Source: Desulforhabdus amnigena
GTDB taxonomy: Bacteria > Desulfobacterota > Syntrophobacteria > Syntrophobacterales > Syntrophobacteraceae
Direction of reading: 5' to 3'
Assembly: GCF_027925305.1 (NCBI RefSeq)
Contig: NZ_BSDR01000001.1
Location: 3,375,001 to 3,439,000 of the forward strand
DNA length: 64,000 bases
Below the pieces are notes generated by a model. That model worked only from the letters and a program-made list of their open reading frames with translations, made no database searches and was not told where the DNA came from. Below are positions 1-64,000 of this stretch, one piece after another; within the stretch, counting starts at the first letter, position 1, and the number at the start of each line of letters is the position of its first letter. A program made the position numbers and the translations under genes.

Positions 1-949
1 ATCCGATGGTCTGCAGGCGGTACGGTTTGATGCCTCTGGCCACGAAGTAATCGTAAACCGCCCTGGCGCGACGTTCAGATAATCTTTGATTGTATTCGAT
101 GCTCCCCATTCCGTCGCAATGCCCTTCGATGATGACTTTCATGTTGGGGCGTTTCTGCAGAATTTGCACGCCTTCCTGCAATACAACCGACCATTCCGGC
201 TTGATGTCGTATTTGTCGAAGTCAAATTGAATGCCGCGGAGAATCAGCACCTCTTCCTTTACTGCGGGCTTTTCCACTTTCTTGGGAGTGCAGAAGACAT
301 CAGCTACAAACTGAGCCAAGGCAGCTTGGTCTTTAGCCAGTGCAAATCCGTCCACCATGATGCTGCAGGTGTTCATTCTGTTGATGGCTTGTAGGATTGC
401 CTTGCCTTTGGTGTCACCGGCATCGGCCAGCGAGATGATATGGATGCAAACGTCGGGATATTTGCTATAGAGGGCTCGGGCTTCCCCCACGGGGTCGGGG
501 CCCAGGTTGGCCATACCATCGCTTACCAAAATGATGTCCGTGTTTCCCCTCATTCTGGCCAATACGGGATCCAGAGACATAATTCCCGGCCCCATGGGAG
601 TCAAACGGCCGAAGATCTCCTGTTCATCCTTGATGCTCTTCAGAGCTCTACCCATTTCCGAACGGTCGTATCGTGCCGGCGGATAAACCTCCCGCACGGG
701 AGCCATCAACTGCAGTGCCGAATTGTAGTCTGCCTGGGGAATCAAATCATTGATTTCCAAAAGCACTTGCTTGGCGACTCCCATTTTCAATTCCTTGTTC
801 TCGCTATGCATATACATGGAACCTGATTGATCCACCAGGAAAACAAAGTTTTCGGGACATCTCTCCCGTGCCTCCGCAAATCCCGCTCCTACCATGAATG
901 CCAACGCCAACACAAATCCGATAATCGATAACGCCTTGCCCCTTCTCAT
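1..949 (-). CDS. Periplasmic vWA/OmpA-domain protein, C-terminus cut by window edge
   Basis: Open reading frame that runs off the left edge. It starts at an ATG preceded by GGGGGA. The first ~27 residues are a signal peptide (charged MRRGK, then a hydrophobic run ending AEA). A von Willebrand A domain follows: FVFLVDQSGSM carries the DxSxS MIDAS motif and a later ILVSDGMAN strand completes it. From about residue 235 an OmpA-C-like peptidoglycan-binding domain begins (IQFDFDKYDIKPE, then IEGHCDGMGS, then NQRLSERRARAV). The expected role is a periplasmic, peptidoglycan-tethered metal- or ligand-binding protein. The partner is unknown. The gene is easy to miss because no stop codon lies inside the window. 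Confidence 0.9.
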   Translation of the reverse strand, partial: MRRGKALSIIGFVLALAFMVGAGFAEARERCPENFVFLVDQSGSMYMHSENKELKMGVAKQVLLEINDLIPQADYNSALQLMAPVREVYPPARYDRSEMGRALKSIKDEQEIFGRLTPMGPGIMSLDPVLARMRGNTDIILVSDGMANLGPDPVGEARALYSKYPDVCIHIISLADAGDTKGKAILQAINRMNTCSIMVDGFALAKDQAALAQFVADVFCTPKKVEKPAVKEEVLILRGIQFDFDKYDIKPEWSVVLQEGVQILQKRPNMKVIIEGHCDGMGSIEYNQRLSERRARAVYDYFVARGIKPYRLQTIG

Positions 950-1173
950 AATAATCCCCCTCAATGATTTGAATGGATGCAATGTCCAAAGGCACCCGAA
1001 ATCATCAGCGATTACCAAACGATTTCAGTCAATGCCGAGATCTCGCGGCCTTTCGAAGCGAGGGGAATATTTATAGACTAAATAAGCCGTTTCGAAAATA
1101 AAGTTTTTTGAAAAATTATCTCTGGTCTTTCGCCCTTCGATATTTTTGGATGCATTCTCCTTTTGTTTATACT

Positions 1174-3348
1174 CTAAAATTTTGCCTCAAGCGCCACATT
1201 GAAGGAACGGCCGGGGGCCGGAAAGTAATATTCCTCGACATATTTTTTGTCGAACAGATTTTCCACCCCTACCGACAGAAGCCCCACAACCTGTTTCTTT
1301 CCCACGGCGTACTGAATCACCGGATAGCGGAAAAGAAGGTCCATTGTGACGAAGCCTCCCAGATGCTCCAGTTCGACGGCACTGCTCAGGGGCACTCCGG
1401 AAGCATAGTTCTCTCCATTTACGACGAGAACACCGGTCGGCCCTACATAGCGGAAGGCTACGCTGGCCAGGGCGCCATCCGCTCGCTGATATTTGATCCC
1501 CCAATTGGCCTTGTACTCGGGCAGTTCCGAGAGTTCATCGGAGAGGTCATTACTTCCATCCAGCACGTCCCCCTCTTTTTGTGTATGTTGATAGGTGAAA
1601 TTGGCAAAACCGAAGAAGTTCTTCCAGATACGGCCCTCAGCGGCAAGCTCCACGCCCTGTAACCGGACTTCATCGATGTTGTAGACGAGCGAGCCCGGCA
1701 TATAGCCCCAGATCCATCGGATATAGTCATCCACCTGATAGTCGTAGTAGGTGAGCCATGAGGTGAAATTGTCGGAAAAGCGGTAACTGGCCCCGCCTTC
1801 GAACTGCAGCGCATCTTCATAGGTGAGGTCACTGCGGCGGACATTGCTGTTCGGGTCTACCTCAGGACGATATCCTCCATAATACCAATATAATTCGGGA
1901 TTGTTGGGAAAGCGCGTAGCCCGTCCGATCCTTCCATAGAGCGATAACGGCTCAACAGGCCGATAGACCGCGCCGAACTTGGGAAGCACTGTTGTTTCAT
2001 CGAACTTCGCATGGACCTTTTCGTAGCCTGCAGGATACCCGTATTGATAGGATGAGACCGCATCCACATTTTGGTCGGCGAAATAATTGTCGAGGCGAAG
2101 TCCACCATAGAGGTCCAACTTGTCGAACAACTTCCAGGTATCGTCCAGGTAAACGCCATGCCATCGGCTGGCGTCATGTTCATCGTTGCCATCCGATATC
2201 GGCGAGAAAAAGTAGAAGTCCCTTATGAAAGTGTTGGTGGTACCATCGTAACCCAGGTAATGCCCTTCACCGCCAAACCCGACAAGATGGGAGCCAAGCG
2301 TCCTCTTGAAGCGCGACGACCATCCCCATGAGAGGTCAGGAGATGCATCTCTGGTCAGAACCGTTTCATCCAGGTTCATAGAGGTGAAAACGTCCTTCCT
2401 GTCTTCGTAGTTGTAATAGACGATCGTCTCCGTGTCGAAGTCAAAAAGGGTTTGACGGTATGCGATTTCCGTTTCAAATCTTTCTTTAGTGTAATAACTG
2501 CCATCCCCGAAAGTGTCTCCATAAGGAAAACGCACGCCTGGCCCAATGAGCATGCTTCCGGATGATTCCGGGTAGGCGGGGTCGTACCACGGCGTGCCTT
2601 TCCAGTTGTTCACAGGCAGGTTGAATTCGCCATTCACATAGCGGAAGGCTGCGCGCAGCTCACCGTCCCCTCCAGGATAATAATATAGCGTGCCGCTGTA
2701 ATTTTGCCGTTCCGCCTCGCTGTTCCTCAGGTTCCCATCCGTTGTGTCATAGCCGACCGTCACCACTCCCCCGAAATGGCCATACCGTATGGCTGCATAA
2801 TCTGCCGTACCGAAGGTGCCATAACGCTTCAAACCCGCCGAAGCACTCGCATCCAACTCTTCGTCAGGCCTCTTGGGTACCAGATTGATGGTTCCCCCAA
2901 GAGTATTGCCGTACTTGGCGCTGTATGCTCCTTTGCCAACCTCCACCTGCTCCCATTCCAGCAGCGGTATGGAGGTCCAATCCACGTAAAAGCCACCCAT
3001 TACCCCGGTGCCGTTGAGCAGCCGTCCGTCGAGCATTACGTTGTAGCGGCTCTCGTCGAATCCGCGCAGCCTCACCTGGCTGTTCTTGGGGGTGAGAATG
3101 GAACGTCGTTGCACGTCGACTCCCTCGGTTTTGTCCAGTACATCCGGTATCGTTGAGACTACCGGTTTCTCCTTTTCCGCGACGGGTATGTCTTCGGTAT
3201 TGCCCTCCGGTGAAATGTTGAGTTCTGTCTCCGTCTTCTTCACTTTGACCGTTATTTGATCCAGTTCGTATATTTCTTCGGCTCCCGCTGCTGCTCCACT
3301 CCAAAGCAATAAAAATAAAGAAACCAAGAAACACAAGCTCCCTCGCAT
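1174..3348 (-). CDS. TonB-dependent outer-membrane receptor
   Basis: A 724-residue outer-membrane receptor with a Sec signal peptide (MRGSLCFLVSLFLLLWS...AGA), a TonB-box-like stretch (ELDQITVKV), a plug domain (about residues 60-170, with VRLRGFDESRYNVMLDGR and the typical GNTLGGTINLV) and a long beta-barrel ending in an aromatic C-terminus (NVALEAKF). The frame extends upstream to a TTG at 3387, but the ATG at 3348 follows an AG-rich Shine-Dalgarno region and begins the signal peptide, so I prefer it. The substrate cannot be read from sequence; siderophore, metal chelate and corrinoid are all possible. Its leader carries a strong terminator-like hairpin. Confidence 0.9.
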   Translation of the reverse strand: MRGSLCFLVSLFLLLWSGAAAGAEEIYELDQITVKVKKTETELNISPEGNTEDIPVAEKEKPVVSTIPDVLDKTEGVDVQRRSILTPKNSQVRLRGFDESRYNVMLDGRLLNGTGVMGGFYVDWTSIPLLEWEQVEVGKGAYSAKYGNTLGGTINLVPKRPDEELDASASAGLKRYGTFGTADYAAIRYGHFGGVVTVGYDTTDGNLRNSEAERQNYSGTLYYYPGGDGELRAAFRYVNGEFNLPVNNWKGTPWYDPAYPESSGSMLIGPGVRFPYGDTFGDGSYYTKERFETEIAYRQTLFDFDTETIVYYNYEDRKDVFTSMNLDETVLTRDASPDLSWGWSSRFKRTLGSHLVGFGGEGHYLGYDGTTNTFIRDFYFFSPISDGNDEHDASRWHGVYLDDTWKLFDKLDLYGGLRLDNYFADQNVDAVSSYQYGYPAGYEKVHAKFDETTVLPKFGAVYRPVEPLSLYGRIGRATRFPNNPELYWYYGGYRPEVDPNSNVRRSDLTYEDALQFEGGASYRFSDNFTSWLTYYDYQVDDYIRWIWGYMPGSLVYNIDEVRLQGVELAAEGRIWKNFFGFANFTYQHTQKEGDVLDGSNDLSDELSELPEYKANWGIKYQRADGALASVAFRYVGPTGVLVVNGENYASGVPLSSAVELEHLGGFVTMDLLFRYPVIQYAVGKKQVVGLLSVGVENLFDKKYVEEYYFPAPGRSFNVALEAKF

Positions 3349-3542
3349 TTTCTCCGCCCTCCTCTTTTTCTCATCTCCCTTCTTCAATTCGCCCCTCTCA
3401 TTTCGTGACGGGGCCTACTGAGTTCAAACCAGTGAGGCATCCAGCCACAATCATCGCCACCTCGATCGCTCTCTTCCCTCGAAACTTTCTTCTCGCAACG
3501 AGTGACCGAGGTTATGCAATCATCCGCGTAGGTTTGAAAAAC

Positions 3543-3596
3543 AAAAAAGCCGGGAAAGTTCAAAGCTCTTCTGAGCAATAGAAGCTTTCCCGGCTT
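3543..3596 (-). terminator. Terminator/attenuator hairpin in the TonB receptor leader
   Basis: On the minus strand a perfect 12-bp stem (arms 3585-3596 and 3547-3558, AAGCCGGGAAAG/CTTTCCCGGCTT) is followed by a T-rich tract. The loop contains a second small stem (CTTCT/AGAAG) around ATTGCTC. It lies ~195 bases upstream of the receptor start and inside its probable leader, so it is better explained as an attenuator than as the end of another gene (trmO, the next gene upstream, lies a further 257 bases away). A further 8-bp stem (TCCGGGAG/CTCCCGGA, 3617-3624 with 3650-3657) precedes it. This fits riboswitch-like control, but I cannot assign a class. Confidence 0.6.
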
Positions 3597-3663
3597 CGTT
3601 AGCTGGAAAATAGATCTCCGGGAGGCTGTTTTCATCGTGCAGGGTGCCGCTCCCGGAATGGCA

Positions 3664-3768
3664 ATTTATATGAAAAACCGGTGAATGGGTGAGTCGGTGA
3701 ATGGGCTGAACGGTTCGCCCATTTTCATGCTTTGTTGTGACCGACCCGGTCCATATGGGGGGCTCACA
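3664..3768 (-). repeat. Divergent copy of intergenic repeat family B
   Basis: Read on the minus strand, this stretch contains GACCGGGTCGGTCACAAC and then ATGAAAATGGGC. That matches the left end of the family-B repeat (compare 44149-44287: TGACCGGAACGGTCACAAC, then ATGAAAAAAGGC). It ends in GGTTTTTCATATAAA like the right end of family B. The middle is replaced by two imperfect CCCATTCACCG units. It is a degenerate or recombined copy. Confidence 0.45.
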
Positions 3769-3852
3769 CACTTACCACTGCCACCGTCACTTTCATATGA
3801 CATTGATATTATGGCAACAAGTGCATTTCAAGCCGCATCGGGACAGACCTCG

Positions 3853-4260
3853 CTAAGCGTCGCCCTGCTCTTTTTCCTTGATAAAGGGTTTGATGTCGAG
3901 GATCGGAGTCCCGTCATACATGTCGATTCCTTTCACGTACAGAACCGGCCCTTCCACCTTCAGCACTTCAACCACCGAAAGCCCGATAGGGTTTGGTCTC
4001 CTGGGCGAACAGATACTGAACACCCCAAACGCTTCATTCATATGTGGAGGGGTCTGCACAAGGAAATTGGGACTGAAGGCTGGACTCCGATCGAAATGGA
4101 ACAAAACGACAATCTCTTGACCCGGTTTGATGTCTCTTAACCCTTCAAGATACTTGTCTTCAATTGTCAGCGTGCCTTCAAGATCTGAGAACCTCCAGTG
4201 TATGGGCACTTTTTCCGCTTCGGTGTGTACGAATCCGATAGGTTCCATTTCGATTGCCAT
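3853..4260 (-). CDS. trmO: TrmO-type tRNA (t6A37) N6-methyltransferase family protein
   Basis: A 135-residue protein of the TrmO/TsaA (YaeB, UPF0066) family. Family members methylate N6-threonylcarbamoyladenosine at tRNA position 37 using S-adenosylmethionine. The diagnostic motifs are present: SPRRPNPIG at residues 85-93 and DMYDGTPILDIKP at 113-125. This is the short single-domain form without the C-terminal extension of the E. coli protein. The ATG at 4260 follows GGAGGATTGA. Short members in anaerobes sometimes sit beside metal or cofactor genes, so a different substrate is possible. Confidence 0.85.
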   Translation of the reverse strand: MAIEMEPIGFVHTEAEKVPIHWRFSDLEGTLTIEDKYLEGLRDIKPGQEIVVLFHFDRSPAFSPNFLVQTPPHMNEAFGVFSICSPRRPNPIGLSVVEVLKVEGPVLYVKGIDMYDGTPILDIKPFIKEKEQGDA

Positions 4261-4373
4261 TCAATCCTCCGTCAAAAAAAAAGGCCTCGAAAGTTTAGGC
4301 GCTCACCCGCGTTCCAAACCTTCTTGGCCCCATTTTCTTCCTCAATGGCTCTCATATAATTTATATTAATAAA

Positions 4374-4389
4374 TGCAACTTCAGTTGCA
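4374..4389. promoter_or_regulatory. Operator-like palindrome upstream of trmO
   Basis: TGCAACTTCAGTTGCA is a near-perfect dyad (7-bp arms, 2-base centre) in an AT-rich stretch 114 bases upstream of the trmO start. Its size and symmetry suit a dimeric regulator. No regulator is identified, and nothing but position supports function. Confidence 0.3.
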
Positions 4390-4492
4390 CATTGGTTTCA
4401 CTTTTACCGCTCCAGTCATTGCGTGTCAATGCCTATTTTTTAAGCAATTGCTGGGATCGCTTCGAGCCGGGCAGGTGCCCGAAAACTTCCTC

Positions 4493-4918
4493 TTAGGAAC
4501 GAATCCGATAAAACACATAGGGGGCAATGGCCGTCCACAGCAAAACCAGGATCCAAACCCTACCCTTGAACAGGTTGTAGTCCTGCAAAAGCCTGCTCCA
4601 AGGATGGCCCATGGCGTAGTGGAAAAAAAAGAATTCAAATAAAATAGTAAAAACGAGCCATATGCCGCCTACAGTGAATGCTTCCGCTGCCGACCCAATC
4701 CGCCAGGTTCCGGTAAGGAACCAGATATAGATCCCGAAAAGGCAGAGTCCCATCGCTGTCGACAACTGATGTGCGGAGAGTTCGCTCATGAACGGCTGAT
4801 AGACTTTTTCCCGAATCGCTCCATTGAGGATTGCAAGAACGAGCAGCCCGACCCAACTGATTGTATACTTTAGGATATTTATTTTCACGTGACCATTCCA
4901 AGGATAATGGGGAACCAT
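4493..4918 (-). CDS. Small integral membrane protein of unknown function
   Basis: 141 residues with about four hydrophobic segments: TISWVGLLVLAILNG, MGLCLFGIYIWFLTG, VGGIWLVFTILFEFFFF and VWILVLLWTAIAPYVFY. A charged loop (REKVYQPFMSELSAHQLS) lies after the first and HYAMGHPWSRLLQDYNLFKGR before the last. I do not recognise a named family. The ATG at 4918 follows AGGACC; a GTG about ten codons further in would be an alternative. It is transcribed in the same direction as trmO but separated from it by about 230 bases. Confidence 0.7.
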   Translation of the reverse strand: MVPHYPWNGHVKINILKYTISWVGLLVLAILNGAIREKVYQPFMSELSAHQLSTAMGLCLFGIYIWFLTGTWRIGSAAEAFTVGGIWLVFTILFEFFFFHYAMGHPWSRLLQDYNLFKGRVWILVLLWTAIAPYVFYRIRS

Positions 4919-5308
4919 ATGGTCCTGTCTGTTAGCCCAGCTTTGCCCCGTTTCAAAACTCTCTTTCGCGGTAACCGTTCACTACCCTTTGCATCCGCAG
5001 AATTACGCAAATGCCGCAGAAACGGAAAAACAGCCAATTTTTAAACTTTCCTTATTCCCTGTGTTTTCCACATCCTCTGCAGTGAGCACTTACACATGTT
5101 GATTGCCCTGTGCCCAAAAGCTTTTTGTAATTATTCAAAAAAACATATATGATACATTAAAATAGCAAAAGGTTTTTAATGTATATCGTATGTATCCCCC
5201 TGTCGCTTTGGGCAAACTTTCAGGGAGTCTATTTCTTCGCTTCATGTTCTCTGAAATTCTATTGGATATATGTAGTGATCTCAAGATAATAATGAAAGGA
5301 GAAAATTA
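4919..5308. other. Gene-free AT-rich stretch
   Basis: No coding signal seen. It holds a perfect 11-bp inverted repeat (annotated separately) and a Shine-Dalgarno sequence (AAAGGAGA, 5295-5302) that serves the decayed esterase gene that follows. Confidence 0.5.
5152..5184. repeat. AT-rich inverted repeat
   Basis: ATACATTAAAA (5152-5162) and TTTTAATGTAT (5174-5184) are perfect inverted arms around an 11-base spacer. The similarity extends outward imperfectly on both sides (CATATATG versus CGTATG). It could be an operator or a cruciform. It lies about 125 bases upstream of the esterase remnant. Confidence 0.45.
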
Positions 5309-5534
5309 ATGAAAAAAACTGCGCTGCTTCTCATGATCCTTACTATGTTTTATCAATGTCGCTGACGCAGGGGCAGCGCAGTACTTTCTTGTGATTTTTG
5401 CAGGTCAGAGCAACATGATGGGGCGAGGGCAGACGGTCGAGCTGAACAACAAATTGTGGCCCGTGCCTGACAATGTAGAATACTATGATCTTGGAAAACG
5501 AGCTCTGCATTTGCGCAATGGATTCACCGGATAA
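5309..5534 (+). pseudogene. Frameshifted and truncated SASA/CE6-type esterase remnant
   Basis: An ATG with a good Shine-Dalgarno (AAAGGAGA) begins a signal-peptide-like MKKTALLLMILTMF, then reads into a stop within 19 codons. Removing one T from the TTTT run near 5345 restores a frame with a signal-peptide end (NVADAGAAQY) followed by FLVIFAGQSNMMGRG. That is the nucleophile block (GQSNM) of the sialate O-acetylesterase/acetylxylan esterase (SASA, CE6) family. The restored frame stops at 5534 after about 75 residues, whereas the family normally spans over 200. So the gene has both a frameshift and loss of its 3' part, and the Lon-like gene follows immediately. Confidence 0.65.
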
Positions 5535-5546
5535 GGAGACGCTTTT

Positions 5547-8500
5547 ATGTTTCCCATGGAATTCGAGCATCGTATACTGGGTACCTTGCCTTTTCCATCC
5601 GAGGAGCAGCTGAAGCGAATAGTCGAGCTTCTCAAAGCAGTAGTGACACGGCGAATCGTTCCCTATTTCAAGGCCAAAAGGGGGACCGATCCCATCCTGC
5701 TGGCGCGATCGGAGGAACAACTTTCAATCGACCGCCTGGAGGACGAGGAAAACCGGAACCGGCTGGTGACCCTGCTCGCCCGGTCGGAACGGGGCTGGAC
5801 CATCCATATTCATGAACGTATCTTCGATTATCTGGCTTTTGTGATTCCAAGCGATCCGGAATCCCGCCTGGGGGAGGGGACCGTCGATGAACGGAAGATG
5901 CTCGCCTTTGCCGAGTTCCTGCTGCGGCATCAGATGGAACACATTCTTTACCCGGAGCGGAGGGAACGCGATGCGATTGCCGCAGATGTGAAGTTTGCCA
6001 TGGAACAGCGCACGGCGGACCCGACATTTTATCGAATGCTACGGAGCGCTCTTTCCGATGAAATGAACGGAATTCGTGGGGAGTTCTACATCCAGCTCAT
6101 GGACCACGCCGAGCAGGAACTCCCTTATGATGCGGTTATAAGCCAGGTTCTGGAAAGATTCGCATCGGCCCTGGCGGACCTTCCCGGTCTCTTGCTGCGC
6201 GATGTTTTTCCGCTGCTGGATATGGATCTCAAGAGCAGGCTTCTGGGGGAATGCTACCGCAGAAGTCAAAGCAACGTCCTCTCCCTCATGCAGAGGGCCT
6301 CGTGTTTTCAGGATATTCTCGAGCTCTTCGACCTGCTGATTCGAGTCAAGGAACCCGAGGCCAGGGAGGTCTTCCGTGCTTTTAAGGACCGGTGGGGAGT
6401 GGTCACTCTCTTCCATGAACTGGATATGCCCGAGGGAAGTCTAAACGGCAGGAAGCCAGGGGAGCTTTTTGAACTCTTCAAGGAAAAGTTGCATTCCTTT
6501 CTGGAACAGGAGAGGGGCTGGTTCCCTCCCCAGGCCGCTGCCGCTCCTCCACCCAAGAAAGCGGCTCCACACGTTCCCTCCGAAAAGACTCTGAGGGATC
6601 GCATCGAAATCGCGCACAGCGATCCCAATTTTCCACCCCAGGTGCTGGAGGTCATCGACCGGAACAAGCTCAATGCCATAGGGCACAGCGGTGCCAAGTA
6701 CAGTGAACTCATAGAGACTCTGTTGGCCATTCCGTGGGGGAAGATTCAAAAAATCCAGGTGACGCCGGGGGCGTTTGAGGAAGGTCTCAATCGCACGCAC
6801 TACGGGCTGCAAAAGCCCAAGGAGATTCTCTGCGACTTTTTTACAAATCTTATCTGGAGGTACAGGCAATATTCCGAATCGTCGGCGGCTTCCTGGCATC
6901 ACACGGGAAGCGCGTTTCTCTTCGTGGGGCCGCCGGGAGTGGGTAAGACTTCCCTCGCCATTTCCATCGCACAGAATCTGGAAATTCCCTACCACAAGAT
7001 TTCCCTTGGCGGAATGCGCGATGAAGCCGACATCCGGGGGCATGGTTTTACGTACGAAGGCTCCAAACCGGGGGCCATCGTCCAGGGTCTCATCAAGATG
7101 GGGGCCATGAACGGGATGATCATTATGGATGAGGCCGATAAGACCGAAAAGTTCGCCATTTCAACACTTCTTGAAATCCTCGATCCCGAACAGAACCACC
7201 TCTTCCATGACAAGTACACTGAAACCACCGTGGATATCGATCTGTCCAACTGCCACTTCGTGCTCACGGCCAACACGCTCGAGACCGTTCCTCCCACGGT
7301 GGTGAACCGGTGCGAGGTGATTTTTCTGGACCGCTACAGTGTCGAGGAAAAGATCGCCATCGCCCGCAAGCACCTGATTCATCGCTTGCGCAGAAAATAC
7401 CAGATCAGCAGGGATGAAATCTTCTTTGACCCCGAGCAGGAAGCCGATCTTCTCCGTTACCTGATTCGAACGTACACCTACGAGGCGGGGGTGCGCGAAC
7501 TGGAGCGAATCATTCGGACGCTCTTTCTTCGAATTCAGCGCAAGGAGATCCTGACGGGGGGGGAATCGTCGGTTCGTATCACCCGGGTGAAAATCAAGCA
7601 GTACCTGGAAGAGCCCATCCGCCCCAGGCAGATCAACAAGGATGACCGCGTGGGGGAGATGCTGGCTTTGGGAGTCGACGTGGAACGGGGAGTCGGGTCC
7701 ATCATTCCCATCCAGGCCACTCGCATTCGGTTGCCGAGCGGAGCCGAACCCGGCGGGCGGGTTTCCTTGAGCGTTGTTCAAGCTACAGGGAATATAGAAA
7801 AGATAATGGATGAGAGCCGCAAGGTGGCCACCACGGCGCTCCTTTACTGCGCGGAAGATCTGGGCATTGAACTGGAGCACCTGCAGGACCCCGTTCATCT
7901 TCATTTCATGGGGGCTTCCACGGGCAAGGACGGCCCTGCCGCGGGAGGAGCCATCGCTCTGGCCCTGGCCTCCCAAATACTGGATCGCAAGATTCGAAGG
8001 GACGTGGCCATGACAGGGGAAATCGACACTCAGGGGCGTATCTCTTCCATCGGCGCACTGGTCATAAAGTTGGAAACGGCCTGCGATGTCGGCTGCAAGA
8101 CCATGATCATTCCTAAGGAAAACCTGTACGGCCCTGAAGGAATCGAACGGCTTCCGGAAGCCCTCAAGCAGGAACTCCAAATCCTCACCTACGACGAATG
8201 GAAAGCCGATCACTCTCCCTTTGACCACACGCGGCACATTCTTCAGGTAGTGGCCGTCGATCACATCGTCCAGGCCGCATCCATCGCTTTCATTGAGGAA
8301 GAGGAACTCACCGCCCTGGAAGCACCTTTCGTCGCAAACGCATGTGAAGTGGCAAAAGAGTTGAAGAAGCGTCGAAAACTGCCTGATCAATGGTTTCAGC
8401 TCTTGCAGGTCAAGACGCCGGGAGAACTCGCTCCCGAGTTCCTCCGGTGTACCGTCCTGAATTCCTGTAAGGGCTGGACGCTGCTCATCCTCCCCGAACT

Positions 8501-9011
8501 GAGGGAAAAAATTGCGCCTCTTCTGGAAGAAACGCGAGAACGCATACAAATGCGGGATTTTGACCCACTCCGGGAAAGCCTTTCCAATATCATACCGGAA
8601 ATTCGGGGGAGGATACTGCAGGACCCCTCCTCTCCCCTTCATCTCTCGGTGGTGGCCCCTTTCTACCTGCTGAAGCGGGACGGTATAAGCTCGAAAGCGT
8701 TTCCTCCCGGACCCGCCTTTGCCGGGCTGACCCTGTTTGCCAACAACTACACCCTCCAAAACGTCAAGATCAAAAACTCCAAGTCCGTTCTGAACCGGGT
8801 CTACTGCCACCTGGCCCAGCTGGAACCTGCCTCTCTGGACGGGATGCCGTTTCTCTCAAAATGCGAAGGCATTCATGTCATTGACCTTTCTTTCATTCCC
8901 GAGAAATACCGGCTGGATGTGCAGCGTGCCGAGCAAATCCTGAACCGTTGCCTCACCCGCTGGCTCATCATGCTGGAGGAAACCCTGGCCGGTTCCGGAT
9001 CCAATTCATGA
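5547..9011 (+). CDS. Large Lon-like AAA+ protein with altered protease active site
   Basis: 1154 residues, well beyond the ~800 of LonA. Residues 1-~350 are helical and unlike the usual Lon N-domain. About 390-460 resemble the Lon linker (LLAIPWGK, LNRTHYGLQKPKE). The AAA+ module has Walker A GPPGVGKT at 461-468 and Walker B MIIMDEAD. The Lon protease domain follows (about 690-880), and ~270 unassigned C-terminal residues end the protein. In the catalytic block the usual PKDGPSAG reads GKDGPAAG: the nucleophile Ser is Ala at residue 798 (codon GCC at 7938). The partner Lys (VIKLE, residue 841) is kept. So the ATPase looks intact and peptidase activity doubtful. The ATG follows AAGGAG. Confidence 0.9.
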   Translation: MFPMEFEHRILGTLPFPSEEQLKRIVELLKAVVTRRIVPYFKAKRGTDPILLARSEEQLSIDRLEDEENRNRLVTLLARSERGWTIHIHERIFDYLAFVIPSDPESRLGEGTVDERKMLAFAEFLLRHQMEHILYPERRERDAIAADVKFAMEQRTADPTFYRMLRSALSDEMNGIRGEFYIQLMDHAEQELPYDAVISQVLERFASALADLPGLLLRDVFPLLDMDLKSRLLGECYRRSQSNVLSLMQRASCFQDILELFDLLIRVKEPEAREVFRAFKDRWGVVTLFHELDMPEGSLNGRKPGELFELFKEKLHSFLEQERGWFPPQAAAAPPPKKAAPHVPSEKTLRDRIEIAHSDPNFPPQVLEVIDRNKLNAIGHSGAKYSELIETLLAIPWGKIQKIQVTPGAFEEGLNRTHYGLQKPKEILCDFFTNLIWRYRQYSESSAASWHHTGSAFLFVGPPGVGKTSLAISIAQNLEIPYHKISLGGMRDEADIRGHGFTYEGSKPGAIVQGLIKMGAMNGMIIMDEADKTEKFAISTLLEILDPEQNHLFHDKYTETTVDIDLSNCHFVLTANTLETVPPTVVNRCEVIFLDRYSVEEKIAIARKHLIHRLRRKYQISRDEIFFDPEQEADLLRYLIRTYTYEAGVRELERIIRTLFLRIQRKEILTGGESSVRITRVKIKQYLEEPIRPRQINKDDRVGEMLALGVDVERGVGSIIPIQATRIRLPSGAEPGGRVSLSVVQATGNIEKIMDESRKVATTALLYCAEDLGIELEHLQDPVHLHFMGASTGKDGPAAGGAIALALASQILDRKIRRDVAMTGEIDTQGRISSIGALVIKLETACDVGCKTMIIPKENLYGPEGIERLPEALKQELQILTYDEWKADHSPFDHTRHILQVVAVDHIVQAASIAFIEEEELTALEAPFVANACEVAKELKKRRKLPDQWFQLLQVKTPGELAPEFLRCTVLNSCKGWTLLILPELREKIAPLLEETRERIQMRDFDPLRESLSNIIPEIRGRILQDPSSPLHLSVVAPFYLLKRDGISSKAFPPGPAFAGLTLFANNYTLQNVKIKNSKSVLNRVYCHLAQLEPASLDGMPFLSKCEGIHVIDLSFIPEKYRLDVQRAEQILNRCLTRWLIMLEETLAGSGSNS

Positions 9012-9070
9012 GGATCTTGAAAGGAATGGAATCCGTTTAAGAAGTTGGCGGATTCCAATATCCCGTTATT

Positions 9071-9181
9071 TACCACGGAGACACGGCGTGCACGGAGAAG
9101 ATTTTGGAATTCTTATGGAATTCCTGTTTGATCTCTGTGTCTCCGTGCTGAATGGGGATTTCAAGAAAGACCCACTCCCTT
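9071..9181. repeat. Intergenic repeat family A, copy 1
   Basis: Inverted ends CACGGAGACAC (9073-9083) and GTGTCTCCGTG (9136-9146) flank a body GAAGATTTTGGAATT...TATGGAATTCCT. The same body and the same tail (ATGGGGAT, then ACTCCCTT) recur at 40073-40181. CACGGAG-type palindromes of this kind occur as intergenic repeats in many bacteria. It fills the gap after the Lon-like gene. Confidence 0.75.
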
Positions 9182-9237
9182 AAATCGACTCGATCAGGCA
9201 TCGATGGACGCAGGCAGTCTTTGTCCTCCCCGGCGGT

Positions 9238-9915
9238 TCACAGGGGGCGGCCCGCAAGCCAGATGGCATGACGTGCTCCTCCACGGGCACCGCGGGCCCG
9301 CACGCGAACCTCGTCGACCTTGAAGCCAACCTTCTGCAGCCGCTGAGTGAAGGCGCGATCGGGACCTGCCGACCAAACGGCCAATACGCCGCCGGGCTTC
9401 AGCGCTTCGAATGCTGTACTGAGTCCGGTCAGGCTATAGAGCCAATCGTTCCCTTTTCGGGTCAGCCCCTCGGGACCGTTGTCCACATCCAGCAAAACAG
9501 CGTCATAGGCAAGTTGTTCCGACCGCAGGATCTGAGCGACATCGACCTCGCGCACGACCACCCGCTGGTCTTGCAGCGGATGGCCAGCCAGATGCCCCAG
9601 GGGGCCACGGTTCCATGCCACCACCGCCGGCACCAGCTCCGCCACCACGATCCGGCCTTCGGGGCCGAGCCGCCGCAGCGCTGCGGCGAGAGTATATCCC
9701 ATCCCCAACCCGCCGATGAGGACCAGAGGGCGGGAGCGATCCGCAATCCTTGCACAAGCAAGTTCGCCCAGGGCCTCTTCAGACCCGTGTTCATGGCTGC
9801 CCATGAGTTCATGATTGTCGACTCTTATGGAAAACTCCGTGCCCCGCTGATAGAGGCGGAGTTCCCCACCTTTTTTAGGGGCCTGGGCAATATCCAGTAA
9901 TTTCCAGGGATTCAT
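9238..9915 (-). CDS. Spermidine/spermine-synthase-like SAM-dependent methyltransferase-fold protein
   Basis: 225 residues with a class I Rossmann fold of the polyamine-synthase type. The nucleotide-binding loop is LVLIGGLGMGYTLAAAL, the acidic strand end is IVVAELVPAVV, and DAVLLDVDNGPEG matches the catalytic Asp region of spermidine-synthase-like proteins. It is shorter than true SpeE, lacks a clear N-terminal beta domain, and ends in a basic RARGARGGARHAIW stretch. It is probably not a true spermidine synthase; the substrate is unknown. ATG at 9915, weak Shine-Dalgarno AAGG. It stands alone between repeats. Confidence 0.8.
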   Translation of the reverse strand: MNPWKLLDIAQAPKKGGELRLYQRGTEFSIRVDNHELMGSHEHGSEEALGELACARIADRSRPLVLIGGLGMGYTLAAALRRLGPEGRIVVAELVPAVVAWNRGPLGHLAGHPLQDQRVVVREVDVAQILRSEQLAYDAVLLDVDNGPEGLTRKGNDWLYSLTGLSTAFEALKPGGVLAVWSAGPDRAFTQRLQKVGFKVDEVRVRARGARGGARHAIWLAGRPL

Positions 9916-9941
9916 GGGGGCAAACCTTGACTGTCACTTTT

Positions 9942-9972
9942 CTCCATCCGCCCTGCCGGCAGGCTGGCGGAG
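9942..9972. repeat. GC-rich palindrome
   Basis: CTGCCGGCAG (9953-9962) is a perfect palindrome extended by CTCCATCCGCC on the left and GGCTGGCGGAG on the right, giving a long hairpin in the gap upstream of the secreted protein gene. No T-run follows, so it is REP-like rather than a terminator. Confidence 0.5.
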
Positions 9973-10166
9973 AGGGGTATATCCGACGCAAAACAGCCCT
10001 CGGAGCAAATGATACGTTATCTTTTCTCTTTTTGGGAAGACTTCACATTCTTCACATTTTTTCATCATATTTTACCCACAATTGGTCCTTATCCTTATGC
10101 GCAAAGGTTGGGGAAAAGGTGTCTTCAATCCCGTTCAAATCCATTTCACAACGAAAGGAAGCTACC

Positions 10167-10667
10167 ATGAAAAAGATGCAAACGGCCATTGTAATTTGTG
10201 TTCTGTCTTTGGGACTCGCCCTGTCTGGAAATGCAAAGGCATCCTTTATGGAAGTGCCACAGGGTGGGAGGATGGGACCGGGATTCCATCACAGGGGTGA
10301 GGGCATGGATTTTCTTGAGAGGTATATGCAGGAAAATCTCATGGTGCAAGTGCTTTCCGAAGTGACGGGACAGCCGGCGGAGACCATTCGTCAGAAAATC
10401 GAAGAGCGGAACATACCTGCCGTATTCGATGAATACAAGATCGACCAGGACGTTTTTCGTAAAGCGATGCGTGCGAAGACGACTTCAATGATCAAGAAGC
10501 TCACGGAGGATGGCTTCATCACCGCCGAGCAGCAAAAAGAAATTTTCGAGAGAATGGAAGCCCGTGAACAGCGGAGGGAACTCATGGATCGCCTCATTCA
10601 AAAGGGAATCAAGGATGGAACGATAACCCGGGAACAGGCTCAAATGCTGATGCCGAGACCTCGCTGA
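10167..10667 (+). CDS. Small secreted helical protein of unknown function
   Basis: 166 residues: a clear signal peptide (MKKMQTAIVICVLSLGLALSGNAKA), a short Gly/His/Met linker, then an amphipathic, highly charged helical region (LTEDGFITAEQQKEIFERMEAREQRRELMDRLIQKG). The frame opens upstream to 9927, but the ATG at 10167 follows GAAAGGAAGC and begins the signal peptide. The repeated helix pattern and the DGxITxEQ phrases (twice) resemble small periplasmic proteins with paired helices. I cannot assign a family. Confidence 0.75.
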   Translation: MKKMQTAIVICVLSLGLALSGNAKASFMEVPQGGRMGPGFHHRGEGMDFLERYMQENLMVQVLSEVTGQPAETIRQKIEERNIPAVFDEYKIDQDVFRKAMRAKTTSMIKKLTEDGFITAEQQKEIFERMEAREQRRELMDRLIQKGIKDGTITREQAQMLMPRPR

Positions 10668-10825
10668 AAGACTGGCGAACGGGTCGGCTTTGGTCCAATG
10701 TAAAACCAGCCGGCCAGGGCCATATGAGCAGTGGATGAAACGTTTCACTTCCCGAGCTACAGGAAGCATTCAATGCTCTTGATCGCGGTTCCAGGCGCCC
10801 TTGTATAAGGAAGGTTGGCCTGTTC

Positions 10826-10889
10826 AAGGGGGCTCCCGGAAGATTCCATAACGGTTTCGGCGGAAACAATTCCGGAAAGGAGCCCCCTT
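10826..10889. repeat. Long stem-loop between two secreted-protein genes
   Basis: AAGGGGGCTCC (10826-10836) pairs perfectly with GGAGCCCCCTT (10879-10889). Inside, CGGAA/TTCCG can extend the stem, and the loop holds a GGTTTCGGCGGAAAC hairpin. No poly-T follows. In a 316-base gap with no gene, it could be a processed 3' end, a leader structure for the next gene or a REP-like element. Confidence 0.5.
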
Positions 10890-10983
10890 CATCCCCCCTG
10901 GAGCTCGCATGCGGTAAGCATCGTGACAGTAAAAGTGCAACTATCAAACATTGCGGGTATACATGGATCGGAGGAAAACGAAC

Positions 10984-11622
10984 ATGAGAGCAAAATCAAA
11001 CTTCAAATATCTTGTGGGAACCGTCACTTTTGCCGCTTTACTGGCGATGGGAGTTGTAAATGTGGAAACCGCCCAGGCTTACCGGACTCATCGCACCGTG
11101 GTCGTCGCCGACAGTGGGCCGCGGCATGGTGTGGTTGTCCGTACGCTGCCGAGAGGATATCGTCCCCTCAGGTTCCGGAATGTCGATTATTTCTACCATG
11201 GCGGTGCGTTTTACCGCAGGGCCCCGGGCGGCTTTGTTGTCGTAAAGGCCCCCGTGGGTGCGGTGGTCTTTGATCTTCCCGTCGGTTTCCGGAGAGTCGA
11301 CATCGGGCGAGAATCCTACTACCGCTATGGAGACGTCTACTACAGGAAAGCCCCATCGGGCTATATCGTTGCAGAAGCGCCTGCAGTCCATGTATGGACT
11401 GGAAGGGGTGTCGAACGGGTTTCGGTCGCCATCGATCGCCTGAATGTACGGTCCGGGCCGGGATTGAAGCAGCCCGTTCTGGCCGTTGCTCGCAAAGGGA
11501 CCGTCCTGCATGTGCGCGGCGAGAAGGGGGACTGGTGGCATGTCCAGGGGCCGCGTGGCGAGTCGGGATGGGTCATGAAGCGCTTTACGGCACCTCGACC
11601 GGTGGCTCTCGCCAGGGGCTGA
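10984..11622 (+). CDS. Secreted DUF6515-like protein with C-terminal SH3b domain
   Basis: 212 residues. The signal peptide ends near AQA (residues 1-32). Two similar blocks rich in Tyr, Gly and Val follow (VDYFYHGGAFYRRAPGGFVVV, then SYYRYGDVYYRKAPSGYIV), as in DUF6515 proteins. From about residue 150 a bacterial SH3 domain is clear: IDRLNVRSGPGLKQPVL, then GDWWHVQGPRGESGWV. SH3b domains usually bind cell-wall peptides. The ATG at 10984 follows GGAGGAAAACGAAC; an in-frame ATG at 10951 has no signal-peptide logic. Probably an envelope protein. Confidence 0.8.
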   Translation: MRAKSNFKYLVGTVTFAALLAMGVVNVETAQAYRTHRTVVVADSGPRHGVVVRTLPRGYRPLRFRNVDYFYHGGAFYRRAPGGFVVVKAPVGAVVFDLPVGFRRVDIGRESYYRYGDVYYRKAPSGYIVAEAPAVHVWTGRGVERVSVAIDRLNVRSGPGLKQPVLAVARKGTVLHVRGEKGDWWHVQGPRGESGWVMKRFTAPRPVALARG

Positions 11623-11645
11623 CAGAGTATGTCATTTCAGCATTG

Positions 11646-12893
11646 TCAGGAAGCGTTTCCAGCGGGGGCATCGCCAGGTGAGGGAAGAGTCACGGCGAGC
11701 ACGGCCGCACTTGCAGTCAAAAGGGAGGCAACCTGATAAGCGGCGGTGAAACTACCGGTCGCCCCTGCGATGAGCCCGGCGCTGCCGGGACCGACGGCCT
11801 GACCCAGGGCGAAAAAAAGAGTGATGGTAGTGAAGGCGCCGGCGGCTCTGGAGAGGCCGACATAGTCGCCCACTGCGGCGGCCATGATGGTGGGAATGGC
11901 AAAGACCGCCAGCCCATAAAGAACGATGGAAACCATCAACGCCATGCTGCCCAGTTTGAGGCCGGCCAGCAGGTAGGCTGCGGTTTGCACGGCAAACACC
12001 AGAGCCAGACCGCGTTTACGCCCGATCATGTCGGAGAGGGCACCGAATCCCACCCCTGAAAAGAGGCTGAAAAAACCGACCCAGGACCAATAGAGGCCGG
12101 CTTGCTGTTCGCTGAAGCCGTATTCCTTGACCATCGTGGTGACGATAAAGGTCCCGTAGATCATGAAGGTGGCGCCGAAAACGAGATAGAGAAGACCGAG
12201 ACGGAGCAGAATCGATCCAACGCTCGGCCTGTGATGGGGCTTGAGTTGGTCGGGAGTCATCGACAGGGGGCGGCCGACCGGCTCCAGTCCAAGGTCCGAG
12301 GGGTGACTGCGCAGCAGAAGGGCTGCGCAGGCGGCTGTCATCAGGGAGATGAGCCCGATCACCGACCATCCCATGCGCCACCCATCGGGGCCATAGCCGT
12401 GGTTGAGCAGAGGGATGAGAAAGCCCGCAAAGATAATCCCCATGCCGTTGCCGCCAATGACCAGCCCTGCCGCCTTGCCCCTCTGATCGCTGTGGAACCA
12501 GTAGGTCAACAGCACCATCATGGGGATATTGGCAAAACCGGTTCCAATACCCACGAGGGTGTACAGAAGGCTGACCATGGCGAAGTTTTGGCTTTGGCTT
12601 ATGCCGAACATGCCGAGGGCAATCAGCAGGAGCGCCGCTGCGATGGTGGGATGGGGGCGAAAACGTGAAAGAAGGGTGGGAGCGAGAATCACAGCAACCA
12701 GGTATCCAATGAAGTTGGCGGTACCGATGAATCCCATGCGATCATAGGAAAGGCCGAGCCCGGCCTGCATGCCGGGCAGAAGCATCGTATAGGCGAAGCG
12801 GGCGAGCCCGAGGCACGAAAAGAGAACCAGCGCGCCTGTAGCGACGATGATCCAGCCGTAGTGCACGTTCCGGATTTTGGATAAGGATATCAT
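11646..12893 (-). CDS. Major facilitator superfamily transporter
   Basis: 415 residues with about 12 hydrophobic segments and a central charged loop near residue 200 (LRSHPSDLGLEP). The N-terminus (HYGWIIVATGALVLFSCLGLARFAYTMLLP) and the motif A region resemble the YbfB/OFA-like MFS groups that carry small organic anions. Substrate unknown. It begins 7 bases after the thioesterase gene ends, with GAGG before the ATG, so the two form an operon. It ends 23 bases from the convergent SH3b gene. Confidence 0.85.
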   Translation of the reverse strand: MISLSKIRNVHYGWIIVATGALVLFSCLGLARFAYTMLLPGMQAGLGLSYDRMGFIGTANFIGYLVAVILAPTLLSRFRPHPTIAAALLLIALGMFGISQSQNFAMVSLLYTLVGIGTGFANIPMMVLLTYWFHSDQRGKAAGLVIGGNGMGIIFAGFLIPLLNHGYGPDGWRMGWSVIGLISLMTAACAALLLRSHPSDLGLEPVGRPLSMTPDQLKPHHRPSVGSILLRLGLLYLVFGATFMIYGTFIVTTMVKEYGFSEQQAGLYWSWVGFFSLFSGVGFGALSDMIGRKRGLALVFAVQTAAYLLAGLKLGSMALMVSIVLYGLAVFAIPTIMAAAVGDYVGLSRAAGAFTTITLFFALGQAVGPGSAGLIAGATGSFTAAYQVASLLTASAAVLAVTLPSPGDAPAGNAS

Positions 12894-12900
12894 CGAAACC

Positions 12901-13299
12901 TCACGGCAAAATTTGATCTTTTTTCCTGTAGACCATTCCCTGGAAAATGGCGATCAGGTCATCCCTTTCGTTGGTGACCCGGATGGTATAGGAAGCAAGC
13001 TTGGAATTCCTTGAGACTTCCGTTGCCTCGGCGAAAAGGGTCCCTTGCGAGGCGGCTTTCAGGAACGAGATGTTGACGTTGACCGCTACAGCCACGTTGC
13101 CATGGGAATTGGATGCCATCGCGAAAACCAGATCCGCCAGGGTGAATATGGCTGCTCCGTGTACGATGTTCACGGCGTTCAAGTGGTGATCCTTGATCTC
13201 CATTTTAGCCCGGGCGCTTCCCTCGGAAACTTCGAGCAGTTCGATGCCGACGCGCTCCGCAAATTTGTCTTTCCTGAAAAATTCCAGCATGTGCTCCAT
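12901..13299 (-). CDS. PaaI-family hotdog thioesterase
   Basis: 132 residues of the hotdog fold. NIVHGAAIFTLADLVFAMASN is the hallmark of PaaI-type acyl-CoA thioesterases, and VNVNISFLKAASQGTLFAEATEV is the second conserved strand region. The frame opens at 13335, but the ATG at 13299 has a strong Shine-Dalgarno (GAGGGGAG) and begins the conserved part. It probably hydrolyses an aryl- or short-chain acyl-CoA. The downstream MFS transporter may export or import the related acid; this is inferred from the operon only. Confidence 0.85.
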   Translation of the reverse strand: MEHMLEFFRKDKFAERVGIELLEVSEGSARAKMEIKDHHLNAVNIVHGAAIFTLADLVFAMASNSHGNVAVAVNVNISFLKAASQGTLFAEATEVSRNSKLASYTIRVTNERDDLIAIFQGMVYRKKDQILP

Positions 13300-13620
13300 T
13301 GCTCTCCCCTCTTTCCGGGCAAACCACCTCTTCATGTGCTGCGGCAGGGATCCTGCGCTTTTTTATCAAACGGGTCAGAAATACAACTATTTTTCATTCC
13401 AGGCAAGCTTGGGGTCAGCCCTTGACATAAGACATAATTTTCCTCATCGGTTTTCACCGATCCGTGTATGAAAGGATTGTCTACCTGACAGGAATCCCAT
13501 TGGTGAAAATATAGTGCGAACGGCTGAGTTCCAGACTTCTCCCGGCCGCTCCTGCAGAAGGTTTGATTCCGGGATGATGAAAATCGGAGGATGGCAGTAA
13601 GACTTTTTCATCCCGTTTTT

Positions 13621-13719
13621 ATCCGCAGATTACTACGCAGATTTTCGCAGATTAAAAAACCCCTTATCTTGGGCTGGCAGGAGGCTATTTAGTCTGTGCA
13701 ATCTGTGTAATCTGCGGAT
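13621..13719. repeat. Palindromic intergenic repeat (ATCCGCAGATTAC type)
   Basis: Perfect 13-bp inverted ends ATCCGCAGATTAC (13621-13633) and GTAATCTGCGGAT (13707-13719). Inside are further GCAGATT units on the left (TACGCAGATTTTCGCAGATT) and AATCTGT units on the right. It sits in the 480-base gap upstream of the thioesterase, where I see no gene. The structure is like family A but the sequence differs. Confidence 0.7.
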
Positions 13720-13779
13720 CGATTTAGCCTGATTTTCACCACACCAGTTCGATTCTCATGCGTGTGGAAGTATATTTTA

Positions 13780-14817
13780 TCAGCGGCTTGCGGTGCGGGC
13801 TTCCTGGACGCTTGCGGCTATGTCCATAAGGGGTTGGCGACGGACCCGGTGGGGGAGGACGAGTTCCGCGGCGGTATCCACATCCGGAAGTGTGACTTTC
13901 CTGCGGCCGTCGAAGGCCGCCAGGGCTTTGGCCGTTTTCATCATGATGATGTCTCCCCTGTGACCGTCCACTCCCACCTCCAGGCAGGTGTCGGCGATGG
14001 CGTAAAGCTGGTCCTGATGGATTTCCACCCGGGAATACAAATCCCGCGCCGCCTCGATGCGCTCCACCAGGGAGCGGCCTTCCTTTTCCCAGCTCCGCAC
14101 AAACCCTTCCGGATCTTCATCGTAGGCCACCCTCCGCTCCATGACCTTTACGCGTTCCGCCCGATCCGCAATGCCTTCCACCCTCACGCACAACCCGAAG
14201 CGGTCCAGAAGCTGAGGGCGCAGTTCCCCTTCCTCGGGATTCATGGTTCCCACGAGCACAAACCGCGCGGGGTGAGAAAAGGAAACCCCTTCCCGCTCGA
14301 TGGTGCTCACTCCCATGGCGGCCGAATCCAGCAGCACATCCACCACGTGGTCATCCAGGAGGTTCACTTCATCCACATAGAGGATCCCCCGGTGGACAGC
14401 CGCCAGAAGCCCGGGTTCCACGCGCTTTTCCCCCTTCTGGAGGGCGTGCTCCAGGTCCAGGGTTCCCACCACACGGTCTTCCGTAGCCCCGACGGGAAGC
14501 TCCACCACCTGGATGCGGCGTGAGACCGATTCCACGGCTTCCCCGGCCAGCCGCTTTTCCCTGCATTCGCTTCGAAAGCACTCCCGACACAGGGGAAGGT
14601 TATCTTCGGGGGCCAGCTGAAAGGGGCATCCCTCGACGACACGGATTTCAGGGAGTATTTCCGCCAGGGCGCGCACGGCCGTGGATTTGGCGGTGCCTTT
14701 CTCGCCGCGGATCAAAACACCCGAAAGGCCGGGGTTCACCAGGTTCAGGACCAGGGCCTGCTTCATACGCTCCTGCCCCACGATGGCCACAAACGGATAC
14801 ACGGGATGCTCACTCAT
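13780..14817 (-). CDS. ChlI/BchI-like magnesium-chelatase-type AAA+ ATPase
   Basis: 345 residues, the small ATPase subunit of a metal chelatase. Walker A GEKGTAKS at 38-45, ILYVDEVNLLDDHVVDVLLD as Walker B region, and FVLVGTMNPEEGELRPQLLDRFG are all typical of ChlI/BchI/CobS-like proteins. Four cysteines (64, 77, 80, 85) form a possible metal site early in the domain, matched in the ChlD-like neighbour. The start ATG overlaps the ChlD-like stop (ATGA), so the two are translationally coupled. It should power metal insertion by the CobN-like protein. It is the last gene of the operon. Confidence 0.9.
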   Translation of the reverse strand: MSEHPVYPFVAIVGQERMKQALVLNLVNPGLSGVLIRGEKGTAKSTAVRALAEILPEIRVVEGCPFQLAPEDNLPLCRECFRSECREKRLAGEAVESVSRRIQVVELPVGATEDRVVGTLDLEHALQKGEKRVEPGLLAAVHRGILYVDEVNLLDDHVVDVLLDSAAMGVSTIEREGVSFSHPARFVLVGTMNPEEGELRPQLLDRFGLCVRVEGIADRAERVKVMERRVAYDEDPEGFVRSWEKEGRSLVERIEAARDLYSRVEIHQDQLYAIADTCLEVGVDGHRGDIIMMKTAKALAAFDGRRKVTLPDVDTAAELVLPHRVRRQPLMDIAASVQEARTASR

Positions 14818-16865
14818 TTCGGGGATACTCCTTTCACGAGGCCGACCAGGGTGTCGGCTTTCAGGTCTTTGGTCTGGAAGTATTGGGCTGAAAGGGCCGA
14901 AGCCAGGCGGGATGCCATGTCGAATCGCAGGAGGCCCTTGTCTTCCGTATCCACCACGATGAACCGGACGCGCTCGTCCATGGCCAGTTTCCCGGCCAGA
15001 GCCACGGACTCTTCCATGGGTTTCCCCCGCCCCAGGGGCACGTTGGACCTCCCGTCGGTGATGAGGATCACGATGGGCCTGGACGTCGGGTCGCGCAGCA
15101 GGTGTCCGCGCAGGAGTTCATGGCTTTTCACCAGCCCCGCAGACAACGGAGTGCGACCGCCCACGGGAAGCTCCGCCAGCAGCCGTGCCGCCGAGTCCAT
15201 GGAAGATGTGGGCGGCAGGGCCACTCGAGCCTCAGACTTGTTGAAGGAGATCATGGCGACCTTGTCCCGCTTCTGATAGGCATCGAGCAGCAGGGACATG
15301 ATGGCTCCCTTGGTGGCCGCCATACGTCCGCGCGCCCCCATGGACCCGCTGGCATCCACCACAAAAAGCAGGAAATTCCCGATGCGGCGCTCTCTGACTT
15401 TTTCGCGGATGTCCTGAGGTTTGAGAACCACAGCCAGGTCGCTGGAGGCTTTCCGCCGCTTCTGGTAAGGGGCTGCCGCACGCAGAGTAGCATCGAAGGC
15501 CACATCGCCCGTGTTCGTCCCCTGAACGCTTTTCACATAGCGCCCCTGCCTTCCGCTGATGAGGGTACGCGACCGCCGGCCCGATCCGCGCCTGAAGGTT
15601 CGGTCTTTGGTGGCCGAGAACCGCTTCACCTTGAACGTATCGCCTATATCGTAGGTTTTCTCCTCCGCGTTCTTTTGAGGCTGCGGCATGGGGTGCTCCG
15701 TATTTTCCGATGCATCGGGAACCGGAGCTTCCTTCGGGTCACCGTCTCTACCGGAGGATCGCTGAGATTCCATCTCGCCCGGGGTGTCCGTCTCCTGCTG
15801 TTCCTGCTGCGATTTCGCCTCGGGGGGATCGTCATGGGAATGGTCGTTGGGCTCATGCTTGTGTTGAGGCGGGGGAGGTGGAGGGGCCGTTTCGCGCCTC
15901 CGATGGAGCAGAACCATTGGAGCCACGCGCAGGAGGTCTTCCCGGCTCACTTCGTTTCTCCCTTCCAGAGCCGCCAGGGCCAGGGCCGCCTGTTCCATGA
16001 CCAGGTCCGCCCGATGCCCCGCCACACAGGCTTCCACGCAGAGCTCGGCCACCAGATGGCGAAGACCGCCGGGAAAGATCGTATCGCGCAGAGCTTGCGT
16101 GGCCGCCAGGAGCTTCCTTGCCAGGATGCCGGATTCCCGCTCGAATTTGCAGGCAAACTGCTGCGGATCGGCATCGAACGCTTCCCGGTCCAGCATCATG
16201 GCCGTGCGCTGTTCCCGCTCCCGCACCGCCTGCACTTCCACACAGAGGCCGAAGCGGTCCAGCAGTTGTGGGCGCAGTTCCCCTTCTTCGGGGTTCATGG
16301 TGCCCACCAGCACAAAACGAGATGGATGGGAGAAGGAAATACCCTCTCGTTCGATGCGGTTCTCTCCCGAAGCGGCGGCATCCAGGATGGCGTCCACCAG
16401 GTGATCGTCGAGAAGGTTCACTTCATCCACGTACAGGATTCCCCGGTGGGCTCGAGCCAGCAAGCCGGGCTGCATGACGCGCCGCCCCGCTTTCATCGTA
16501 CCGTCGAAATCGATGCCTCCGACCACGCGGTCTTCGGTGGCGTTGAGAGGCAAAGTGACCATTTGCACCCGGCGCTTCTCCACGGCGCGGGGAGGAAGAC
16601 AGAGACGACATCGACCGCACTGGAGGTTTTCTTCGTCCGGCCCTGTTTCCAGAGGACATCCCCGGAAGACCTCGATTTGCGGCAGCAGGGCGGCCAGCGC
16701 CCTCACGGCGGTGGACTTGGCCGTACCCTTTTCACCCCGCACCAGCACGCCTCCGATGCGTGGATTGACCGCGTTGAGCAGGAGGGCGAGCTTCATGTCC
16801 TCCTGTCCCAGAATGGCTGTAAAAGGATACACGGCTACCATGTCGAGCATGTTGCAGCTACTCAT
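14814..16865 (-). CDS. ChlD/BchD-like chelatase subunit: AAA+ domain, His-rich linker, vWA domain
   Basis: 683 residues. The N-terminal AAA+ domain keeps Walker A (GEKGTAKS, 44-51), VDEVNLLDDHLVDAILD and GTMNPEEGELRPQLLDRFG, so unlike many ChlD proteins its ATPase looks intact. Four Cys (70, 83, 86, 89) match those in the ChlI-like protein. A Pro/Gln/Glu-rich linker at about 325-420 includes HKHEPNDHSHDD, a plausible metal-binding patch. The C-terminal vWA domain has the MIDAS motif DASGSMG near residue 502. It starts in an ATGA overlap with the CobN-like gene. The subunit bridges the ATPase ring and the large chelatase subunit. Confidence 0.9.
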   Translation of the reverse strand: MSSCNMLDMVAVYPFTAILGQEDMKLALLLNAVNPRIGGVLVRGEKGTAKSTAVRALAALLPQIEVFRGCPLETGPDEENLQCGRCRLCLPPRAVEKRRVQMVTLPLNATEDRVVGGIDFDGTMKAGRRVMQPGLLARAHRGILYVDEVNLLDDHLVDAILDAAASGENRIEREGISFSHPSRFVLVGTMNPEEGELRPQLLDRFGLCVEVQAVREREQRTAMMLDREAFDADPQQFACKFERESGILARKLLAATQALRDTIFPGGLRHLVAELCVEACVAGHRADLVMEQAALALAALEGRNEVSREDLLRVAPMVLLHRRRETAPPPPPPQHKHEPNDHSHDDPPEAKSQQEQQETDTPGEMESQRSSGRDGDPKEAPVPDASENTEHPMPQPQKNAEEKTYDIGDTFKVKRFSATKDRTFRRGSGRRSRTLISGRQGRYVKSVQGTNTGDVAFDATLRAAAPYQKRRKASSDLAVVLKPQDIREKVRERRIGNFLLFVVDASGSMGARGRMAATKGAIMSLLLDAYQKRDKVAMISFNKSEARVALPPTSSMDSAARLLAELPVGGRTPLSAGLVKSHELLRGHLLRDPTSRPIVILITDGRSNVPLGRGKPMEESVALAGKLAMDERVRFIVVDTEDKGLLRFDMASRLASALSAQYFQTKDLKADTLVGLVKGVSPK

Positions 16866-19800
16866 GACGCATCATCCAACTGCCCCAGGATTTTCCCCAT
16901 CTGTTCCCTCCAGTGAGCCACGTCCTCGGCCGTCATCACATCCACGGCGCCTCCCTGGAATTCCCCGGTGACATCGGCCAGGGTGTCTTCCAAGGTCCCT
17001 TCCAGCTCCAGGTAGGCATCCTTGAGGCGGTCCAGCAGCTCTTCGTCGGGCTGCCAGATGGAGCGGGCCTGGGCCTCCAGGAGACGCCGGCCCACTTCTT
17101 CCAGCGCCCACGGGTTGACCTCCTGGAACCAGCGGCGCATGGCTTCATCCAGGACAAAGGTTTCAGCGATTTCATCAAAGATCCAGCCATCTACCTCTCC
17201 CGTGGTGGCGGCAAACCCGTACACCCGGCCGATGCGCTTGGAAAGGTCTCCCGCACCCTTGTAGCCGTGGGCCTTCATTCCTTCGATATACTTGGGATTG
17301 AGGAGCTTGGCTCTCACCACCCGGCGCATTTCGTCGGCAAAGTCCGTGATTTCCACGTTGGCCGGGTCACGCGTATCCCCGTAATAGGTCTTGGGCTTCC
17401 TGCCAGACAGAGTGTGAGCGGCGGCCGTCATGCCCCCGTAGTTGCCGAAAAAGCCGCAGCAGCTCAAAAAGTCCGTTTCATCGGAAATGTGCTTGTCGAA
17501 AGTCACTTCCACGCGCCTGAGGCTTCCCACCAGCTCGCGGTGGGCCGGAACGCCGTAGGTGGCCTCACCCGCACCGCCCCCGTAGGCATAGCCGTTCCAG
17601 AAGACGTAGATGTCCGACAGGTCCTTTTCCGTTTTCCAGGCCGACGCATACACAGCCAGGTTCACACCTGCCCGGTAGACTCCGGGCTGGGCGCAGAAGA
17701 TGCGGTAGCTCAAGCGTCGGAACTGCTCAGGGTCCCCGATGTCGACCTTTTCACCGCGGGCCAGATCGAGGAGGTGCTTGCGGACGAAATTCTCTTCGGG
17801 AGGCTCGTCGGCCATGGCCGCCGCCTGCACGACCGAATCCAGGTATTTGAGGGCATCGGGAAAACAGTCCCGGCTGATGCCCGAGACGCGAATGTGGACA
17901 TCGATGCGCGGCCGCCCCAGCTCCGCTGTGGGAATCAGCTCGAACCCGTCCACCTGCCCGTTCGGCTTCCACCTGGGGTGCGCTCCCAGGAGATGGAGGA
18001 TCTGTCCCATCTGCTCGCCGTCGGCCCGCATGATGTCCGAAGCGAGCCAGACCATGCCCACCTGTTCGGGGTGGCGTCCTTCCTCCCGCATGAAACGGTC
18101 GAGGAGCGCCTCCCCCAGCCTCACGCCCACCCGGTACGCCGCCCGGGTGGGAATGCGGGTGGGGTCCACGTTGTAGAAATTGCGGCCCGTGGGGAGGATG
18201 TCGTAGCGTCCCCGGGAAATGTAGCCCGAAGGGCCGGCAGGGATATGGCCGCCGCTCATGCCGTTGAGAAGCGAATCGATCTCCTGCGAATGGGAAATAC
18301 GCCGGTCGATCTCTGAAACCAGCCCGGCAAATCGCTTCAGACGCTCCTCCATCCCTTTGTCCGGAACGGTTTGGAAAGCCGTTTGCGCGGCGTCGGAAAC
18401 GTCCTTCCCGTCGATCAATGCGGCAATGAAGTCTTTGGCCTTGCGGTCGGCTTCGAAGAGAAGCTCGCCGTAGACCCTTCCACACCGACCGCGGTCGGCA
18501 GGCGCCCGGAGGGCCGCCTCCAGCTCTTCCCGCCAGACGTCGAAAACCAGGCGACGGGCATTGAGTTCATTTCCCGAATCGAACCGCAGGATGGTGTTGA
18601 TCATCTCCGCCCGCGATTCGCCTTGGGGAATACGCCCGAAGATATGCATCCCCGTGTACGTCTGGCTGTTTCGGATGCGGGAGAGGATTTCGTGGCACCG
18701 CACCACCCTGGAAGGGAAGTCGCCCTGCACGGTCTTTTCCACTTCGTCTTTCAGGTGACAGCGTTCCAGGGCGTCCCCGATGAGATGCTCCACCTGGTGA
18801 GCCCGGGCCGGGTCCTGTTTCCTGGCCCGTTCGTATTCGTCGAGCAGCTCTTCCAGCTCCGCCAGGTCGCCGTAGGTGTCCGCCGTGGTCATGACGGCCT
18901 GCATGTGATCCACCAGAACGGCATTGCTGCGCCTTTTGGCCACCACCCCCTCGGCCGGGTTGTCCGCATTGTAAATGTAAAGGTTTGGCAGAGCGCCCAG
19001 GGCGATGTCCGGCCAGCAGGAATCCGAAAGGCCGGCCCCCTTCCCGGGCATCCATTCGAGATTGCCGTGAGTCCCGACGTGGATGATGACATCGGCTCCA
19101 AAAACCTTGTCCATGTACATGTAAGTGGCGATGTACTGGTGGGGAGGCGGTACATCGGGATCGTGGAGGATCTTGCACACCTGGCCGTCACAGCGGGCCC
19201 CGGCGCAGCCTCGCTTGGGCTGCATGATGACATTGACGTTCCCGAAGTTGAGCCCCGTGATGACGAGCCTGCCGTCGAAAACCATGCTGGGGGGGACTCC
19301 ATTGAGCTCCTGCCCCGGAGGCTCCCCCCATGCTTCCACGAGCTTTCGCTTCGCCTTGGGTGTGAGGGCCTCGAACCATTCCCGGTAGACATCCGAGGGC
19401 AGCAGGGCCAGGTGCCCCCCCTTGGAGATGATTTCATCTACCGTCGTCCACCGGAATTCGGCGATGGCCTTTCGAGCCAGGAAGGTCTGCATCAGCGCCT
19501 CCCCCGACGGAGGGATGCTCCCGACCCGGTAACCGGCAACCTGCATGGCTCTCATGATTTCCACGATGCTCTCCCCCGCATCCAGTCCGCCCGCCCCGCC
19601 GATATTGGCCTCGAGCCCCGCACACTCGTTCTTGTGCACCACGAAAACGACTTTGCGCTCCTGTGGGGGCTTGCGCGCCAGGCGCACCCAGCGGGCGATG
19701 CGCCCGGCCATGCGCTCCACCCGCCGGGTCAGGACTTCGCGGATTTCGAACACGGTCCCCGTTGCGGCGTCTTCTTCCTTGCGGCTGCAGCCGATGAGAA

Positions 19801-20770
19801 CGGGTTCGATGTTTCCTTCGAATTCCGGCAGGACAATGCCGAAGGTCACTTCGGAAACGAGCCCCTGGGGGTTCTCCTCCCATTGGGCGGCGGACTGAGC
19901 GTAGGAAATGACGGGCTTGAAGACGGGGACATTGAGTTTCCTGAAGAATTCTACCGATTCGCGAGCCACGGACGTGTCGGAAAAGCCCGACCCGTTGCGC
20001 CGGCCCAGAAAGGAAAACTGGAGGTTGATGAGAGCCTTGATGCGCGGCCGGCCGTCATCCTGGAGGAAGAAATGCTCGGCGGCGGCCAGAGGCCCTTCGG
20101 CTCCGAGACCCGCATCGGGCGTGTAGTGGCTGAAAACCGGCAGAACGTTGAGGCCTTGATGCTCCAGGGCTTGAATGATGGCCGATTCCAGGGCTCCGTC
20201 GGTGTTGACGAAGCTGTTGCGGGAAAACAGGATGCCCACGGTCTCTTCGTACCGTGGGGGATGGGCCTTCAGGTAGCTTTCTGTGGAATCGTAGATGGCC
20301 GCATCCGGGGGGCTCATGATTCCCTGCCAGGGCAAGGGCACGGGAGGCTCCACGGGAATGTGACGTTTCACATGGGAGGCGATGAAATGGAGGAGGCGCC
20401 GGTAGTTTTCTTCGCCGCCCTGAGCCAGATAAGCATAGGCCTGCGCACAGTCGTCCATATCCAGGGTGGCGCACCGTCCCCAGTGAGTGGGATCGAAGGA
20501 CGTCGTGACAATCACCCGCCCCCCCTGGATGTCGCCTATGCCGGCAGCCACTTCGTCCCAGAAGCCGTCGTTGGTCCAAAAGAGCAGCACCGCGTCGCAA
20601 GTGCGTGCAGCTGCCCAGAACCGGTCCAGCACGGAAGAGTTTTCCTGGATTTCCTTGATGGAAAAGAGCGTGACGGACACGTGAGGGCTCTGCCGCGCCG
20701 CAGCGAGAAACGCCGGCACATAGGAGCTCCACATGATGGATACGATGCGAACGGGCCTACTGGATTCCAT
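16862..20770 (-). CDS. cobN: CobN/BchH-like large metallochelatase subunit
   Basis: 1302 residues, the expected size of CobN/ChlH. Family blocks include VIIHVGTHGNLEWMPGKGAGLSD, YIYNADNPAEGVVAKRRSNAVLVDH and RGRYDILPTGRNFYNVDP, and the C-terminal GRVYGFAATTGEVDGW. In the aerobic pathway CobN with CobS/CobT inserts cobalt into hydrogenobyrinate diamide. Here the partners are ChlI/ChlD-like, and the gene lies in an operon with a corrinoid-type importer and TonB receptor. A role in cobalt chelation or handling of imported corrinoid is likely but not proven; a nickel or magnesium substrate cannot be excluded. ATG at 20770 with GGAGGTGAG, one base after the ATPase gene. Confidence 0.88.
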   Translation of the reverse strand: MESSRPVRIVSIMWSSYVPAFLAAARQSPHVSVTLFSIKEIQENSSVLDRFWAAARTCDAVLLFWTNDGFWDEVAAGIGDIQGGRVIVTTSFDPTHWGRCATLDMDDCAQAYAYLAQGGEENYRRLLHFIASHVKRHIPVEPPVPLPWQGIMSPPDAAIYDSTESYLKAHPPRYEETVGILFSRNSFVNTDGALESAIIQALEHQGLNVLPVFSHYTPDAGLGAEGPLAAAEHFFLQDDGRPRIKALINLQFSFLGRRNGSGFSDTSVARESVEFFRKLNVPVFKPVISYAQSAAQWEENPQGLVSEVTFGIVLPEFEGNIEPVLIGCSRKEEDAATGTVFEIREVLTRRVERMAGRIARWVRLARKPPQERKVVFVVHKNECAGLEANIGGAGGLDAGESIVEIMRAMQVAGYRVGSIPPSGEALMQTFLARKAIAEFRWTTVDEIISKGGHLALLPSDVYREWFEALTPKAKRKLVEAWGEPPGQELNGVPPSMVFDGRLVITGLNFGNVNVIMQPKRGCAGARCDGQVCKILHDPDVPPPHQYIATYMYMDKVFGADVIIHVGTHGNLEWMPGKGAGLSDSCWPDIALGALPNLYIYNADNPAEGVVAKRRSNAVLVDHMQAVMTTADTYGDLAELEELLDEYERARKQDPARAHQVEHLIGDALERCHLKDEVEKTVQGDFPSRVVRCHEILSRIRNSQTYTGMHIFGRIPQGESRAEMINTILRFDSGNELNARRLVFDVWREELEAALRAPADRGRCGRVYGELLFEADRKAKDFIAALIDGKDVSDAAQTAFQTVPDKGMEERLKRFAGLVSEIDRRISHSQEIDSLLNGMSGGHIPAGPSGYISRGRYDILPTGRNFYNVDPTRIPTRAAYRVGVRLGEALLDRFMREEGRHPEQVGMVWLASDIMRADGEQMGQILHLLGAHPRWKPNGQVDGFELIPTAELGRPRIDVHIRVSGISRDCFPDALKYLDSVVQAAAMADEPPEENFVRKHLLDLARGEKVDIGDPEQFRRLSYRIFCAQPGVYRAGVNLAVYASAWKTEKDLSDIYVFWNGYAYGGGAGEATYGVPAHRELVGSLRRVEVTFDKHISDETDFLSCCGFFGNYGGMTAAAHTLSGRKPKTYYGDTRDPANVEITDFADEMRRVVRAKLLNPKYIEGMKAHGYKGAGDLSKRIGRVYGFAATTGEVDGWIFDEIAETFVLDEAMRRWFQEVNPWALEEVGRRLLEAQARSIWQPDEELLDRLKDAYLELEGTLEDTLADVTGEFQGGAVDVMTAEDVAHWREQMGKILGQLDDAS

Positions 20771-20771
20771 C

Positions 20772-21614
20772 TCACCTCCTCATGGGTTGTGTTGTACCAA
20801 TCAGCCTTTGAGCATGCCCGGCCCAAGGGCCGTCGTGTTCCCGGCCATTGGAGACGCACCTCAAAACTTGAATCAGCGGATAGCCGTTCTCCCAATTGAC
20901 GGCGGCTTCCACTCCGTAGACGGTGCGAATGTTGCCAGCATGGAGCACCTCCCGGGGAGAGCCCGAGCAAAAGACCTTTCCTTCCCGCAGCATCACCATC
21001 TTGTGGGAAAAGCGTGCCGCCAGGTTGAGATCGTGCATGGCCATGACGGCGCCCATGCCCCTGGATTCCACCAGTACCGCCATCAACTCCAGCACTTCCA
21101 TCTGATGTCGGAGGTCCAGGCTGCTGGTGGGCTCATCCAGGAGCATGTAAGAAGGTTCCTGGGCCAGCGCCCTGGCCAGCAGGACCTTTTGGGCCTGGCC
21201 TCCACTCAGGCGGTCCATCTCTCTCATGGCCAGTTCATCGAGATTCATTTCATGAAGGATCTCGGCTACTTTTATCATATCCTTCTGCGATGGGCGCCAA
21301 ACGGCATGGGGTCTTCGCCCCGTGAGGACCGTATCGAAAACCGTCATGGAAAAGCGGGAGGGGATGCTCTGGGGCACATACCCCAGACGAGCGGCCAGTT
21401 CTTTGCGGGACATGCTGGAAGCTTGCCGGTCTTCGATACGGATGGCGCCGCCCGTGGGCTTGAGGATTCCCGCCATGCATTTGAGCAGCGTGGTTTTTCC
21501 AGCCCCGTTGGGCCCCACGATGCTCAGGATCTGCTTTCGCTCCACCGTCACCCCGATCGAATCAAGGATGAGGCTGGAGCCGTAGGCAAAGGAAAGGTCG
21601 TGAATGTACAACAT
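20772..21614 (-). CDS. BtuD/FecE-type ABC transporter ATPase
   Basis: 280 residues from the ATG at 21614, whose A is shared with the permease stop (TGATG). The open frame continues upstream, but that part only shadows the permease. Walker A GPNGAGKTT, Q-loop YVPQS, signature LSGGQAQKVLLARAL, Walker B YMLLDEPTSSLD and H-loop AVMAMHDLNLA are all present. It is the iron-chelate/cobalamin subfamily. It energises import through the neighbouring FecCD-type permease. Confidence 0.92.
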   Translation of the reverse strand: MLYIHDLSFAYGSSLILDSIGVTVERKQILSIVGPNGAGKTTLLKCMAGILKPTGGAIRIEDRQASSMSRKELAARLGYVPQSIPSRFSMTVFDTVLTGRRPHAVWRPSQKDMIKVAEILHEMNLDELAMREMDRLSGGQAQKVLLARALAQEPSYMLLDEPTSSLDLRHQMEVLELMAVLVESRGMGAVMAMHDLNLAARFSHKMVMLREGKVFCSGSPREVLHAGNIRTVYGVEAAVNWENGYPLIQVLRCVSNGREHDGPWAGHAQRLIGTTQPMRR

Positions 21615-22648
21615 CACCAGTATTCCCTGGAGCGTTTCAGCAGGAGGTAAAAGAAAAAAGGCACGCCGATGAAGGACGTCACGATCCCGATGGGAATGAC
21701 CTGGGGAGCCCACAGGGTCCTGCCGAGCGTATCGGCGGCCACCACGATCAACGCTCCCACCAGCCCTGAGGAAGGCAGGAGGGTGTGGTGGTCGCTCCCG
21801 ATAATCATGCGGGTGATGTGAGGTGCCACAAGCCCTACAAATCCGATGACCCCCGTGAAGCAGATGCACCCTGCCGTGACGAGAGAAGCGGACACCACCG
21901 CCGCCATGCGCAGGTGCTCCACATTTACCCCCAGGGCCAGAGCCGATTCATCGCCTGCCGTCAGCAGGTTCAAGTCCCAGGCCCGGCGCCAGAGGAAGGG
22001 AAAAGGGAGCAGGATCATGAGCGCCGCCAGGCCGATTTCGGGCCAGCCTACTTTGGAGAGGCTTCCGAAAAACCAGAACACCACTTCCTGGACCTGTTCC
22101 ATGGTGCCCATATACTGAAAGAGAGAAGTCACGGAGGAGAAGAGGAACATTTGAGCGATGCCCGTGAGGATCATGGTTTCGGAAGAGGCCCGCCTCATAC
22201 GGGCAACACCCAGAATGATAAAAGCGGAGACGAGAGAGAAGATGAAAGCCCCCAAAGCCATGCGATAAGTCTGGAAGCCCCCTCCGAAAAACAAAATGAC
22301 GGTTACGGCTCCCAGACCCGCTCCCGAACCTATGCCCAGGGTAAAGGGCGAAGCGAGCGGGTTTTGCAGGATGGCCTGAAAAACCGCGCCCGCCGTTCCC
22401 AAACCGAAGCCTACCAGCACCGCCATGACAATGCGGGGCAACCGGAGTATCCACATGATACTGTGCGCGCGACCGTTATCCACAAAGAGGGCGGAGAGAG
22501 CTTCAAGGGGGCTCATTCCCGAAGCACCCACCGAAAGGCCAATGGCTGTCAACCCCAACAGGAGCAGGATCACGACAAAGAGAAAGAGTATCCTGGCGCC
22601 AGCGTAGGCTCTGTAATTGCGGCATAAGGCTTCGGCATGAGAGCTCAT
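21614..22648 (-). CDS. BtuC/FecD-type ABC transporter permease
   Basis: 344 residues of the FecCD family with about ten membrane segments. LPRIVMAVLVGFGLGTAGAVFQAILQNPLASPFTLGIGSGAGLGA is the standard N-terminal signature (split here across PR-I-x and G-GAxFQ...NPLA). GFVGLVAPHITRMIIGSDHH is the coupling-helix region. It starts in an ATGA overlap with the binding-protein gene and ends in a TGATG overlap with the ATPase gene, so the three importer subunits are translated as a unit. Confidence 0.92.
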   Translation of the reverse strand: MSSHAEALCRNYRAYAGARILFLFVVILLLLGLTAIGLSVGASGMSPLEALSALFVDNGRAHSIMWILRLPRIVMAVLVGFGLGTAGAVFQAILQNPLASPFTLGIGSGAGLGAVTVILFFGGGFQTYRMALGAFIFSLVSAFIILGVARMRRASSETMILTGIAQMFLFSSVTSLFQYMGTMEQVQEVVFWFFGSLSKVGWPEIGLAALMILLPFPFLWRRAWDLNLLTAGDESALALGVNVEHLRMAAVVSASLVTAGCICFTGVIGFVGLVAPHITRMIIGSDHHTLLPSSGLVGALIVVAADTLGRTLWAPQVIPIGIVTSFIGVPFFFYLLLKRSREYW

Positions 22649-23763
22649 GGCGCTTTCCCCGCGATGTCGTCTGAAACAAAGACTCCTTTGTAGGGAATTC
22701 CCTGAAATATTTCCAGATACTCCCTATGGAGGTCCCCGGGGTGCAGATCGGGAAAGCGGCCCGGGTGAATCCAGCGCGCCATGTAGACAATTCCGACGAT
22801 GGCTCGCGGTCCGGTCCAGATTGCGCTGTCCATGACATAGACTCTCCCGGATTCCACGGCGGCAACATGATTCCAGGCCGGACGGTTCATGATGGCATTT
22901 CGCCTGCGATTGAACGGCCCGGCATTGTTGACGGCATAACCGTTGCCGAAGGAGGCCGCCTTGACGATGACGTCCGGATTCCGGGAGATCACCCATTCCG
23001 ACGTGACCACAGCGTAGGGAATGGAGAGGTCCCCCGCCACGCAGCGGCCGCCGGAGACCAGGCACATCTCATGCCCCCCGGAGCCCGGCCCGGCTGCGTG
23101 ATAGTCGCTGTAGCTCTCCACGTAAACGGAAGGAGGGTCCGCCACTGCGTCGAGCTTGGAGCGGACGGCGTCCAGGTGCTGCCGGTGCCACCGGCAAAAC
23201 CTGTCGGCTTCCGTCTCCTTTCCCAGGAGAAGCCCGAGCGCCCGGACTTCTTTTTCCAGCACTTCGATCCGGTAGAGATCCAGGCGGAGTACCCTGAAGC
23301 CCAGGGCTTCGCCCTTCTTTTCCAGCTCCGGGCCCGGATTGCGGCTGTAGGCGATGACAAGATCCGGCGCCAGCCTGACGATGGCTTCCAGGTCCGGATC
23401 GCGCCAGCTTCCGGCTTTTGGCTTCTGAACCAGGTCGCCCCAGAATTCGGGTTCTCGCACGATTTCCGAAAAGACTCCCACGACGAGGTCCTGAGCCTTC
23501 AAGGTACGAAGGACCTCCAGGATATCCGAGTTCAAGGCCACGATCCTGTGGACGGGCTGAGGGATCTCCACCGTTCTGCCCAAGGAATCCGTTATGGAAA
23601 GAGAGGCTGCCAGGGTTGGAGCCGGAGCGAAAAACAAAAAGCCCCCCAGCACCCAGCAGCAGAGCAAAATCTGCAGGCGCTTCCCCGCCCACTCAATAGC
23701 GCAGTGTGACTTCTGCGAAGATGGTGCGGCCTTCGGTCTTGTAGTATTCATAGTATTCTTCAT
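22645..23763 (-). CDS. BtuF/FepB-type periplasmic substrate-binding protein
   Basis: Up to 372 residues. The N-terminal hydrophobic run LQILLCCWVLGGFLFFAPAP is the signal sequence. The mature part begins SITDSLGRTVEIPQPVHRIVAL, the classic start of class III binding proteins for cobalamin, haem and siderophores. The frame's first ATG lies 71 bases inside the end of the receptor gene and gives an unusually long N-region, with no strong Shine-Dalgarno, so the true start is uncertain. Residues such as VYVESYSDYHAAGPGSGGHEM are less usual and might bind ligand. Confidence 0.85.
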   Translation of the reverse strand: MKNTMNTTRPKAAPSSQKSHCAIEWAGKRLQILLCCWVLGGFLFFAPAPTLAASLSITDSLGRTVEIPQPVHRIVALNSDILEVLRTLKAQDLVVGVFSEIVREPEFWGDLVQKPKAGSWRDPDLEAIVRLAPDLVIAYSRNPGPELEKKGEALGFRVLRLDLYRIEVLEKEVRALGLLLGKETEADRFCRWHRQHLDAVRSKLDAVADPPSVYVESYSDYHAAGPGSGGHEMCLVSGGRCVAGDLSIPYAVVTSEWVISRNPDVIVKAASFGNGYAVNNAGPFNRRRNAIMNRPAWNHVAAVESGRVYVMDSAIWTGPRAIVGIVYMARWIHPGRFPDLHPGDLHREYLEIFQGIPYKGVFVSDDIAGKAP

Positions 23764-25890
23764 CCAGGAGGTTCTCCAGGGATACGGAAAATTCCAGGTT
23801 TTTCCGGGGGGAAACGGTCACCTTGGCATCCATGAAATAGGCGGGCTCGTAGGTGCCGTACACTCCGTCTTCCACATCGGAATTGTCGGAATTATTGTAG
23901 ATTTTTCCGTAGTAGCGCCCGATGAGGCTTCCCTTGACCCACTTGTATTGGGCATCCAGCCCCAGGTTGAAGGCCGTCTTGGGAATGCCGGGAACACGCT
24001 TGTCTTCGCTTTCGGGGTCCGTGGGATTATCCGTGATGACGGCATCCGTGTAAGTGAAGTTTCCCCACAGAGACAGCCAATCCGTGATCTTCTGCGAGGC
24101 TTCCAGTTCCACACCGTACGTCCTTGCCTCTCCTGCGTTTTCCCTGAATTTGATGAACCCTTCGGTTCGGTAATAGATAAGGTCTTCGATGTCGTTGCGG
24201 TATCCCGTGAGGGAAATCCTGGTGCGCTTATCGAAGAAGTACTGGTCGATACCCAGTTCATAGGTCCAAACGGTTTCGGGGCTCAGGTCGGGATTGCTCT
24301 CGTAGATCGTGGAATAGCTGGTCCATGTGCGATAGAGTTCATAGAGCGTAGGAGGCCGGAAGGCATGGCCCACGGACCCTCGCACCGTGGTGTCGGGAAG
24401 GGCCTTCCACACTGCAGCCACTTTGGGGCTGAATTCTGATTCATTGTTGCTGGAATACTGGATTTCCGATCCAGGTACGCCGGATGCGCCATCATAAACC
24501 TCCCAGGAATCGAAGCGTGCCCCCAGGTAAACGGTCAGAGGGTCCAGGATCTGCCATTCGTCCTGGGCGAAGACTGCCCAACTGGTGGATTTTCCCCCTG
24601 AATAGAATGTGCTCGGCCCGGCCCCTGAAAAGCTTCGGTAAAAGGGGATATTGTAATCGTTGGTGTCCGAATCATCCCTTCGGAAAGAGGTCCCGACGGT
24701 GAGCAGATGAGAGGAGCCCAGGGGGACGTCCCCGCGCATCTCCGTGAACCATGAGCCGTTCTCGGTGATCTTGAGAGACCCGGGGGAATCATCGTAAAAA
24801 GCGTTATTGCTTCCCGTTTCCAAAGTATATCGATCGTCCACCCGAACCGTCCCGGCTTGAGCGTGAAGCCTTACGGGACCGAATACTTCTTCGAAAGAAA
24901 GGGTGTAGATGTCCGTATCGTTTTTGCCTATCCCCGTATAGCTGATGAAGTCGTTGGGCCTGAATCGTGCCGCCTGCCCCTCTCCCGCGATGGCATAAGT
25001 GGTATCGCCGCCGAAAGTCCCCATGTAGGTTGGGGATATCCGTAGTCATAGTCGTCGCTCCCCAGGATTGTAGTGAGAGTGAGTTTCCCTGTATCGGAGA
25101 GAGCGAGGTTGGCCTTGGCATCGAAGCTCTGTCGCCATGCCCCGTTTTCACCCTTATCACCCACCACCCAGCGAGTGGCTTCACCCAGCATGTCGTTCAT
25201 GGCATAACCTCCTGAAACATTGCCCGTTCCCGAGGTTATGCTCTGCACCACGGGAGTGGAGGCATAACCGCCCGTACTTTCTTCTTCGTACCCCACCTTC
25301 ACACTGAGGCGGTTCCAGAGGAGGTCGCCGGCACTGAACCGGTAACGGTAGGTGTCGTCGGTGCCGTAGCCGCCGGAAGCCTCCAGTTCCAGCTTCTGAG
25401 GAGTCTTGGTGATGATGTTGATGACGCCTCCCATGGCGTTGCCGCCATAGAGGGCTGATGCGGGCCCCCGAATGACTTCGATGCGCTCGATGTTCTTGAC
25501 CGGGAGCGTTCCCCACTCGATACCGCCGGTGTAGGCATCGTTGGCAGGCTGCCCGTCGATGAGGACCAGGGTGTACTGATCGCCTTTGAAGCCTCGAAGA
25601 TTTACGGATGCCGTCGAATCCATCAGCCCCTTGCTGCGCTTCACAAAAACGCCTGAAAGGATTCTCAGGGCGTCATCCGCCGTTTTGATGTTTTGCTTTT
25701 TCAGATCTTCCCTGTCGATTACCGTCACGCTGCCGGGAGCGTCTTCTACCTTCTTTTCCGTTTTGGTGGCCGTGACCACGATCTCATCCATGGCAGTCAA
25801 ATCCGGGGCGGCTTCATCGGCCAGGCACGGAGCACACATTCCCATGATCATGAATACGACTGCCGCAACCATCCACTTCTCTTCCCCCAT
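23693..25890 (-). pseudogene. BtuB-like TonB-dependent receptor, one frameshift
   Basis: Two frames join to make one full receptor of about 730 residues. The first (from the ATG at 25890, Shine-Dalgarno AGGAGGAG) has a signal peptide, a TonB box (MDEIVVTATK), a plug (VNLRGFKGDQYTLVLIDG, GGNAMGGVINII) and part of the barrel up to DYDYGYPQPT. The second continues from about 25024 with MGTFGGDTTYAIAGEG to the aromatic C-terminus FAEVTLRY. One missing base near 25027-25035 explains the break. It may be a true mutation or a sequence error; the rest of both halves is well preserved. It heads the chelatase/importer operon, which argues for recent or artefactual damage. Confidence 0.8.
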
Positions 25891-25938
25891 TTCTCCTCCT
25901 CTTGTCCTTCCGCAGGATATCCCTCGATGTGCAGGAAA

Positions 25939-25994
25939 CAAAAAAGCCACGAGACGACACCCCCTTTCCAGGAGCAATCAGCCTTCGTGGCTTT
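25939..25994 (-). terminator. Terminator/attenuator hairpin in the second TonB receptor leader
   Basis: On the minus strand AAAGCCACGA (25994-25985) pairs with TCGTGGCTTT (25952-25943) and runs into a T-rich tract (TTTTTTGTTT). It lies about 50 bases before the receptor start, within its leader. The loop contains GATTGCTCC, and the first TonB receptor leader has a terminator with ATTGCTC at the same loop position. The shared design suggests attenuation by a common signal, perhaps a metal or corrinoid. Confidence 0.6.
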
Positions 25995-26425
25995 CTTGAA
26001 CAGACTCCAGCCTCTGCCTCAAATGGACAAAGACTCAAATTTTCAACCTGCAGCCTGACCCGGCGGGACAGACATTTTGGAACAGAAACCTCAGGTAATT
26101 TCTATCACCTTGATTCAATGTGGCAAATACGCTACCCAAATTGATTCCCGAAGTCAATCCCTTTGACCCATCAATTCTCATTTTGAAAAGCCTACACCCC
26201 CCTACCCCCCCTCGAGGGGGGAATTTTTAGGATAAAATCCCCCCTCGAAATCAAATGGGTGCAAAATAACCCCTTCGCAAAAGTCGGAGTCATCAAAAAG
26301 CACCTCCATCTGCGGTGACCCGAGTCTTTTCTGCTGTGTCGAATGTATGCAATAGAGTGTTAAATCAAAGGCCTGTGGAGTGATTTCCTTTCCGATCCCT
26401 CCACTTTTTCTCTTTCGATTTTTCT
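25995..26425. other. Divergent intergenic region
   Basis: Between the receptor operon (leftward) and the ORP-type operon (rightward). On the minus strand it carries the 5' part of the receptor leader, with short self-complementary stretches. Around 26205-26260 it has C-rich/G-rich palindromes (CCCCCTCGAGGGGG, then CCCCCCTCG) akin to the core of repeat family C. No coding potential was seen. Confidence 0.45.
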
Positions 26426-26441
26426 TGGCACAAGGATTGCC
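26426..26441 (+). promoter_or_regulatory. Sigma-54 (-24/-12) promoter
   Basis: TGGCACAAGGATTGCC matches the sigma-54 consensus TGGCAC-N5-TTGC exactly, with the required ten bases between GG and GC. It lies 72 bases upstream of the NifX/zinc-ribbon gene, in an operon that itself encodes a sigma-54 activator. Confidence 0.85.
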
Positions 26442-26512
26442 TTATAGATATCCCGTTGGTGAAGATATTTTTTTGTGTGGGGATCAATAAAACGCGCGGC
26501 AGGGGATTCTAC

Positions 26513-27142
26513 ATGGTGGCAATACCCGTTTTTCGCGACCGGGTGGCGCCGGTGCTCAACTGGTCTACGAGAGTCTTGATTGTTCCTGACGAGGTTCCTG
26601 AGATTTCGCAGGGAGAGGAAATCGCATTCTCTGAGGGGTCAGGTTTTGAGCTCTTGCGGTGCCTGCAGGAAAGGGGGGTCCATACCGTCATATGCGGTGC
26701 TTTGAGCCGTGACCTCCTTTGTTATGGAACAAACCTGGGGTTGAAGATCATTTGTGGAGTATCGGGCCCCATTCCGGAAGTCCTTTGTGCCTATAAGGGG
26801 CACGATTTGGATGCACCCCGTTTCTGGCTGCCGGGGTGCCGCGGTCAGCGCCAGTATCGGGGCGGCTGCCTGAAGGAGGGACTGTTTGAAGCAGCGGATG
26901 AAAGGAGTCAAAAAATGCCTGGACGAAAAGGGCCGGGTGGAAGATGTGAAGGCCAGGGCCGTGGGCGCCGGGAGGGAGGGCGTTACGGTATGGAACGAAA
27001 TATTCAAGGAGGGGGAAAAAATTTCGATATCCAGGATTTCTGCATTTGTCCCAAGTGCGGTACTGAGGTTCTGCATCAGCGTGGGATTCCCTGCACTCAG
27101 ATCCGTTGTCCCGAATGTGATCAGCCGATGGTGAGAAAGTAA
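26513..27142 (+). CDS. NifX/NifB-type cofactor-binding domain protein with C-terminal zinc ribbon
   Basis: 209 residues from the ATG at 26513 (AGGGGA upstream; the frame opens earlier without support). Residues 1-~110 are a dinitrogenase iron-molybdenum-cofactor-type domain: MVAIPVFRDRVAPVLNWSTRVL, then VHTVICGALSRDLLCYGTNLGLKII. The middle is basic and Gly-rich. The C-terminus has two CxxC pairs and further cysteines (CICPKCGTEVLH, IRCPECDQPM), a zinc-ribbon or rubredoxin-like knuckle. First gene behind a sigma-54 promoter, followed by two MinD-like ATPases. In ORP-type clusters such proteins are thought to carry metal-sulfur cofactors. Confidence 0.8.
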   Translation: MVAIPVFRDRVAPVLNWSTRVLIVPDEVPEISQGEEIAFSEGSGFELLRCLQERGVHTVICGALSRDLLCYGTNLGLKIICGVSGPIPEVLCAYKGHDLDAPRFWLPGCRGQRQYRGGCLKEGLFEAADERSQKMPGRKGPGGRCEGQGRGRREGGRYGMERNIQGGGKNFDIQDFCICPKCGTEVLHQRGIPCTQIRCPECDQPMVRK

Positions 27143-27167
27143 GCTTGTCAGATAAGGAGAATTTGTA

Positions 27168-28007
27168 ATGATCATCAGTATTGCCAGCGGGAAAGGGGGG
27201 ACTGGTAAAACGACTCTAGCCGCCAATCTTGCAGTTGCTCTGGCCGATAGGAACGTTCAACTGCTGGACTGTGATGTGGAAGAGCCGAACGACCATCTCT
27301 TCCTGAAGCCGACTATTACGAGGCAGACGGAAATTTATGCTGAAGTTCCCGAAATCGATGCGAAACTTTGTACCTATTGCGGAAAATGCCAGGAAATTTG
27401 CCAGTTCAATGCCATTGCCATTCTGCCTGAAGTGGCCTTGACGTTTCAGGAACTCTGCCACAGTTGCGGGGGATGTTTTATGGTTTGCCCCGAAAATGCG
27501 GTGCTTTCCAGAAAGCGTCTCCTGGGGACGGTGGAAGAGGGATCGCGTGGTCCCCTGCGTTTCATTCAAGGGCGTCTTCGAGTGGGAGAAGCCATGGCGC
27601 CTCCCCTCATTCACAGGGTCCGGGAAGCCGCCACTGGCAACGGTATCACCATCGTGGATGCGCCTCCGGGAACTTCGTGCCCCGTCATAGCCTCTTTGAG
27701 GGGGAGTGATTTTGTGATCCTTGTAACGGAGCCGACCCCTTTCGGGCTGAATGACCTGAAACTGGCTGTGGGTGCTGTCCGCATCCTCGGAATTCCCATG
27801 GGGATTGTGGTCAACCGTTCCGACCTTGGGGATGATCGCGTTCGCGAGTTCGCCCGGGAGGAAAAGATCCCCATCCTCATGGAAATCCCCTTCGATCGTC
27901 GCGTGGCCGAATCCTATGCACGGGGAGATATCCTGGTGGAAGCCCTTCCTGACTGGCGCCAAAAGATGCTGGACCTCTTTGACGCCGTCTGTGATGCACG
28001 TAAATGA
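27168..28007 (+). CDS. MinD-like P-loop ATPase with inserted 2x[4Fe-4S] ferredoxin domain
   Basis: 279 residues. The deviant Walker A SGKGGTGKTT lies at residues 7-16. Two CxxCxxCxxxC motifs follow at 68-78 (CTYCGKCQEIC) and 97-107 (CHSCGGCFMVC), an inserted bacterial ferredoxin. The switch region is VDAPPGTSCPVIASL. This architecture matches the Orp3/Orp4-type ATPases of the Desulfovibrio ORP complex. It probably couples nucleotide hydrolysis to iron-sulfur or metal-cluster transfer. ATG at 27168 with AAGGAG; its stop overlaps the next, homologous gene. Confidence 0.9.
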   Translation: MIISIASGKGGTGKTTLAANLAVALADRNVQLLDCDVEEPNDHLFLKPTITRQTEIYAEVPEIDAKLCTYCGKCQEICQFNAIAILPEVALTFQELCHSCGGCFMVCPENAVLSRKRLLGTVEEGSRGPLRFIQGRLRVGEAMAPPLIHRVREAATGNGITIVDAPPGTSCPVIASLRGSDFVILVTEPTPFGLNDLKLAVGAVRILGIPMGIVVNRSDLGDDRVREFAREEKIPILMEIPFDRRVAESYARGDILVEALPDWRQKMLDLFDAVCDARK

Positions 28008-28927
28008 TTGACTCCATGGCCTCAACAATAGAGAAGAAAAAAATGCATGAACTCGTAATCATCAGTGGAAAAGGCGGAACGGGAAAAACCAGCATTGTGG
28101 GAGCCTTTGCGGCTCTGGCCGAAAAAAAGGTTCTGTGCGATGCGGATGTGGATGCTGCAGACCTGCATCTCCTGCTCACTCCCACCATCATAGAGCGGCA
28201 TGACTTCAGGGCCGGCCACAAGGCCTCCATCGATCCGGATCGTTGCATCCAGTGCGGCGACTGCCGGGAAAGGTGCCGCTTCGACGCGATTTCCCCTTCT
28301 TTTGTCGTGGATCAGCTCCAGTGCGAAGGGTGCGGGGTCTGTTATTATTTTTGCCCTGCGGGGGCTGTTGATTTTCCCGAGAGCCTCTGCGGAGAGTGGT
28401 ATTTTTCCAAGACCCGCTTCGGCCCCATGGTGCATGCCCGACTGGGGATCGCGGAAGAAAATTCCGGCAAACTGGTATCGCTCGTTCGAAAGGAAGCGCG
28501 GCAGATCGCGGAAAAGGATCATCTGGATTGGATCCTCACGGATGGGCCTCCAGGCATCGGATGTCCTGTCATCGCCTCCATCGGCGGAGCTTCAGCGGTG
28601 CTCATCGTCTCCGAACCCACTGTTTCCGGCTTGCATGACCTCAACCGGGTGGCAGAATTGGCCAGACATTTCAAGGTACCTGTCCTGGTTTGCGTGAACA
28701 AGGCTGATCTCCATTGGGAAGGAGCGCATGAGATTGCCGAGCACTGTCGTGCCAGGGGCTATGAATTTATGGGGTATCTGCCTTTTGATTCCGATTTTAC
28801 GCGAGCCCAAGTTGAAGGTAAGACGATTATAGAATATAATGATGGGCCTGCTAAGGACGCAGTGATGGAGCTCTGGCAAAAGGTCTCACAGGCGGTGGAG
28901 AAATCCGGTGTGGGGCCTGAAGGATAA
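28004..28927 (+). CDS. MinD-like P-loop ATPase with ferredoxin insert (paralogue)
   Basis: 307 residues if it begins at the ATG overlapping the previous stop (ATGA); an internal ATG at 28043, just before the conserved HELVIISGKGGTGKTS, would shorten it by 13. Two cluster motifs are present: CIQCGDCRERC and CEGCGVCYYFC. The switch motif is TDGPPGIGCPVIASIGGA. Only part of the sequence matches its neighbour, so the two may act as a heterodimer, as proposed for paired MinD/Orp ATPases. Confidence 0.9.
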   Translation: MIDSMASTIEKKKMHELVIISGKGGTGKTSIVGAFAALAEKKVLCDADVDAADLHLLLTPTIIERHDFRAGHKASIDPDRCIQCGDCRERCRFDAISPSFVVDQLQCEGCGVCYYFCPAGAVDFPESLCGEWYFSKTRFGPMVHARLGIAEENSGKLVSLVRKEARQIAEKDHLDWILTDGPPGIGCPVIASIGGASAVLIVSEPTVSGLHDLNRVAELARHFKVPVLVCVNKADLHWEGAHEIAEHCRARGYEFMGYLPFDSDFTRAQVEGKTIIEYNDGPAKDAVMELWQKVSQAVEKSGVGPEG

Positions 28928-28945
28928 CGCAAACCTTTCGACCCG

Positions 28946-30316
28946 ATGGGTCAAGACGGTGACGGAGTGGCAAAACGGCCTGATCTCTCTCCACAAACTC
29001 GAATCATTTTGGACAGCATTGCCGACGGGGTTTTCACCGTGGATTTGGAATGGCGTGTCACTTTCTTCAACCGTGCGGCGGAAGAGATCACGGGAATTCC
29101 GGCCGCCGAAGCCATCGGTCGTCCCTGTTGCGAGGTTTTCCGGGCCAACGTGTGTGAGTCCATGTGCGTTTTGAAATACACTTTCGACACCGGAAAACCC
29201 ATCGTCAACCAGCCTGTTTCGATTTTAAGAGCGGACGGCACGGAAATTCCCATCAGTGTGAGCACCGCTCTTCTCAAGGATGAATCGGACCAGGTCTTCG
29301 GAGGCGTGGAGACGTTCCGCGATCTCAGCCTTGTGGATACCCTGCGGCGGGAGCTCGACCGCCGTTACCGCTTTCACGACATCATTTCGCGTTCCCCCCT
29401 CATGAGAAAGATCTTTTCCATTCTCCCGGATGTTGCTCAAAGTGAAAGTTCTGTCCTTATCCAGGGCGAGAGCGGAACCGGAAAGGAGCTGCTGAGCCGC
29501 GCCATTCACGACCTGAGTCCCCGCGCCAAGGGTCCTTTTGTGGCTCTCAACTGTGGAGCGCTTCCCGATACGCTGCTGGAATCCGAGCTTTTCGGACACG
29601 TGGCCGGGGCTTTTACGGACGCCAAGCGAAACCGCCTGGGGCGCTTTGCCATGGCGGAGGAAGGGACTCTTTTTCTGGACGAAATCGGGGACATCTCCCC
29701 TGCTCTCCAGGTGCGCCTTCTAAGGGTGCTCGAAGAGCGATGCTATGAACCCCTGGGATCTTCCAAAAGTGTTCAAACCAATGTGAGGATCATCACCGCT
29801 TCCAACAAGGACCTTGCGCAACTGGTGGAAAAGGGGGAATTCCGCAAGGACCTCTATTACCGGGTCAATGTAGTCAAATTGGAACTGCCGCCCCTTGCCC
29901 GGCGCAAGGAAGACATTCCGCTTCTTGCAGAGCATTTTATCGATCGGCTGAACAAGTTGAGGAACAAGAAGATTCTAGGGCTGAGCCATGATACGTTGGC
30001 ACTTTTCATGAATCATGATTGGCCGGGCAATATTCGCGAACTGGAAAACGCCATTGAATATGCTTTCATCCTCTGCCGTGAAGGCTTGATTCTGCCGGAG
30101 CACCTTCCCGAGCAGCTTCGAAAGGAGAATGCCGGAGTTGCCGTCCCGCAGGGACTGACTCTTCAAGACATTGAAAAGCGGGCTATTTTTGAGGCATTGG
30201 AGCGCAACCGCTGGCGCCGTTTGGCTACGGCCAGAGAACTCGGCATCGATAAAAATACCCTGCGAAGAAAAATCAACCGGCATAAGCTGGTGGTCCCCTC
30301 TTCCTCCCCGGATTAG
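28946..30316 (+). CDS. PAS-domain sigma-54-dependent transcriptional activator (ORP-cluster regulator)
   Basis: 456 residues. An N-terminal PAS domain (about 18-130) carries an unusual cysteine group, C61, C62, C70, C74 (CC-x7-C-x3-C). The AAA+ domain has Walker [25 protein letters not shown], a sigma-54-contact loop reading GAFTDA instead of GAFTGA, and Walker B TLFLDEIGD. A Fis-type helix-turn-helix ends the protein (ATARELGIDKNTLRRKI). Known ORP clusters also encode such an activator. It likely drives the -24/-12 promoters nearby. No strong Shine-Dalgarno before the ATG, so the exact start is open. Confidence 0.9.
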   Translation: MGQDGDGVAKRPDLSPQTRIILDSIADGVFTVDLEWRVTFFNRAAEEITGIPAAEAIGRPCCEVFRANVCESMCVLKYTFDTGKPIVNQPVSILRADGTEIPISVSTALLKDESDQVFGGVETFRDLSLVDTLRRELDRRYRFHDIISRSPLMRKIFSILPDVAQSESSVLIQGESGTGKELLSRAIHDLSPRAKGPFVALNCGALPDTLLESELFGHVAGAFTDAKRNRLGRFAMAEEGTLFLDEIGDISPALQVRLLRVLEERCYEPLGSSKSVQTNVRIITASNKDLAQLVEKGEFRKDLYYRVNVVKLELPPLARRKEDIPLLAEHFIDRLNKLRNKKILGLSHDTLALFMNHDWPGNIRELENAIEYAFILCREGLILPEHLPEQLRKENAGVAVPQGLTLQDIEKRAIFEALERNRWRRLATARELGIDKNTLRRKINRHKLVVPSSSPD

Positions 30317-30336
30317 AACCTATCCGAAAGCCTTCC
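30315..30336. repeat. Fragment of repeat family C
   Basis: AGAACCTATCCGAAAGCC and the following TTCC match the terminal part of family C (54176-54290 and 58818-58914). It directly overlaps the stop region of the activator gene and is only the end of an element. Confidence 0.45.
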
Positions 30337-30409
30337 TCTTTGCCCGGCGTATCTTCAATCATGTACAGTAAATATGTCGAGCCTCTCGAGGAGGCGAAAG
30401 GAAAAGAGC

Positions 30410-31558
30410 ATGCCGTCAACAACCGACGAAATTCTTGCACCGAACGAAAACGCTTCAGAGTCAGCAAAACCTCTGAGACAGGGGATTGAGGATCTTATGA
30501 ATGATGTCAATTTCTATAAATTCATCATCCAAAGCTTGCCCCTGGGGGTCGTTGTCATGGATTCACAGTTGAGGATTATCGGGTTCAATCCATCTGCAGA
30601 GAAAATTACGGGATATAAGGCGGCGCAGGTTATCGGCAGGCACTGCGGAGAAGTCCTCAGAGGGGGGATGTGCGGGAAGAACTGCCCCCTCAAACCGGTC
30701 ATGGCCCAGGTCAAATCCTTTGTCCAGGTAGAAACCACCATCATGAACAAGAGGGATGAGATCGTGCCCGTGAGGATCAGCACGGCGGGGCTGTTCGACG
30801 AGCAAAGCCATCTCCTTGGCGCTGTCGAGGCCCTGGCCGACATATCGCATCTTAAAATCCTGGAACGGCAGAAAGCGAATTTGATCTCCATGTTTGCACA
30901 CGACATGCGTTCTTCCGTCACGGGCATTCATGGTTTGGGACTTCGCCTCCTCAGGAAAGTGGATGGCATGGATCCGGAAAAGCAACAGAAATACCTGGAA
31001 GTGATCAGCAAGGAAGCCTCCAAGCTGGAATCCCTCGTGGATGATTTTCTCGAGTTTTCCCGCATTGAAGCGGGAGGCCTGAAATTGAACTTCACTGCGA
31101 CATCGCCGGATAAGGAATTGATGGAACTCTACGAACTCTATCAGACCAGGGCGTCCGAGGCCGGATTACACCTCAAGCTGCAGATGGATGAAGTTTTGCC
31201 GGTGATCGAAGCGGACCCCAACCGTTTACGCAGGGTATTCACCAACCTTCTGGACAACGCCATAAAATTTTCAAAGGAAAATGGAACCATCACCATCCAG
31301 GCGGAGGAAAGGGAGCAGGAGTTGGTGGTGAGGATCATCGATGAAGGGGTCGGTATTGAACCGGAAGACCTTCCGCACATTTTCGATCTGTTTCATCGCG
31401 GACACGCCATGGAAAAAAGAGAGGGATTCGGCCTGGGGCTGGCTACGGTCAAGGCCATTGTGGAAGGACATGGTGGGCGTATTTCTGTCACCAGTGAGCT
31501 GGGAAAGGGGTCTGTCTTTACGGTATTCCTGCCCATACGAAGGGCTTCTGAAAAGTAA
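30410..31558 (+). CDS. PAS-domain sensor histidine kinase
   Basis: 382 residues from the ATG at 30410 (AGGAAAAGAGC upstream; another in-frame ATG lies at 30374). A PAS domain contains C79, C88 and C92, with the same C-x8-C-x3-C spacing as C61/C70/C74 in the adjacent activator. The dimerisation/phosphoacceptor helix has His164 in MFAHDMRSS. The catalytic domain shows N (LLDNAIKFS), G1 (DEGVGIEPEDLPHIF) and G2 (GFGLGLATV) boxes. No membrane segment is present, so it is a cytoplasmic sensor. No receiver-domain partner lies beside it. Confidence 0.9.
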   Translation: MPSTTDEILAPNENASESAKPLRQGIEDLMNDVNFYKFIIQSLPLGVVVMDSQLRIIGFNPSAEKITGYKAAQVIGRHCGEVLRGGMCGKNCPLKPVMAQVKSFVQVETTIMNKRDEIVPVRISTAGLFDEQSHLLGAVEALADISHLKILERQKANLISMFAHDMRSSVTGIHGLGLRLLRKVDGMDPEKQQKYLEVISKEASKLESLVDDFLEFSRIEAGGLKLNFTATSPDKELMELYELYQTRASEAGLHLKLQMDEVLPVIEADPNRLRRVFTNLLDNAIKFSKENGTITIQAEEREQELVVRIIDEGVGIEPEDLPHIFDLFHRGHAMEKREGFGLGLATVKAIVEGHGGRISVTSELGKGSVFTVFLPIRRASEK

Positions 31559-31947
31559 AAGAAGGAGAACGAGCGTCAATTTTTGGTTGGTTCCTGACCT
31601 CTTCGAGTTTCCCTCTCGAGGAAACATTCCGCACCCATCTTTGAATAAAATAGATTCATTCTGCACTTGGCCGGAGCGGCTGTCACTTTTCCTGAAGCTT
31701 TGGATTTTATTTTTTAACATCATTTTCATATAGTTATCACGGTATCACTCCCCTGGCATTCCCTTTGCTGTAAATTCATAGAGTTCGTCGGCCGGTTTCT
31801 CTCAAGGCTCCCCTGTCTTTCACCGGCTGTTCAGGCAGAGGGAGCCAAAATCTCTTTCATGTGAATCGTCCACGCACGGAAAGTGAAAGAAACTGGAGCA
31901 ATAGCGGAATCATCCGCGGAAAAGGCCGTGAAAGGCCAAGGAGGTGA
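31559..31947. other. Regulatory intergenic region
   Basis: No gene seen. AT-rich, with a sigma-54 promoter near its middle (31754-31769) and a ~180-base untranslated leader before the NifX-like gene. The long minus-strand frame crossing this region has low-complexity Ala/Ser/Thr/His content and is a shadow. Confidence 0.5.
31754..31769 (+). promoter_or_regulatory. Sigma-54 (-24/-12) promoter
   Basis: TGGCATTCCCTTTGCT fits TGGCAY-N5-TTGC with the correct ten-base GG to GC spacing. The next gene downstream encodes a NifX-like protein of the same ORP-type region. Confidence 0.75.
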
Positions 31948-32418
31948 ATGAAAATGAAGATAGCGATATCGAGCTTTATGCCGGACATCAATAGTGATAT
32001 CGATCCTCGCTTTGGAAGATGTCAGTATTTCGTTATCTGTGATTCGGATACTGAACATTTTGAAACGGTGGAAAACCCCCATTGCGGCGCTGCTGGGGGG
32101 GCGGGGGTGGCAACAGCTCAGTTTGTGGCAAGCAAAGGTGTGAAAGCCGTCATCACCGGAAGCGTCGGTCCCAACGCTTTCGGGGTCTTGTCCGCTGCCG
32201 GGATTCAGATGTATGGCGGGGCTACCGGCAAAGTTCGCGATGCCCTTGAAGCCTTCAGAGCAGGGAGGCTCCAGGCGCTTCAGCAACCCCAAATGGCCGG
32301 AGGTATGGGCATGGGGCGTGGAAGAGGTGCGGGCATGGGCCGCGGAGGAGGTGGAGGCCGTGGTATGGGCCGAGGCATGGGAGGTGGCCGCGGCATGGGC
32401 GGTGGTGGACGCCGTTGA
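31948..32418 (+). CDS. NifX-type cofactor-binding protein with Gly/Met/Arg-rich tail
   Basis: 156 residues. The first ~110 form a dinitrogenase-cofactor domain: MKIAISSFMPDINSDIDPRFGRCQYFVI, then VKAVITGSVGPNAFGVLSAAGIQMY. The DPRFGRC and TGxxGPNAF blocks are those of ORP and MTH1175-like proteins. The last ~38 residues are a repetitive GMGRG/GRGMGGG tail of unknown purpose, perhaps for RNA, metal or partner binding. The start follows AAGGAGGTGA; an ATG two codons later is equally possible. It sits behind its own sigma-54 promoter. Confidence 0.88.
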   Translation: MKMKIAISSFMPDINSDIDPRFGRCQYFVICDSDTEHFETVENPHCGAAGGAGVATAQFVASKGVKAVITGSVGPNAFGVLSAAGIQMYGGATGKVRDALEAFRAGRLQALQQPQMAGGMGMGRGRGAGMGRGGGGGRGMGRGMGGGRGMGGGGRR

Positions 32419-32433
32419 GGGAAGACTTGAGTC

Positions 32434-32486
32434 CCGCCCGGCTGTCTGAAAACCCCGCGCGGGGCTGAGAAATGCCGGGCGGATTT
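32434..32486 (+). terminator. Nested hairpin after the NifX-tail gene
   Basis: CCGCCCGGC (32434-32442) pairs with GCCGGGCGG (32474-32482), enclosing a second hairpin CCCCGCGCGGGG. ATTTTC follows. It starts 15 bases after the stop codon and probably ends or attenuates the transcript before the radical SAM gene. Confidence 0.55.
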
Positions 32487-32571
32487 TCTCGGAGAGATTT
32501 CTGAAATCGTTCCTGCCCTCTTCCTGCAGCCGAACCTTCATCCAAACTTTTAAAAGAGAGTTACGGAGCTC

Positions 32572-33525
32572 ATGATTGCATTTGGACCGGTCCCCTCCAG
32601 GCGTTTGGGCCAGAGCTTGGGCATCAACAATATCCCGCCCAAGGTGTGCAGCTATTCTTGTGTTTATTGTCAATTGGGTTCCGCTGGCAGAATGAGCGTG
32701 GATCCATCCGTCTTCTACCCTCCGGAAGAGATCTTCGAAGAGGTGAAAAGGCAGCTGGAGAAAGTTCGGCCGACATCCGAACCCATCGATTATCTGACTT
32801 TTGTTTCCGATGGGGAACCCACTCTGGACAGGGGCCTTTCCCGAGCCATTGAATTGCTGAAACCTTTGGGAATCAAAATAGCGGTCATCAGCAATGCATC
32901 GCTTTTATGGCGGCCCGAGGTAAGGGATGCGCTTTCGAGAGCGGAGTGGGTTTCACTGAAACTCGATGCTGCCGAGGAGGTTGTATGGCGCCGAATCAAC
33001 CGGCCTTATGGAAAACTTCGCCTCGCGTCCGTAATGGATGGAATGCTCGAATTCGCGGCAAACTACCGGGGGAAGCTGGTGACCGAAACCATGCTGGTCC
33101 GCGGTGTCAATGACGGCAGGGAGCAGGTGGAGGGGATGGGGGAGTTCCTGAGGCGGTTGAATCCTTTCACCGCGTACCTGTCGATCCCGACAAGGCCCCC
33201 CGCAGAAGAATGGGTAGGCCGGCCCGATGAGGCAACGCTCCATAACGCCTATCAAATCCTGAAGCGGCATATCCCCAGGGTGGAATGCTTGATGGGTTAC
33301 GAGGGGAACGCTTTTGCTCATACGGGCAATGTCCAGGAAGACCTTTTGAACATCACTTCAGTGCATCCCATGCGGGAAGATGCCGTGACGGAGATGTTGC
33401 GAAAAGCCAAGGCGGATTGGACGGTGGTTCAAAATTTGTTGAATCGGGGCCTGATCCTGGAAATGGAGCATGAGGGCAGGCGGTTTTTCATGAGGCGGTT
33501 CCATTCCTCATCTTTATCCAATTGA
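32572..33525 (+). CDS. Radical SAM protein
   Basis: 317 residues. The radical SAM cluster motif is CSYSCVYC (CxxxCxxC) near residue 27, in the family that begins FGPVPSRRLGxSLGIN, common in anaerobes beside NifX-type genes. FVSDGEPTLD is the SAM-binding strand. A C-terminal domain with a winged-helix look (DAVTEMLRKAKADWTVVQNLLNRGLI) follows. The reaction is unknown. Position inside the ORP-type region suggests a role in cofactor maturation, which is inference. ATG at 32572 with ACGGAG. Confidence 0.88.
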   Translation: MIAFGPVPSRRLGQSLGINNIPPKVCSYSCVYCQLGSAGRMSVDPSVFYPPEEIFEEVKRQLEKVRPTSEPIDYLTFVSDGEPTLDRGLSRAIELLKPLGIKIAVISNASLLWRPEVRDALSRAEWVSLKLDAAEEVVWRRINRPYGKLRLASVMDGMLEFAANYRGKLVTETMLVRGVNDGREQVEGMGEFLRRLNPFTAYLSIPTRPPAEEWVGRPDEATLHNAYQILKRHIPRVECLMGYEGNAFAHTGNVQEDLLNITSVHPMREDAVTEMLRKAKADWTVVQNLLNRGLILEMEHEGRRFFMRRFHSSSLSN

Positions 33526-33548
33526 AATTACTTCGATATTGTTATATT

Positions 33549-33752
33549 AACCACGGAGGCGCGGAGAACACAAAGATTTTATCTGAAAAAAGGCTCATAG
33601 CTCATGGCTCATGATAACATCGCTTTTCAAGAGCGTTTCCCGCTTTCCATATTGGCTTGCATCTCTTTGCCTTTTTCATTTTTCGTTGTGACCGTTCCGG
33701 TCATGGGAGTTCATTTGAAAGTCTTTCTCTGTGCCCTCCGTGTCTCCGTGGT
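33549..33752. repeat. Intergenic repeat family A, copy 3, split by a family B copy
   Basis: The left arm ACCACGGAGGCGCGGAGAAC (from 33550) and the right arm CCCTCCGTGTCTCCGTGGT (ending 33752) are the inverted ends of family A, but ~130 bases of family B lie between them. This is the main content of the 346-base gap between the radical SAM gene and cobO. It looks like insertion of one element into another. Confidence 0.7.
33584..33713 (+). repeat. Intergenic repeat family B, copy 1 (inside family A)
   Basis: Reverse complement of the copies at 37498, 44018 and 44149. It has the CATGAGC-type short repeats (GGCTCATAGCTCATGGCTCATGA), AAGAGCGTTTCCCGC, and ends with the dyad TGACCGTTCCGGTCA followed by TGGGAGTT. 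It is flanked on both sides by family A arms. Confidence 0.75.
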
Positions 33753-33871
33753 TTACATGAAATCCAACAATGTCAAGTTGCGATTCAAAGAAATTGCCAT
33801 ATGCATGGCAAATTCTCTGCTCCCGGCATGGGCATCCTCGTGAACAGCTCATTTCTTTTCCGGATTTTTCA

Positions 33872-34414
33872 TCAGCATTCAATGCCTTTTCTGGCGATGA
33901 TCCCCTTTTGATAATAATGCTTGATTTCCCGCATTTCAGTAACCAGGTCCGCTTTTTCTATGAGCTCCTGGGGACAGTATCTACCGGTCAGAACGAGTTC
34001 CACTTTTTCAGGCTTTTGGGACATGAAAGAGAGCAGCTCCTCTGTTTTTAGAAGCTTGAAGTAAATTGCCACGCACACTTCATCCAGAATCACTAGGCTG
34101 TATTCTCCACTCAGCATGGCTTCCCTCGCTGCCTTCAAACCTTCCTGTGCAGCCTCCAGATCCCGGACGTCAGGCGGGTGTTTTTGAAGCACAAAGGCAT
34201 CGTCCCCGCACTGCCGAAGGGTGATCCAGCGGTTCAGGCATTGGACACTCCGCAGTTCGCTGTATGGATAGTTTTGCATGAAGCGAATCCCGAAGGTCTT
34301 CAGCCCGTTCCCCGCCGCCCGGAGTGCCAGCCCCAGGGCAGCCGTGGTTTTACCCTTGCCGTTGCCCGTATAAATGTGGATGTAGCCTTTCTTGAGTTCG
34401 ATATTTGCATTCAT
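33872..34414 (-). CDS. cobO: Cob(I)yrinic acid a,c-diamide adenosyltransferase
   Basis: 180 residues, a BtuR/CobO/CobP-type corrinoid adenosyltransferase that transfers the 5'-deoxyadenosyl group of ATP to reduced cobalt corrinoids. The N-terminal P-loop is YTGNGKGKTTAALGLALRA. The family motif LVILDEVCVAIYFKLL and the VELVLTGRYCPQELIEKADLVTEMREIKHYY block are clear. Full length for the family. ATG at 34414 with GGATGA. It stands alone between repeats, in a window that also encodes a corrinoid-type importer and CobN-like chelatase. Confidence 0.92.
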   Translation of the reverse strand: MNANIELKKGYIHIYTGNGKGKTTAALGLALRAAGNGLKTFGIRFMQNYPYSELRSVQCLNRWITLRQCGDDAFVLQKHPPDVRDLEAAQEGLKAAREAMLSGEYSLVILDEVCVAIYFKLLKTEELLSFMSQKPEKVELVLTGRYCPQELIEKADLVTEMREIKHYYQKGIIARKGIEC

Positions 34415-34440
34415 GATGTGTCATCCGTAATTGGCGTTGT

Positions 34441-34506
34441 ATGAAAAAGGGCTCATGGTTTATGGCTCATGATAACATCGTATTTCAAGGGCGCTTCCCG
34501 CTCAAC
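34441..34506 (+). repeat. Partial family B repeat, copy 5
   Basis: Contains the CATGAGC-like tandem units (GGCTCATGGTTTATGGCTCATGA) and the GGGCGCTTCCCGCT segment of family B, then diverges. Only the half carrying the short tandem repeats remains. Confidence 0.6.
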
Positions 34507-34558
34507 ACAAGGAAGCCTTTGTAAGGACTATCCGAAAAAAGGGATCCGGTTTCGGGCA

Positions 34559-35857
34559 TCACCTGGAATGAACCCATTCTTGCCTGACTGTTTCCAAAAC
34601 CTGTTGGAGGTCTTCCGATTGGGTGATCCTGATATCCACTCCGCTTCCGCTGAGGGCATAGCCGGGTCCTTTTCCCCGCAGCGGTTCCCGCACGACGGTC
34701 AGGTCCACTTTATGTTCCATCAGCCATTCGGCCACGCGCATTCCCTTGGCCTTGGGAATCCGGCTGAAGGGGTTGGCGAGAATCTGGTGGGCCTCGACGA
34801 CTCCATCGTTCAGCCTCAGGGAAATGAAAGCGAAGTAGGGAGCCTCTCCAAAATGAGGGCTGACGGCACCGCGGGTATCCGTCAAGGGAACCGCAAGTAA
34901 AAGATGAGTCCGCCGGCTGGGTTCATAGTGGATCAAGATCCGCTCCACATGGGGGATTTTTTTGCGAATGGCTTCCTCTATTTTTTGGCTCACGAGATGC
35001 GCCTTCTGCAGATCCGTGGTTTTGAGGGAGATGACCGCTTCCACAAATCTGTAACGCCCCGCATTTCTTCCTACCAAAGACTGAAGCTGTCCCACGAGGG
35101 GATGGGATTCGATGATTTTTCTTATTTGCCCGAGGGTTTCAGCATCCAGCGATGCGTCGAGCAATACTCGCATGCCGTCGGAGAGAAGTTCCCAGCCGGC
35201 GTATAAAATGAAGACCAGCACCGCGATGGCCGTGAACCGATCCACATTGAAGCCGAAGTATCCCGAGATCAAAGAAGATAAGACCAGAACTGACGAGAGA
35301 AGGTCCACCTGACGGTGTTTCGCTTCAGCGATGAGGGTGGGTGAGGCCGTACGTTTGCCGATGATTTTCGCATACCAGCTGAACAGCCAGCAAATAACCA
35401 CGCTTGCCGCCGCGCCTCCGAGGACGGGTAAGGTGATGACGGGAACACTCGACAATGGCTGCAAGGCCTTGCGGGCGATTTCGACACCGGCGAGAAATAT
35501 GAAGAAGGCCACGATGACGGAGATGATATTTTCGATTTTATAGAGCCCGTACGGGAAAGATTTGAATTTGCCGGTAGAGAGCTTCAAGCCGATCCAGACG
35601 ATCAAGGAAGCCATGGAATCCGTGGCCGAATCCAGTGCGTCGGCCGTCAAAGCGAGGCTTCCCGAAAGAACCGCCAGTGCGCCCTTCAGTCCCGCCAGAA
35701 AAATATTGGTAAATAAGGCTGCCATCCCAACTCGGTTGATTTGCCGGTCTTCCTCCGCGCGTCGTGCGAGGAAATCATCCTCCGGCTTGAACGAACCTTC
35801 CTGCTTTGGTGGAAGAATTTCTCTGTTTTTCTCGGATTCGATGAGGGAAGAATTCAT
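34559..35857 (-). CDS. Cation diffusion facilitator fused to a NifX-type domain
   Basis: 432 residues from the ATG at 35857 (AAAGGG upstream; the frame opens further up at 35935). Residues ~45-240 hold the six-helix CDF core with LALTADALDSATDSMASL, in which the metal-site DxxxD is visible. A cytoplasmic CDF domain follows (HVERILIHYEPS). The last ~110 residues are a NifX-like domain: LLLAVPLTDTRGAVSPHFGEAPYFAFISLRL (in pieces) and GMRVAEWLMEHKVDL. The fusion links divalent-metal efflux or loading to cofactor binding. Metal specificity is not readable. Divergent from the Mrp-NifX gene. Confidence 0.87.
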   Translation of the reverse strand: MNSSLIESEKNREILPPKQEGSFKPEDDFLARRAEEDRQINRVGMAALFTNIFLAGLKGALAVLSGSLALTADALDSATDSMASLIVWIGLKLSTGKFKSFPYGLYKIENIISVIVAFFIFLAGVEIARKALQPLSSVPVITLPVLGGAAASVVICWLFSWYAKIIGKRTASPTLIAEAKHRQVDLLSSVLVLSSLISGYFGFNVDRFTAIAVLVFILYAGWELLSDGMRVLLDASLDAETLGQIRKIIESHPLVGQLQSLVGRNAGRYRFVEAVISLKTTDLQKAHLVSQKIEEAIRKKIPHVERILIHYEPSRRTHLLLAVPLTDTRGAVSPHFGEAPYFAFISLRLNDGVVEAHQILANPFSRIPKAKGMRVAEWLMEHKVDLTVVREPLRGKGPGYALSGSGVDIRITQSEDLQQVLETVRQEWVHSR

Positions 35858-36160
35858 GGAAATAGCCCTTTCAGTCCACTTTCGTGAGCAGAAAAAAAGC
35901 GGGGTCTGTTTCATTCTGTGTGCATATTCCGTCAAATCGCAAAGGAAAACAAGCTATTCCCATGCCAAAGCTCAAACGGGGAAGATCGTGATTTTTGAAC
36001 GGATTCCAGGACACAGACCCAAAAGGTTGGAAACAATTTGATTCCTTATTCCCCAATGGATGGATGCATTTTGTTTCCTAAGCTTCAGTCTCCCCTTGTG
36101 AAAATCTGATAAGAGGTTCATTTTATTAGTAATGGGATTGATAAAAATGAATGATTTTTT

Positions 36161-36176
36161 TGGCACATTCTTTGAT
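36161..36176 (+). promoter_or_regulatory. Possible sigma-54 promoter before the Mrp-NifX gene
   Basis: TGGCACATTCTTTGAT has a perfect -24 half and the right spacing, but the -12 element reads TTGA where TTGC is expected. It lies 70 bases before the ATG, inside the 387-base gap between divergent genes that otherwise shows no coding potential. Confidence 0.45.
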
Positions 36177-36244
36177 TTATCGCTTTCCCAGTGATGTCTA
36201 CGGACAGTTTGAATCATTCGATCGATTGAGAGGAGTTTACATTT

Positions 36245-37492
36245 ATGGGTTCGTGTCAAAGTCAACAATGCAGCCATGGGGCGGGGCCTCAGGAAGAAAA
36301 ATCGAAGGAAGATATTCAGCTCGATGAACAGCTCAAACGCATCAAGCACAAATTGCTGGTCATGAGCGGCAAGGGTGGAGTTGGGAAGAGCAGCGTGGCC
36401 AGCTACCTGGCGGTGGGGCTTTCCAAGCTCGGTTACCGGGTGGGATTGCTGGACGTGGATCTTCATGGCCCGAGTATTCCGGGGATGCTTGGTTTGCGTG
36501 GCATGTTTCGCGTGGATCCCGACGAAAACTTGCTGATTCCACATAAGTACAACGACTTTCTCCAGGTGGTTTCCATCCAGTGTCTGCTGGAAGATTCCGA
36601 TGCGGCGGTCATCTGGCGGGGGCCGGTCAAGCATGGCGTAATCAAGCAGTTTATTGCCGAAGCGAAGTGGGGAGATCTCGATTTCCTCCTCATTGATTCA
36701 CCTCCGGGAACGGGGGATGAACCCTTGAGTGTGGCGCAGATGATGCCCGATGCCAAAGCGGTCATCGTCACCACCCCCCAGGAGGTTTCCCTCGCCGATG
36801 TGCGAAAGTCCATCAACTTCTGCCGCAAAGTGAATATGCCGATTTTGGGGCTGGTAGAGAATATGAATGGGCTCATCTGCCCGCACTGCAACAAGGAAGT
36901 GCCTCTCTTCGGGAAGGGCGGAGGAGGCAAAATGGCGGAAAAGATGGGTGTCCATCTACTGGGAAGCCTTCCCTTCGATCCCCGGGTTGTGGAGAGTGCC
37001 GATATCGGTAAATCGCTTCTCGAACAGACCGATGACAGTCCTTTTCTAAAGGCGTTGGGAAAGTTGATTGCGGAAGTGGTTTCCCGCAGTGGTATCCAGC
37101 AGGGCGGGACCGTTCAAAAAGAAGCGGGGGCGGCGGATACTCTTTCGGACCCGCAGAGCTTCAAAGTGGCGATACCTATGGCGGGAGGAGCGCTCACCAA
37201 TCATTTCGGTCATTGTGAGCAGTTCTTGATTGTGGATGTCCAGAAGGGTGTTATTGGAAACAAAGAGACGATCACGCCTCCCCCTCATGAACCCGGTCTT
37301 CTGCCCCGCTGGCTGGGAGAGTTGAACGTGAATCTGATCATTGCAGGGGGAATGGGTTCCCGCGCCATCGAGCTTTTCAATCAGCAGAATATCAAGGTCG
37401 TCACAGGGGCGCCCTGTTTGCCCCCGGAGGAGCTCATTCAGCAATACCTGGCGAATACGTTGAAGACGGGTGCGAACGCGTGTGACCATTAG
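36245..37492 (+). CDS. Mrp/NBP35-family P-loop ATPase fused to a NifX-type domain
   Basis: 415 residues. Residues ~30-280 are an Mrp/ApbC-type iron-sulfur carrier: VMSGKGGVGKSS, LLDVDLHGPSIPGMLG, DSPPGTGDEPLSV and ENMNGLICPHC, the last giving the CxxC used to bridge a cluster at the dimer interface. An N-terminal CSQ/CSH-type Cys pair (CQSQQC) resembles NBP35-like heads. After a linker, ~305-415 form a NifX-type domain (FKVAIPMAGGALTNHFGHCEQFLIVD). It matches the Mrp-like member (Orp9/DVU2109 type) of ORP clusters. ATG with GAGGAG. Confidence 0.92.
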   Translation: MGSCQSQQCSHGAGPQEEKSKEDIQLDEQLKRIKHKLLVMSGKGGVGKSSVASYLAVGLSKLGYRVGLLDVDLHGPSIPGMLGLRGMFRVDPDENLLIPHKYNDFLQVVSIQCLLEDSDAAVIWRGPVKHGVIKQFIAEAKWGDLDFLLIDSPPGTGDEPLSVAQMMPDAKAVIVTTPQEVSLADVRKSINFCRKVNMPILGLVENMNGLICPHCNKEVPLFGKGGGGKMAEKMGVHLLGSLPFDPRVVESADIGKSLLEQTDDSPFLKALGKLIAEVVSRSGIQQGGTVQKEAGAADTLSDPQSFKVAIPMAGGALTNHFGHCEQFLIVDVQKGVIGNKETITPPPHEPGLLPRWLGELNVNLIIAGGMGSRAIELFNQQNIKVVTGAPCLPPEELIQQYLANTLKTGANACDH

Positions 37493-37497
37493 AAATT

Positions 37498-37635
37498 AAC
37501 CCCCATGATCGGAGTGGTCACAACGAAAAATGAGAAAAAGCAAAGATATGCAAGGCAATAGGAAAAGCGGGAAACGCTCTTGAAAAGCGATGTTATCATG
37601 AGCCATGAGCTATGAACCATGAGCCTTTTTCGTAT
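37498..37635 (-). repeat. Intergenic repeat family B, copy 2
   Basis: Begins near TGATCGGAGTGGTCA and ends with CATGAGCCATGAGCTATGAA. It fills almost the whole gap between the Mrp-NifX and ORP-like genes and ends just before the ORP-like ribosome binding site, so the repeat is part of the operon transcript. Confidence 0.8.
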
Positions 37636-37650
37636 AAAGGAGAGTATGCT

Positions 37651-38013
37651 ATGAAAGTGGCTATCAGCGCCACGGCGAAGAACCTCGATGCCCAGGTGGA
37701 CCCCCGTTTCGGCCGGGCAGCCTGCTTCCTGCTTGTAGACCCGGAGACGATGGAATACGAGCCGATTGAAAACACACAAAATATTCAAGCCGCTCAAGGT
37801 GCCGGAATCCAGGCTGCGACCCTGGTTGCACGCAAAAAAGCGGAAGCCGTGATTACCGGGCATTGTGGCCCCAAGGCTTTTGAGACTCTCAATGCGGCGG
37901 GGGTTCGAGTGGTCGTGGGAGTGAGCGGGTCGGTCCGGGAAGCCGTGGAGAACTTCAAAGCGGGGAAATATTCCTATGCCGAAACGGCCGATGTGGAAGG
38001 TCACTGGATGTAG
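37651..38013 (+). CDS. Orange-protein (ORP)-like NifX-family protein
   Basis: 120 residues, a single dinitrogenase-cofactor domain: MKVAISATAKNLDAQVDPRFGRAACFLLVD, then AVITGHCGPKAFETLNAAGVRVVVGVSGSVREAVENFKAG (in pieces). Size and motifs match Desulfovibrio ORP, which carries a mixed molybdenum-copper sulfide cluster; that function is transferred by similarity only. It follows the Mrp-NifX gene, as in known ORP operons. The ATG at 37651 has AAGGAG; the longer open frame begins within the repeat. Confidence 0.88.
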   Translation: MKVAISATAKNLDAQVDPRFGRAACFLLVDPETMEYEPIENTQNIQAAQGAGIQAATLVARKKAEAVITGHCGPKAFETLNAAGVRVVVGVSGSVREAVENFKAGKYSYAETADVEGHWM

Positions 38014-38103
38014 AAAGAAGGTGAGCGGGTTCCGTCCACCTTTGGATGTATTTCTTTCCTGCGTAAAGATAAGATAAAAAAAAGCATTGGTTTGAAACTA
38101 TGA

Positions 38104-38149
38104 TGCACCATTGGTGGAAAGGCATTCCGATGGTGCATTGTTTTTTTTG
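38104..38149 (+). terminator. Rho-independent terminator
   Basis: TGCACCATTGG (38104-38114) pairs with CCGATGGTGCA (38127-38137; one G-T pair), followed by TTGTTTTTTTT. It lies 91 bases after the ORP-like gene and closes that operon. The rest of this ~290-base gap shows no gene. Confidence 0.85.
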
Positions 38150-38306
38150 TTTGAGAAAATTAGACTAATATTTTGAATAAAATGGCACGATATTACATGG
38201 ATATGATAGGATCATCTGACAATTGAATTGATCGCATCGACCTGGCAGTTTATTGAAACTTGATTTCATTTCATCCAACCGGATAACTAGGAAGGAGAAC
38301 TGCGTC

Positions 38307-40013
38307 ATGGAAAATCGTCTCCGCGTTTTGATCATCGGTGGAGTGGCTTGTGGACCCAAAAGTGCCTCGCGTTTGAAGCGTCTGATGCCCGATGCGGATA
38401 TCACTATGATTGAGCGTGGTCGTTTGGTTTCCTACGGCGCATGTGGACTGCCCTATTACGTCGAGGGAGTCTTCCCGGAGGTCAGGATGGTGAGTGAGAC
38501 GCCGGTGGGAATTCTGTACGAGCCGGCTTTTTTTGAAAAGGTCAAGGGTTTTAAAACCCTCACTCGATTGGAGGCGATCGGGATCGACCGGCGGCGGAAG
38601 ATCGTTCGGGCTAAAAATCTGGAGACGGGCGAAGAATGCGACTTCCCTTACGACAAGCTGGTTCTCGCGACCGGCAGCAGCCCCATTCGCCCCCCCATTC
38701 CGGGAATGGACCTGCAGAATGTCTGGTACATGCGGCACCCGGACGATGCGGAAAGTATGGTGGCCGAGATTGAAAGGCAGGGACTCCGCAAGGCGGTAAT
38801 CATCGGGGCTGGCTACATAGGCGTTGAAATGGCTGAAGCCTTGCTTCGCCGCGGCCTGGAGGTCACGGTGGTGGAAGCCCAGGACCAGATTCTGCCCCAA
38901 TTCCTGGATTATGAGATGGCCACCCTTGTCGGCAAGAATTTGCGGCAGAAGGGGGTTCACCTTGTTCTGAGTGAAAAAGTTCTGTCCGTGGAAGGCAAAG
39001 AGGGCAAAGTCTCCTCTGTAAAGACCGACAAAGAGACCATCGAAGCGGACCTCGTGTTGGTGGGGGTCGGAGTGCGCCCCAACGATGAACTGGCTCGCGA
39101 GGCCGGGCTGGTCTGTGACCCCAAGGGGGGAATTGTCATCAACGGTTACTGCCAGACCAGCGATCCCGATATTTATGCGGGTGGGGACTGTGTCGTCAAT
39201 CACTGTGCAAATCCTGCAATAAAGGAATCCATGTTCCTGCCCCTGGGGTCCACTTCCAACAAGCACGGGCGGGTCATTGCGGATCACATTGCGGGAATTT
39301 CCAGTCCTTTTGTGGGCATCACCGGTACGGGGGTCTGCAGGGTGTTCGATCTCACTCTCGGGCGCACCGGGCTCACGGAAAAGCAGGCGAGGATGCTGTA
39401 CCCGGACATCGAAACAGCTATTTGGGCGGGGCCGGATATGCCCCACTACATGCCTCAGAGCAAGCCGATCGTGATCAAAATGGTCGCTTCCCGCTCCTCC
39501 CGCAAGTTGCTCGGCGTGCAGGCAGTGGGCATGGGAGATGCCTCCAAGCGTTTGGACGTGGCGGCATGCGCCATCTTTTACGGTGCAACGGTGGACCAGG
39601 TCATCAATATCGATCTGGGGTACGCTCCACCCTATGCGCCCCCCATGGACCCCCTTGCCACGGCCGCCAATGTGCTTTTGAATAAGCTCAACGGCCTGGC
39701 GCGGGGTATTTCGCCGGTGGAAGCCAAACGGCGTATGGACAGTGGGGAGGATTTGGTCATTCTGGATGTACGCACCCCTGAAGAATTGATGATGATGCGG
39801 ATGCCCCATGACAAGGTGGTTCATATTCCTCTCGGAGCCCTGCGGGGGAAACTGGATCAATTGCCGAAGGATAAAGACATCCTGGCCTTTTGCAAGGTGA
39901 GCATGAGGGGGTATGAGGCGCAGCGGATCTTGAATGCGGCGGGATTCGACCGGGTCTTTTTTATCGAGGGAGGCTTGATTGCCTGGCCTTTCGAGCTCTG
40001 GACAGCCGGCTGA
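38307..40013 (+). CDS. CoA-disulfide-reductase-type flavoprotein with C-terminal rhodanese domain
   Basis: 568 residues. Residues 1-~450 are a class III pyridine-nucleotide disulfide oxidoreductase: VLIIGGVACGPKSAS (FAD), the single redox Cys in SYGACGLPYYVEG, AVIIGAGYIGVEMAEAL (NAD(P)H) and YAGGDCV. From about 465 a rhodanese domain follows, with its active-site loop FCKVSMRG. CoADR-rhodanese fusions reduce CoA disulfide, persulfides or polysulfide in other microbes. Here it lies next to TusA- and DsrE-like genes, which fits sulfur transfer. ATG at 38307 with AAGGAG. Confidence 0.9.
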   Translation: MENRLRVLIIGGVACGPKSASRLKRLMPDADITMIERGRLVSYGACGLPYYVEGVFPEVRMVSETPVGILYEPAFFEKVKGFKTLTRLEAIGIDRRRKIVRAKNLETGEECDFPYDKLVLATGSSPIRPPIPGMDLQNVWYMRHPDDAESMVAEIERQGLRKAVIIGAGYIGVEMAEALLRRGLEVTVVEAQDQILPQFLDYEMATLVGKNLRQKGVHLVLSEKVLSVEGKEGKVSSVKTDKETIEADLVLVGVGVRPNDELAREAGLVCDPKGGIVINGYCQTSDPDIYAGGDCVVNHCANPAIKESMFLPLGSTSNKHGRVIADHIAGISSPFVGITGTGVCRVFDLTLGRTGLTEKQARMLYPDIETAIWAGPDMPHYMPQSKPIVIKMVASRSSRKLLGVQAVGMGDASKRLDVAACAIFYGATVDQVINIDLGYAPPYAPPMDPLATAANVLLNKLNGLARGISPVEAKRRMDSGEDLVILDVRTPEELMMMRMPHDKVVHIPLGALRGKLDQLPKDKDILAFCKVSMRGYEAQRILNAAGFDRVFFIEGGLIAWPFELWTAG

Positions 40014-40072
40014 TGAGGGGGGATCGAGAAATGATAAGTATCCGAGCAAAAGTTTATTAACAAAACAAACAT

Positions 40073-40181
40073 GCACCACGGAGACACGGAGAAGATTTTG
40101 GAATTTTTATGGAATTCCTCTGTGTTCTCTGTGCCTCCGTGGTGGTAAATGGGGATGTCAGGAGCGACTCACTCCCTTGCA
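40073..40181. repeat. Intergenic repeat family A, copy 2
   Basis: CACCACGGAGACACGG on the left and GTGCCTCCGTGGTG on the right form inverted ends. The body (GAAGATTTTGGAATTTTTATGGAATTCC) and tail are nearly the same as at 9071-9181. Confidence 0.75.
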
Positions 40182-40263
40182 TGAAATGGCAGGCGGGGAA
40201 TCCTGCCTTTAGGGGCGATCCCGGCCCCTGTACCTGGCTTGCTGCAAAGCGTCGCTTCCCGCT

Positions 40264-40620
40264 TTAAAAACTCAGTGTCTGGTACTCGTCCATCAGGTCC
40301 ACAAGAAATGGAGCTCCTTCGATGCGTACCCCCGGAATCATTTCGTCGGGGGATAAATACCTGTGGTCCACTCAGGCCTTGCAGGCGATCATCTCGCCTC
40401 CGTTCGCCATCATGAAGTCGATAAGTGGCTTCATCTCTTCGCCCGTTGACGCTCGTGCACCTTCCGCCATGCCTAATTGGGCCCAATGAATGGCGTCGTC
40501 GATCAGGAAGACTTTTACATCGTGCTTTTTCTCGCAGGCAACTTTCGCGAATTGAAAGGCGCGCGTGGCGCGGCCCGCTTTCTCGAAACCATGGGAAATG
40601 ATAAAGAGCATCTTACCCAT
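40264..40620 (-). CDS. DsrE-like protein with in-frame UGA, probable selenoprotein
   Basis: 118 residues if the UGA at 40374-40372 is read as selenocysteine (residue 83), or 82 if it stops. The upstream part (MLFIISHGFEKAGRATRAFQFAK) is a DsrE/DsrF fold start. The sequence after the UGA continues as family: VDHRYLSPDEMIPGVRIEG, then a hydrophobic PFLVDLMDEYQTLSF, ending at TAA. In relatives this place carries Cys in an ACGxCxxxRG-like block; here it reads ACKA-UGA-VDHR. A GC-rich hairpin follows the UGA. It is the second gene after the TusA-like one. A simple nonsense mutation is the alternative, but the intact reading after UGA argues against decay. Confidence 0.75.
40326..40374 (-). promoter_or_regulatory. 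Candidate bacterial SECIS element
   Basis: Starting at the UGA (40374) and reading the minus strand, 19 bases separate it from a stem CCCCCG/CGGGGG (40352-40347 with 40334-40329) with a 12-base apical region. Position and size suit a bacterial selenocysteine insertion element, which lies directly 3' of the UGA in the coding region. The loop lacks a clear G at its first two positions, so the fit is imperfect. Confidence 0.5.
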
Positions 40621-40691
40621 TTCCGGTACCTCCTTTAGGACCTGGTCATTAAGAGTTGTGTTGTGCCAAAGACATTACACTGAGCCGTTGT

Positions 40692-40958
40692 TCACATCCC
40701 CGGGCTTGCCGCGGCATGGGGGCGTTTGGACTTTCCCTTGAGAATCCACAGGCAGGTGTGATCCTCGCCCTGTAGCTGGGCCAGCACGGTTTCTCCCGAA
40801 CGATCGAGAATGGTCAGAAGATCCTCGATGGTTTGTGGGTCCCGCAAATGGACTTCCAGGATAGCCTCCGGTTCCATGTAAGCCAGTTCCGACTTGCACA
40901 TCAGCAGGCAATAAGGGGCCAACACGCCGCAAAGATCGAGTTTTTTATCTGCCTGCAT
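40692..40958 (-). CDS. TusA-like sulfur-carrier protein with displaced cysteine
   Basis: 88 residues with the TusA/SirA layout: LDLCGVLAPYCLLMCKSEL, then a GxxLEV-like ILEVHLRDPQTIEDL. The family's catalytic Cys in the DxxGxxCPxP signature is Ala here (CGVLAPYC); instead Cys stands at the second Pro position and others lie at C10 and C21. So sulfur transfer could use a neighbouring Cys or be lost. ATG at 40958 with GGGGAGG. It is first in an operon with the DsrE-like gene, behind a sigma-54 promoter. Confidence 0.75.
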   Translation of the reverse strand: MQADKKLDLCGVLAPYCLLMCKSELAYMEPEAILEVHLRDPQTIEDLLTILDRSGETVLAQLQGEDHTCLWILKGKSKRPHAAASPGM

Positions 40959-41009
40959 CGCTGCCTCCCCGACAAATCCACTGGATATGAACTATACCTG
41001 GAGAAAAAA

Positions 41010-41024
41010 GCAAACTGCATGCCA
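41010..41024 (-). promoter_or_regulatory. Sigma-54 (-24/-12) promoter for the TusA/DsrE operon
   Basis: On the minus strand TGGCATGCAGTTTGC matches TGGCAY-N5-TTGC with ten bases between GG and GC. It lies 52 bases before the TusA-like start and in the divergent gap next to a gene for a sigma-54 activator. Confidence 0.8.
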
Positions 41025-41171
41025 TCGGAAGAAGGTTTTTTTATTTTATAATATATAGTAATTTCAATATATTGATTAATGAAAACTGCAGATGTGTTGT
41101 TGGCATGGCAGAGTTGTGTTATTGAAGTGTTTAATCAATGTTTAAACATGCAACAGCCTGGAGGGTGTTCA

Positions 41172-42551
41172 GTGGAAGAACAGGAGATGAACCGGTCTTT
41201 GAAAGAGATCATCAATACCATGAACGACGGTGTGATGTTGATCTCCCCCGACGGCGTCATTTTGATGGCCAATCGCGCCCTGGAAGAAATCACGGGCTAT
41301 GGACGCGAAGAGCTCATAGGGAGTCCCTGTTCGCTCCTTCATTGCGATGTGTGTGAAGGGGTTCGTTCCGAGGGAAAAGAGCATTGGTGTGAACTGTTCG
41401 ATCTGGGCTACTCTCACAGAAAACCTTGTTTTCTCATGCGAAAGAATGGTTCCTACGTTCATGTTCTCAAAAACGCTTCACTGCTCAAAAACGGTGACGG
41501 CAGGGTCCTGGGGGCTGTCGAGACGGTGACCGACATTTCGGAAATCGACGCACGGGACCGGAAGATCCAGCAGCTTTCCAGTCTCCTGCAGGAACAAATC
41601 GGTTTTGAAGGCATGGTGGGAAGATCGCCCGCGATGCAGAAGGTTTTCGATATTGTCCAAAAAGTGGCCCAAAGCGATGCCCCGGTGATCATCTACGGTG
41701 AAACCGGCACGGGAAAGGAGCTGGTCGCCCACGCCATCCACAAGCTGGGAAAGCGGCGGGACGCCCCCTATATCCAGCTCAACTGTGCCGCACTCAACGA
41801 GGCGCTTCTGGAAAGCGAGCTTTTCGGCCATGTGAAAGGGGCTTTTACCGGGGCTTTCAGCCACCGGGAGGGAAGGTTCGAAGCCGCCAACGGCGGCGAT
41901 TTTTTCCTGGATGAAATCGGAGACGTTCCCCTGGCCATTCAAGTGAAACTTCTCAGGGTGCTCGAAACCAAGCGGTTCGAGCGCGTGGGGGATCATCGGT
42001 CCATGGAGGTGGACGTGCGGATCATCACGGCCACCAACAAGGACCTCGAAAGCCTTGTTTCCCAGGGAAAGTTCCGTGAGGATTTCTTCTTCCGCATCAA
42101 CGTCATCCCCATCCATCTTCCAGCTCTGAGAGAGCGGATGGAAGACCTGCCCCTGCTCATAGAACACTTCCTGCGGCAGATCCGGACCCGCAGCGGCAAG
42201 GAGATATCCGGGCTGAGCGCTGAAGCCATGGAACTTTTCATGAACCACCACTGGCCGGGGAACGTAAGGGAACTCCGAAGCGTTTTGGAATATGCCTTTG
42301 TGACGGCGGAAAATGGGTTGATCCACCCGGAGCACCTGCCGGCCCGTTTGACGCAATTCAGGAGGAAGAAAAGCGAAGAGCAGGGCCCTGTACCTATGCT
42401 TCCCGATGAAAAGACCGCTCTCATCGATGCCCTTGTCACGTGCCGCGGCAATCAATCCCAGGCAGCACGCATGCTCGGCGTGAATCGTGTTACCGTCTGG
42501 CACCGCATCAAGAAGTACGGTATCGACATCAAAGAGTTGATGACACTCTGA
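41172..42551 (+). CDS. PAS-domain sigma-54-dependent transcriptional activator
   Basis: 459 residues from a GTG at 41172 that has a strong Shine-Dalgarno (GGAGGG, 6 bases away); the frame opens at an ATG at 41079 without one. The PAS domain contains a cysteine group ([14 protein letters not shown], then HWC and KPC). The AAA+ domain has GETGTGKE, the standard GAFTGA loop and FFLDEIGD. A Fis-type helix-turn-helix ends it ([18 protein letters not shown]). It diverges from the TusA/DsrE operon and probably controls that operon's -24/-12 promoter. The signal may be redox, sulfur or metal, given the cysteines. Confidence 0.9.
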
Positions 42552-42564
42552 AGGTCCGCGGTTT

Positions 42565-43890
42565 TCACCCGGCCACTTCACGGAGGGCCGCTTCAAAGAT
42601 CTCCAGGCCGACTTCGATTTCCCCGGAGCTGATGGTCAGGGCGGGGCTGAAGCGGATGGTGCTGTCTCCGCATCCCAGGAGCAGAAGCCCTTTTTGGAAA
42701 GCTTTCTGGATCACTGCATTACGCCACTCGGGGGCACGCTCTTTGGTGACGCGGTCCTTGACCAGTTCCACTCCCACCATGAGCCCTTTTCCCCGCACAT
42801 CTCCCATGCATTCGATGGATTTTTGCATCCGGCGCAGGCCTGTCATGAGCTCTTCTCCACGGGCTGCGGCATTGGCTATGAGGGACTCTTCCAGCAGTTC
42901 GATGGTTGCCAGGGCCGCCTGGCAGGAAACGGGGTTTCCGCCAAAGGTGGAAGCATGAGAACCGGCCTCCCAGGTCATGATGGCAGATCGCGCCACCATG
43001 GCTCCCAGGGGCATTCCCGACGCGATCCCTTTGGCCAGCGCCATGATGTCGGGCACGACTCCGAAGTGCTCCAGCGCAAACATTTTCCCCGTTCTTCCCA
43101 TCCCCGACTGCACCTCGTCCGCCACATAGAGAATCCCATACTTTTGAGTCAGCTTGTAGAGTTCCCGGTGGAACTCGGGCGGGGGAACGATATAACCTCC
43201 TTCCCCCTGAATGGGTTCCACGAAAACAGCTGCCACCTCTTCCGGAGGAACGGTGGTCCGGAAGAGGGGATCTTCGATCCACCGCACGCAGGCCGTATCG
43301 CAGTTGGGAAGGCACATTCCGTAAGGGCACCGGTAGCAATAGGGATAAGGAACGTGCGTGATGCCGGGTACCAGGGGATTATAATATTTCTTTTGGATCG
43401 TTTTGCTGGCGGTGAGGGAAAGAGCCCCCATGGTGCGGCCGTGGAAAGCTCCGAAGAAGGCGAGGTTCAATTCCCGGCGGGTGTGCCAGCGGGCGAGCTT
43501 GAATGCCGCCTCTATTGCCTCCGCTCCGGAATTTCCGAAGAAGACTTTCCGCCCCTCCTTTCCGGGCACCAAATGGGCCAGCTTTTCGGCCAGCAGGATC
43601 TGGGGAGTGTAATAAAAATCCGTTCCGGACATGTGCAACAGCCGTTCGGCCTGTTCCTGGATGGCTTTCACCACCCGGGGGTGGCAGTGACCGGTGGAGC
43701 AGACGGCGATTCCTGCGGTGAAGTCGAGAAACGTATTGCCGTCGGGGTCATGAATCCAGAGACCCTCTGCGCGTTCCGCCACGAGAGGATAGGTCCGGGT
43801 GTAGGATGGAGATACATAAGCGGTGTCCTTTTCGATCAGCCGGGAAGCTATGGGACCCGGCAATACTGTCTGAATGCTGGGATATCTCAT
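42565..43890 (-). CDS. Class III PLP-dependent aminotransferase (4-aminobutyrate/acetylornithine type)
   Basis: 441 residues from the ATG at 43890 (ACGGAG upstream). The family blocks are FLDFTAGIAVCSTGHCHPRVV, VFFGNSGAEAIEAAFKLAR, FVEPIQGEGGY, ILYVADEVQSGMGRTG and the PLP lysine in MALAKGIASG. A cysteine-rich insert (YCYRCPYGMCLPNCDTAC) before the cofactor region is known in a subgroup of such enzymes in archaea and anaerobes and might bind metal. Preferred amino donor not readable. It converges on the activator gene with 13 bases between stops. Confidence 0.88.
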   Translation of the reverse strand: MRYPSIQTVLPGPIASRLIEKDTAYVSPSYTRTYPLVAERAEGLWIHDPDGNTFLDFTAGIAVCSTGHCHPRVVKAIQEQAERLLHMSGTDFYYTPQILLAEKLAHLVPGKEGRKVFFGNSGAEAIEAAFKLARWHTRRELNLAFFGAFHGRTMGALSLTASKTIQKKYYNPLVPGITHVPYPYCYRCPYGMCLPNCDTACVRWIEDPLFRTTVPPEEVAAVFVEPIQGEGGYIVPPPEFHRELYKLTQKYGILYVADEVQSGMGRTGKMFALEHFGVVPDIMALAKGIASGMPLGAMVARSAIMTWEAGSHASTFGGNPVSCQAALATIELLEESLIANAAARGEELMTGLRRMQKSIECMGDVRGKGLMVGVELVKDRVTKERAPEWRNAVIQKAFQKGLLLLGCGDSTIRFSPALTISSGEIEVGLEIFEAALREVAG

Positions 43891-44017
43891 GTTGATCTCC
43901 GTATCTGATGGGCCTGCGGCCGTTGAGGGAATCGTCTTTAGAAATCTGCATTCAAAGCAAAAGATAAGCATTCGATCTGGTCAAGCATGAAGTCTATACT
44001 TACTTTAAAAATGTTTT

Positions 44018-44148
44018 AACTCCCGTGACCGGAGCGGTCACAACGAAAAATGAAAAAAGGCAAAGACATGCAAGACAATAGGGAAAGCGGAAAACGCTCT
44101 TGAAAAGTGATGTTATCATGGATCATGAGCCATGAGCCTTTTTCATAT
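44018..44148 (-). repeat. Intergenic repeat family B, copy 3 (tandem, first)
   Basis: TGACCGGAGCGGTCA dyad at the left, AGACAATAGGGAAAGCGG in the middle and CATGAGCCATGAGCC at the right. Immediately followed in the same orientation by copy 4. Together they fill most of the 457-base gap before the E1-alpha gene; no gene lies there. Confidence 0.85.
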
Positions 44149-44287
44149 AAACTCCCATGACCGGAACGGTCACAACGAAAAATGAAAAAAGGCAAAGATA
44201 TGCAAGGCAATAGGGAAAGCGGGAAACGCTCTTGAAAAAAGTGATGTTATCATGAGCCATGAGCTATGAACCATGAGCGTTTTTCAT
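44149..44287 (-). repeat. Intergenic repeat family B, copy 4 (tandem, second)
   Basis: Same structure as copy 3 with small changes: dyad TGACCGGAACGGTCA, CTCTTGAAAAAAGTGATG, and four 7-base units CATGAGC/CATGAGC/TATGAAC/CATGAGC at the right end. The two units are direct repeats of about 131 and 139 bases. Confidence 0.85.
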
Positions 44288-44347
44288 AATGTTCTCAGTA
44301 TGCTTCACGATTCAATCCCCCTTGTGGATCAGAAAAGGAAAAAAGCG

Positions 44348-45454
44348 ATGCCGAAAAAAGAAATCGATCTCCCTTACCGGGTGGACTACCTTTCGATCCT
44401 GGATGAGAACGGCCAATTGGACAAAGATCTGGAACCCGATATTCCGGACGATCTTCTGATGAAACTCCACCGGGCCATGCTCCTTGGCCGGAGATTCGAT
44501 GAGCGGATGCTCACCCTGCAACGCCAGGGGCGCATAGGCACTTTTGCTCCCATCAAGGGGCAGGAGGCCTCTCAGCTCGGTGCCGTAGCCTTGCTGGAGC
44601 CCGAAGACTGGCTGGTCCCTTCCTTCCGTGAAACGCCCTCCGAACTCTGGCGCGGAAAAAAGATGGAAAACGTTCTCCTCATCTTTGCAGGATACAATGA
44701 AGGGGGACACATCCCGCAGGAGCTGAACAACATGCCGGTTGCCATTCCCGTGGGGACCCATCCCCTTCATGCTGCGGGCATAGCCTATGCCATGAAGTAT
44801 CGCAAAAAGAAGAATGTGGCCATGACCTTCTTCGGAGATGGGGCGACGTCGGAAGGGGATTTTTACGAGGCCATGAACTTCGCCTCGGTGTATCAGGTTC
44901 CCATGATTTTTGTCTGCCAGAACAATCAGTGGGCCATTTCCGTTCCCCGATCCAGGCAGACCCATTCCAAAACCCTCGCTCAAAAGGCCCTGGCTTGTGA
45001 CATGCCGGCGATTCAGGTGGACGGCAACGACATCCTGGCGGTTTACACAGCGGCCAGGGAAGCAGTGGAACGGGCCCGCTCCGGTGGAGGTCCCACCCTG
45101 ATCGAATGCATCACCTACCGCATGTCGGTGCACACCACGGCGGACGATCCCAAGCGTTACCGCACGGATGAAGAAGTGGCCGAGTGGGAAAAACGCGATC
45201 CCATCGCGCGGTTCCAGAAGTACCTCAAGGACAAGGGGCTGCTGACGGATGAGAAGATCGCGTCCCTCGACGAAGAGGTCAAGGGGGAAGTGAAAGAGGC
45301 CGAGAAGCGTTGGGAGGAAATGACCAAAGAGGCTCCCGACCCCATGGCGATGTTCGACCACTTGTATGCAGAGCCGCCCGCTTATCTTTTGGAGCAGAAG
45401 GAAGAGCTCAAAAGGGAACTGGCTGCAAAGGGGAAGGAGGCGGACAATGGCTAA
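44348..45454 (+). CDS. pdhA: Thiamine-diphosphate 2-oxoacid dehydrogenase E1 alpha subunit
   Basis: 368 residues from the ATG at 44348 (AAAAGGA upstream). It has RRFDERMLTLQRQGRIG, PSFRETPSELWRG and the thiamine-diphosphate motif GDGATSEGDFYEAMNFA...NNQW. This is the two-subunit E1 type (PdhA/BkdA/AcoA). The long N-terminal extension and IDLPYRVDYL start are common in pyruvate-type enzymes, so pyruvate is the likeliest substrate; branched-chain 2-oxoacids or acetoin remain possible. First gene of an E1a-E1b-E2-E3-lipB-lipA operon. It overlaps the E1 beta start by 8 bases. Confidence 0.9.
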   Translation: MPKKEIDLPYRVDYLSILDENGQLDKDLEPDIPDDLLMKLHRAMLLGRRFDERMLTLQRQGRIGTFAPIKGQEASQLGAVALLEPEDWLVPSFRETPSELWRGKKMENVLLIFAGYNEGGHIPQELNNMPVAIPVGTHPLHAAGIAYAMKYRKKKNVAMTFFGDGATSEGDFYEAMNFASVYQVPMIFVCQNNQWAISVPRSRQTHSKTLAQKALACDMPAIQVDGNDILAVYTAAREAVERARSGGGPTLIECITYRMSVHTTADDPKRYRTDEEVAEWEKRDPIARFQKYLKDKGLLTDEKIASLDEEVKGEVKEAEKRWEEMTKEAPDPMAMFDHLYAEPPAYLLEQKEELKRELAAKGKEADNG

Positions 45455-46427
45455 GCTGACGATGGTTCAGGCAATCAACCTGGCGCTGCACCAGGAGATG
45501 GAAAAAGACGATCGTGTTATCGTTTTGGGGGAAGACGTGGGGGTTGACGGCGGCGTTTTTCGTGTCACTGAAGGGCTCATTGAAAAGTTCGGAGCGGAAA
45601 GGGTCCTGGATACGCCTCTTGCCGAATCGGGGATTGCCGGCTTTTCCATCGGGATGGCGGTCTACGGGCTGAGGCCCGTCTGCGAGATGCAGTTTTCCGG
45701 CTTCAGTTACTTCGCTTTTCACCAGATGGAATCCCATGCGGCGCGTCTTCGAGGGCGCTCTCTCGGGAGGTTTACCGTTCCCATGGTGCTTCGAGCCCCC
45801 TATGGCGGAGGCGTTCGCGCCCTGGAACACCACTCGGAAAGCCGGGAAGTCTATTTTGCCCATACACCGGGGCTCAAGATGGTGATCCCTTCTTCGCCGC
45901 GAAATGCGCGTTCCCTGCTCATCAGCGCCATTCGCGACCCGGACCCGGTGGTCTTCTTCGAACCCAAAGCTCTTTATAGGGCCTTTCGGGAGGAAGTTCC
46001 GGAGGAGGAGGAGACCTTCCCCATCGGCAAATCCCGCCTCGCGAGGGAAGGAAAGGATGTGACGCTCATTTCCTACGGAGCCATGATGCACCCAACCCTG
46101 GAAGCCGCCTCCCGGCTCAAGGAAAAGGACGGTATCGATGCCGAGGTGATCGATCTTTTGACCCTTTCGCCTCTGGACGATGCTCTTTTTACCGAATCGG
46201 CCAGGAAAACGGGACGCGTCGTGGTGGTGCATGAAGCTCCCCGCAGCTTCGGCGCCGGAGCGGAAGTGGTGGCCCGCCTGGTGGAAAAGTCCTTCCTCTA
46301 CCTGGAAGCCCCCATTCGAAGGGTTACGGGTTTTGACAGCATCATTCCCCTATATCAGAGGGAAATGGACTACCTGCCCGGTGTATTTCGCATCACTAAT
46401 GCCGTTCGAGAGGTTCTCAACTTCTGA
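45447..46427 (+). CDS. pdhB: 2-oxoacid dehydrogenase E1 beta subunit
   Basis: 326 residues beginning at the ATG at 45447, inside the end of the alpha gene, with AAGGAGGCG just upstream. Conserved blocks: LGEDVGVDGGVFRVTEGL, DTPLAESGIAGFSIGMA, PYGGGVRALEHHSES and the C-terminal VHEAPRSFGAGAEV. Together with the alpha subunit it decarboxylates the 2-oxoacid and passes the acyl group to the lipoyl arm of E2. Full length for the family. Confidence 0.92.
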   Translation: MAKLTMVQAINLALHQEMEKDDRVIVLGEDVGVDGGVFRVTEGLIEKFGAERVLDTPLAESGIAGFSIGMAVYGLRPVCEMQFSGFSYFAFHQMESHAARLRGRSLGRFTVPMVLRAPYGGGVRALEHHSESREVYFAHTPGLKMVIPSSPRNARSLLISAIRDPDPVVFFEPKALYRAFREEVPEEEETFPIGKSRLAREGKDVTLISYGAMMHPTLEAASRLKEKDGIDAEVIDLLTLSPLDDALFTESARKTGRVVVVHEAPRSFGAGAEVVARLVEKSFLYLEAPIRRVTGFDSIIPLYQREMDYLPGVFRITNAVREVLNF

Positions 46428-46517
46428 ACCGGTCTTTTAAAGTGTTTCGCTTCTTTCCGTGGGCGGAAGAAAAATGCGCTGCGGCTGCGGCAATGCCGGA
46501 GCTTCCGAGGAGGAGAT

Positions 46518-47858
46518 ATGGCAAAAGAGTTCAAGCTTCCCGATCTTGGGGAGGGAATCCACGAAGGGGAAATCGTCGAAATTCTCGTCTCTGTGGGGGA
46601 CAGAGTGGTGGATGGCCAGCCCATTATGCTGGTGGAGACGGATAAGGCCACGACGGAAATTCCTTCGCCCGTGGATGGGGTGGTGAAAGAGATCAGGGTC
46701 AAACCCGGCGATCTGGTCAAGGTGGGACAGGTACTCATGACTTTCAGCGATGACGGCGAGAAAGCGGTTGCCGGGAGAGCGCCTGCACCGAAAGAAGAAG
46801 CACGGGTGGAGGAAGCCGGGGCTCCTGCGGCCAAGGCCACGGAAAAACCTGGCGAAAAGCGGGAAAAAGCGCCTGCACCCAAAGCGGAAGCCCCACCTGA
46901 GCGGGAAGGTCCGGTCCCTGCCGCTCCTTCCACGCGGCGCCTGGCGCGTGAACTGGGTGTGGATCTGCGCCGGGTTACGGGCAGCGGGCCGGGAGGCCGG
47001 GTCACATCGGAAGATGTCCGGGAATTTGCCGAAAAGGGCGGGAAAGCTCCCGAGGCCGCTAGGGAGCCCGAAGCTCGAGTGGAGCGAGCGGTCGAGGCGC
47101 CTCCTGCTCCTGCCGTTCCTCCCCTTCCCCGGTTCGATGAGTTCGGGCCGGTGGAAAAGATTCCGTTGCGATCCGTTCGCCGTGCAACGGCTAGGCATAT
47201 GGCCCTGGCCTGGTCTCAGATTCCCCATGTCACCCACCAGGATGTGGCCGACATCACCGACTTGGAAGCCTTCCGCCTCAAATACAAGGGGGATGTGGAA
47301 GCCAAAGGGGGAGCGCTGAGCCTCACCGTATTCGTGCTCAAGGCTGCTGTGGCCGCTCTCAAAGCCTTCCCCCGCTTCAACTCCAGCCTCGACATGGAGG
47401 CGGAAGAAATCGTTTTGAAACACTACTACAACATCGGAGTGGCGGTGGATTCGGAAAAGGGGCTCATCGTTCCGGTGATTCGGGACGTGGATCGAAAGAG
47501 CCTGACCGAGGTGGCGGTGGAACTTAGAGGCTTGGCCGAGCGGACTCGCGAAGGAAAGGCGGACCGGGATGAAATGGCCGGCGGAACCTTTACCGTCACC
47601 AACATTGGACCGCTGGGGGGCACAGGGTTCACGCCCATCGTGAATTACCCGCAGGTGGCTATCCTGGGCATGGCGCAGGCAAGGCTACAGCCCGTCATTC
47701 AAGGAGACCTTCGCAATTATAAGCTGGTTCCGCGATTGATGCTGCCCCTGATCCTGGGCTTCGATCACCGGGTGGTGGATGGCGCCGATGCAGCGCGGTT
47801 CCTCGGCATGATCATCGAATCCCTGCAGAATCCCGAGAAGCTGATGATGGTGATGTAG
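46518..47858 (+). CDS. pdhC: Dihydrolipoamide acyltransferase E2
   Basis: 446 residues. One lipoyl domain (1-~80) with the modified lysine in VETDKATTEIP. A Pro/Ala/Glu/Lys-rich hinge follows, then a peripheral-subunit-binding domain (STRRLARELGVDLRRVTGSG), another flexible hinge, and the catalytic domain from about 215 to the end with the DHRVVDGADAARF active-site His/Asp block. ATG with GAGGAGGAGAT. It hands the acyl group to CoA. One lipoyl domain explains the need for the lipoylation genes at the end of the operon. Confidence 0.93.
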   Translation: MAKEFKLPDLGEGIHEGEIVEILVSVGDRVVDGQPIMLVETDKATTEIPSPVDGVVKEIRVKPGDLVKVGQVLMTFSDDGEKAVAGRAPAPKEEARVEEAGAPAAKATEKPGEKREKAPAPKAEAPPEREGPVPAAPSTRRLARELGVDLRRVTGSGPGGRVTSEDVREFAEKGGKAPEAAREPEARVERAVEAPPAPAVPPLPRFDEFGPVEKIPLRSVRRATARHMALAWSQIPHVTHQDVADITDLEAFRLKYKGDVEAKGGALSLTVFVLKAAVAALKAFPRFNSSLDMEAEEIVLKHYYNIGVAVDSEKGLIVPVIRDVDRKSLTEVAVELRGLAERTREGKADRDEMAGGTFTVTNIGPLGGTGFTPIVNYPQVAILGMAQARLQPVIQGDLRNYKLVPRLMLPLILGFDHRVVDGADAARFLGMIIESLQNPEKLMMVM

Positions 47859-47900
47859 TACTTTGTTCCTTTGAAGAAACAGAGCCTGAGGAGAACCGAA

Positions 47901-49328
47901 ATGATGGTCATGGGTGAATTCACGCAGGAAACGGATGTTCTGGTCATAGGAGGCGGGCCCGGAGGTTATGCGGCTGCGTTCCGTGCGGCGGATCTTGGAT
48001 TCGACGTGACCATGGTGGATGCGGGAGAGCGACCCGGCGGGGTATGCCTCTTTCGCGGCTGCATTCCTTCCAAAACGCTTCTGTATGTTTCAGAGGTCAT
48101 GCACGATGCCCGCAGTGCGGGGCAGATGGGGGTCTATTTCGAAGAACCCCGGGTGGATCTCAAAAAGCTGCGGGAATGGAAAAACGGGGTCATCGACCGG
48201 CTCGCCGGAGGGCTTGAGGAGCTTTGCAAACGGCGCGGCGTTCAGTTCATCAAGGGGCGTGCGGCTTTTGAAAGTTCCGATCATGCCCGCCTTTTCGATG
48301 CCGAGATTTCCCATGTGAAGTTCCGTCATGCCATCCTTGCGACGGGTTCCCGCCCAAACCCGCTCCCGGGCGTGGAATTCAGGAAGGGCGGGCGCGTGAT
48401 GGGATCCACCGGGGCCCTGGAACTTCGGGATATCCCCGAACGGTTGCTGGTGGTGGGAGGCGGCTATGTGGGGGTGGAACTGGGTTCCGTTTACGCCTCT
48501 CTTGGGAGCCGCGTGACCCTGGTGGAGTTTTCCGAAAGACTCATGGCGGGAGCGGATGCGGACCTCGTGCAGCCCCTTGTCAAAAGGCTCTCGGAACTCT
48601 TCGCCGCTATCCACACTCAAACCAGGGTCAAGACCCTGCAGGAATACGATGACCGTGTGGAGGTCGTGCTGGAAGGGGAAGTGAACGAACCTAGGCAGAC
48701 CTTCGACCGCGTGCTGGTCTCCATCGGGCGGAGTCCCAATTCGCGGGATATTGGACTTGAAAACACGGGGGTCAAAGTGGATGAGCGGGGATTCGTTCTG
48801 GTGGACGATCAGCGCCGCACCGGTGACGCCAAAATTTTTGCCGTCGGCGACGTGGTGGGTGGGGCCATGCTGGCTCACAAGGCCATGTATGAGGGCAAAG
48901 TGGCGGCCGAAGTCATCGCCGGCAAGCCTTCCGCCTTTGACGTCCGGGCTATCCCTGCCGTGGTTTTCACCGATCCGCAGATTGCCTGGTGCGGACTCAC
49001 CGAGGAAGAGGCCCGAAGGCGGAATCGCCCGGTGAAGGTGTCCCGCTTTCCCTGGTCCGCTTCGGGCCGCGCTGTGAGTATGGGGGTGAGCAAGGGGCTG
49101 ACCAAGCTGATCATCGATCCGGAAAGCCGGAGCGTTCTCGGCATGGGAATCGTGGGGCGCGAAGCCGGGGAAATGATTTCCGAAGGGGTGCTGGCGGTGG
49201 AAATGTCTGCCCTGGCCGAAGACATGGCCCTTTCCATGCACCCGCATCCGACCCTTTCCGAAACCGAAGAAGAAGCGGCGGAAGCTTTTCTCGGCAGTTC
49301 GACGCACATTCTTTCGCAGCGGAATTGA
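47901..49328 (+). CDS. lpdA: Dihydrolipoamide dehydrogenase E3
   Basis: 475 residues from the ATG at 47901 (GAGGAG upstream; an earlier in-frame ATG at 47871 lacks one). FAD site DVLVIGGGPGGYAAA, redox disulfide GGVCLFRGCIPSK, NAD site LLVVGGGYVGVELGSVYA, and the catalytic His-Glu near HPHPTLSETEEEA. It reoxidises the lipoyl arm of E2 with NAD. Fourth gene of the operon, 42 bases after E2. Confidence 0.93.
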   Translation: MMVMGEFTQETDVLVIGGGPGGYAAAFRAADLGFDVTMVDAGERPGGVCLFRGCIPSKTLLYVSEVMHDARSAGQMGVYFEEPRVDLKKLREWKNGVIDRLAGGLEELCKRRGVQFIKGRAAFESSDHARLFDAEISHVKFRHAILATGSRPNPLPGVEFRKGGRVMGSTGALELRDIPERLLVVGGGYVGVELGSVYASLGSRVTLVEFSERLMAGADADLVQPLVKRLSELFAAIHTQTRVKTLQEYDDRVEVVLEGEVNEPRQTFDRVLVSIGRSPNSRDIGLENTGVKVDERGFVLVDDQRRTGDAKIFAVGDVVGGAMLAHKAMYEGKVAAEVIAGKPSAFDVRAIPAVVFTDPQIAWCGLTEEEARRRNRPVKVSRFPWSASGRAVSMGVSKGLTKLIIDPESRSVLGMGIVGREAGEMISEGVLAVEMSALAEDMALSMHPHPTLSETEEEAAEAFLGSSTHILSQRN

Positions 49329-49351
49329 AATGAGAGTGAGGATCTGATCCT

Positions 49352-50065
49352 ATGGACCGGAGAATTTGCCACGTCTGCTCTTTGGGGCGTATCGATTACG
49401 GGATCGCCTGGAAGATGCAAAAGGCCCTGGCTGCGGCCCGTGCTGAAGAGCGGATACCGGATACACTGCTCCTGCTGGAACATCCCCCCACCTACACCCT
49501 GGGGCGGCGCACGGATCCCTCGCACTTCCTGGTTCCACGTGAGCTGCTCTTGCGGCAGGGAGTGGCGGTATACCATGTGGACCGTGGAGGGGACATCACC
49601 TTCCATGGACCCGGGCAACTGGTGGGGTATCCGGTCTTGAACCTGCAGGGGTGCCCCGGAGGCCCCAGCCGCTATCTGCGCGACCTCGAAGAAGTGCTCA
49701 TAGAAGGGTTGGCAGCATTGGGAGTGGCATCCGGAAGGCTCAGCGGATTCACGGGGGTCTGGGTCGGCCATGAAAAGATCGCCGCCATTGGGGTCAAAAT
49801 CAATGCCCGTCGCATTACGGAACACGGATTTGCCCTCAATGTTTCGACAGACCTCCATTATTTCAACCAGATTGTCCCCTGCGGCATTCGCGAAAAGGGG
49901 GTGACCTCCCTGGAGCAGGTCCTGGGGCGTTCCGTAGCGATCTACGAAGTGGAAAGAGAAGTGGCTCACGCCTTCGGGAAGGTCTTCGATCTGGAAATGG
50001 TCGAGGTTTCCCCGATCGAGATCGCTTCCTTCATTGAGGAAAAGCATGAAGCGGCAAGATCTTGA
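49352..50065 (+). CDS. lipB: Lipoyl(octanoyl) transferase
   Basis: 237 residues. LipB moves octanoate from acyl carrier protein to the lipoyl domain. Family motifs: LLEHPPTYTLGRR, DRGGDITFHGPGQLVGYPV, GHEKIAAIGVKI with the active-site Lys, and IVPCGIREKGVTSL with the catalytic Cys. ATG with GAGGATC. The 3' end overlaps lipA by 20 bases, so the two lipoylation steps are coupled. Confidence 0.94.
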   Translation: MDRRICHVCSLGRIDYGIAWKMQKALAAARAEERIPDTLLLLEHPPTYTLGRRTDPSHFLVPRELLLRQGVAVYHVDRGGDITFHGPGQLVGYPVLNLQGCPGGPSRYLRDLEEVLIEGLAALGVASGRLSGFTGVWVGHEKIAAIGVKINARRITEHGFALNVSTDLHYFNQIVPCGIREKGVTSLEQVLGRSVAIYEVEREVAHAFGKVFDLEMVEVSPIEIASFIEEKHEAARS

Positions 50066-51014
50066 AAGAAAAAAAGATAGCACCGGCGCAGCCGATAATG
50101 GACATTGGCAGAAAACGCCGAAGCCCTCCTGGATTCGAGTGCGGTTGCCTTCCGGAGAAGCGTTTCAGCGGCTCAAAGACCTCATGCGCAGCAAATCCCT
50201 GCACACGGTGTGTGAGGAAGCCCGTTGCCCCAACATGGCCGAATGCTGGGGATGCGGGACGGCCACCTTTTTGATTCTCGGAGACATCTGCACGCGGGAT
50301 TGCCGGTTTTGTGCGGTCAAGACGGGAAATCCCGGACTCAATTTCTTGAACTTGAAGGAGGAACCCGGGCAAGTGGCGGATGCAGTGGCCGCCATGGAAC
50401 TGAGGCATGCCGTCATCACGTCCGTTACAAGGGATGACCTCGAGGATGGCGGTGCCTCCATTTTTGCTGAAACCATAAGGAAGATCCACGAACGGACTCC
50501 CGGGTGCACGGTGGAGGTCCTGATTCCGGATTTCAAGGGGAACCTCGACTCCCTGAAGGCCGTGGTCAAAGCCCGTCCCGATATTCTGGGCCATAACGTG
50601 GAAACCGTTCCCCGTCTCTACCCTCTGGCGAGGCCTCAAGCCGCATATGGGAGGTCTCTTCGTGTTCTCGGGGTGGTCAAGGAAATCGACTTGAATATTC
50701 TTACGAAATCGGGCGTTATGGTGGGGCTTGGTGAGACGCGGGAAGAAATCCTGGATGTCATGAAGGACTTGAGATCGGTCGGCTGCGATATATTCACCAT
50801 AGGCCAATATCTTTCTCCGACCCAACATCACCTGCCCGTTGTCCGCTATTATACTCCCGAAGAATTCGAATCCCTCAAGGAAGCGGGTATTCGGGCCGGC
50901 TTCCGATGGGTGGAATCGGGTCCTCTCGTTCGAAGTTCTTACCATGCAGAGGCCCAGGTCCGGGAACTGCGAACTCGACAGGTCGGTATTACACATGGCC
51001 CGGTTCAATCATGA
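50046..51014 (+). CDS. lipA: Lipoyl synthase
   Basis: 322 residues, radical SAM enzyme that inserts two sulfurs into the octanoyl group. The auxiliary-cluster motif CEEARCPNMAECW, the SAM-cluster motif CTRDCRFC, and TIGQYLSPTQHHLPVVRYYTP are all diagnostic; the C-terminal RSSYHA supplies the conserved Ser ligand. The ATG at 50046 has GAGGAA and overlaps lipB. End of the operon. Confidence 0.95.
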   Translation: MKRQDLERKKDSTGAADNGHWQKTPKPSWIRVRLPSGEAFQRLKDLMRSKSLHTVCEEARCPNMAECWGCGTATFLILGDICTRDCRFCAVKTGNPGLNFLNLKEEPGQVADAVAAMELRHAVITSVTRDDLEDGGASIFAETIRKIHERTPGCTVEVLIPDFKGNLDSLKAVVKARPDILGHNVETVPRLYPLARPQAAYGRSLRVLGVVKEIDLNILTKSGVMVGLGETREEILDVMKDLRSVGCDIFTIGQYLSPTQHHLPVVRYYTPEEFESLKEAGIRAGFRWVESGPLVRSSYHAEAQVRELRTRQVGITHGPVQS

Positions 51015-51032
51015 CTCCGGTGTGTTTTGTCT

Positions 51033-51491
51033 TTAACGGGTCCAGGTTTCCGTCCGGCCAAAGAAAGAAACCCCCATAAACCCTCTCAATTTCAGCCGAT
51101 TGTTCCCATCCATCGAGATTTTGGCTTTGTAAAATTTTCCATTTTCAGGGTTGTAAATCCTTCCTTTTTCCCATTTATTGTCGCCGCTATAGGAAAATCC
51201 CTGCAGGATCTCCAAACCCAGGTAAGGACGCGACCTGAGCCTCGGGTCCGGGTTGTTGCGGTCCACTTTCGGCAATCCCGCCATTCCTCCCTCATCGTAG
51301 GGTGGGAAGTCAGGTTCTTCCAACCAGGCAATTTTGCCGCAATATTTTGTTCCGCACCTGTAAATTTCAATTTTGGCGTCCTTGTCCCGGGTGTTCCATA
51401 CTCCCAGGATCGCATCTCCATCCGAGGCATGGAGAGACGAGCCCGGCATGAAGAGAACCAATGAAAGCAACAGCAAAATGAACTTGAACAT
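51033..51491 (-). CDS. Secreted DUF2147 family protein
   Basis: 152 residues. Signal peptide MFKFILLLLSLVLFMPGSSLHA. The mature part matches DUF2147: ILGVWNTRDKDAKIEIYRCG, YCGKIAWLEEP, then WEKGRIYNPENGKFYKAKI and LKLRGFMGVSFFGRTETWTR. Such proteins are small periplasmic beta-barrels of unknown function. ATG at 51491 with GGAGAAAGGAC. Convergent with lipA, 18 bases apart. Confidence 0.88.
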   Translation of the reverse strand: MFKFILLLLSLVLFMPGSSLHASDGDAILGVWNTRDKDAKIEIYRCGTKYCGKIAWLEEPDFPPYDEGGMAGLPKVDRNNPDPRLRSRPYLGLEILQGFSYSGDNKWEKGRIYNPENGKFYKAKISMDGNNRLKLRGFMGVSFFGRTETWTR

Positions 51492-51554
51492 TGTCCTTTC
51501 TCCCGAATTCCCGGCACGGATTTTCCATTCACCGTTTCATTTTTGGTGAAGTAT

Positions 51555-52316
51555 TCAACTCATCCGCTCCCACACGGTGAGCTGCGAAAGGGTGTGCTGA
51601 AACTTGCGCTTCGTTTCGCGGATCACGAACTCAATGTCTCGTGGTTCTGCAATGAGCCTGAAATGCTCTTTCAGCAGTTCCCGCATCCCGTCCAGCGTGG
51701 TGTAGGGTTCTCCTGCCTTTCTGAACCCCCCGATCCAGTTTTCCCGGCTGGTGAACTCTTCGAGCCACGTGTAGGGAGAAGTTATGATCAGCAACCCGCC
51801 TTCATGGAGCCGCTCGTGAATGCTGGTGAGGAATTTGCGCGGGGCATGGAGGCGGTCCAGGAGGTTTCCCGCAAAGATCAGGTCATAACCGGTGAAGTGC
51901 GGCTCGAGGTTCGCGGCATCGGCCTGGAAAAATTCCACTCTCTCCCTGGTCTGGTCCAGGTTGAAGTCGGATAGCCGTGCTTCATGGTAAGAGACGATTT
52001 CGCCCTCTTCCGGCAGTTCGTAGCGGATGATCCCCTTTTCCTGGAGCTGAACGGCAATACGAACGAATCTTGCGGAAAAGTCCAAACCCGTAACGAAATC
52101 AAATTCCCGGGCCAGCTCAAAAGTAGATCTTCCCACGGCGCAGCCAAGATCCAGCGCTCTCTTCATGGGACGACCCTTCATGGCTTTCAGGCAGATTTGA
52201 GCGCACTTGACGGGGAAGAGCTCCACTCCGAAATATTTCTCTCCGTAGTGAGCTTCACAGTACTGGGAAACAGCGACATCGGTTTCGTACATGCCCTGAT
52301 GGGTCTCTTCCGTCAT
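51555..52316 (-). CDS. Methyltransferase like the OvoA C-terminal (4-mercaptohistidine N1-methyl) domain
   Basis: 253 residues, class I SAM methyltransferase. ALDLGCAVGRSTFELAREFD (SAM-binding loop), YDLIFAGNLLDRLHAPRKFL, ITSPYTWLEEFTSRENWIGG, and the terminal VIRETKRKFQHTLSQLTVW fit the domain that methylates the imidazole of 4-mercaptohistidine in ovothiol synthesis. Here it is a separate protein; the sulfoxide-synthase part is not in this window. The start overlaps the uup-like stop (ATGA). The real substrate may differ. Confidence 0.72.
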   Translation of the reverse strand: MTEETHQGMYETDVAVSQYCEAHYGEKYFGVELFPVKCAQICLKAMKGRPMKRALDLGCAVGRSTFELAREFDFVTGLDFSARFVRIAVQLQEKGIIRYELPEEGEIVSYHEARLSDFNLDQTRERVEFFQADAANLEPHFTGYDLIFAGNLLDRLHAPRKFLTSIHERLHEGGLLIITSPYTWLEEFTSRENWIGGFRKAGEPYTTLDGMRELLKEHFRLIAEPRDIEFVIRETKRKFQHTLSQLTVWERMS

Positions 52317-54139
52317 CCGTTGATGGCTTCCAGGGTTTCCCAGCGTTCATAGGCTGCAGCCAGTTCCTGCTCCAATGATTGCAGGCGGGTTTTGGCCTTC
52401 ACGATGTCGCTGCCCTCTTTCTTGTAAAAATCCGGGTCGGCCATGGCGCTGTAGAGTTCCTGTTGTTCGGCTTCGAGAGCCTCGATGTACTGCGGGAGGG
52501 TTTCCAGTTCGCGCTGTTCTTTGAAGGTCAGCTTTCGAGGGCGTTCGGGCCGGGAGTGCTGCCGTTCCTGTTTGGCCTTGGGCTTTTCCTTTTTCTGCGG
52601 CTGGTCCGGCTTCCGCTGCATCAACCAGTCATCGTAGCCTCCAACATATTCATTGACTCTCCCCTCCCCTTCAAAGACCAGCGTGCTCGTCACCACATTG
52701 TTGAGAAAAGCTCGATCGTGGCTCACGAGAAAGAGAGTCCCGGGGTAGTCCATGAGTAGCTCTTCCAGGAGTTCGAGGGTTTCGGCATCCAGGTCGTTGG
52801 TCGGTTCGTCCATGATGAGGACATTGGAGGGCCTGGCAAAAAGACGGGCCAGCAGCAGCCGGTTGCGTTCCCCACCCGAAAGGATGCTCACGGGGCTTCG
52901 GGATCGCTCGGGAGAAAAAAGGAAATCCTGCAGATAACCGATGACATGGCGGGGTTTTCCGTTGATGATGACCGTGTCCTTCCCGTCGGCGACATTTTCC
53001 TGCACGGATTTGTTCTCATCCAGCTGTGTGCGCAACTGATCGAAATAGGCGACTTCCAGGCGGCTTCCCAGGCGCAGGTGCCCTTCATCCGGGGGGAGTT
53101 CTCCCACAAGGATCCGCAGGAGAGTGGTCTTGCCCGCTCCGTTGGGACCGATGATCCCCACCTTGTCTCCGCGCAGGATGGTGGTAGAAAAATTCTGAAC
53201 AATGGGTTCTGTCCCATAGCTGAAGCTCACGCCTGAAGCTTCCACCACCAGTTTTCCCGACCTCTCCACATCCTGCACCTGCATGCGCACGTTTCCAGTG
53301 CGTTCCCGTCTTGCCCGCCTGATTTCACGCATTTTTTCCAAGGCGCGCACTCGCCCCTCATTGCGGGTGCGCCGGGCCTTGATGCCCTGCCTGATCCAGA
53401 TTTCTTCCTGCGCCAGCTTCTTGTCGAAGCGGTTCCACTGCACTGCTTCAGCATCCAGCACGTCCTGTTTGCGCTGAAGGAAGGTGTCGTAATCGCAGGA
53501 CCAGTTCACGAGGCTTCCCCGGTCCAGTTCGATGATGCGGGTTGCCAGTTTGCGCAGAAACATCCGGTCGTGGGTCACGAATAGCAGCGTGCCGCCGTAG
53601 CGCAGCAGAAAGTCTTCCAGCCACGTGATGGCATCTATATCCAGATGGTTGGTGGGCTCGTCCAGGAGTAAAATGTCGGGATCGCAGGCCAGGCCACGAG
53701 CCAGAAGCACGCGGCGTTTGAGTCCGGAGGAAAGGACTTCGAAGGAGGCGTCCGGGTCCAGGTTCATGCGTGAAATCACCTGATCCACTTGCTGTTGCAC
53801 ACGCCATTGCTCTTCCGAACAAGGAGGGTGGACTGATTGGCTCTCCGGAAGAGTTCGAAAGCTTCCTCCTGCACCCGCCACGACATCGGCAATGCGTCCC
53901 TGCAATCCCTGAGGGACTTCCTGGGGAAGGTAAGCGATCCGCAATCCCGCCTGGCGAATGATCTCGCCGGCATCCGGGGAGATTTCACCTTGAATGACTC
54001 GCATCAAGGTGGATTTGCCCGCGCCGTTGCGGCCGAGAAGACAGACCCGGTCACCACGTTCGATTTGAAGGCTCAAATTTTCAAGGATCGGCGGTCCACC
54101 GAAAGCGACCGTCACATCCCGCATACTCAACAATGCCAT
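52313..54139 (-). CDS. uup: ABC-F family ATPase (Uup-like)
   Basis: 608 residues from the ATG at 54139 (AAAGGG upstream; the open frame extends into repeat DNA). Two ATPase domains: Walker A GRNGAGKST and GPNGAGKTT, Walker B LLLDEPTNHLD and LIMDEPTNDLD. The linker is charged and helical. A C-terminal coiled-coil (QYIEALEAEQQELYSAM...) is typical of Uup. It has no membrane domain; Uup-type proteins act on ribosomes and DNA branch structures. Coupled to the methyltransferase by overlap. Confidence 0.9.
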   Translation of the reverse strand: MALLSMRDVTVAFGGPPILENLSLQIERGDRVCLLGRNGAGKSTLMRVIQGEISPDAGEIIRQAGLRIAYLPQEVPQGLQGRIADVVAGAGGSFRTLPESQSVHPPCSEEQWRVQQQVDQVISRMNLDPDASFEVLSSGLKRRVLLARGLACDPDILLLDEPTNHLDIDAITWLEDFLLRYGGTLLFVTHDRMFLRKLATRIIELDRGSLVNWSCDYDTFLQRKQDVLDAEAVQWNRFDKKLAQEEIWIRQGIKARRTRNEGRVRALEKMREIRRARRERTGNVRMQVQDVERSGKLVVEASGVSFSYGTEPIVQNFSTTILRGDKVGIIGPNGAGKTTLLRILVGELPPDEGHLRLGSRLEVAYFDQLRTQLDENKSVQENVADGKDTVIINGKPRHVIGYLQDFLFSPERSRSPVSILSGGERNRLLLARLFARPSNVLIMDEPTNDLDAETLELLEELLMDYPGTLFLVSHDRAFLNNVVTSTLVFEGEGRVNEYVGGYDDWLMQRKPDQPQKKEKPKAKQERQHSRPERPRKLTFKEQRELETLPQYIEALEAEQQELYSAMADPDFYKKEGSDIVKAKTRLQSLEQELAAAYERWETLEAING

Positions 54140-54175
54140 TTTACCCTTTCGGTTTTGAGGTCCAAAGTTCAAGTT

Positions 54176-54290
54176 AGAACCTATCCGGAACCCCCCTGTG
54201 GACTTTGCGCCCCCCCCTTCAATTCCCCCCTTGAGGGGGAACCAAGGGGGGTGTCCGCTGCCGACGCAGGTTTTCGGATAGGCTCTTGGT
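54176..54290. repeat. Intergenic repeat family C, copy 1
   Basis: AGAACCTATCCGGAACC on the left and GGTTTTCGGATAGGCTCT on the right are imperfect terminal inverted repeats. Between them are CTGTGGACTTTGCG and a C-rich/G-rich palindrome (CCCCCCTTGAGGGG). It lies between the helicase stop and the uup start. A second copy in the opposite orientation is at 58818. Confidence 0.75.
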
Positions 54291-54312
54291 CCGATTTTCA
54301 TCCGGTATACTT

Positions 54313-55938
54313 CTATCTGCGGGTGGAACCGCTTTTCTTGAAGTTCGCATTCCGCTTGCTCGAGCTCCTGGCGCCCGGCGGGAGCCTTCTATCATTTCCA
54401 ACGCCTTGAGAGGATCTTGGAATCTGGGGGCGCGCCCGGACTCCTTCCGGTTTGGGCGGTAGAACGAGCCATTCATCCTCCGGATGGATGCAGTGCAATT
54501 CCGTGCCCAGGAATTTTTCGATGGCAGGGATCTGGAAGGCGTCGTCTTCCGAGGCGAAGCTGATGGATATCCCACTGGCTCCCGCGCGGCCCGTCCGGCC
54601 GATGCGGTGCACGTAATCTTCGGGGTCGAGGGGAAGATTGTAATTGATGACGTGGCTGACGGCATCCACGTGGAGACCTCTTGCCGCCACATCCGTTGCA
54701 ACGAGCACCCGGATTTTGCCAGCCCGGAAATCTTCCAGGGTCCTGATGCGTTTTTTCTGATCCACCTCACCCGACAGCAGAGCGCAGCTGATGCCGTAGT
54801 CCCGGAATTTTTCCGTCAGCTTTCGAGTCAAGTCCCGGCGGTTTCCGAAAACGATGACCCGGTCGAGCTTTTGAAGCGTAATGATATTGTAGAGCAGGGC
54901 GAACTTTTCTTCCGTGGTGGTGATGTAGATGATCTGTTCCACCGTGTCGGCGGCCACGTGTTCCGGCTCGATTTCCACCATGACGGGATCTCTGGTCCAT
55001 TGAGAAGCGAACCGGGTGACCTCCGGCGTCAGAGTGGCGCTGAAGAGCATGGTCTGACGGTTGGCTTTGGGAGGGGTGCTGCGAATGATGCGCTGCACAT
55101 CGGGGATGAAGCCCATATCGAGCATGCGGTCGGCTTCGTCGATGATGAGAATTTCAAGGTTGCCGAGATGGATGTCTCCCTGGCGCAGAAAATCCAGCAG
55201 GCGGCCCGGAGTGGCCATCACCACGTCCACTAGTCCACTGGTGAGCGAGCGCTTCTGTTTTTCATAATCCATTCCACCGAAAACGCTGACGATTTTGACC
55301 GGAGTATACTTGGCCAATGCACGGGCATCTTTTTCGATCTGAAGCACCAGTTCCCTGGTGGGGGCGAGAATGAGGGCCCGGGGCGTTCCACGGCGTCTTT
55401 TTTCGGGCGAGGGTTTGGTGAGAAGGTGCGCCAGAATCGTGATGAGGAAAACAGCGCTCTTACCTGTTCCCGTTTGCGCTTTGCCGGCGGCATCCGCTCC
55501 CTGGATCGCCTGAGGCAGGATTGCAGATTGAATGGGGGTGCAGTACTGGAATCCCAGGTCGTAGATACCGTGCATGATTTCATTGGGAAGATCCAGGTCA
55601 TGAAAGCGGGTTTTACCCTCCTCTTCAGGGACCTGAAATTCTGAAGGGTCCCAGGGTTCTTCCAGGGCGATGAATGGTTCTGGCCGGTAAGCCTCCCTCT
55701 CGGGAAGGGGTGTCTCTTCTTTCCTGGGGCCGCGCCGCCTGGGGCGCCGTCTGGACCTGGATTTCCTGCGTTCCAGGTCGGATTCTCTTGATTCAGAGAT
55801 TCTCCTCTGCCCGCCTGCTATCTCCCCTTTTTCCTTTGTGGCAGGCGCTGCGGCCTCCTCCGGCGACGATTCTTTGTTTGCTCCGTTTCCCAATTTGCGG
55901 AACCAGCTGCGGACATTTTCAATGATAGAATGGATCAA
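54313..55938 (-). CDS. DEAD-box ATP-dependent RNA helicase (RhlB/RhlE-like)
   Basis: About 541 residues from a TTG at 55938 with a strong AGGAGA six bases upstream; another TTG at 55980 lacks one, and no ATG is available. N-terminal ~100 residues are charged and Arg-rich (RRKSRSRRRPRRRG). Helicase motifs: Q-motif GFQYCTPIQSAILP, AQTGTGKS, PTRELVLQ, DEADRM, SATL, VATDVAARGLHVD and HRIGRTGRAG. The C-terminal tail is basic. The family remodels RNA in decay, ribosome assembly or cold. Confidence 0.9.
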   Translation of the reverse strand: MIHSIIENVRSWFRKLGNGANKESSPEEAAAPATKEKGEIAGGQRRISESRESDLERRKSRSRRRPRRRGPRKEETPLPEREAYRPEPFIALEEPWDPSEFQVPEEEGKTRFHDLDLPNEIMHGIYDLGFQYCTPIQSAILPQAIQGADAAGKAQTGTGKSAVFLITILAHLLTKPSPEKRRRGTPRALILAPTRELVLQIEKDARALAKYTPVKIVSVFGGMDYEKQKRSLTSGLVDVVMATPGRLLDFLRQGDIHLGNLEILIIDEADRMLDMGFIPDVQRIIRSTPPKANRQTMLFSATLTPEVTRFASQWTRDPVMVEIEPEHVAADTVEQIIYITTTEEKFALLYNIITLQKLDRVIVFGNRRDLTRKLTEKFRDYGISCALLSGEVDQKKRIRTLEDFRAGKIRVLVATDVAARGLHVDAVSHVINYNLPLDPEDYVHRIGRTGRAGASGISISFASEDDAFQIPAIEKFLGTELHCIHPEDEWLVLPPKPEGVRARPQIPRSSQGVGNDRRLPPGARSSSKRNANFKKSGSTRR

Positions 55939-56190
55939 CGTCTCTCCTCTGTTTAAGTGAATTCGCGCTTGTTCGTTCAAGTCGAGCGACCAACTGCAAT
56001 GTGAGCGGTCGGCGATGATAATTTATTAATTTACATCAGTTTAACATATTTAGTTCGGAAAAAAGCCTGCAGACGAAGGTTTTCTGACGACTTACTTTTG
56101 CATGAGCACTCAGCCCGGATCTTTTTCGGAGGCCCAAAGGAGGGGAGGCAAGATAGGGGAGATAGGGGACGGGAATACAAAAGAGAATGG

Positions 56191-56220
56191 AAAAAAGCCC
56201 GGGCTGTTCCCCCCCGGGCT
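56191..56220 (-). terminator. Rho-independent terminator after prfC
   Basis: On the minus strand AGCCCGGG (56220-56213) pairs with CCCGGGCT (56203-56196), followed by TTTTTT. It begins 28 bases after the prfC stop. Confidence 0.9.
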
Positions 56221-56247
56221 GTCATATGCTTTTCAGGCACCAGGAGA

Positions 56248-57834
56248 TCAATCATGTTCGCGGGTTTTGCGGAACTCGATGTCCGGAAAATCTTCCATGA
56301 TAAACCCCAGCCGCCATTCATTGGGAGCCAGGTAAGCCAGATGCCCTTCGGCGTCATGAGCCAGGTTCCCCTGATTTTTCTTTTCAAACTCTTCCAGCTT
56401 CTTTTTGTCTTTACAGCTGACCCACCGGGCGGCCGCAAAGGGGGCGGGTTCGTAGATGGCCTCTACTCCGTATTCGGCTTTGAGCCGCGCCATGGTCACA
56501 TCGAACTGCAGAATCCCTACAGCCCCCAGGATATAATCGCGTCCAACGATGGGCCGGAAAAACTGGACAGCTCCCTCTTCAGCAAGCTGAGTCAGCCCCT
56601 TTTGAAGCTGCTTGAGTTTGAGAGGGTTTTTCAGAACGACCCGCCGAAAATGTTCCGGAGCAAAATTGGGGATGCCCGTAAATTTCAGAGGTTCTTTTTC
56701 GGTGAAAGTGTCTCCAATTTTTATGGTCCCGTGGTTGTGAATGCCGATGATGTCGCCGGCGTAGGCCTCTTCCACGTTGGCGCGGTCCTGAGCCATGAAA
56801 ATGGTGGCATTGGAGATGGCGATTTCCTTACCGATGCGATGATGCATCACCTTCATGCCGCGAGTGAACTTCCCGGAACAGATACGCAGGAAAGCGATGC
56901 GGTCCCGGTGAGCGGGATCCATATTCGCCTGAATTTTGAACACAAACCCGGAAAAGGCCTCTTCGTAGGGGGAGACTTCCCTGGAGACGGTCTTTCTCGC
57001 ACCCGGCGCCGGAGCCATTTCCACAAAGGCATCCAGGAGTTCCCGAACGCCGAAGTTGTTGAGAGCGCTCCCGAAGAAAACGGGGCTCTGGTTTCCTTTC
57101 AGATAATGAGCCGTCTCAAGGGGATTGGCCGCTCCCTCCAACAGTTCCACATCTTCACGAAGCTTGTCTGCCTGGCTGCCCAGGAGTGCGTCCAACTGGG
57201 AGTCCGAAAGGTCGGTGATGACGATTCCCTGCTGATGGCGGGTTTCCTTTCCGGGAGTGAAGAGGTGGAGCTCTTTACGATAGAGGTTATAGACGCCTTT
57301 GAAGCGCTTTCCCATACCGATGGGCCAGGAGAGGGGCGTGCACTCGATCTGGAGCTTGTCTTCGATTTCCGCCAGAATATCCAGGGGTTCGAGCCCTTCC
57401 CGGTCCAGTTTGTTGACGAAGGTGATGATGGGGGTATTGCGCATGCGGCATACCTCCATCAGCTTTTCGGTCTGGGGTTCGACTCCTTTGGCGCTGTCGA
57501 TCACCATGAGAGCACTGTCCACGGCCGTGAGAACCCGATAGGTATCTTCCGAAAAGTCCTGGTGGCCGGGAGTATCCAGCAGATTGACCTCAAAGTCCCG
57601 GTAATTGAACTTCATGACTGAAGTCGTTACGGAGATGCCGCGCTCCCTCTCGATGGCCATCCAGTCGCTCGTGGCATGCCGCTCGGCCTTGCGCGCCTTG
57701 ACGGCTCCAGCCAATTGAATGGCGCCGCCGAAGAGCAACAGCTTTTCCGTGAGGGTGGTCTTGCCCGCATCCGGGTGACTGATGATGCCGAAACACCGGC
57801 GCCGGTCGACTTCTTTCTGGAGTTGCTTGTCCAC
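56248..57834 (-). CDS. prfC: Peptide chain release factor 3
   Basis: 528 residues of the translational GTPase RF3, which recycles RF1/RF2 from the ribosome. G1 HPDAGKTT, G2 RGISVT, G3 DTPGHQDF, G4 NKLDRE. The RF3-type ending [19 protein letters not shown] is present. The start is a GTG at 57834 with GAGG eight bases away; no ATG is available. Length normal. Single gene with its own terminator. Confidence 0.94.
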
Positions 57835-57868
57835 TGCTTAAACCTCAAGGTAGAAATGATGCACAAAC

Positions 57869-57901
57869 AAAAAAAATCGGGCCGATGTGTCATCAGGCCC
57901 G
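57869..57901 (-). terminator. Rho-independent terminator after the SLOG-like gene
   Basis: On the minus strand CGGGCC (57901-57896) and GGCCCG (57883-57878) pair around a 12-base loop, then a run of T. It falls 87 bases after the SLOG-like stop and 35 bases before prfC, so it separates the two transcripts. Confidence 0.85.
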
Positions 57902-57987
57902 TTTTGTAACCTTTAACGACTTTAATAATAAAGCAAAAATGGACTGCAGGTCAATTCCGGATTGTGCTCCGAAAATGCGGAGAAATT

Positions 57988-58554
57988 CTATTGGGGATTG
58001 TCCGCCGCCCCGAAAGAACGTTCAAAAAGGTCGCGAATGGCTTGGCGCCCGTCGTCCGTGAGATAACGGGTCCCCGTTCCCGCAAAGGTATCGTGGGATA
58101 CCACGGGAGTATCCGGCACCCACTGGTTGTTTTCCCAGCTGAACCACTGCTTTTTGTCCTGATCGTAAACGCTTACGGGACGGTTGAAAAATTTCGCCAG
58201 TTCCACGCCCCAGCCGGTTCCGCCTTTGACGGTATCGTTGTCTTTGATCCAGCCCACGGCAAAAACCTGGTATCCGTTGTTGACCATGTGAAAGATGGAC
58301 TGCATGACCCGGCGAATCTTTTCCACCGTCGTGTATGTTCTGCCCATCCTTTTGTAGACGATTTCCATGCTGATATCGCCCTTTTGAAGCTCTTCCTCGG
58401 TCAGGAACTTCACGCTCTTGACGCGGTCCATTTCATGGCCCACGAAAGTAAAATTGACTTCACGGATTCCCCATGCTTCCGCGTTTGCTCCAAATTCCGC
58501 TTCCGCTCCTTTGAGTCCTCCGCTGTAAAGAGTCACTTTTGAACGATCGATCAT
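57988..58554 (-). CDS. SLOG/Rossmann-like nucleotide-binding protein of unknown function
   Basis: 188 residues from the ATG at 58554 (GGGAG upstream; the frame opens a little earlier). The N-terminus VTLYSGGLKGAEAEFGANAEAWG and later GGTGWGVELAKFFNRPVSVYDQ look like the SLOG superfamily (LOG/DprA-like), which binds nucleotides or nucleotide-derived ligands. No catalytic PGGxGTxxE motif of the LOG hydrolases is present in the standard form. Exact function unknown. Its own terminator suggests a single-gene transcript. Confidence 0.7.
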   Translation of the reverse strand: MIDRSKVTLYSGGLKGAEAEFGANAEAWGIREVNFTFVGHEMDRVKSVKFLTEEELQKGDISMEIVYKRMGRTYTTVEKIRRVMQSIFHMVNNGYQVFAVGWIKDNDTVKGGTGWGVELAKFFNRPVSVYDQDKKQWFSWENNQWVPDTPVVSHDTFAGTGTRYLTDDGRQAIRDLFERSFGAADNPQ

Positions 58555-58817
58555 TAATTTATCTCCCTGTGATCTGGTCATGTCTGCATTAAAATCTCCG
58601 AGCTTCGAAGGTTCGTCCGCCGTGTCTCATTATTGTCATACCCACGAGAAAACGCGGGATGTCGGGAGAAAATAGCCTTGCCCGAGTTGAACGTTGAACA
58701 TTCGATGAAGTCCGGAAAATCACCTGATGCACTTTTTTCTGAAAGATGAACTTCCCCTTTGAAATTCATGAACCGGTATTGGAACCGATTCGCTTCATCT
58801 TTACAAGCCCAAACTTA

Positions 58818-58914
58818 GAGCCTATCCGAAAACCTTCCTCGACAGCTCCCCCCTCGAGGGGGGACCCGGGGGGTGTCGCAAAGTCCACAGGGAGGGTCAG
58901 GGTTCTTAGGTGCA
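58818..58914. repeat. Intergenic repeat family C, copy 2
   Basis: AGAGCCTATCCGAAAACC at the left, CCCCCCTCGAGGGGGG at the core, then CGCAAAGTCCACAGGGAGGG and GGGTTCTTAGG. It is the reverse orientation of copy 1 (which reads CTGTGGACTTTGCG). It is the main content of the 457-base gap upstream of the SLOG-like gene; no gene seen. Confidence 0.75.
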
Positions 58915-59011
58915 AAAAACTCCCCAGCAACAACAATGCAGGACCAAAGATCTTGGAATTTAGAGATTAATCGTGTTTTCTCCGATCATCCGAATTTCAG
59001 GGAGCGTTTTG

Positions 59012-59515
59012 TCAATCATAGTAGAAATCATCGTCATCCCAGGAACGTTTTCCGGACTTTCGTTTTCGTTTCAGGCCCCTCGGTGCGTTTTCCCCCCTGT
59101 CGTCGCGGGATTTCTGTTTCCGGTTACGGCGTGAAGGAGAATCGAAATCCTTGGTTAAAGGCGGCTCGGCCATGGAGGTGTCTTTGATCCAATCCGTGTT
59201 TGGAGTGGGAGGACGGCGCGAAAATGATGGCGCAGGCGGTGAACTGATTCTCCCCGGGGAGCTGCTTTCTTTGGGGCGAGCTTCGTTGATGGCGAGGGGT
59301 CTGTTCTTAAAAGGCTGATTGTTGAATTTGCGTATGGCTTCTTCCGCTTGAGCACGGTCGGCGAACTCAACGAATCCAAACCCTCGGGCCTTTCCGGTTT
59401 CTCTATCCATTGCCACCTGGACAAAAGACAGCGTTCCGACTGCCGAGAAGTATTCCCTTAACTCTGCTTCGGTTGTGTCATAGGGAAGATTCCCAACAAA
59501 AAGTCGAACTGGCAT
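59012..59515 (-). CDS. RNA-binding protein with RRM domain and basic tail
   Basis: 167 residues. Residues 1-~82 are an RRM: RNP2 LFVGNLPYD at about 5-13 and RNP1 ARGFGFVEF at about 43-51. After a Ser/Pro-rich linker the tail is strongly basic and then acidic (KRKRKSGKRSWDDDDFYYD). Bacterial RRM proteins of this kind bind RNA, often under cold stress. The gene is preceded by a long AT-rich leader. Confidence 0.9.
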   Translation of the reverse strand: MPVRLFVGNLPYDTTEAELREYFSAVGTLSFVQVAMDRETGKARGFGFVEFADRAQAEEAIRKFNNQPFKNRPLAINEARPKESSSPGRISSPPAPSFSRRPPTPNTDWIKDTSMAEPPLTKDFDSPSRRNRKQKSRDDRGENAPRGLKRKRKSGKRSWDDDDFYYD

Positions 59516-59978
59516 TAATCTGGTGCTCCTGTTTCTGTGAATAAATTATTGACCTGCACATGAATCTTAATCTGTTGACAAAACACCTGCCGGCGGGATG
59601 CACCCACCACCAAGAGGCATACCATCCAGGGAAAACCGTTTGTATGGAGAATGGATACCGCACAGCTCGCACTCTATCTATCATTACTTCCAGATTAAAT
59701 CATCAAAATATATCGCTTCCCGGCCTGTCTGAAGCAAACTTTTTTCGTTGGGCTCTTCTTTGAAATTGCTGCGAAATTCCCTTTCTCAAACACATCGGGA
59801 TTTCAGGCGGGCTAGAAGAGGGTTTGAGACGGCACGAAGCGGCAACAAGTTATGAAGTGGAAAAAATCAGCTGGATCTCTCTTTGGATCCAAGGCATCTA
59901 GGTTTCCGGGCCGCATTGAAAAATCAATACGCCCTATTATCTTAAATGAATAAAAATTATTAGAAAAGGGGGAACAAT
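59516..59978. other. Gene-free region between divergent genes
   Basis: Holds the leader of the RRM gene (leftward) and the promoter region of the small DVU0772-like gene (rightward, ribosome binding site AAGGGGGAAC). No further gene or repeat seen. Confidence 0.5.
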
Positions 59979-60341
59979 ATGTTGAATTTGGAGGAACTCA
60001 AGTCTCGAAGAGATCTCGTGGATCGGTTCGATTGGGAAATGACTCCGGAAACCGCTGTGGAGACTTACCTCGAATGGGGAACGGGCTGGGCACGAAAGGA
60101 CAGTTTTGTGCGTCATGCGGAGCAGGAATCCTATTATTTTGTCATTTACGACTGGGAAGAACCCCTTCAGGTAACTCTCGTCAGGATAGACACTCAGAAT
60201 TCTGAAGATATCGCCAAGATTCAAGCTCCGCGGGAACTGATTGAAAGGGCCATCAACGAAGCAGGGAGAAAACCGGGGGTAGGAGTCTATGCCATCAATG
60301 ATGAACTCAAGGATTGGTTGAAAAAAGCTTTACAATGTTAG
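59979..60341 (+). CDS. Small cytoplasmic protein, DVU0772-like
   Basis: 120 residues, soluble, no signal peptide. The sequence (LKSRRDLVDRFDWEMTPE, then TYLEWGTGW) resembles a small family known from Desulfovibrio and relatives (DVU0772 type) with no assigned function; the match is from memory and moderate. AAGGGGGAAC lies before the ATG. Single gene. Confidence 0.65.
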   Translation: MLNLEELKSRRDLVDRFDWEMTPETAVETYLEWGTGWARKDSFVRHAEQESYYFVIYDWEEPLQVTLVRIDTQNSEDIAKIQAPRELIERAINEAGRKPGVGVYAINDELKDWLKKALQC

Positions 60342-60490
60342 AATGTCAAGTTCGTCCGTTTTTCAGGTTTTATAGCGTGTTTCAAACCGATTCCGGTTTT
60401 TGCGCACTCAAATTTCTCCCAATCCAGTAAGGCTCCGTATTACTCCTGGATTATACTCCGCGCGGATGAGATCCTGACTTCTTGATGATC

Positions 60491-60564
60491 TTGTAGGAGC
60501 GGCTTCCAGCCGCGACAAAAATAGCCGGCTCCCAAAAAATCGTGCATGGAAGGCGCTCCTACAA
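60491..60564. repeat. REP-like palindromic element (GTAGGAGC type)
   Basis: TTGTAGGAGCGGCTTCC (60491-60507) and GGAAGGCGCTCCTACAA (60548-60564) are inverted arms with one mismatch; an inner CAGCCGCGAC/ATAGCCGGCTCC adds structure. It is the well-known GTAGGAGCGGC type of bacterial REP. It lies upstream of the aldehyde dehydrogenase gene. Confidence 0.8.
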
Positions 60565-60638
60565 AACATACAGAAGTCAAGGTTTTCAACTGTTCACAGT
60601 ATTTATATGACTGCAGGATGGGTGGGAAGGAGAAGAAA

Positions 60639-62171
60639 ATGGAGGAAATATTGCAAAAACTGAATCTATCGCCGGTAAATTCAGGAGCGGGTACCGGTAC
60701 GGAGTGGCTGGAATGCGGAGGGGATATTCTGGAATCCGTTTCCCCTGTGGATGGCCGGATCATAGCTCGAGTGAAGCAGGCATCGAATGAGGATTATGAA
60801 CGGGTCATGGACCGGGCCGTGTCGGCTTTCGATGCATGGAGCGGGGTGCCGGCTCCCTTGCGGGGGGAAGTTGTTCGGCGCATGGGCAATGCCATGCGGG
60901 AGCGGAAGCGGGACCTCGCCGCCCTTTTGAGTCTCGAGGTCGGAAAGATCCGTTCCGAGGCGGAAGGAGAAATTCAGGAGATGATCGATATTGCGGACTT
61001 TGCGACCGGTCAATCCCGAATGCTCTACGGGTTTACCATGCAAAGCGAACGGCCGGGCCATCGCATGTATGAACAGTGGCATCCCCTAGGGCCCATCGGC
61101 GTCATCACCGCGTTCAACTTTCCTGTGGCCGTATGGTCGTGGAACGCCATGATCGCCCTCATTGCGGGAGATACCGTGGTCTGGAAACCGTCGAGCAAGG
61201 TGCCTCTCACCTCCCTTGCCACCATGAAAATCGTGGGGCGCGTGATCGAAGAACAAGGGCTTCCCGAAGGAATTCTCAGTGTGGTGATCGGGCGCGGCCG
61301 CGATGTCGGAGAACGACTGGTGGTGGACCGCCGACTGCCCCTCATTTCCGCCACGGGAAGTGTGGCCATGGGGCGTAAAGTGGCGCAGGCGGTGAGCGCC
61401 CGCCTGGGACGGTCTCTCCTGGAACTAGGGGGGAACAATGCCGTCATCGTCACACCGGATGCGGATCTTTCCCTGGCGGTTCGAGCCATTCTTTTCGGGG
61501 CTGTGGGCACTGCGGGCCAGAGATGCACCACCACACGCCGTGTGATTGCTCATAAAAGTATTTTTGATTCCCTGGCGAATGCCCTCGTGGCCGCTTACAG
61601 AAAAGTGCCCATCGGAAATCCCCTTGAAGAGGGAGTCCTCATGGGGCCCCTGATCGACCGGGAGGCGGTGGCGAAAATGCAGAAAGCTCTTGAGGCCTTG
61701 AAAGCGCAGGGCGGCCGGGTGCTCTACGGTGGAGAGGTGCTCTCGGGTGGGCTCTACGATGCAGGGACCTATGTGACACCGGCCATATGCGAAGCCCGCA
61801 GCGACTACCCAATCGTCCGGCAGGAAACCTTTGCCCCCATTCTTTACATGATTCCCTACGAAACGCTCGAGGAGGCCATCGAATACCATAACAGCGCGCC
61901 GCAGGGGCTTTCCTCGGCCATCTTCACCAACGACCTTCGTGAGGCCGAATATTTCCTGAGCCACAGGGGCAGTGATTGTGGTATCGCCAATGTCAATATC
62001 GGGACATCGGGGGCGGAAATCGGAGGAGCCTTCGGCGGCGAGAAGGAAACGGGCGGAGGCCGGGAAGCGGGGTCGGATGTCTGGAAGACATACATGCGGC
62101 GTCAGACCACGACCATCAACTGGTCCGGGGAAATGCCCCTGGCACAAGGGGTCCGGTTCGATGTGGAATAG
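60639..62171 (+). CDS. ALDH7-type aldehyde dehydrogenase (aminoadipate-semialdehyde dehydrogenase-like)
   Basis: 510 residues from the ATG at 60639 (AAGGAGAAG upstream). Substrate tunnel and cofactor motifs: GVITAFNFPVAVWSWN, VVWKPSSKVPLTSL, LELGGNNAVIV with the catalytic Glu, and GTAGQRCTTTRRV with the nucleophile Cys. The C-terminal GGEKETGGGREAGSDVWK is characteristic of ALDH7/antiquitin proteins, which oxidise 2-aminoadipate 6-semialdehyde in lysine breakdown. The substrate in this organism is not shown. Confidence 0.88.
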   Translation: MEEILQKLNLSPVNSGAGTGTEWLECGGDILESVSPVDGRIIARVKQASNEDYERVMDRAVSAFDAWSGVPAPLRGEVVRRMGNAMRERKRDLAALLSLEVGKIRSEAEGEIQEMIDIADFATGQSRMLYGFTMQSERPGHRMYEQWHPLGPIGVITAFNFPVAVWSWNAMIALIAGDTVVWKPSSKVPLTSLATMKIVGRVIEEQGLPEGILSVVIGRGRDVGERLVVDRRLPLISATGSVAMGRKVAQAVSARLGRSLLELGGNNAVIVTPDADLSLAVRAILFGAVGTAGQRCTTTRRVIAHKSIFDSLANALVAAYRKVPIGNPLEEGVLMGPLIDREAVAKMQKALEALKAQGGRVLYGGEVLSGGLYDAGTYVTPAICEARSDYPIVRQETFAPILYMIPYETLEEAIEYHNSAPQGLSSAIFTNDLREAEYFLSHRGSDCGIANVNIGTSGAEIGGAFGGEKETGGGREAGSDVWKTYMRRQTTTINWSGEMPLAQGVRFDVE

Positions 62172-62281
62172 TGGAAAATATCCTCAATGATAAAGAGGCT
62201 TAGGCAGAATGGGCAAAAGCGGAGCTTCGCCCATGAGAAGAAGCCCCGCCATAATTCAATTTCTTCAGGATAGCTCGCTAA

Positions 62282-64000
62282 ATGAAAGTGATTAAAAACA
62301 AGTTCTTGCCCACCACGCGGGAAGAGGTGTTCCAGCGTGGTTGGGATGCGGTGGATGTGATCCTCGTGACGGGAGATGCCTACGTAGACCATCCATCTTT
62401 TGGCATTGCCTTGATCGGGCGCTGGCTGGAGGCTCACGGCTACCGGGTGGCGATCCTCGCTCAACCCCGCTACGATTCCCCCGAGGATTTCCAACGCTTT
62501 GGGCGTCCGCGCCTTTTTTTCGGTATTTCGGCGGGAAACCTCGATTCCATTGTGGCCAACTATACCGGCAATGCGAAGGTGAGAGACCGGGACGACTATT
62601 CCCCCGGCGGCAATCCCTATTTCGGAGAAGAAAAGGTTAAGGTTGCCAAGCGCAGACCCGACCGGGCGACGCTCATCTATTCCAACCTGGCGCGTGCCGC
62701 CTACGGGAATGTGCCTGTAATTCTAGGCGGGATCGAGGCTTCCCTGAGGCGGTTTGTACATTTCGATTATCAGCAGGCAAAACTTCGCACTTCGCTTTTG
62801 ACCGATGCCAAGGCGGATCTCCTGGTATTTGGCATGGGAGAACGTGCGGTGCTCGAAATCGCGCGGCGACTGGAACTCGGAGAGGATCTGACCGGCATAC
62901 CGGGGACCTGCGAACGGCTCAGCGACAAGGAGCGGGAGGCACGAACCTTCGACGAGCCGCCTCTCGTGCTGGAATCCTGGGATGTGCTCCGAACCGATGT
63001 GAGCCGGTTCATGACGGTGGAACTGGCGGTAGACAGCCATGCCAGGGCGCTTTCCCGGGTTCCGCTCCTCCAGCGCCAGCAGGCCATGTGGGTGCTTCAG
63101 AACCGGCCGGCGGAACCCTTGAGTGTGACAGAACTGGATGCGCTCTACACTCTTCCCTTTGCCCGTGCCCCGCACCCGTCGGCGGGAGATGTCCCCGCGT
63201 ATCGCATGATCCGCCATTCTGTGACCATCGTGCGGGGATGTTCCGGGAATTGTTCCTTTTGCGCCATTGCCAGGCACCAGGGCCCGCAGGTGACCAGCCG
63301 CAGCTGTGAATCGATCCTGGAGGAAGTGCGGTGCATCACCCAAATGCCCGACTTCAAAGGCACCATCAGTGATCTGGGAGGCCCTACCGCAAATCTGTAC
63401 GGTACCTCCTGCGCCAAACCGTCTCCCTGTAGCCGGCACGACTGCTTCTATCCAAAAGTTTGCCCTCACCTGCGGGTGGAAGAAAACGCTTTTCTGGAAC
63501 TGCTGGAAAAGGTCTCCCTTGTCCATGGGGTCACGCATGTGCATGTCTCTTCGGGCCTTCGAATGGAACTGCTGCTGCGCACCCCCGGGCTGCTGATACG
63601 GCTGCTGACCCATCACATTCCCGGCGCCATGAAGATTGCTCCCGAACACACCGAGCCTGAAATCCTGCGGCTGATGCACAAGAGCGGGTCCGAGTGCCTG
63701 CCGGATTTTCTGAAAAAATGCAGGGATATCGCAGCAAAGAGGGGCCGAAAAATCCTCTTTACGCCTTACTTCATATCGGCGCACCCCGGATGCACTCTTG
63801 AAGACATGGAAATGTTGGCCCGAAAGATCAGGAAAATGGGGCTTTCCGTCCGTCAATTCCAGGATTTTACGCCGACCCCAGGAACCCTTTCCACGGCCAT
63901 GTATGTGACGGGCCTCGACCGGGACACGCTCAAACCCATTCATGTTCCCCGGGGAGGCAAGGAACGCAGGACACAAAGGTTGCTTCTCGAAGAAATGCGG
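62282..64000 (+). CDS. YgiQ-family radical SAM protein, C-terminus cut by window edge
   Basis: 573 codons to the window end with no stop. The YgiQ N-terminal domain is clear: FLPTTREEV, DVILVTGDAYVDHPSFGIALIGRWLE (in pieces), GISAGNLDSIVANYT, and VILGGIEASLRRFVHFDY. The radical SAM motif CSGNCSFC starts at residue 320. A second group, CSRHDCFYPKVCPHL, follows and is typical of YgiQ. The function of the family is not established. ATG at 62282 with a weak AGGA. Confidence 0.92.
   Translation, partial: MKVIKNKFLPTTREEVFQRGWDAVDVILVTGDAYVDHPSFGIALIGRWLEAHGYRVAILAQPRYDSPEDFQRFGRPRLFFGISAGNLDSIVANYTGNAKVRDRDDYSPGGNPYFGEEKVKVAKRRPDRATLIYSNLARAAYGNVPVILGGIEASLRRFVHFDYQQAKLRTSLLTDAKADLLVFGMGERAVLEIARRLELGEDLTGIPGTCERLSDKEREARTFDEPPLVLESWDVLRTDVSRFMTVELAVDSHARALSRVPLLQRQQAMWVLQNRPAEPLSVTELDALYTLPFARAPHPSAGDVPAYRMIRHSVTIVRGCSGNCSFCAIARHQGPQVTSRSCESILEEVRCITQMPDFKGTISDLGGPTANLYGTSCAKPSPCSRHDCFYPKVCPHLRVEENAFLELLEKVSLVHGVTHVHVSSGLRMELLLRTPGLLIRLLTHHIPGAMKIAPEHTEPEILRLMHKSGSECLPDFLKKCRDIAAKRGRKILFTPYFISAHPGCTLEDMEMLARKIRKMGLSVRQFQDFTPTPGTLSTAMYVTGLDRDTLKPIHVPRGGKERRTQRLLLEEMR

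Follow-up and report, generated by a model that had tools for sequence, protein, structure and literature searches.

A predicted DsrE-like selenoprotein with selenocysteine at the second position of its redox motif

INTRODUCTION

DsrE of the DsrEFH complex and TusD of the TusBCD complex are single-cysteine sulfur carriers, which reside in heterohexamers and participate in a sulfur relay with TusA. A fusion of TusA and DsrE, named YedF, has been tied to selenium metabolism (PMC5322559). DsrE-like proteins are also listed among the bacterial selenoprotein families, as stated in PMC1088965, PMC1794560 and PMC13188914. Where their motif is given (PMC1088965, PMC2398784, PMC9312934 and PMC13188914), they are catalogued as UxxC. 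Such proteins come from a Sargasso Sea set (PMC1088965) and from Desulfovibrio vulgaris (PMC1794560); WP_014524487.1 serves as an example in PMC13188914 and PMC9312934, and DsrE 1/2 appear in PMC2398784. Selenoprotein catalogues, a 2026 review among them, list DsrE-like proteins only as UxxC.

Here, we analysed a stretch of 64,000 nucleotides of Desulforhabdus amnigena DNA (the window), in which one gene very probably (about 0.93, from sequence comparison) encodes a selenoprotein with a CxxU motif. The original prediction had placed this gene in a known selenoprotein family; DsrE-like proteins are indeed listed as such in the papers cited above, but the listed type is UxxC, whereas the window protein is of the CxxU type. 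CxxU is absent from the DsrE passages of the literature surveyed, a survey for which subscription journals were mostly outside the scope, and an earlier report is possible. Within those passages, selenocysteine (Sec) at the second motif position is an active-site arrangement that was not found.

RESULTS AND DISCUSSION

The dsrE frame and its conservation

The dsrE frame runs on the minus strand from an ATG at 40620 to a TAA stop at 40266–40264 and comprises 118 codons. Codon 83 is a UGA (40374–40372), and 35 further codons separate it from the TAA. The prediction that the frame passes this UGA with its DsrE pattern kept agrees with the Pfam search: the 118-residue product is a member of PF02635 (DsrE/DsrF-like), and the match covers residues 3–116 of 118 (E 1.8e-18, 67.2 bits against a Pfam cut-off of 22.7) and therefore crosses the UGA. 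The TusD equivalog TIGR03012 (NCBIfam) scored 16.4 bits against a cut-off of 89.25. The features of the gene are as follows.

40264–40620, minus strand: predicted DsrE-family selenoprotein gene, 118 amino acids, motif C80-K-A-U83 (PF02635, conservation of UGA and tail, predicted DsrE fold)
40372–40374, minus strand: UGA codon, predicted to be read as selenocysteine, Sec83 (TGA in 8 clade loci; TGC/TGT in CKAC relatives)
40381–40383, minus strand: Cys80 codon, invariant partner of the predicted Sec83; the UxxC type has Sec at this place (alignment column, UIPC relatives)
40618–40635, minus strand: Shine-Dalgarno AAAGGAGG and dsrE start codon (from the sequence; strong Shine-Dalgarno)

Seven loci of other genomes (L009–L014 and L127), whose products are 73–87% identical to the window protein (86% for L009, from Desulfoferrobacter suflitae), have a TGA at the identical codon 83 followed by the same C-terminal tail, and Shine-Dalgarno sites of the AGGAGGTGA type are equally placed in all of them. 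The CKAC relatives (about 45–62% identical) have TGC or TGT at this codon, and Cys is found at position 83 in 47 more distant relatives of the tree. Homologues thus carry either Cys or Sec at residue 83, in line with a check proposed at the outset, and the Cys80 column is invariant in the alignment of relatives. The retention of UGA and tail in seven loci, with Cys in the distant relatives, excludes chance. Two further homologues are encoded in the genome that contains the window: a paralogue with Cys only (C1:42417, CKACADKRL) and, belonging to the UxxC type, a homologue that reads CTPC (C1:3319257). In plasmid records, a single remote match was found.

An AlphaFold model of the 118-residue protein has the DsrE fold (pLDDT 89.7), and in this model the segment after the UGA provides the final strand, helix and strand. 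The closest structures in the PDB were 3mc3 (Z 16.8), YchN (1jx7, 15.4), TusBCD (2d1p, 13.6) and DsrEFH (2hy5, 13.5).

A candidate SECIS hairpin downstream of the UGA

Comparison of the UGA-bearing genes points to one RNA element behind the UGA.

40329–40352, minus strand: predicted SECIS hairpin CCCCCG-AC-GAA-AUGA-UUC-CGGGGG (9 pairs in 8/8 sequences; synonymous constraint at codons 84–98)

The hairpin begins 19 nt after the UGA, with its apical loop 31–34 nt after it, and its stem occupies alignment columns 26–49. All nine pairs are kept in the eight Sec sequences (72/72 cells), three of them varying through G-U, and pairing falls to 33–79% when the partner strand is slid by 1–3 columns. At codons 84–98, comparisons between identical residues in seven Sec genes gave identical codons in 224 of 276 cases (81%), against 701 of 1457 (48%) in the rest of the gene. 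This synonymous constraint, which leaves synonymous sites almost unchanged, extends over about 46 bases behind the UGA. When 15-codon windows are compared along the entire gene, the most conserved begin at codons 82–84, and none of 20,000 random 15-codon sets was as conserved as codons 84–98. Over these codons, 19 Cys relatives show slightly less codon conservation than over the remainder (0.42 versus 0.50). A constraint confined to the UGA-bearing genes matches what is predicted for an in-frame SECIS, and on these comparative grounds we take the hairpin at 40329–40352 to be a bacterial SECIS.

In the eight sequences, the hairpin has no compensatory base-pair changes, being too conserved to show covariation. 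Folded singly, the sequence was no better than its shuffles (z 0.16 for a 48-nt piece and -1.0 for 53 nt). The case for the SECIS therefore rests on conservation; the GC stem announced 19 bases past the UGA was correctly positioned, but its lone fold provides no evidence. RNAalifold proposed two additional helices, a distal one around columns 21–24 and 50–53 and another that overlaps the UGA; as some sequences do not maintain their pairing, both were discarded. A search of 40200–41100 against Rfam returned only a chance match to PVT1_7 (E 0.92).

Selenocysteine machinery of the genome

The genome holding the window (one contig, 4.54 Mb, 99.4% complete) contains a tRNA-Sec gene with anticodon UCA (tca), SelB (383 bits, cut-off 242), SelA (620 bits, cut-off 268) and SelD (404 bits, cut-off 125), so that selA, selB, selC and selD, for which a search had been suggested, are all present. 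SelD itself has an in-frame UGA and reads AGUAAK. A tRNA-Sec above the cut-off was detected in each of the seven Sec genomes tested (L009, L010, L012, L013, L014, L072 and L117). Taken with the conservation of the UGA and the tail and with the synonymous constraint, these genes bear out the original prediction of a probable selenoprotein.

CxxU and UxxC in the DsrE tree

Across 395 genomes searched within the phylum, many UxxC genes were recovered (PIYVUIPCAKARQ and similar), in which Sec aligns with Cys80 and Cys with Sec83 of the window protein. The published arrangement, Sec first and Cys second, differs from the C80-K-A-U83 found here, and because Sec falls at the second motif position we count the window protein as a new variety of DsrE-like selenoprotein. 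CxxU recurs in a second lineage (L072 and L117, from genomes G236 and G425), which reads CKAUADKRL and lies within an otherwise Cys-only group. In a tree of 88 proteins, built with masked U sites, the starred branches force no fewer than two state changes for CxxU; being short (120 columns) and unrooted, the tree leaves gain versus loss undecided. Both CxxU lineages stand apart from the UxxC groups, which make up 17 rows. The L072/L117 genes have a different, SECIS-like hairpin, CGUCUCAUCGGUCCCGAUGAG, and two different hairpins favour separate gains of CxxU in the two lineages, as judged from sequence.

Another in-frame TGA was observed near residue 50 of a distant DsrE protein (L100 1042–1359, minus strand, the same as L133, G211:C2:48341–48697), which reads THGULQHVF where relatives, with Cys at the TGA site, have THGCLEHVF. 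It is possibly a pseudogene, an error or a third Sec site; as a third site it was set aside, being present in one genome only and having a start region unlike that of its relatives.

Gene neighbourhood

Three neighbours of dsrE in the window are relevant to its function.

40692–40958, minus strand: TusA-like gene, 71-bp gap upstream of dsrE, probable operon partner, APYC in place of CPxP (PF01206, E 3.2e-11)
41079–42551, plus strand: divergent PAS/sigma-54 activator, probable regulator (PF00158, 8.8e-71)
38253–40013, plus strand: CoA-disulfide-reductase-like flavoprotein with C-terminal rhodanese, convergent (PF07992, 2.8e-66; PF00581, 7.2e-10)

The flavoprotein matched TIGR03385 at 8e-121, yet under the cut-off of that model. 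The Sec gene of L014 is accompanied by a TusA-like FPYC protein (L014:6183–6422), a PAS/sigma-54 activator (L014:4469–5839) and a second small DsrE-like protein, and that of L009 by the small DsrE-like protein together with a universal stress protein. Visibly sulfur-related surroundings are limited to the genes of the window, L009 and L014. Those of L010–L013 adjoin cytochromes or other genes, so the operon partners are not conserved and the neighbourhood is no more than suggestive.

In the TusA-like proteins that adjoin the Sec gene in the window and in L014, APYC and FPYC, respectively, replace CPxP; the usual catalytic Cys is thereby missing, and there is instead a Cys three positions further along. 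Sigma-54-like promoter sequences lie between the genes of the sigma-54 activator and the TusA-like protein in the window (TGGCATGCAGTTTGCT, 41009–41024, minus strand) and in L014 (TGGCATCTACCTTGCT, 6101, plus strand); they are weak candidates, since 32 matches in the window score 9 or more.

Elsewhere in the window, the minus strand of 13780–25977 contains a pair of AAA+/chelatase-like ORFs, an ORF of 1302 residues similar by eye to a CobN-like protein, and an iron-transport-type permease with a binding protein. Outer-membrane-receptor-like ORFs in overlapping frames at 23693–25977 (minus strand) are possibly a frameshifted receptor gene. MinD/Mrp-type ATPases are encoded on the plus strand at 27168–28927 and 36245–38013, the latter near the Sec gene and carrying dinitrogenase iron-molybdenum cofactor domains (PF10609, PF02579).

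Proposed mechanism

From this analysis, the gene product is probably a small sulfur-transfer protein of the DsrE/YchN type that is made as a selenoprotein. A sulfurtransferase function is suggested by the family and by the TusA and rhodanese–CoA-disulfide reductase neighbours, and the role is probably in persulfide relay or reduction. According to the comparative evidence, UGA 83 is decoded by tRNA-Sec and SelB with the SECIS hairpin as guide. Cys80, which we take to be the sulfur-carrying residue of the family, comparable to the catalytic Cys78 of TusD/DsrE, would accept sulfane sulfur as a persulfide, for example from the upstream TusA-like protein or the neighbouring rhodanese–CoA-disulfide reductase. 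This role of Cys80 is assumed from what is known of TusD/DsrE and from the aligned CKTC of YchN. Sec83 would then be a fast resolving residue that attacks the Cys80 persulfide and either frees sulfide or hands the sulfur on. A Cys80–Sec83 selenenylsulfide would form and be re-reduced by a cellular thiol system. In its specifics, namely a persulfidated Cys80 resolved by Sec83 through a selenenylsulfide, we regard this scheme as tentative.

Alternative explanations

The UGA could be a true stop, leaving an 82-residue protein and a downstream conservation that is merely the relic of a pseudogene or of a recent nonsense mutation, and UGA does ordinarily terminate many genes of the window. However, eight divergent genomes share the UGA, the tail and a frame free of TAA and TAG after it, and at codons 100–108, beyond the SECIS, residue identity (78%) exceeds codon identity (52%), so protein conservation extends past the RNA element. 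Decay after the UGA, for which the original prediction had asked, is absent; the tail is under constraint at the protein level and additionally at the RNA level. The truncated form would moreover lack the last strand–helix–strand of the modelled fold, and we consider a true stop very improbable. The frame is open whatever residue the UGA encodes, as would also be the case if UGA were reassigned to Trp or Cys, genome-wide or locally, or were subject to programmed read-through with an ordinary amino acid. The many window genes that end in TGA indicate that UGA is not globally reassigned, the genome has a complete Sec system, homologues have Cys, the usual counterpart of Sec, and never Trp at site 83, and the SECIS-like constraint is limited to UGA-bearing genes. 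We give reassignment or read-through slightly less credit still than a true stop.

A real selenoprotein could also use Sec83 in selenium or metal(loid) handling, for example as a selenium carrier or as part of a Cys–Sec metal ligand. The link of YedF to selenium (PMC5322559) speaks for such a role, the TusA-like and DsrE genes of the window being adjacent, as does CxxU in the FrhD, GrdA and HdrA selenoproteins, which is reported in PMC2398784. However, the genes for SelA, SelB, SelD and tRNA-Sec are distant from dsrE, all outside the window, and Cys-only relatives with the same motif, including the paralogue in the same genome, imply that the reaction needs no selenium. This role is therefore unlikely, though far less so than either of the other readings of the UGA, and we prefer a selenoprotein acting in sulfur transfer.

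Significance and comparison with known systems

It seems likely that DsrE proteins took up Sec at either motif position, as UxxC in some lineages and, independently at least twice, as CxxU. If so, the two residues would be interchangeable or sequential in the chemistry, and CxxU would mark a separate type of persulfide-resolving enzyme that current selenoprotein catalogues lack. The occurrence of CxxU in two lineages with two SECIS hairpins would constitute a natural swap experiment, showing which residue is responsible for the rate-limiting step when DsrE-type proteins handle sulfur. With standard gene callers, the gene would stop after codon 82 and be annotated as a truncated DsrE protein that lacks its redox pair, and the same mis-annotation would affect relatives in sulfate-reducing and related bacteria.

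Among known systems, DsrE of DsrEFH (2hy5) and TusD of TusBCD (2d1p) share the fold (Foldseek E 2e-6 and 4.1e-4), whereas the motif of the window protein is a CxxU pair, and its gene showed no adjacent partner genes for DsrF/H or TusB/C. YedF resembles the locus in combining TusA-like and DsrE parts, its DsrE domain having the redox motif CGxC; however, the window has two separate genes, with the predicted Sec in the DsrE protein, and its TusA-like protein scored 19.7 bits against the YedF model (cut-off 79). YchN of E. coli (1jx7) agrees in fold over 113 residues (Z 15.4) and has an aligned CKTC followed by D and R, but carries Cys at both motif positions and no selenium. The UxxC DsrE-like selenoproteins have PF02635 in common with the window protein, and likewise carry a residue encoded by UGA within this redox motif of four residues; they too occur in bacteria of the sulfate-reducer type that possess a Sec system. 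They differ in having Sec first and Cys second, whereas the window protein has Cys first and, as predicted, Sec second (CKAU), and the mechanism proposed here would be the mirror image of one in which Sec holds the first position.
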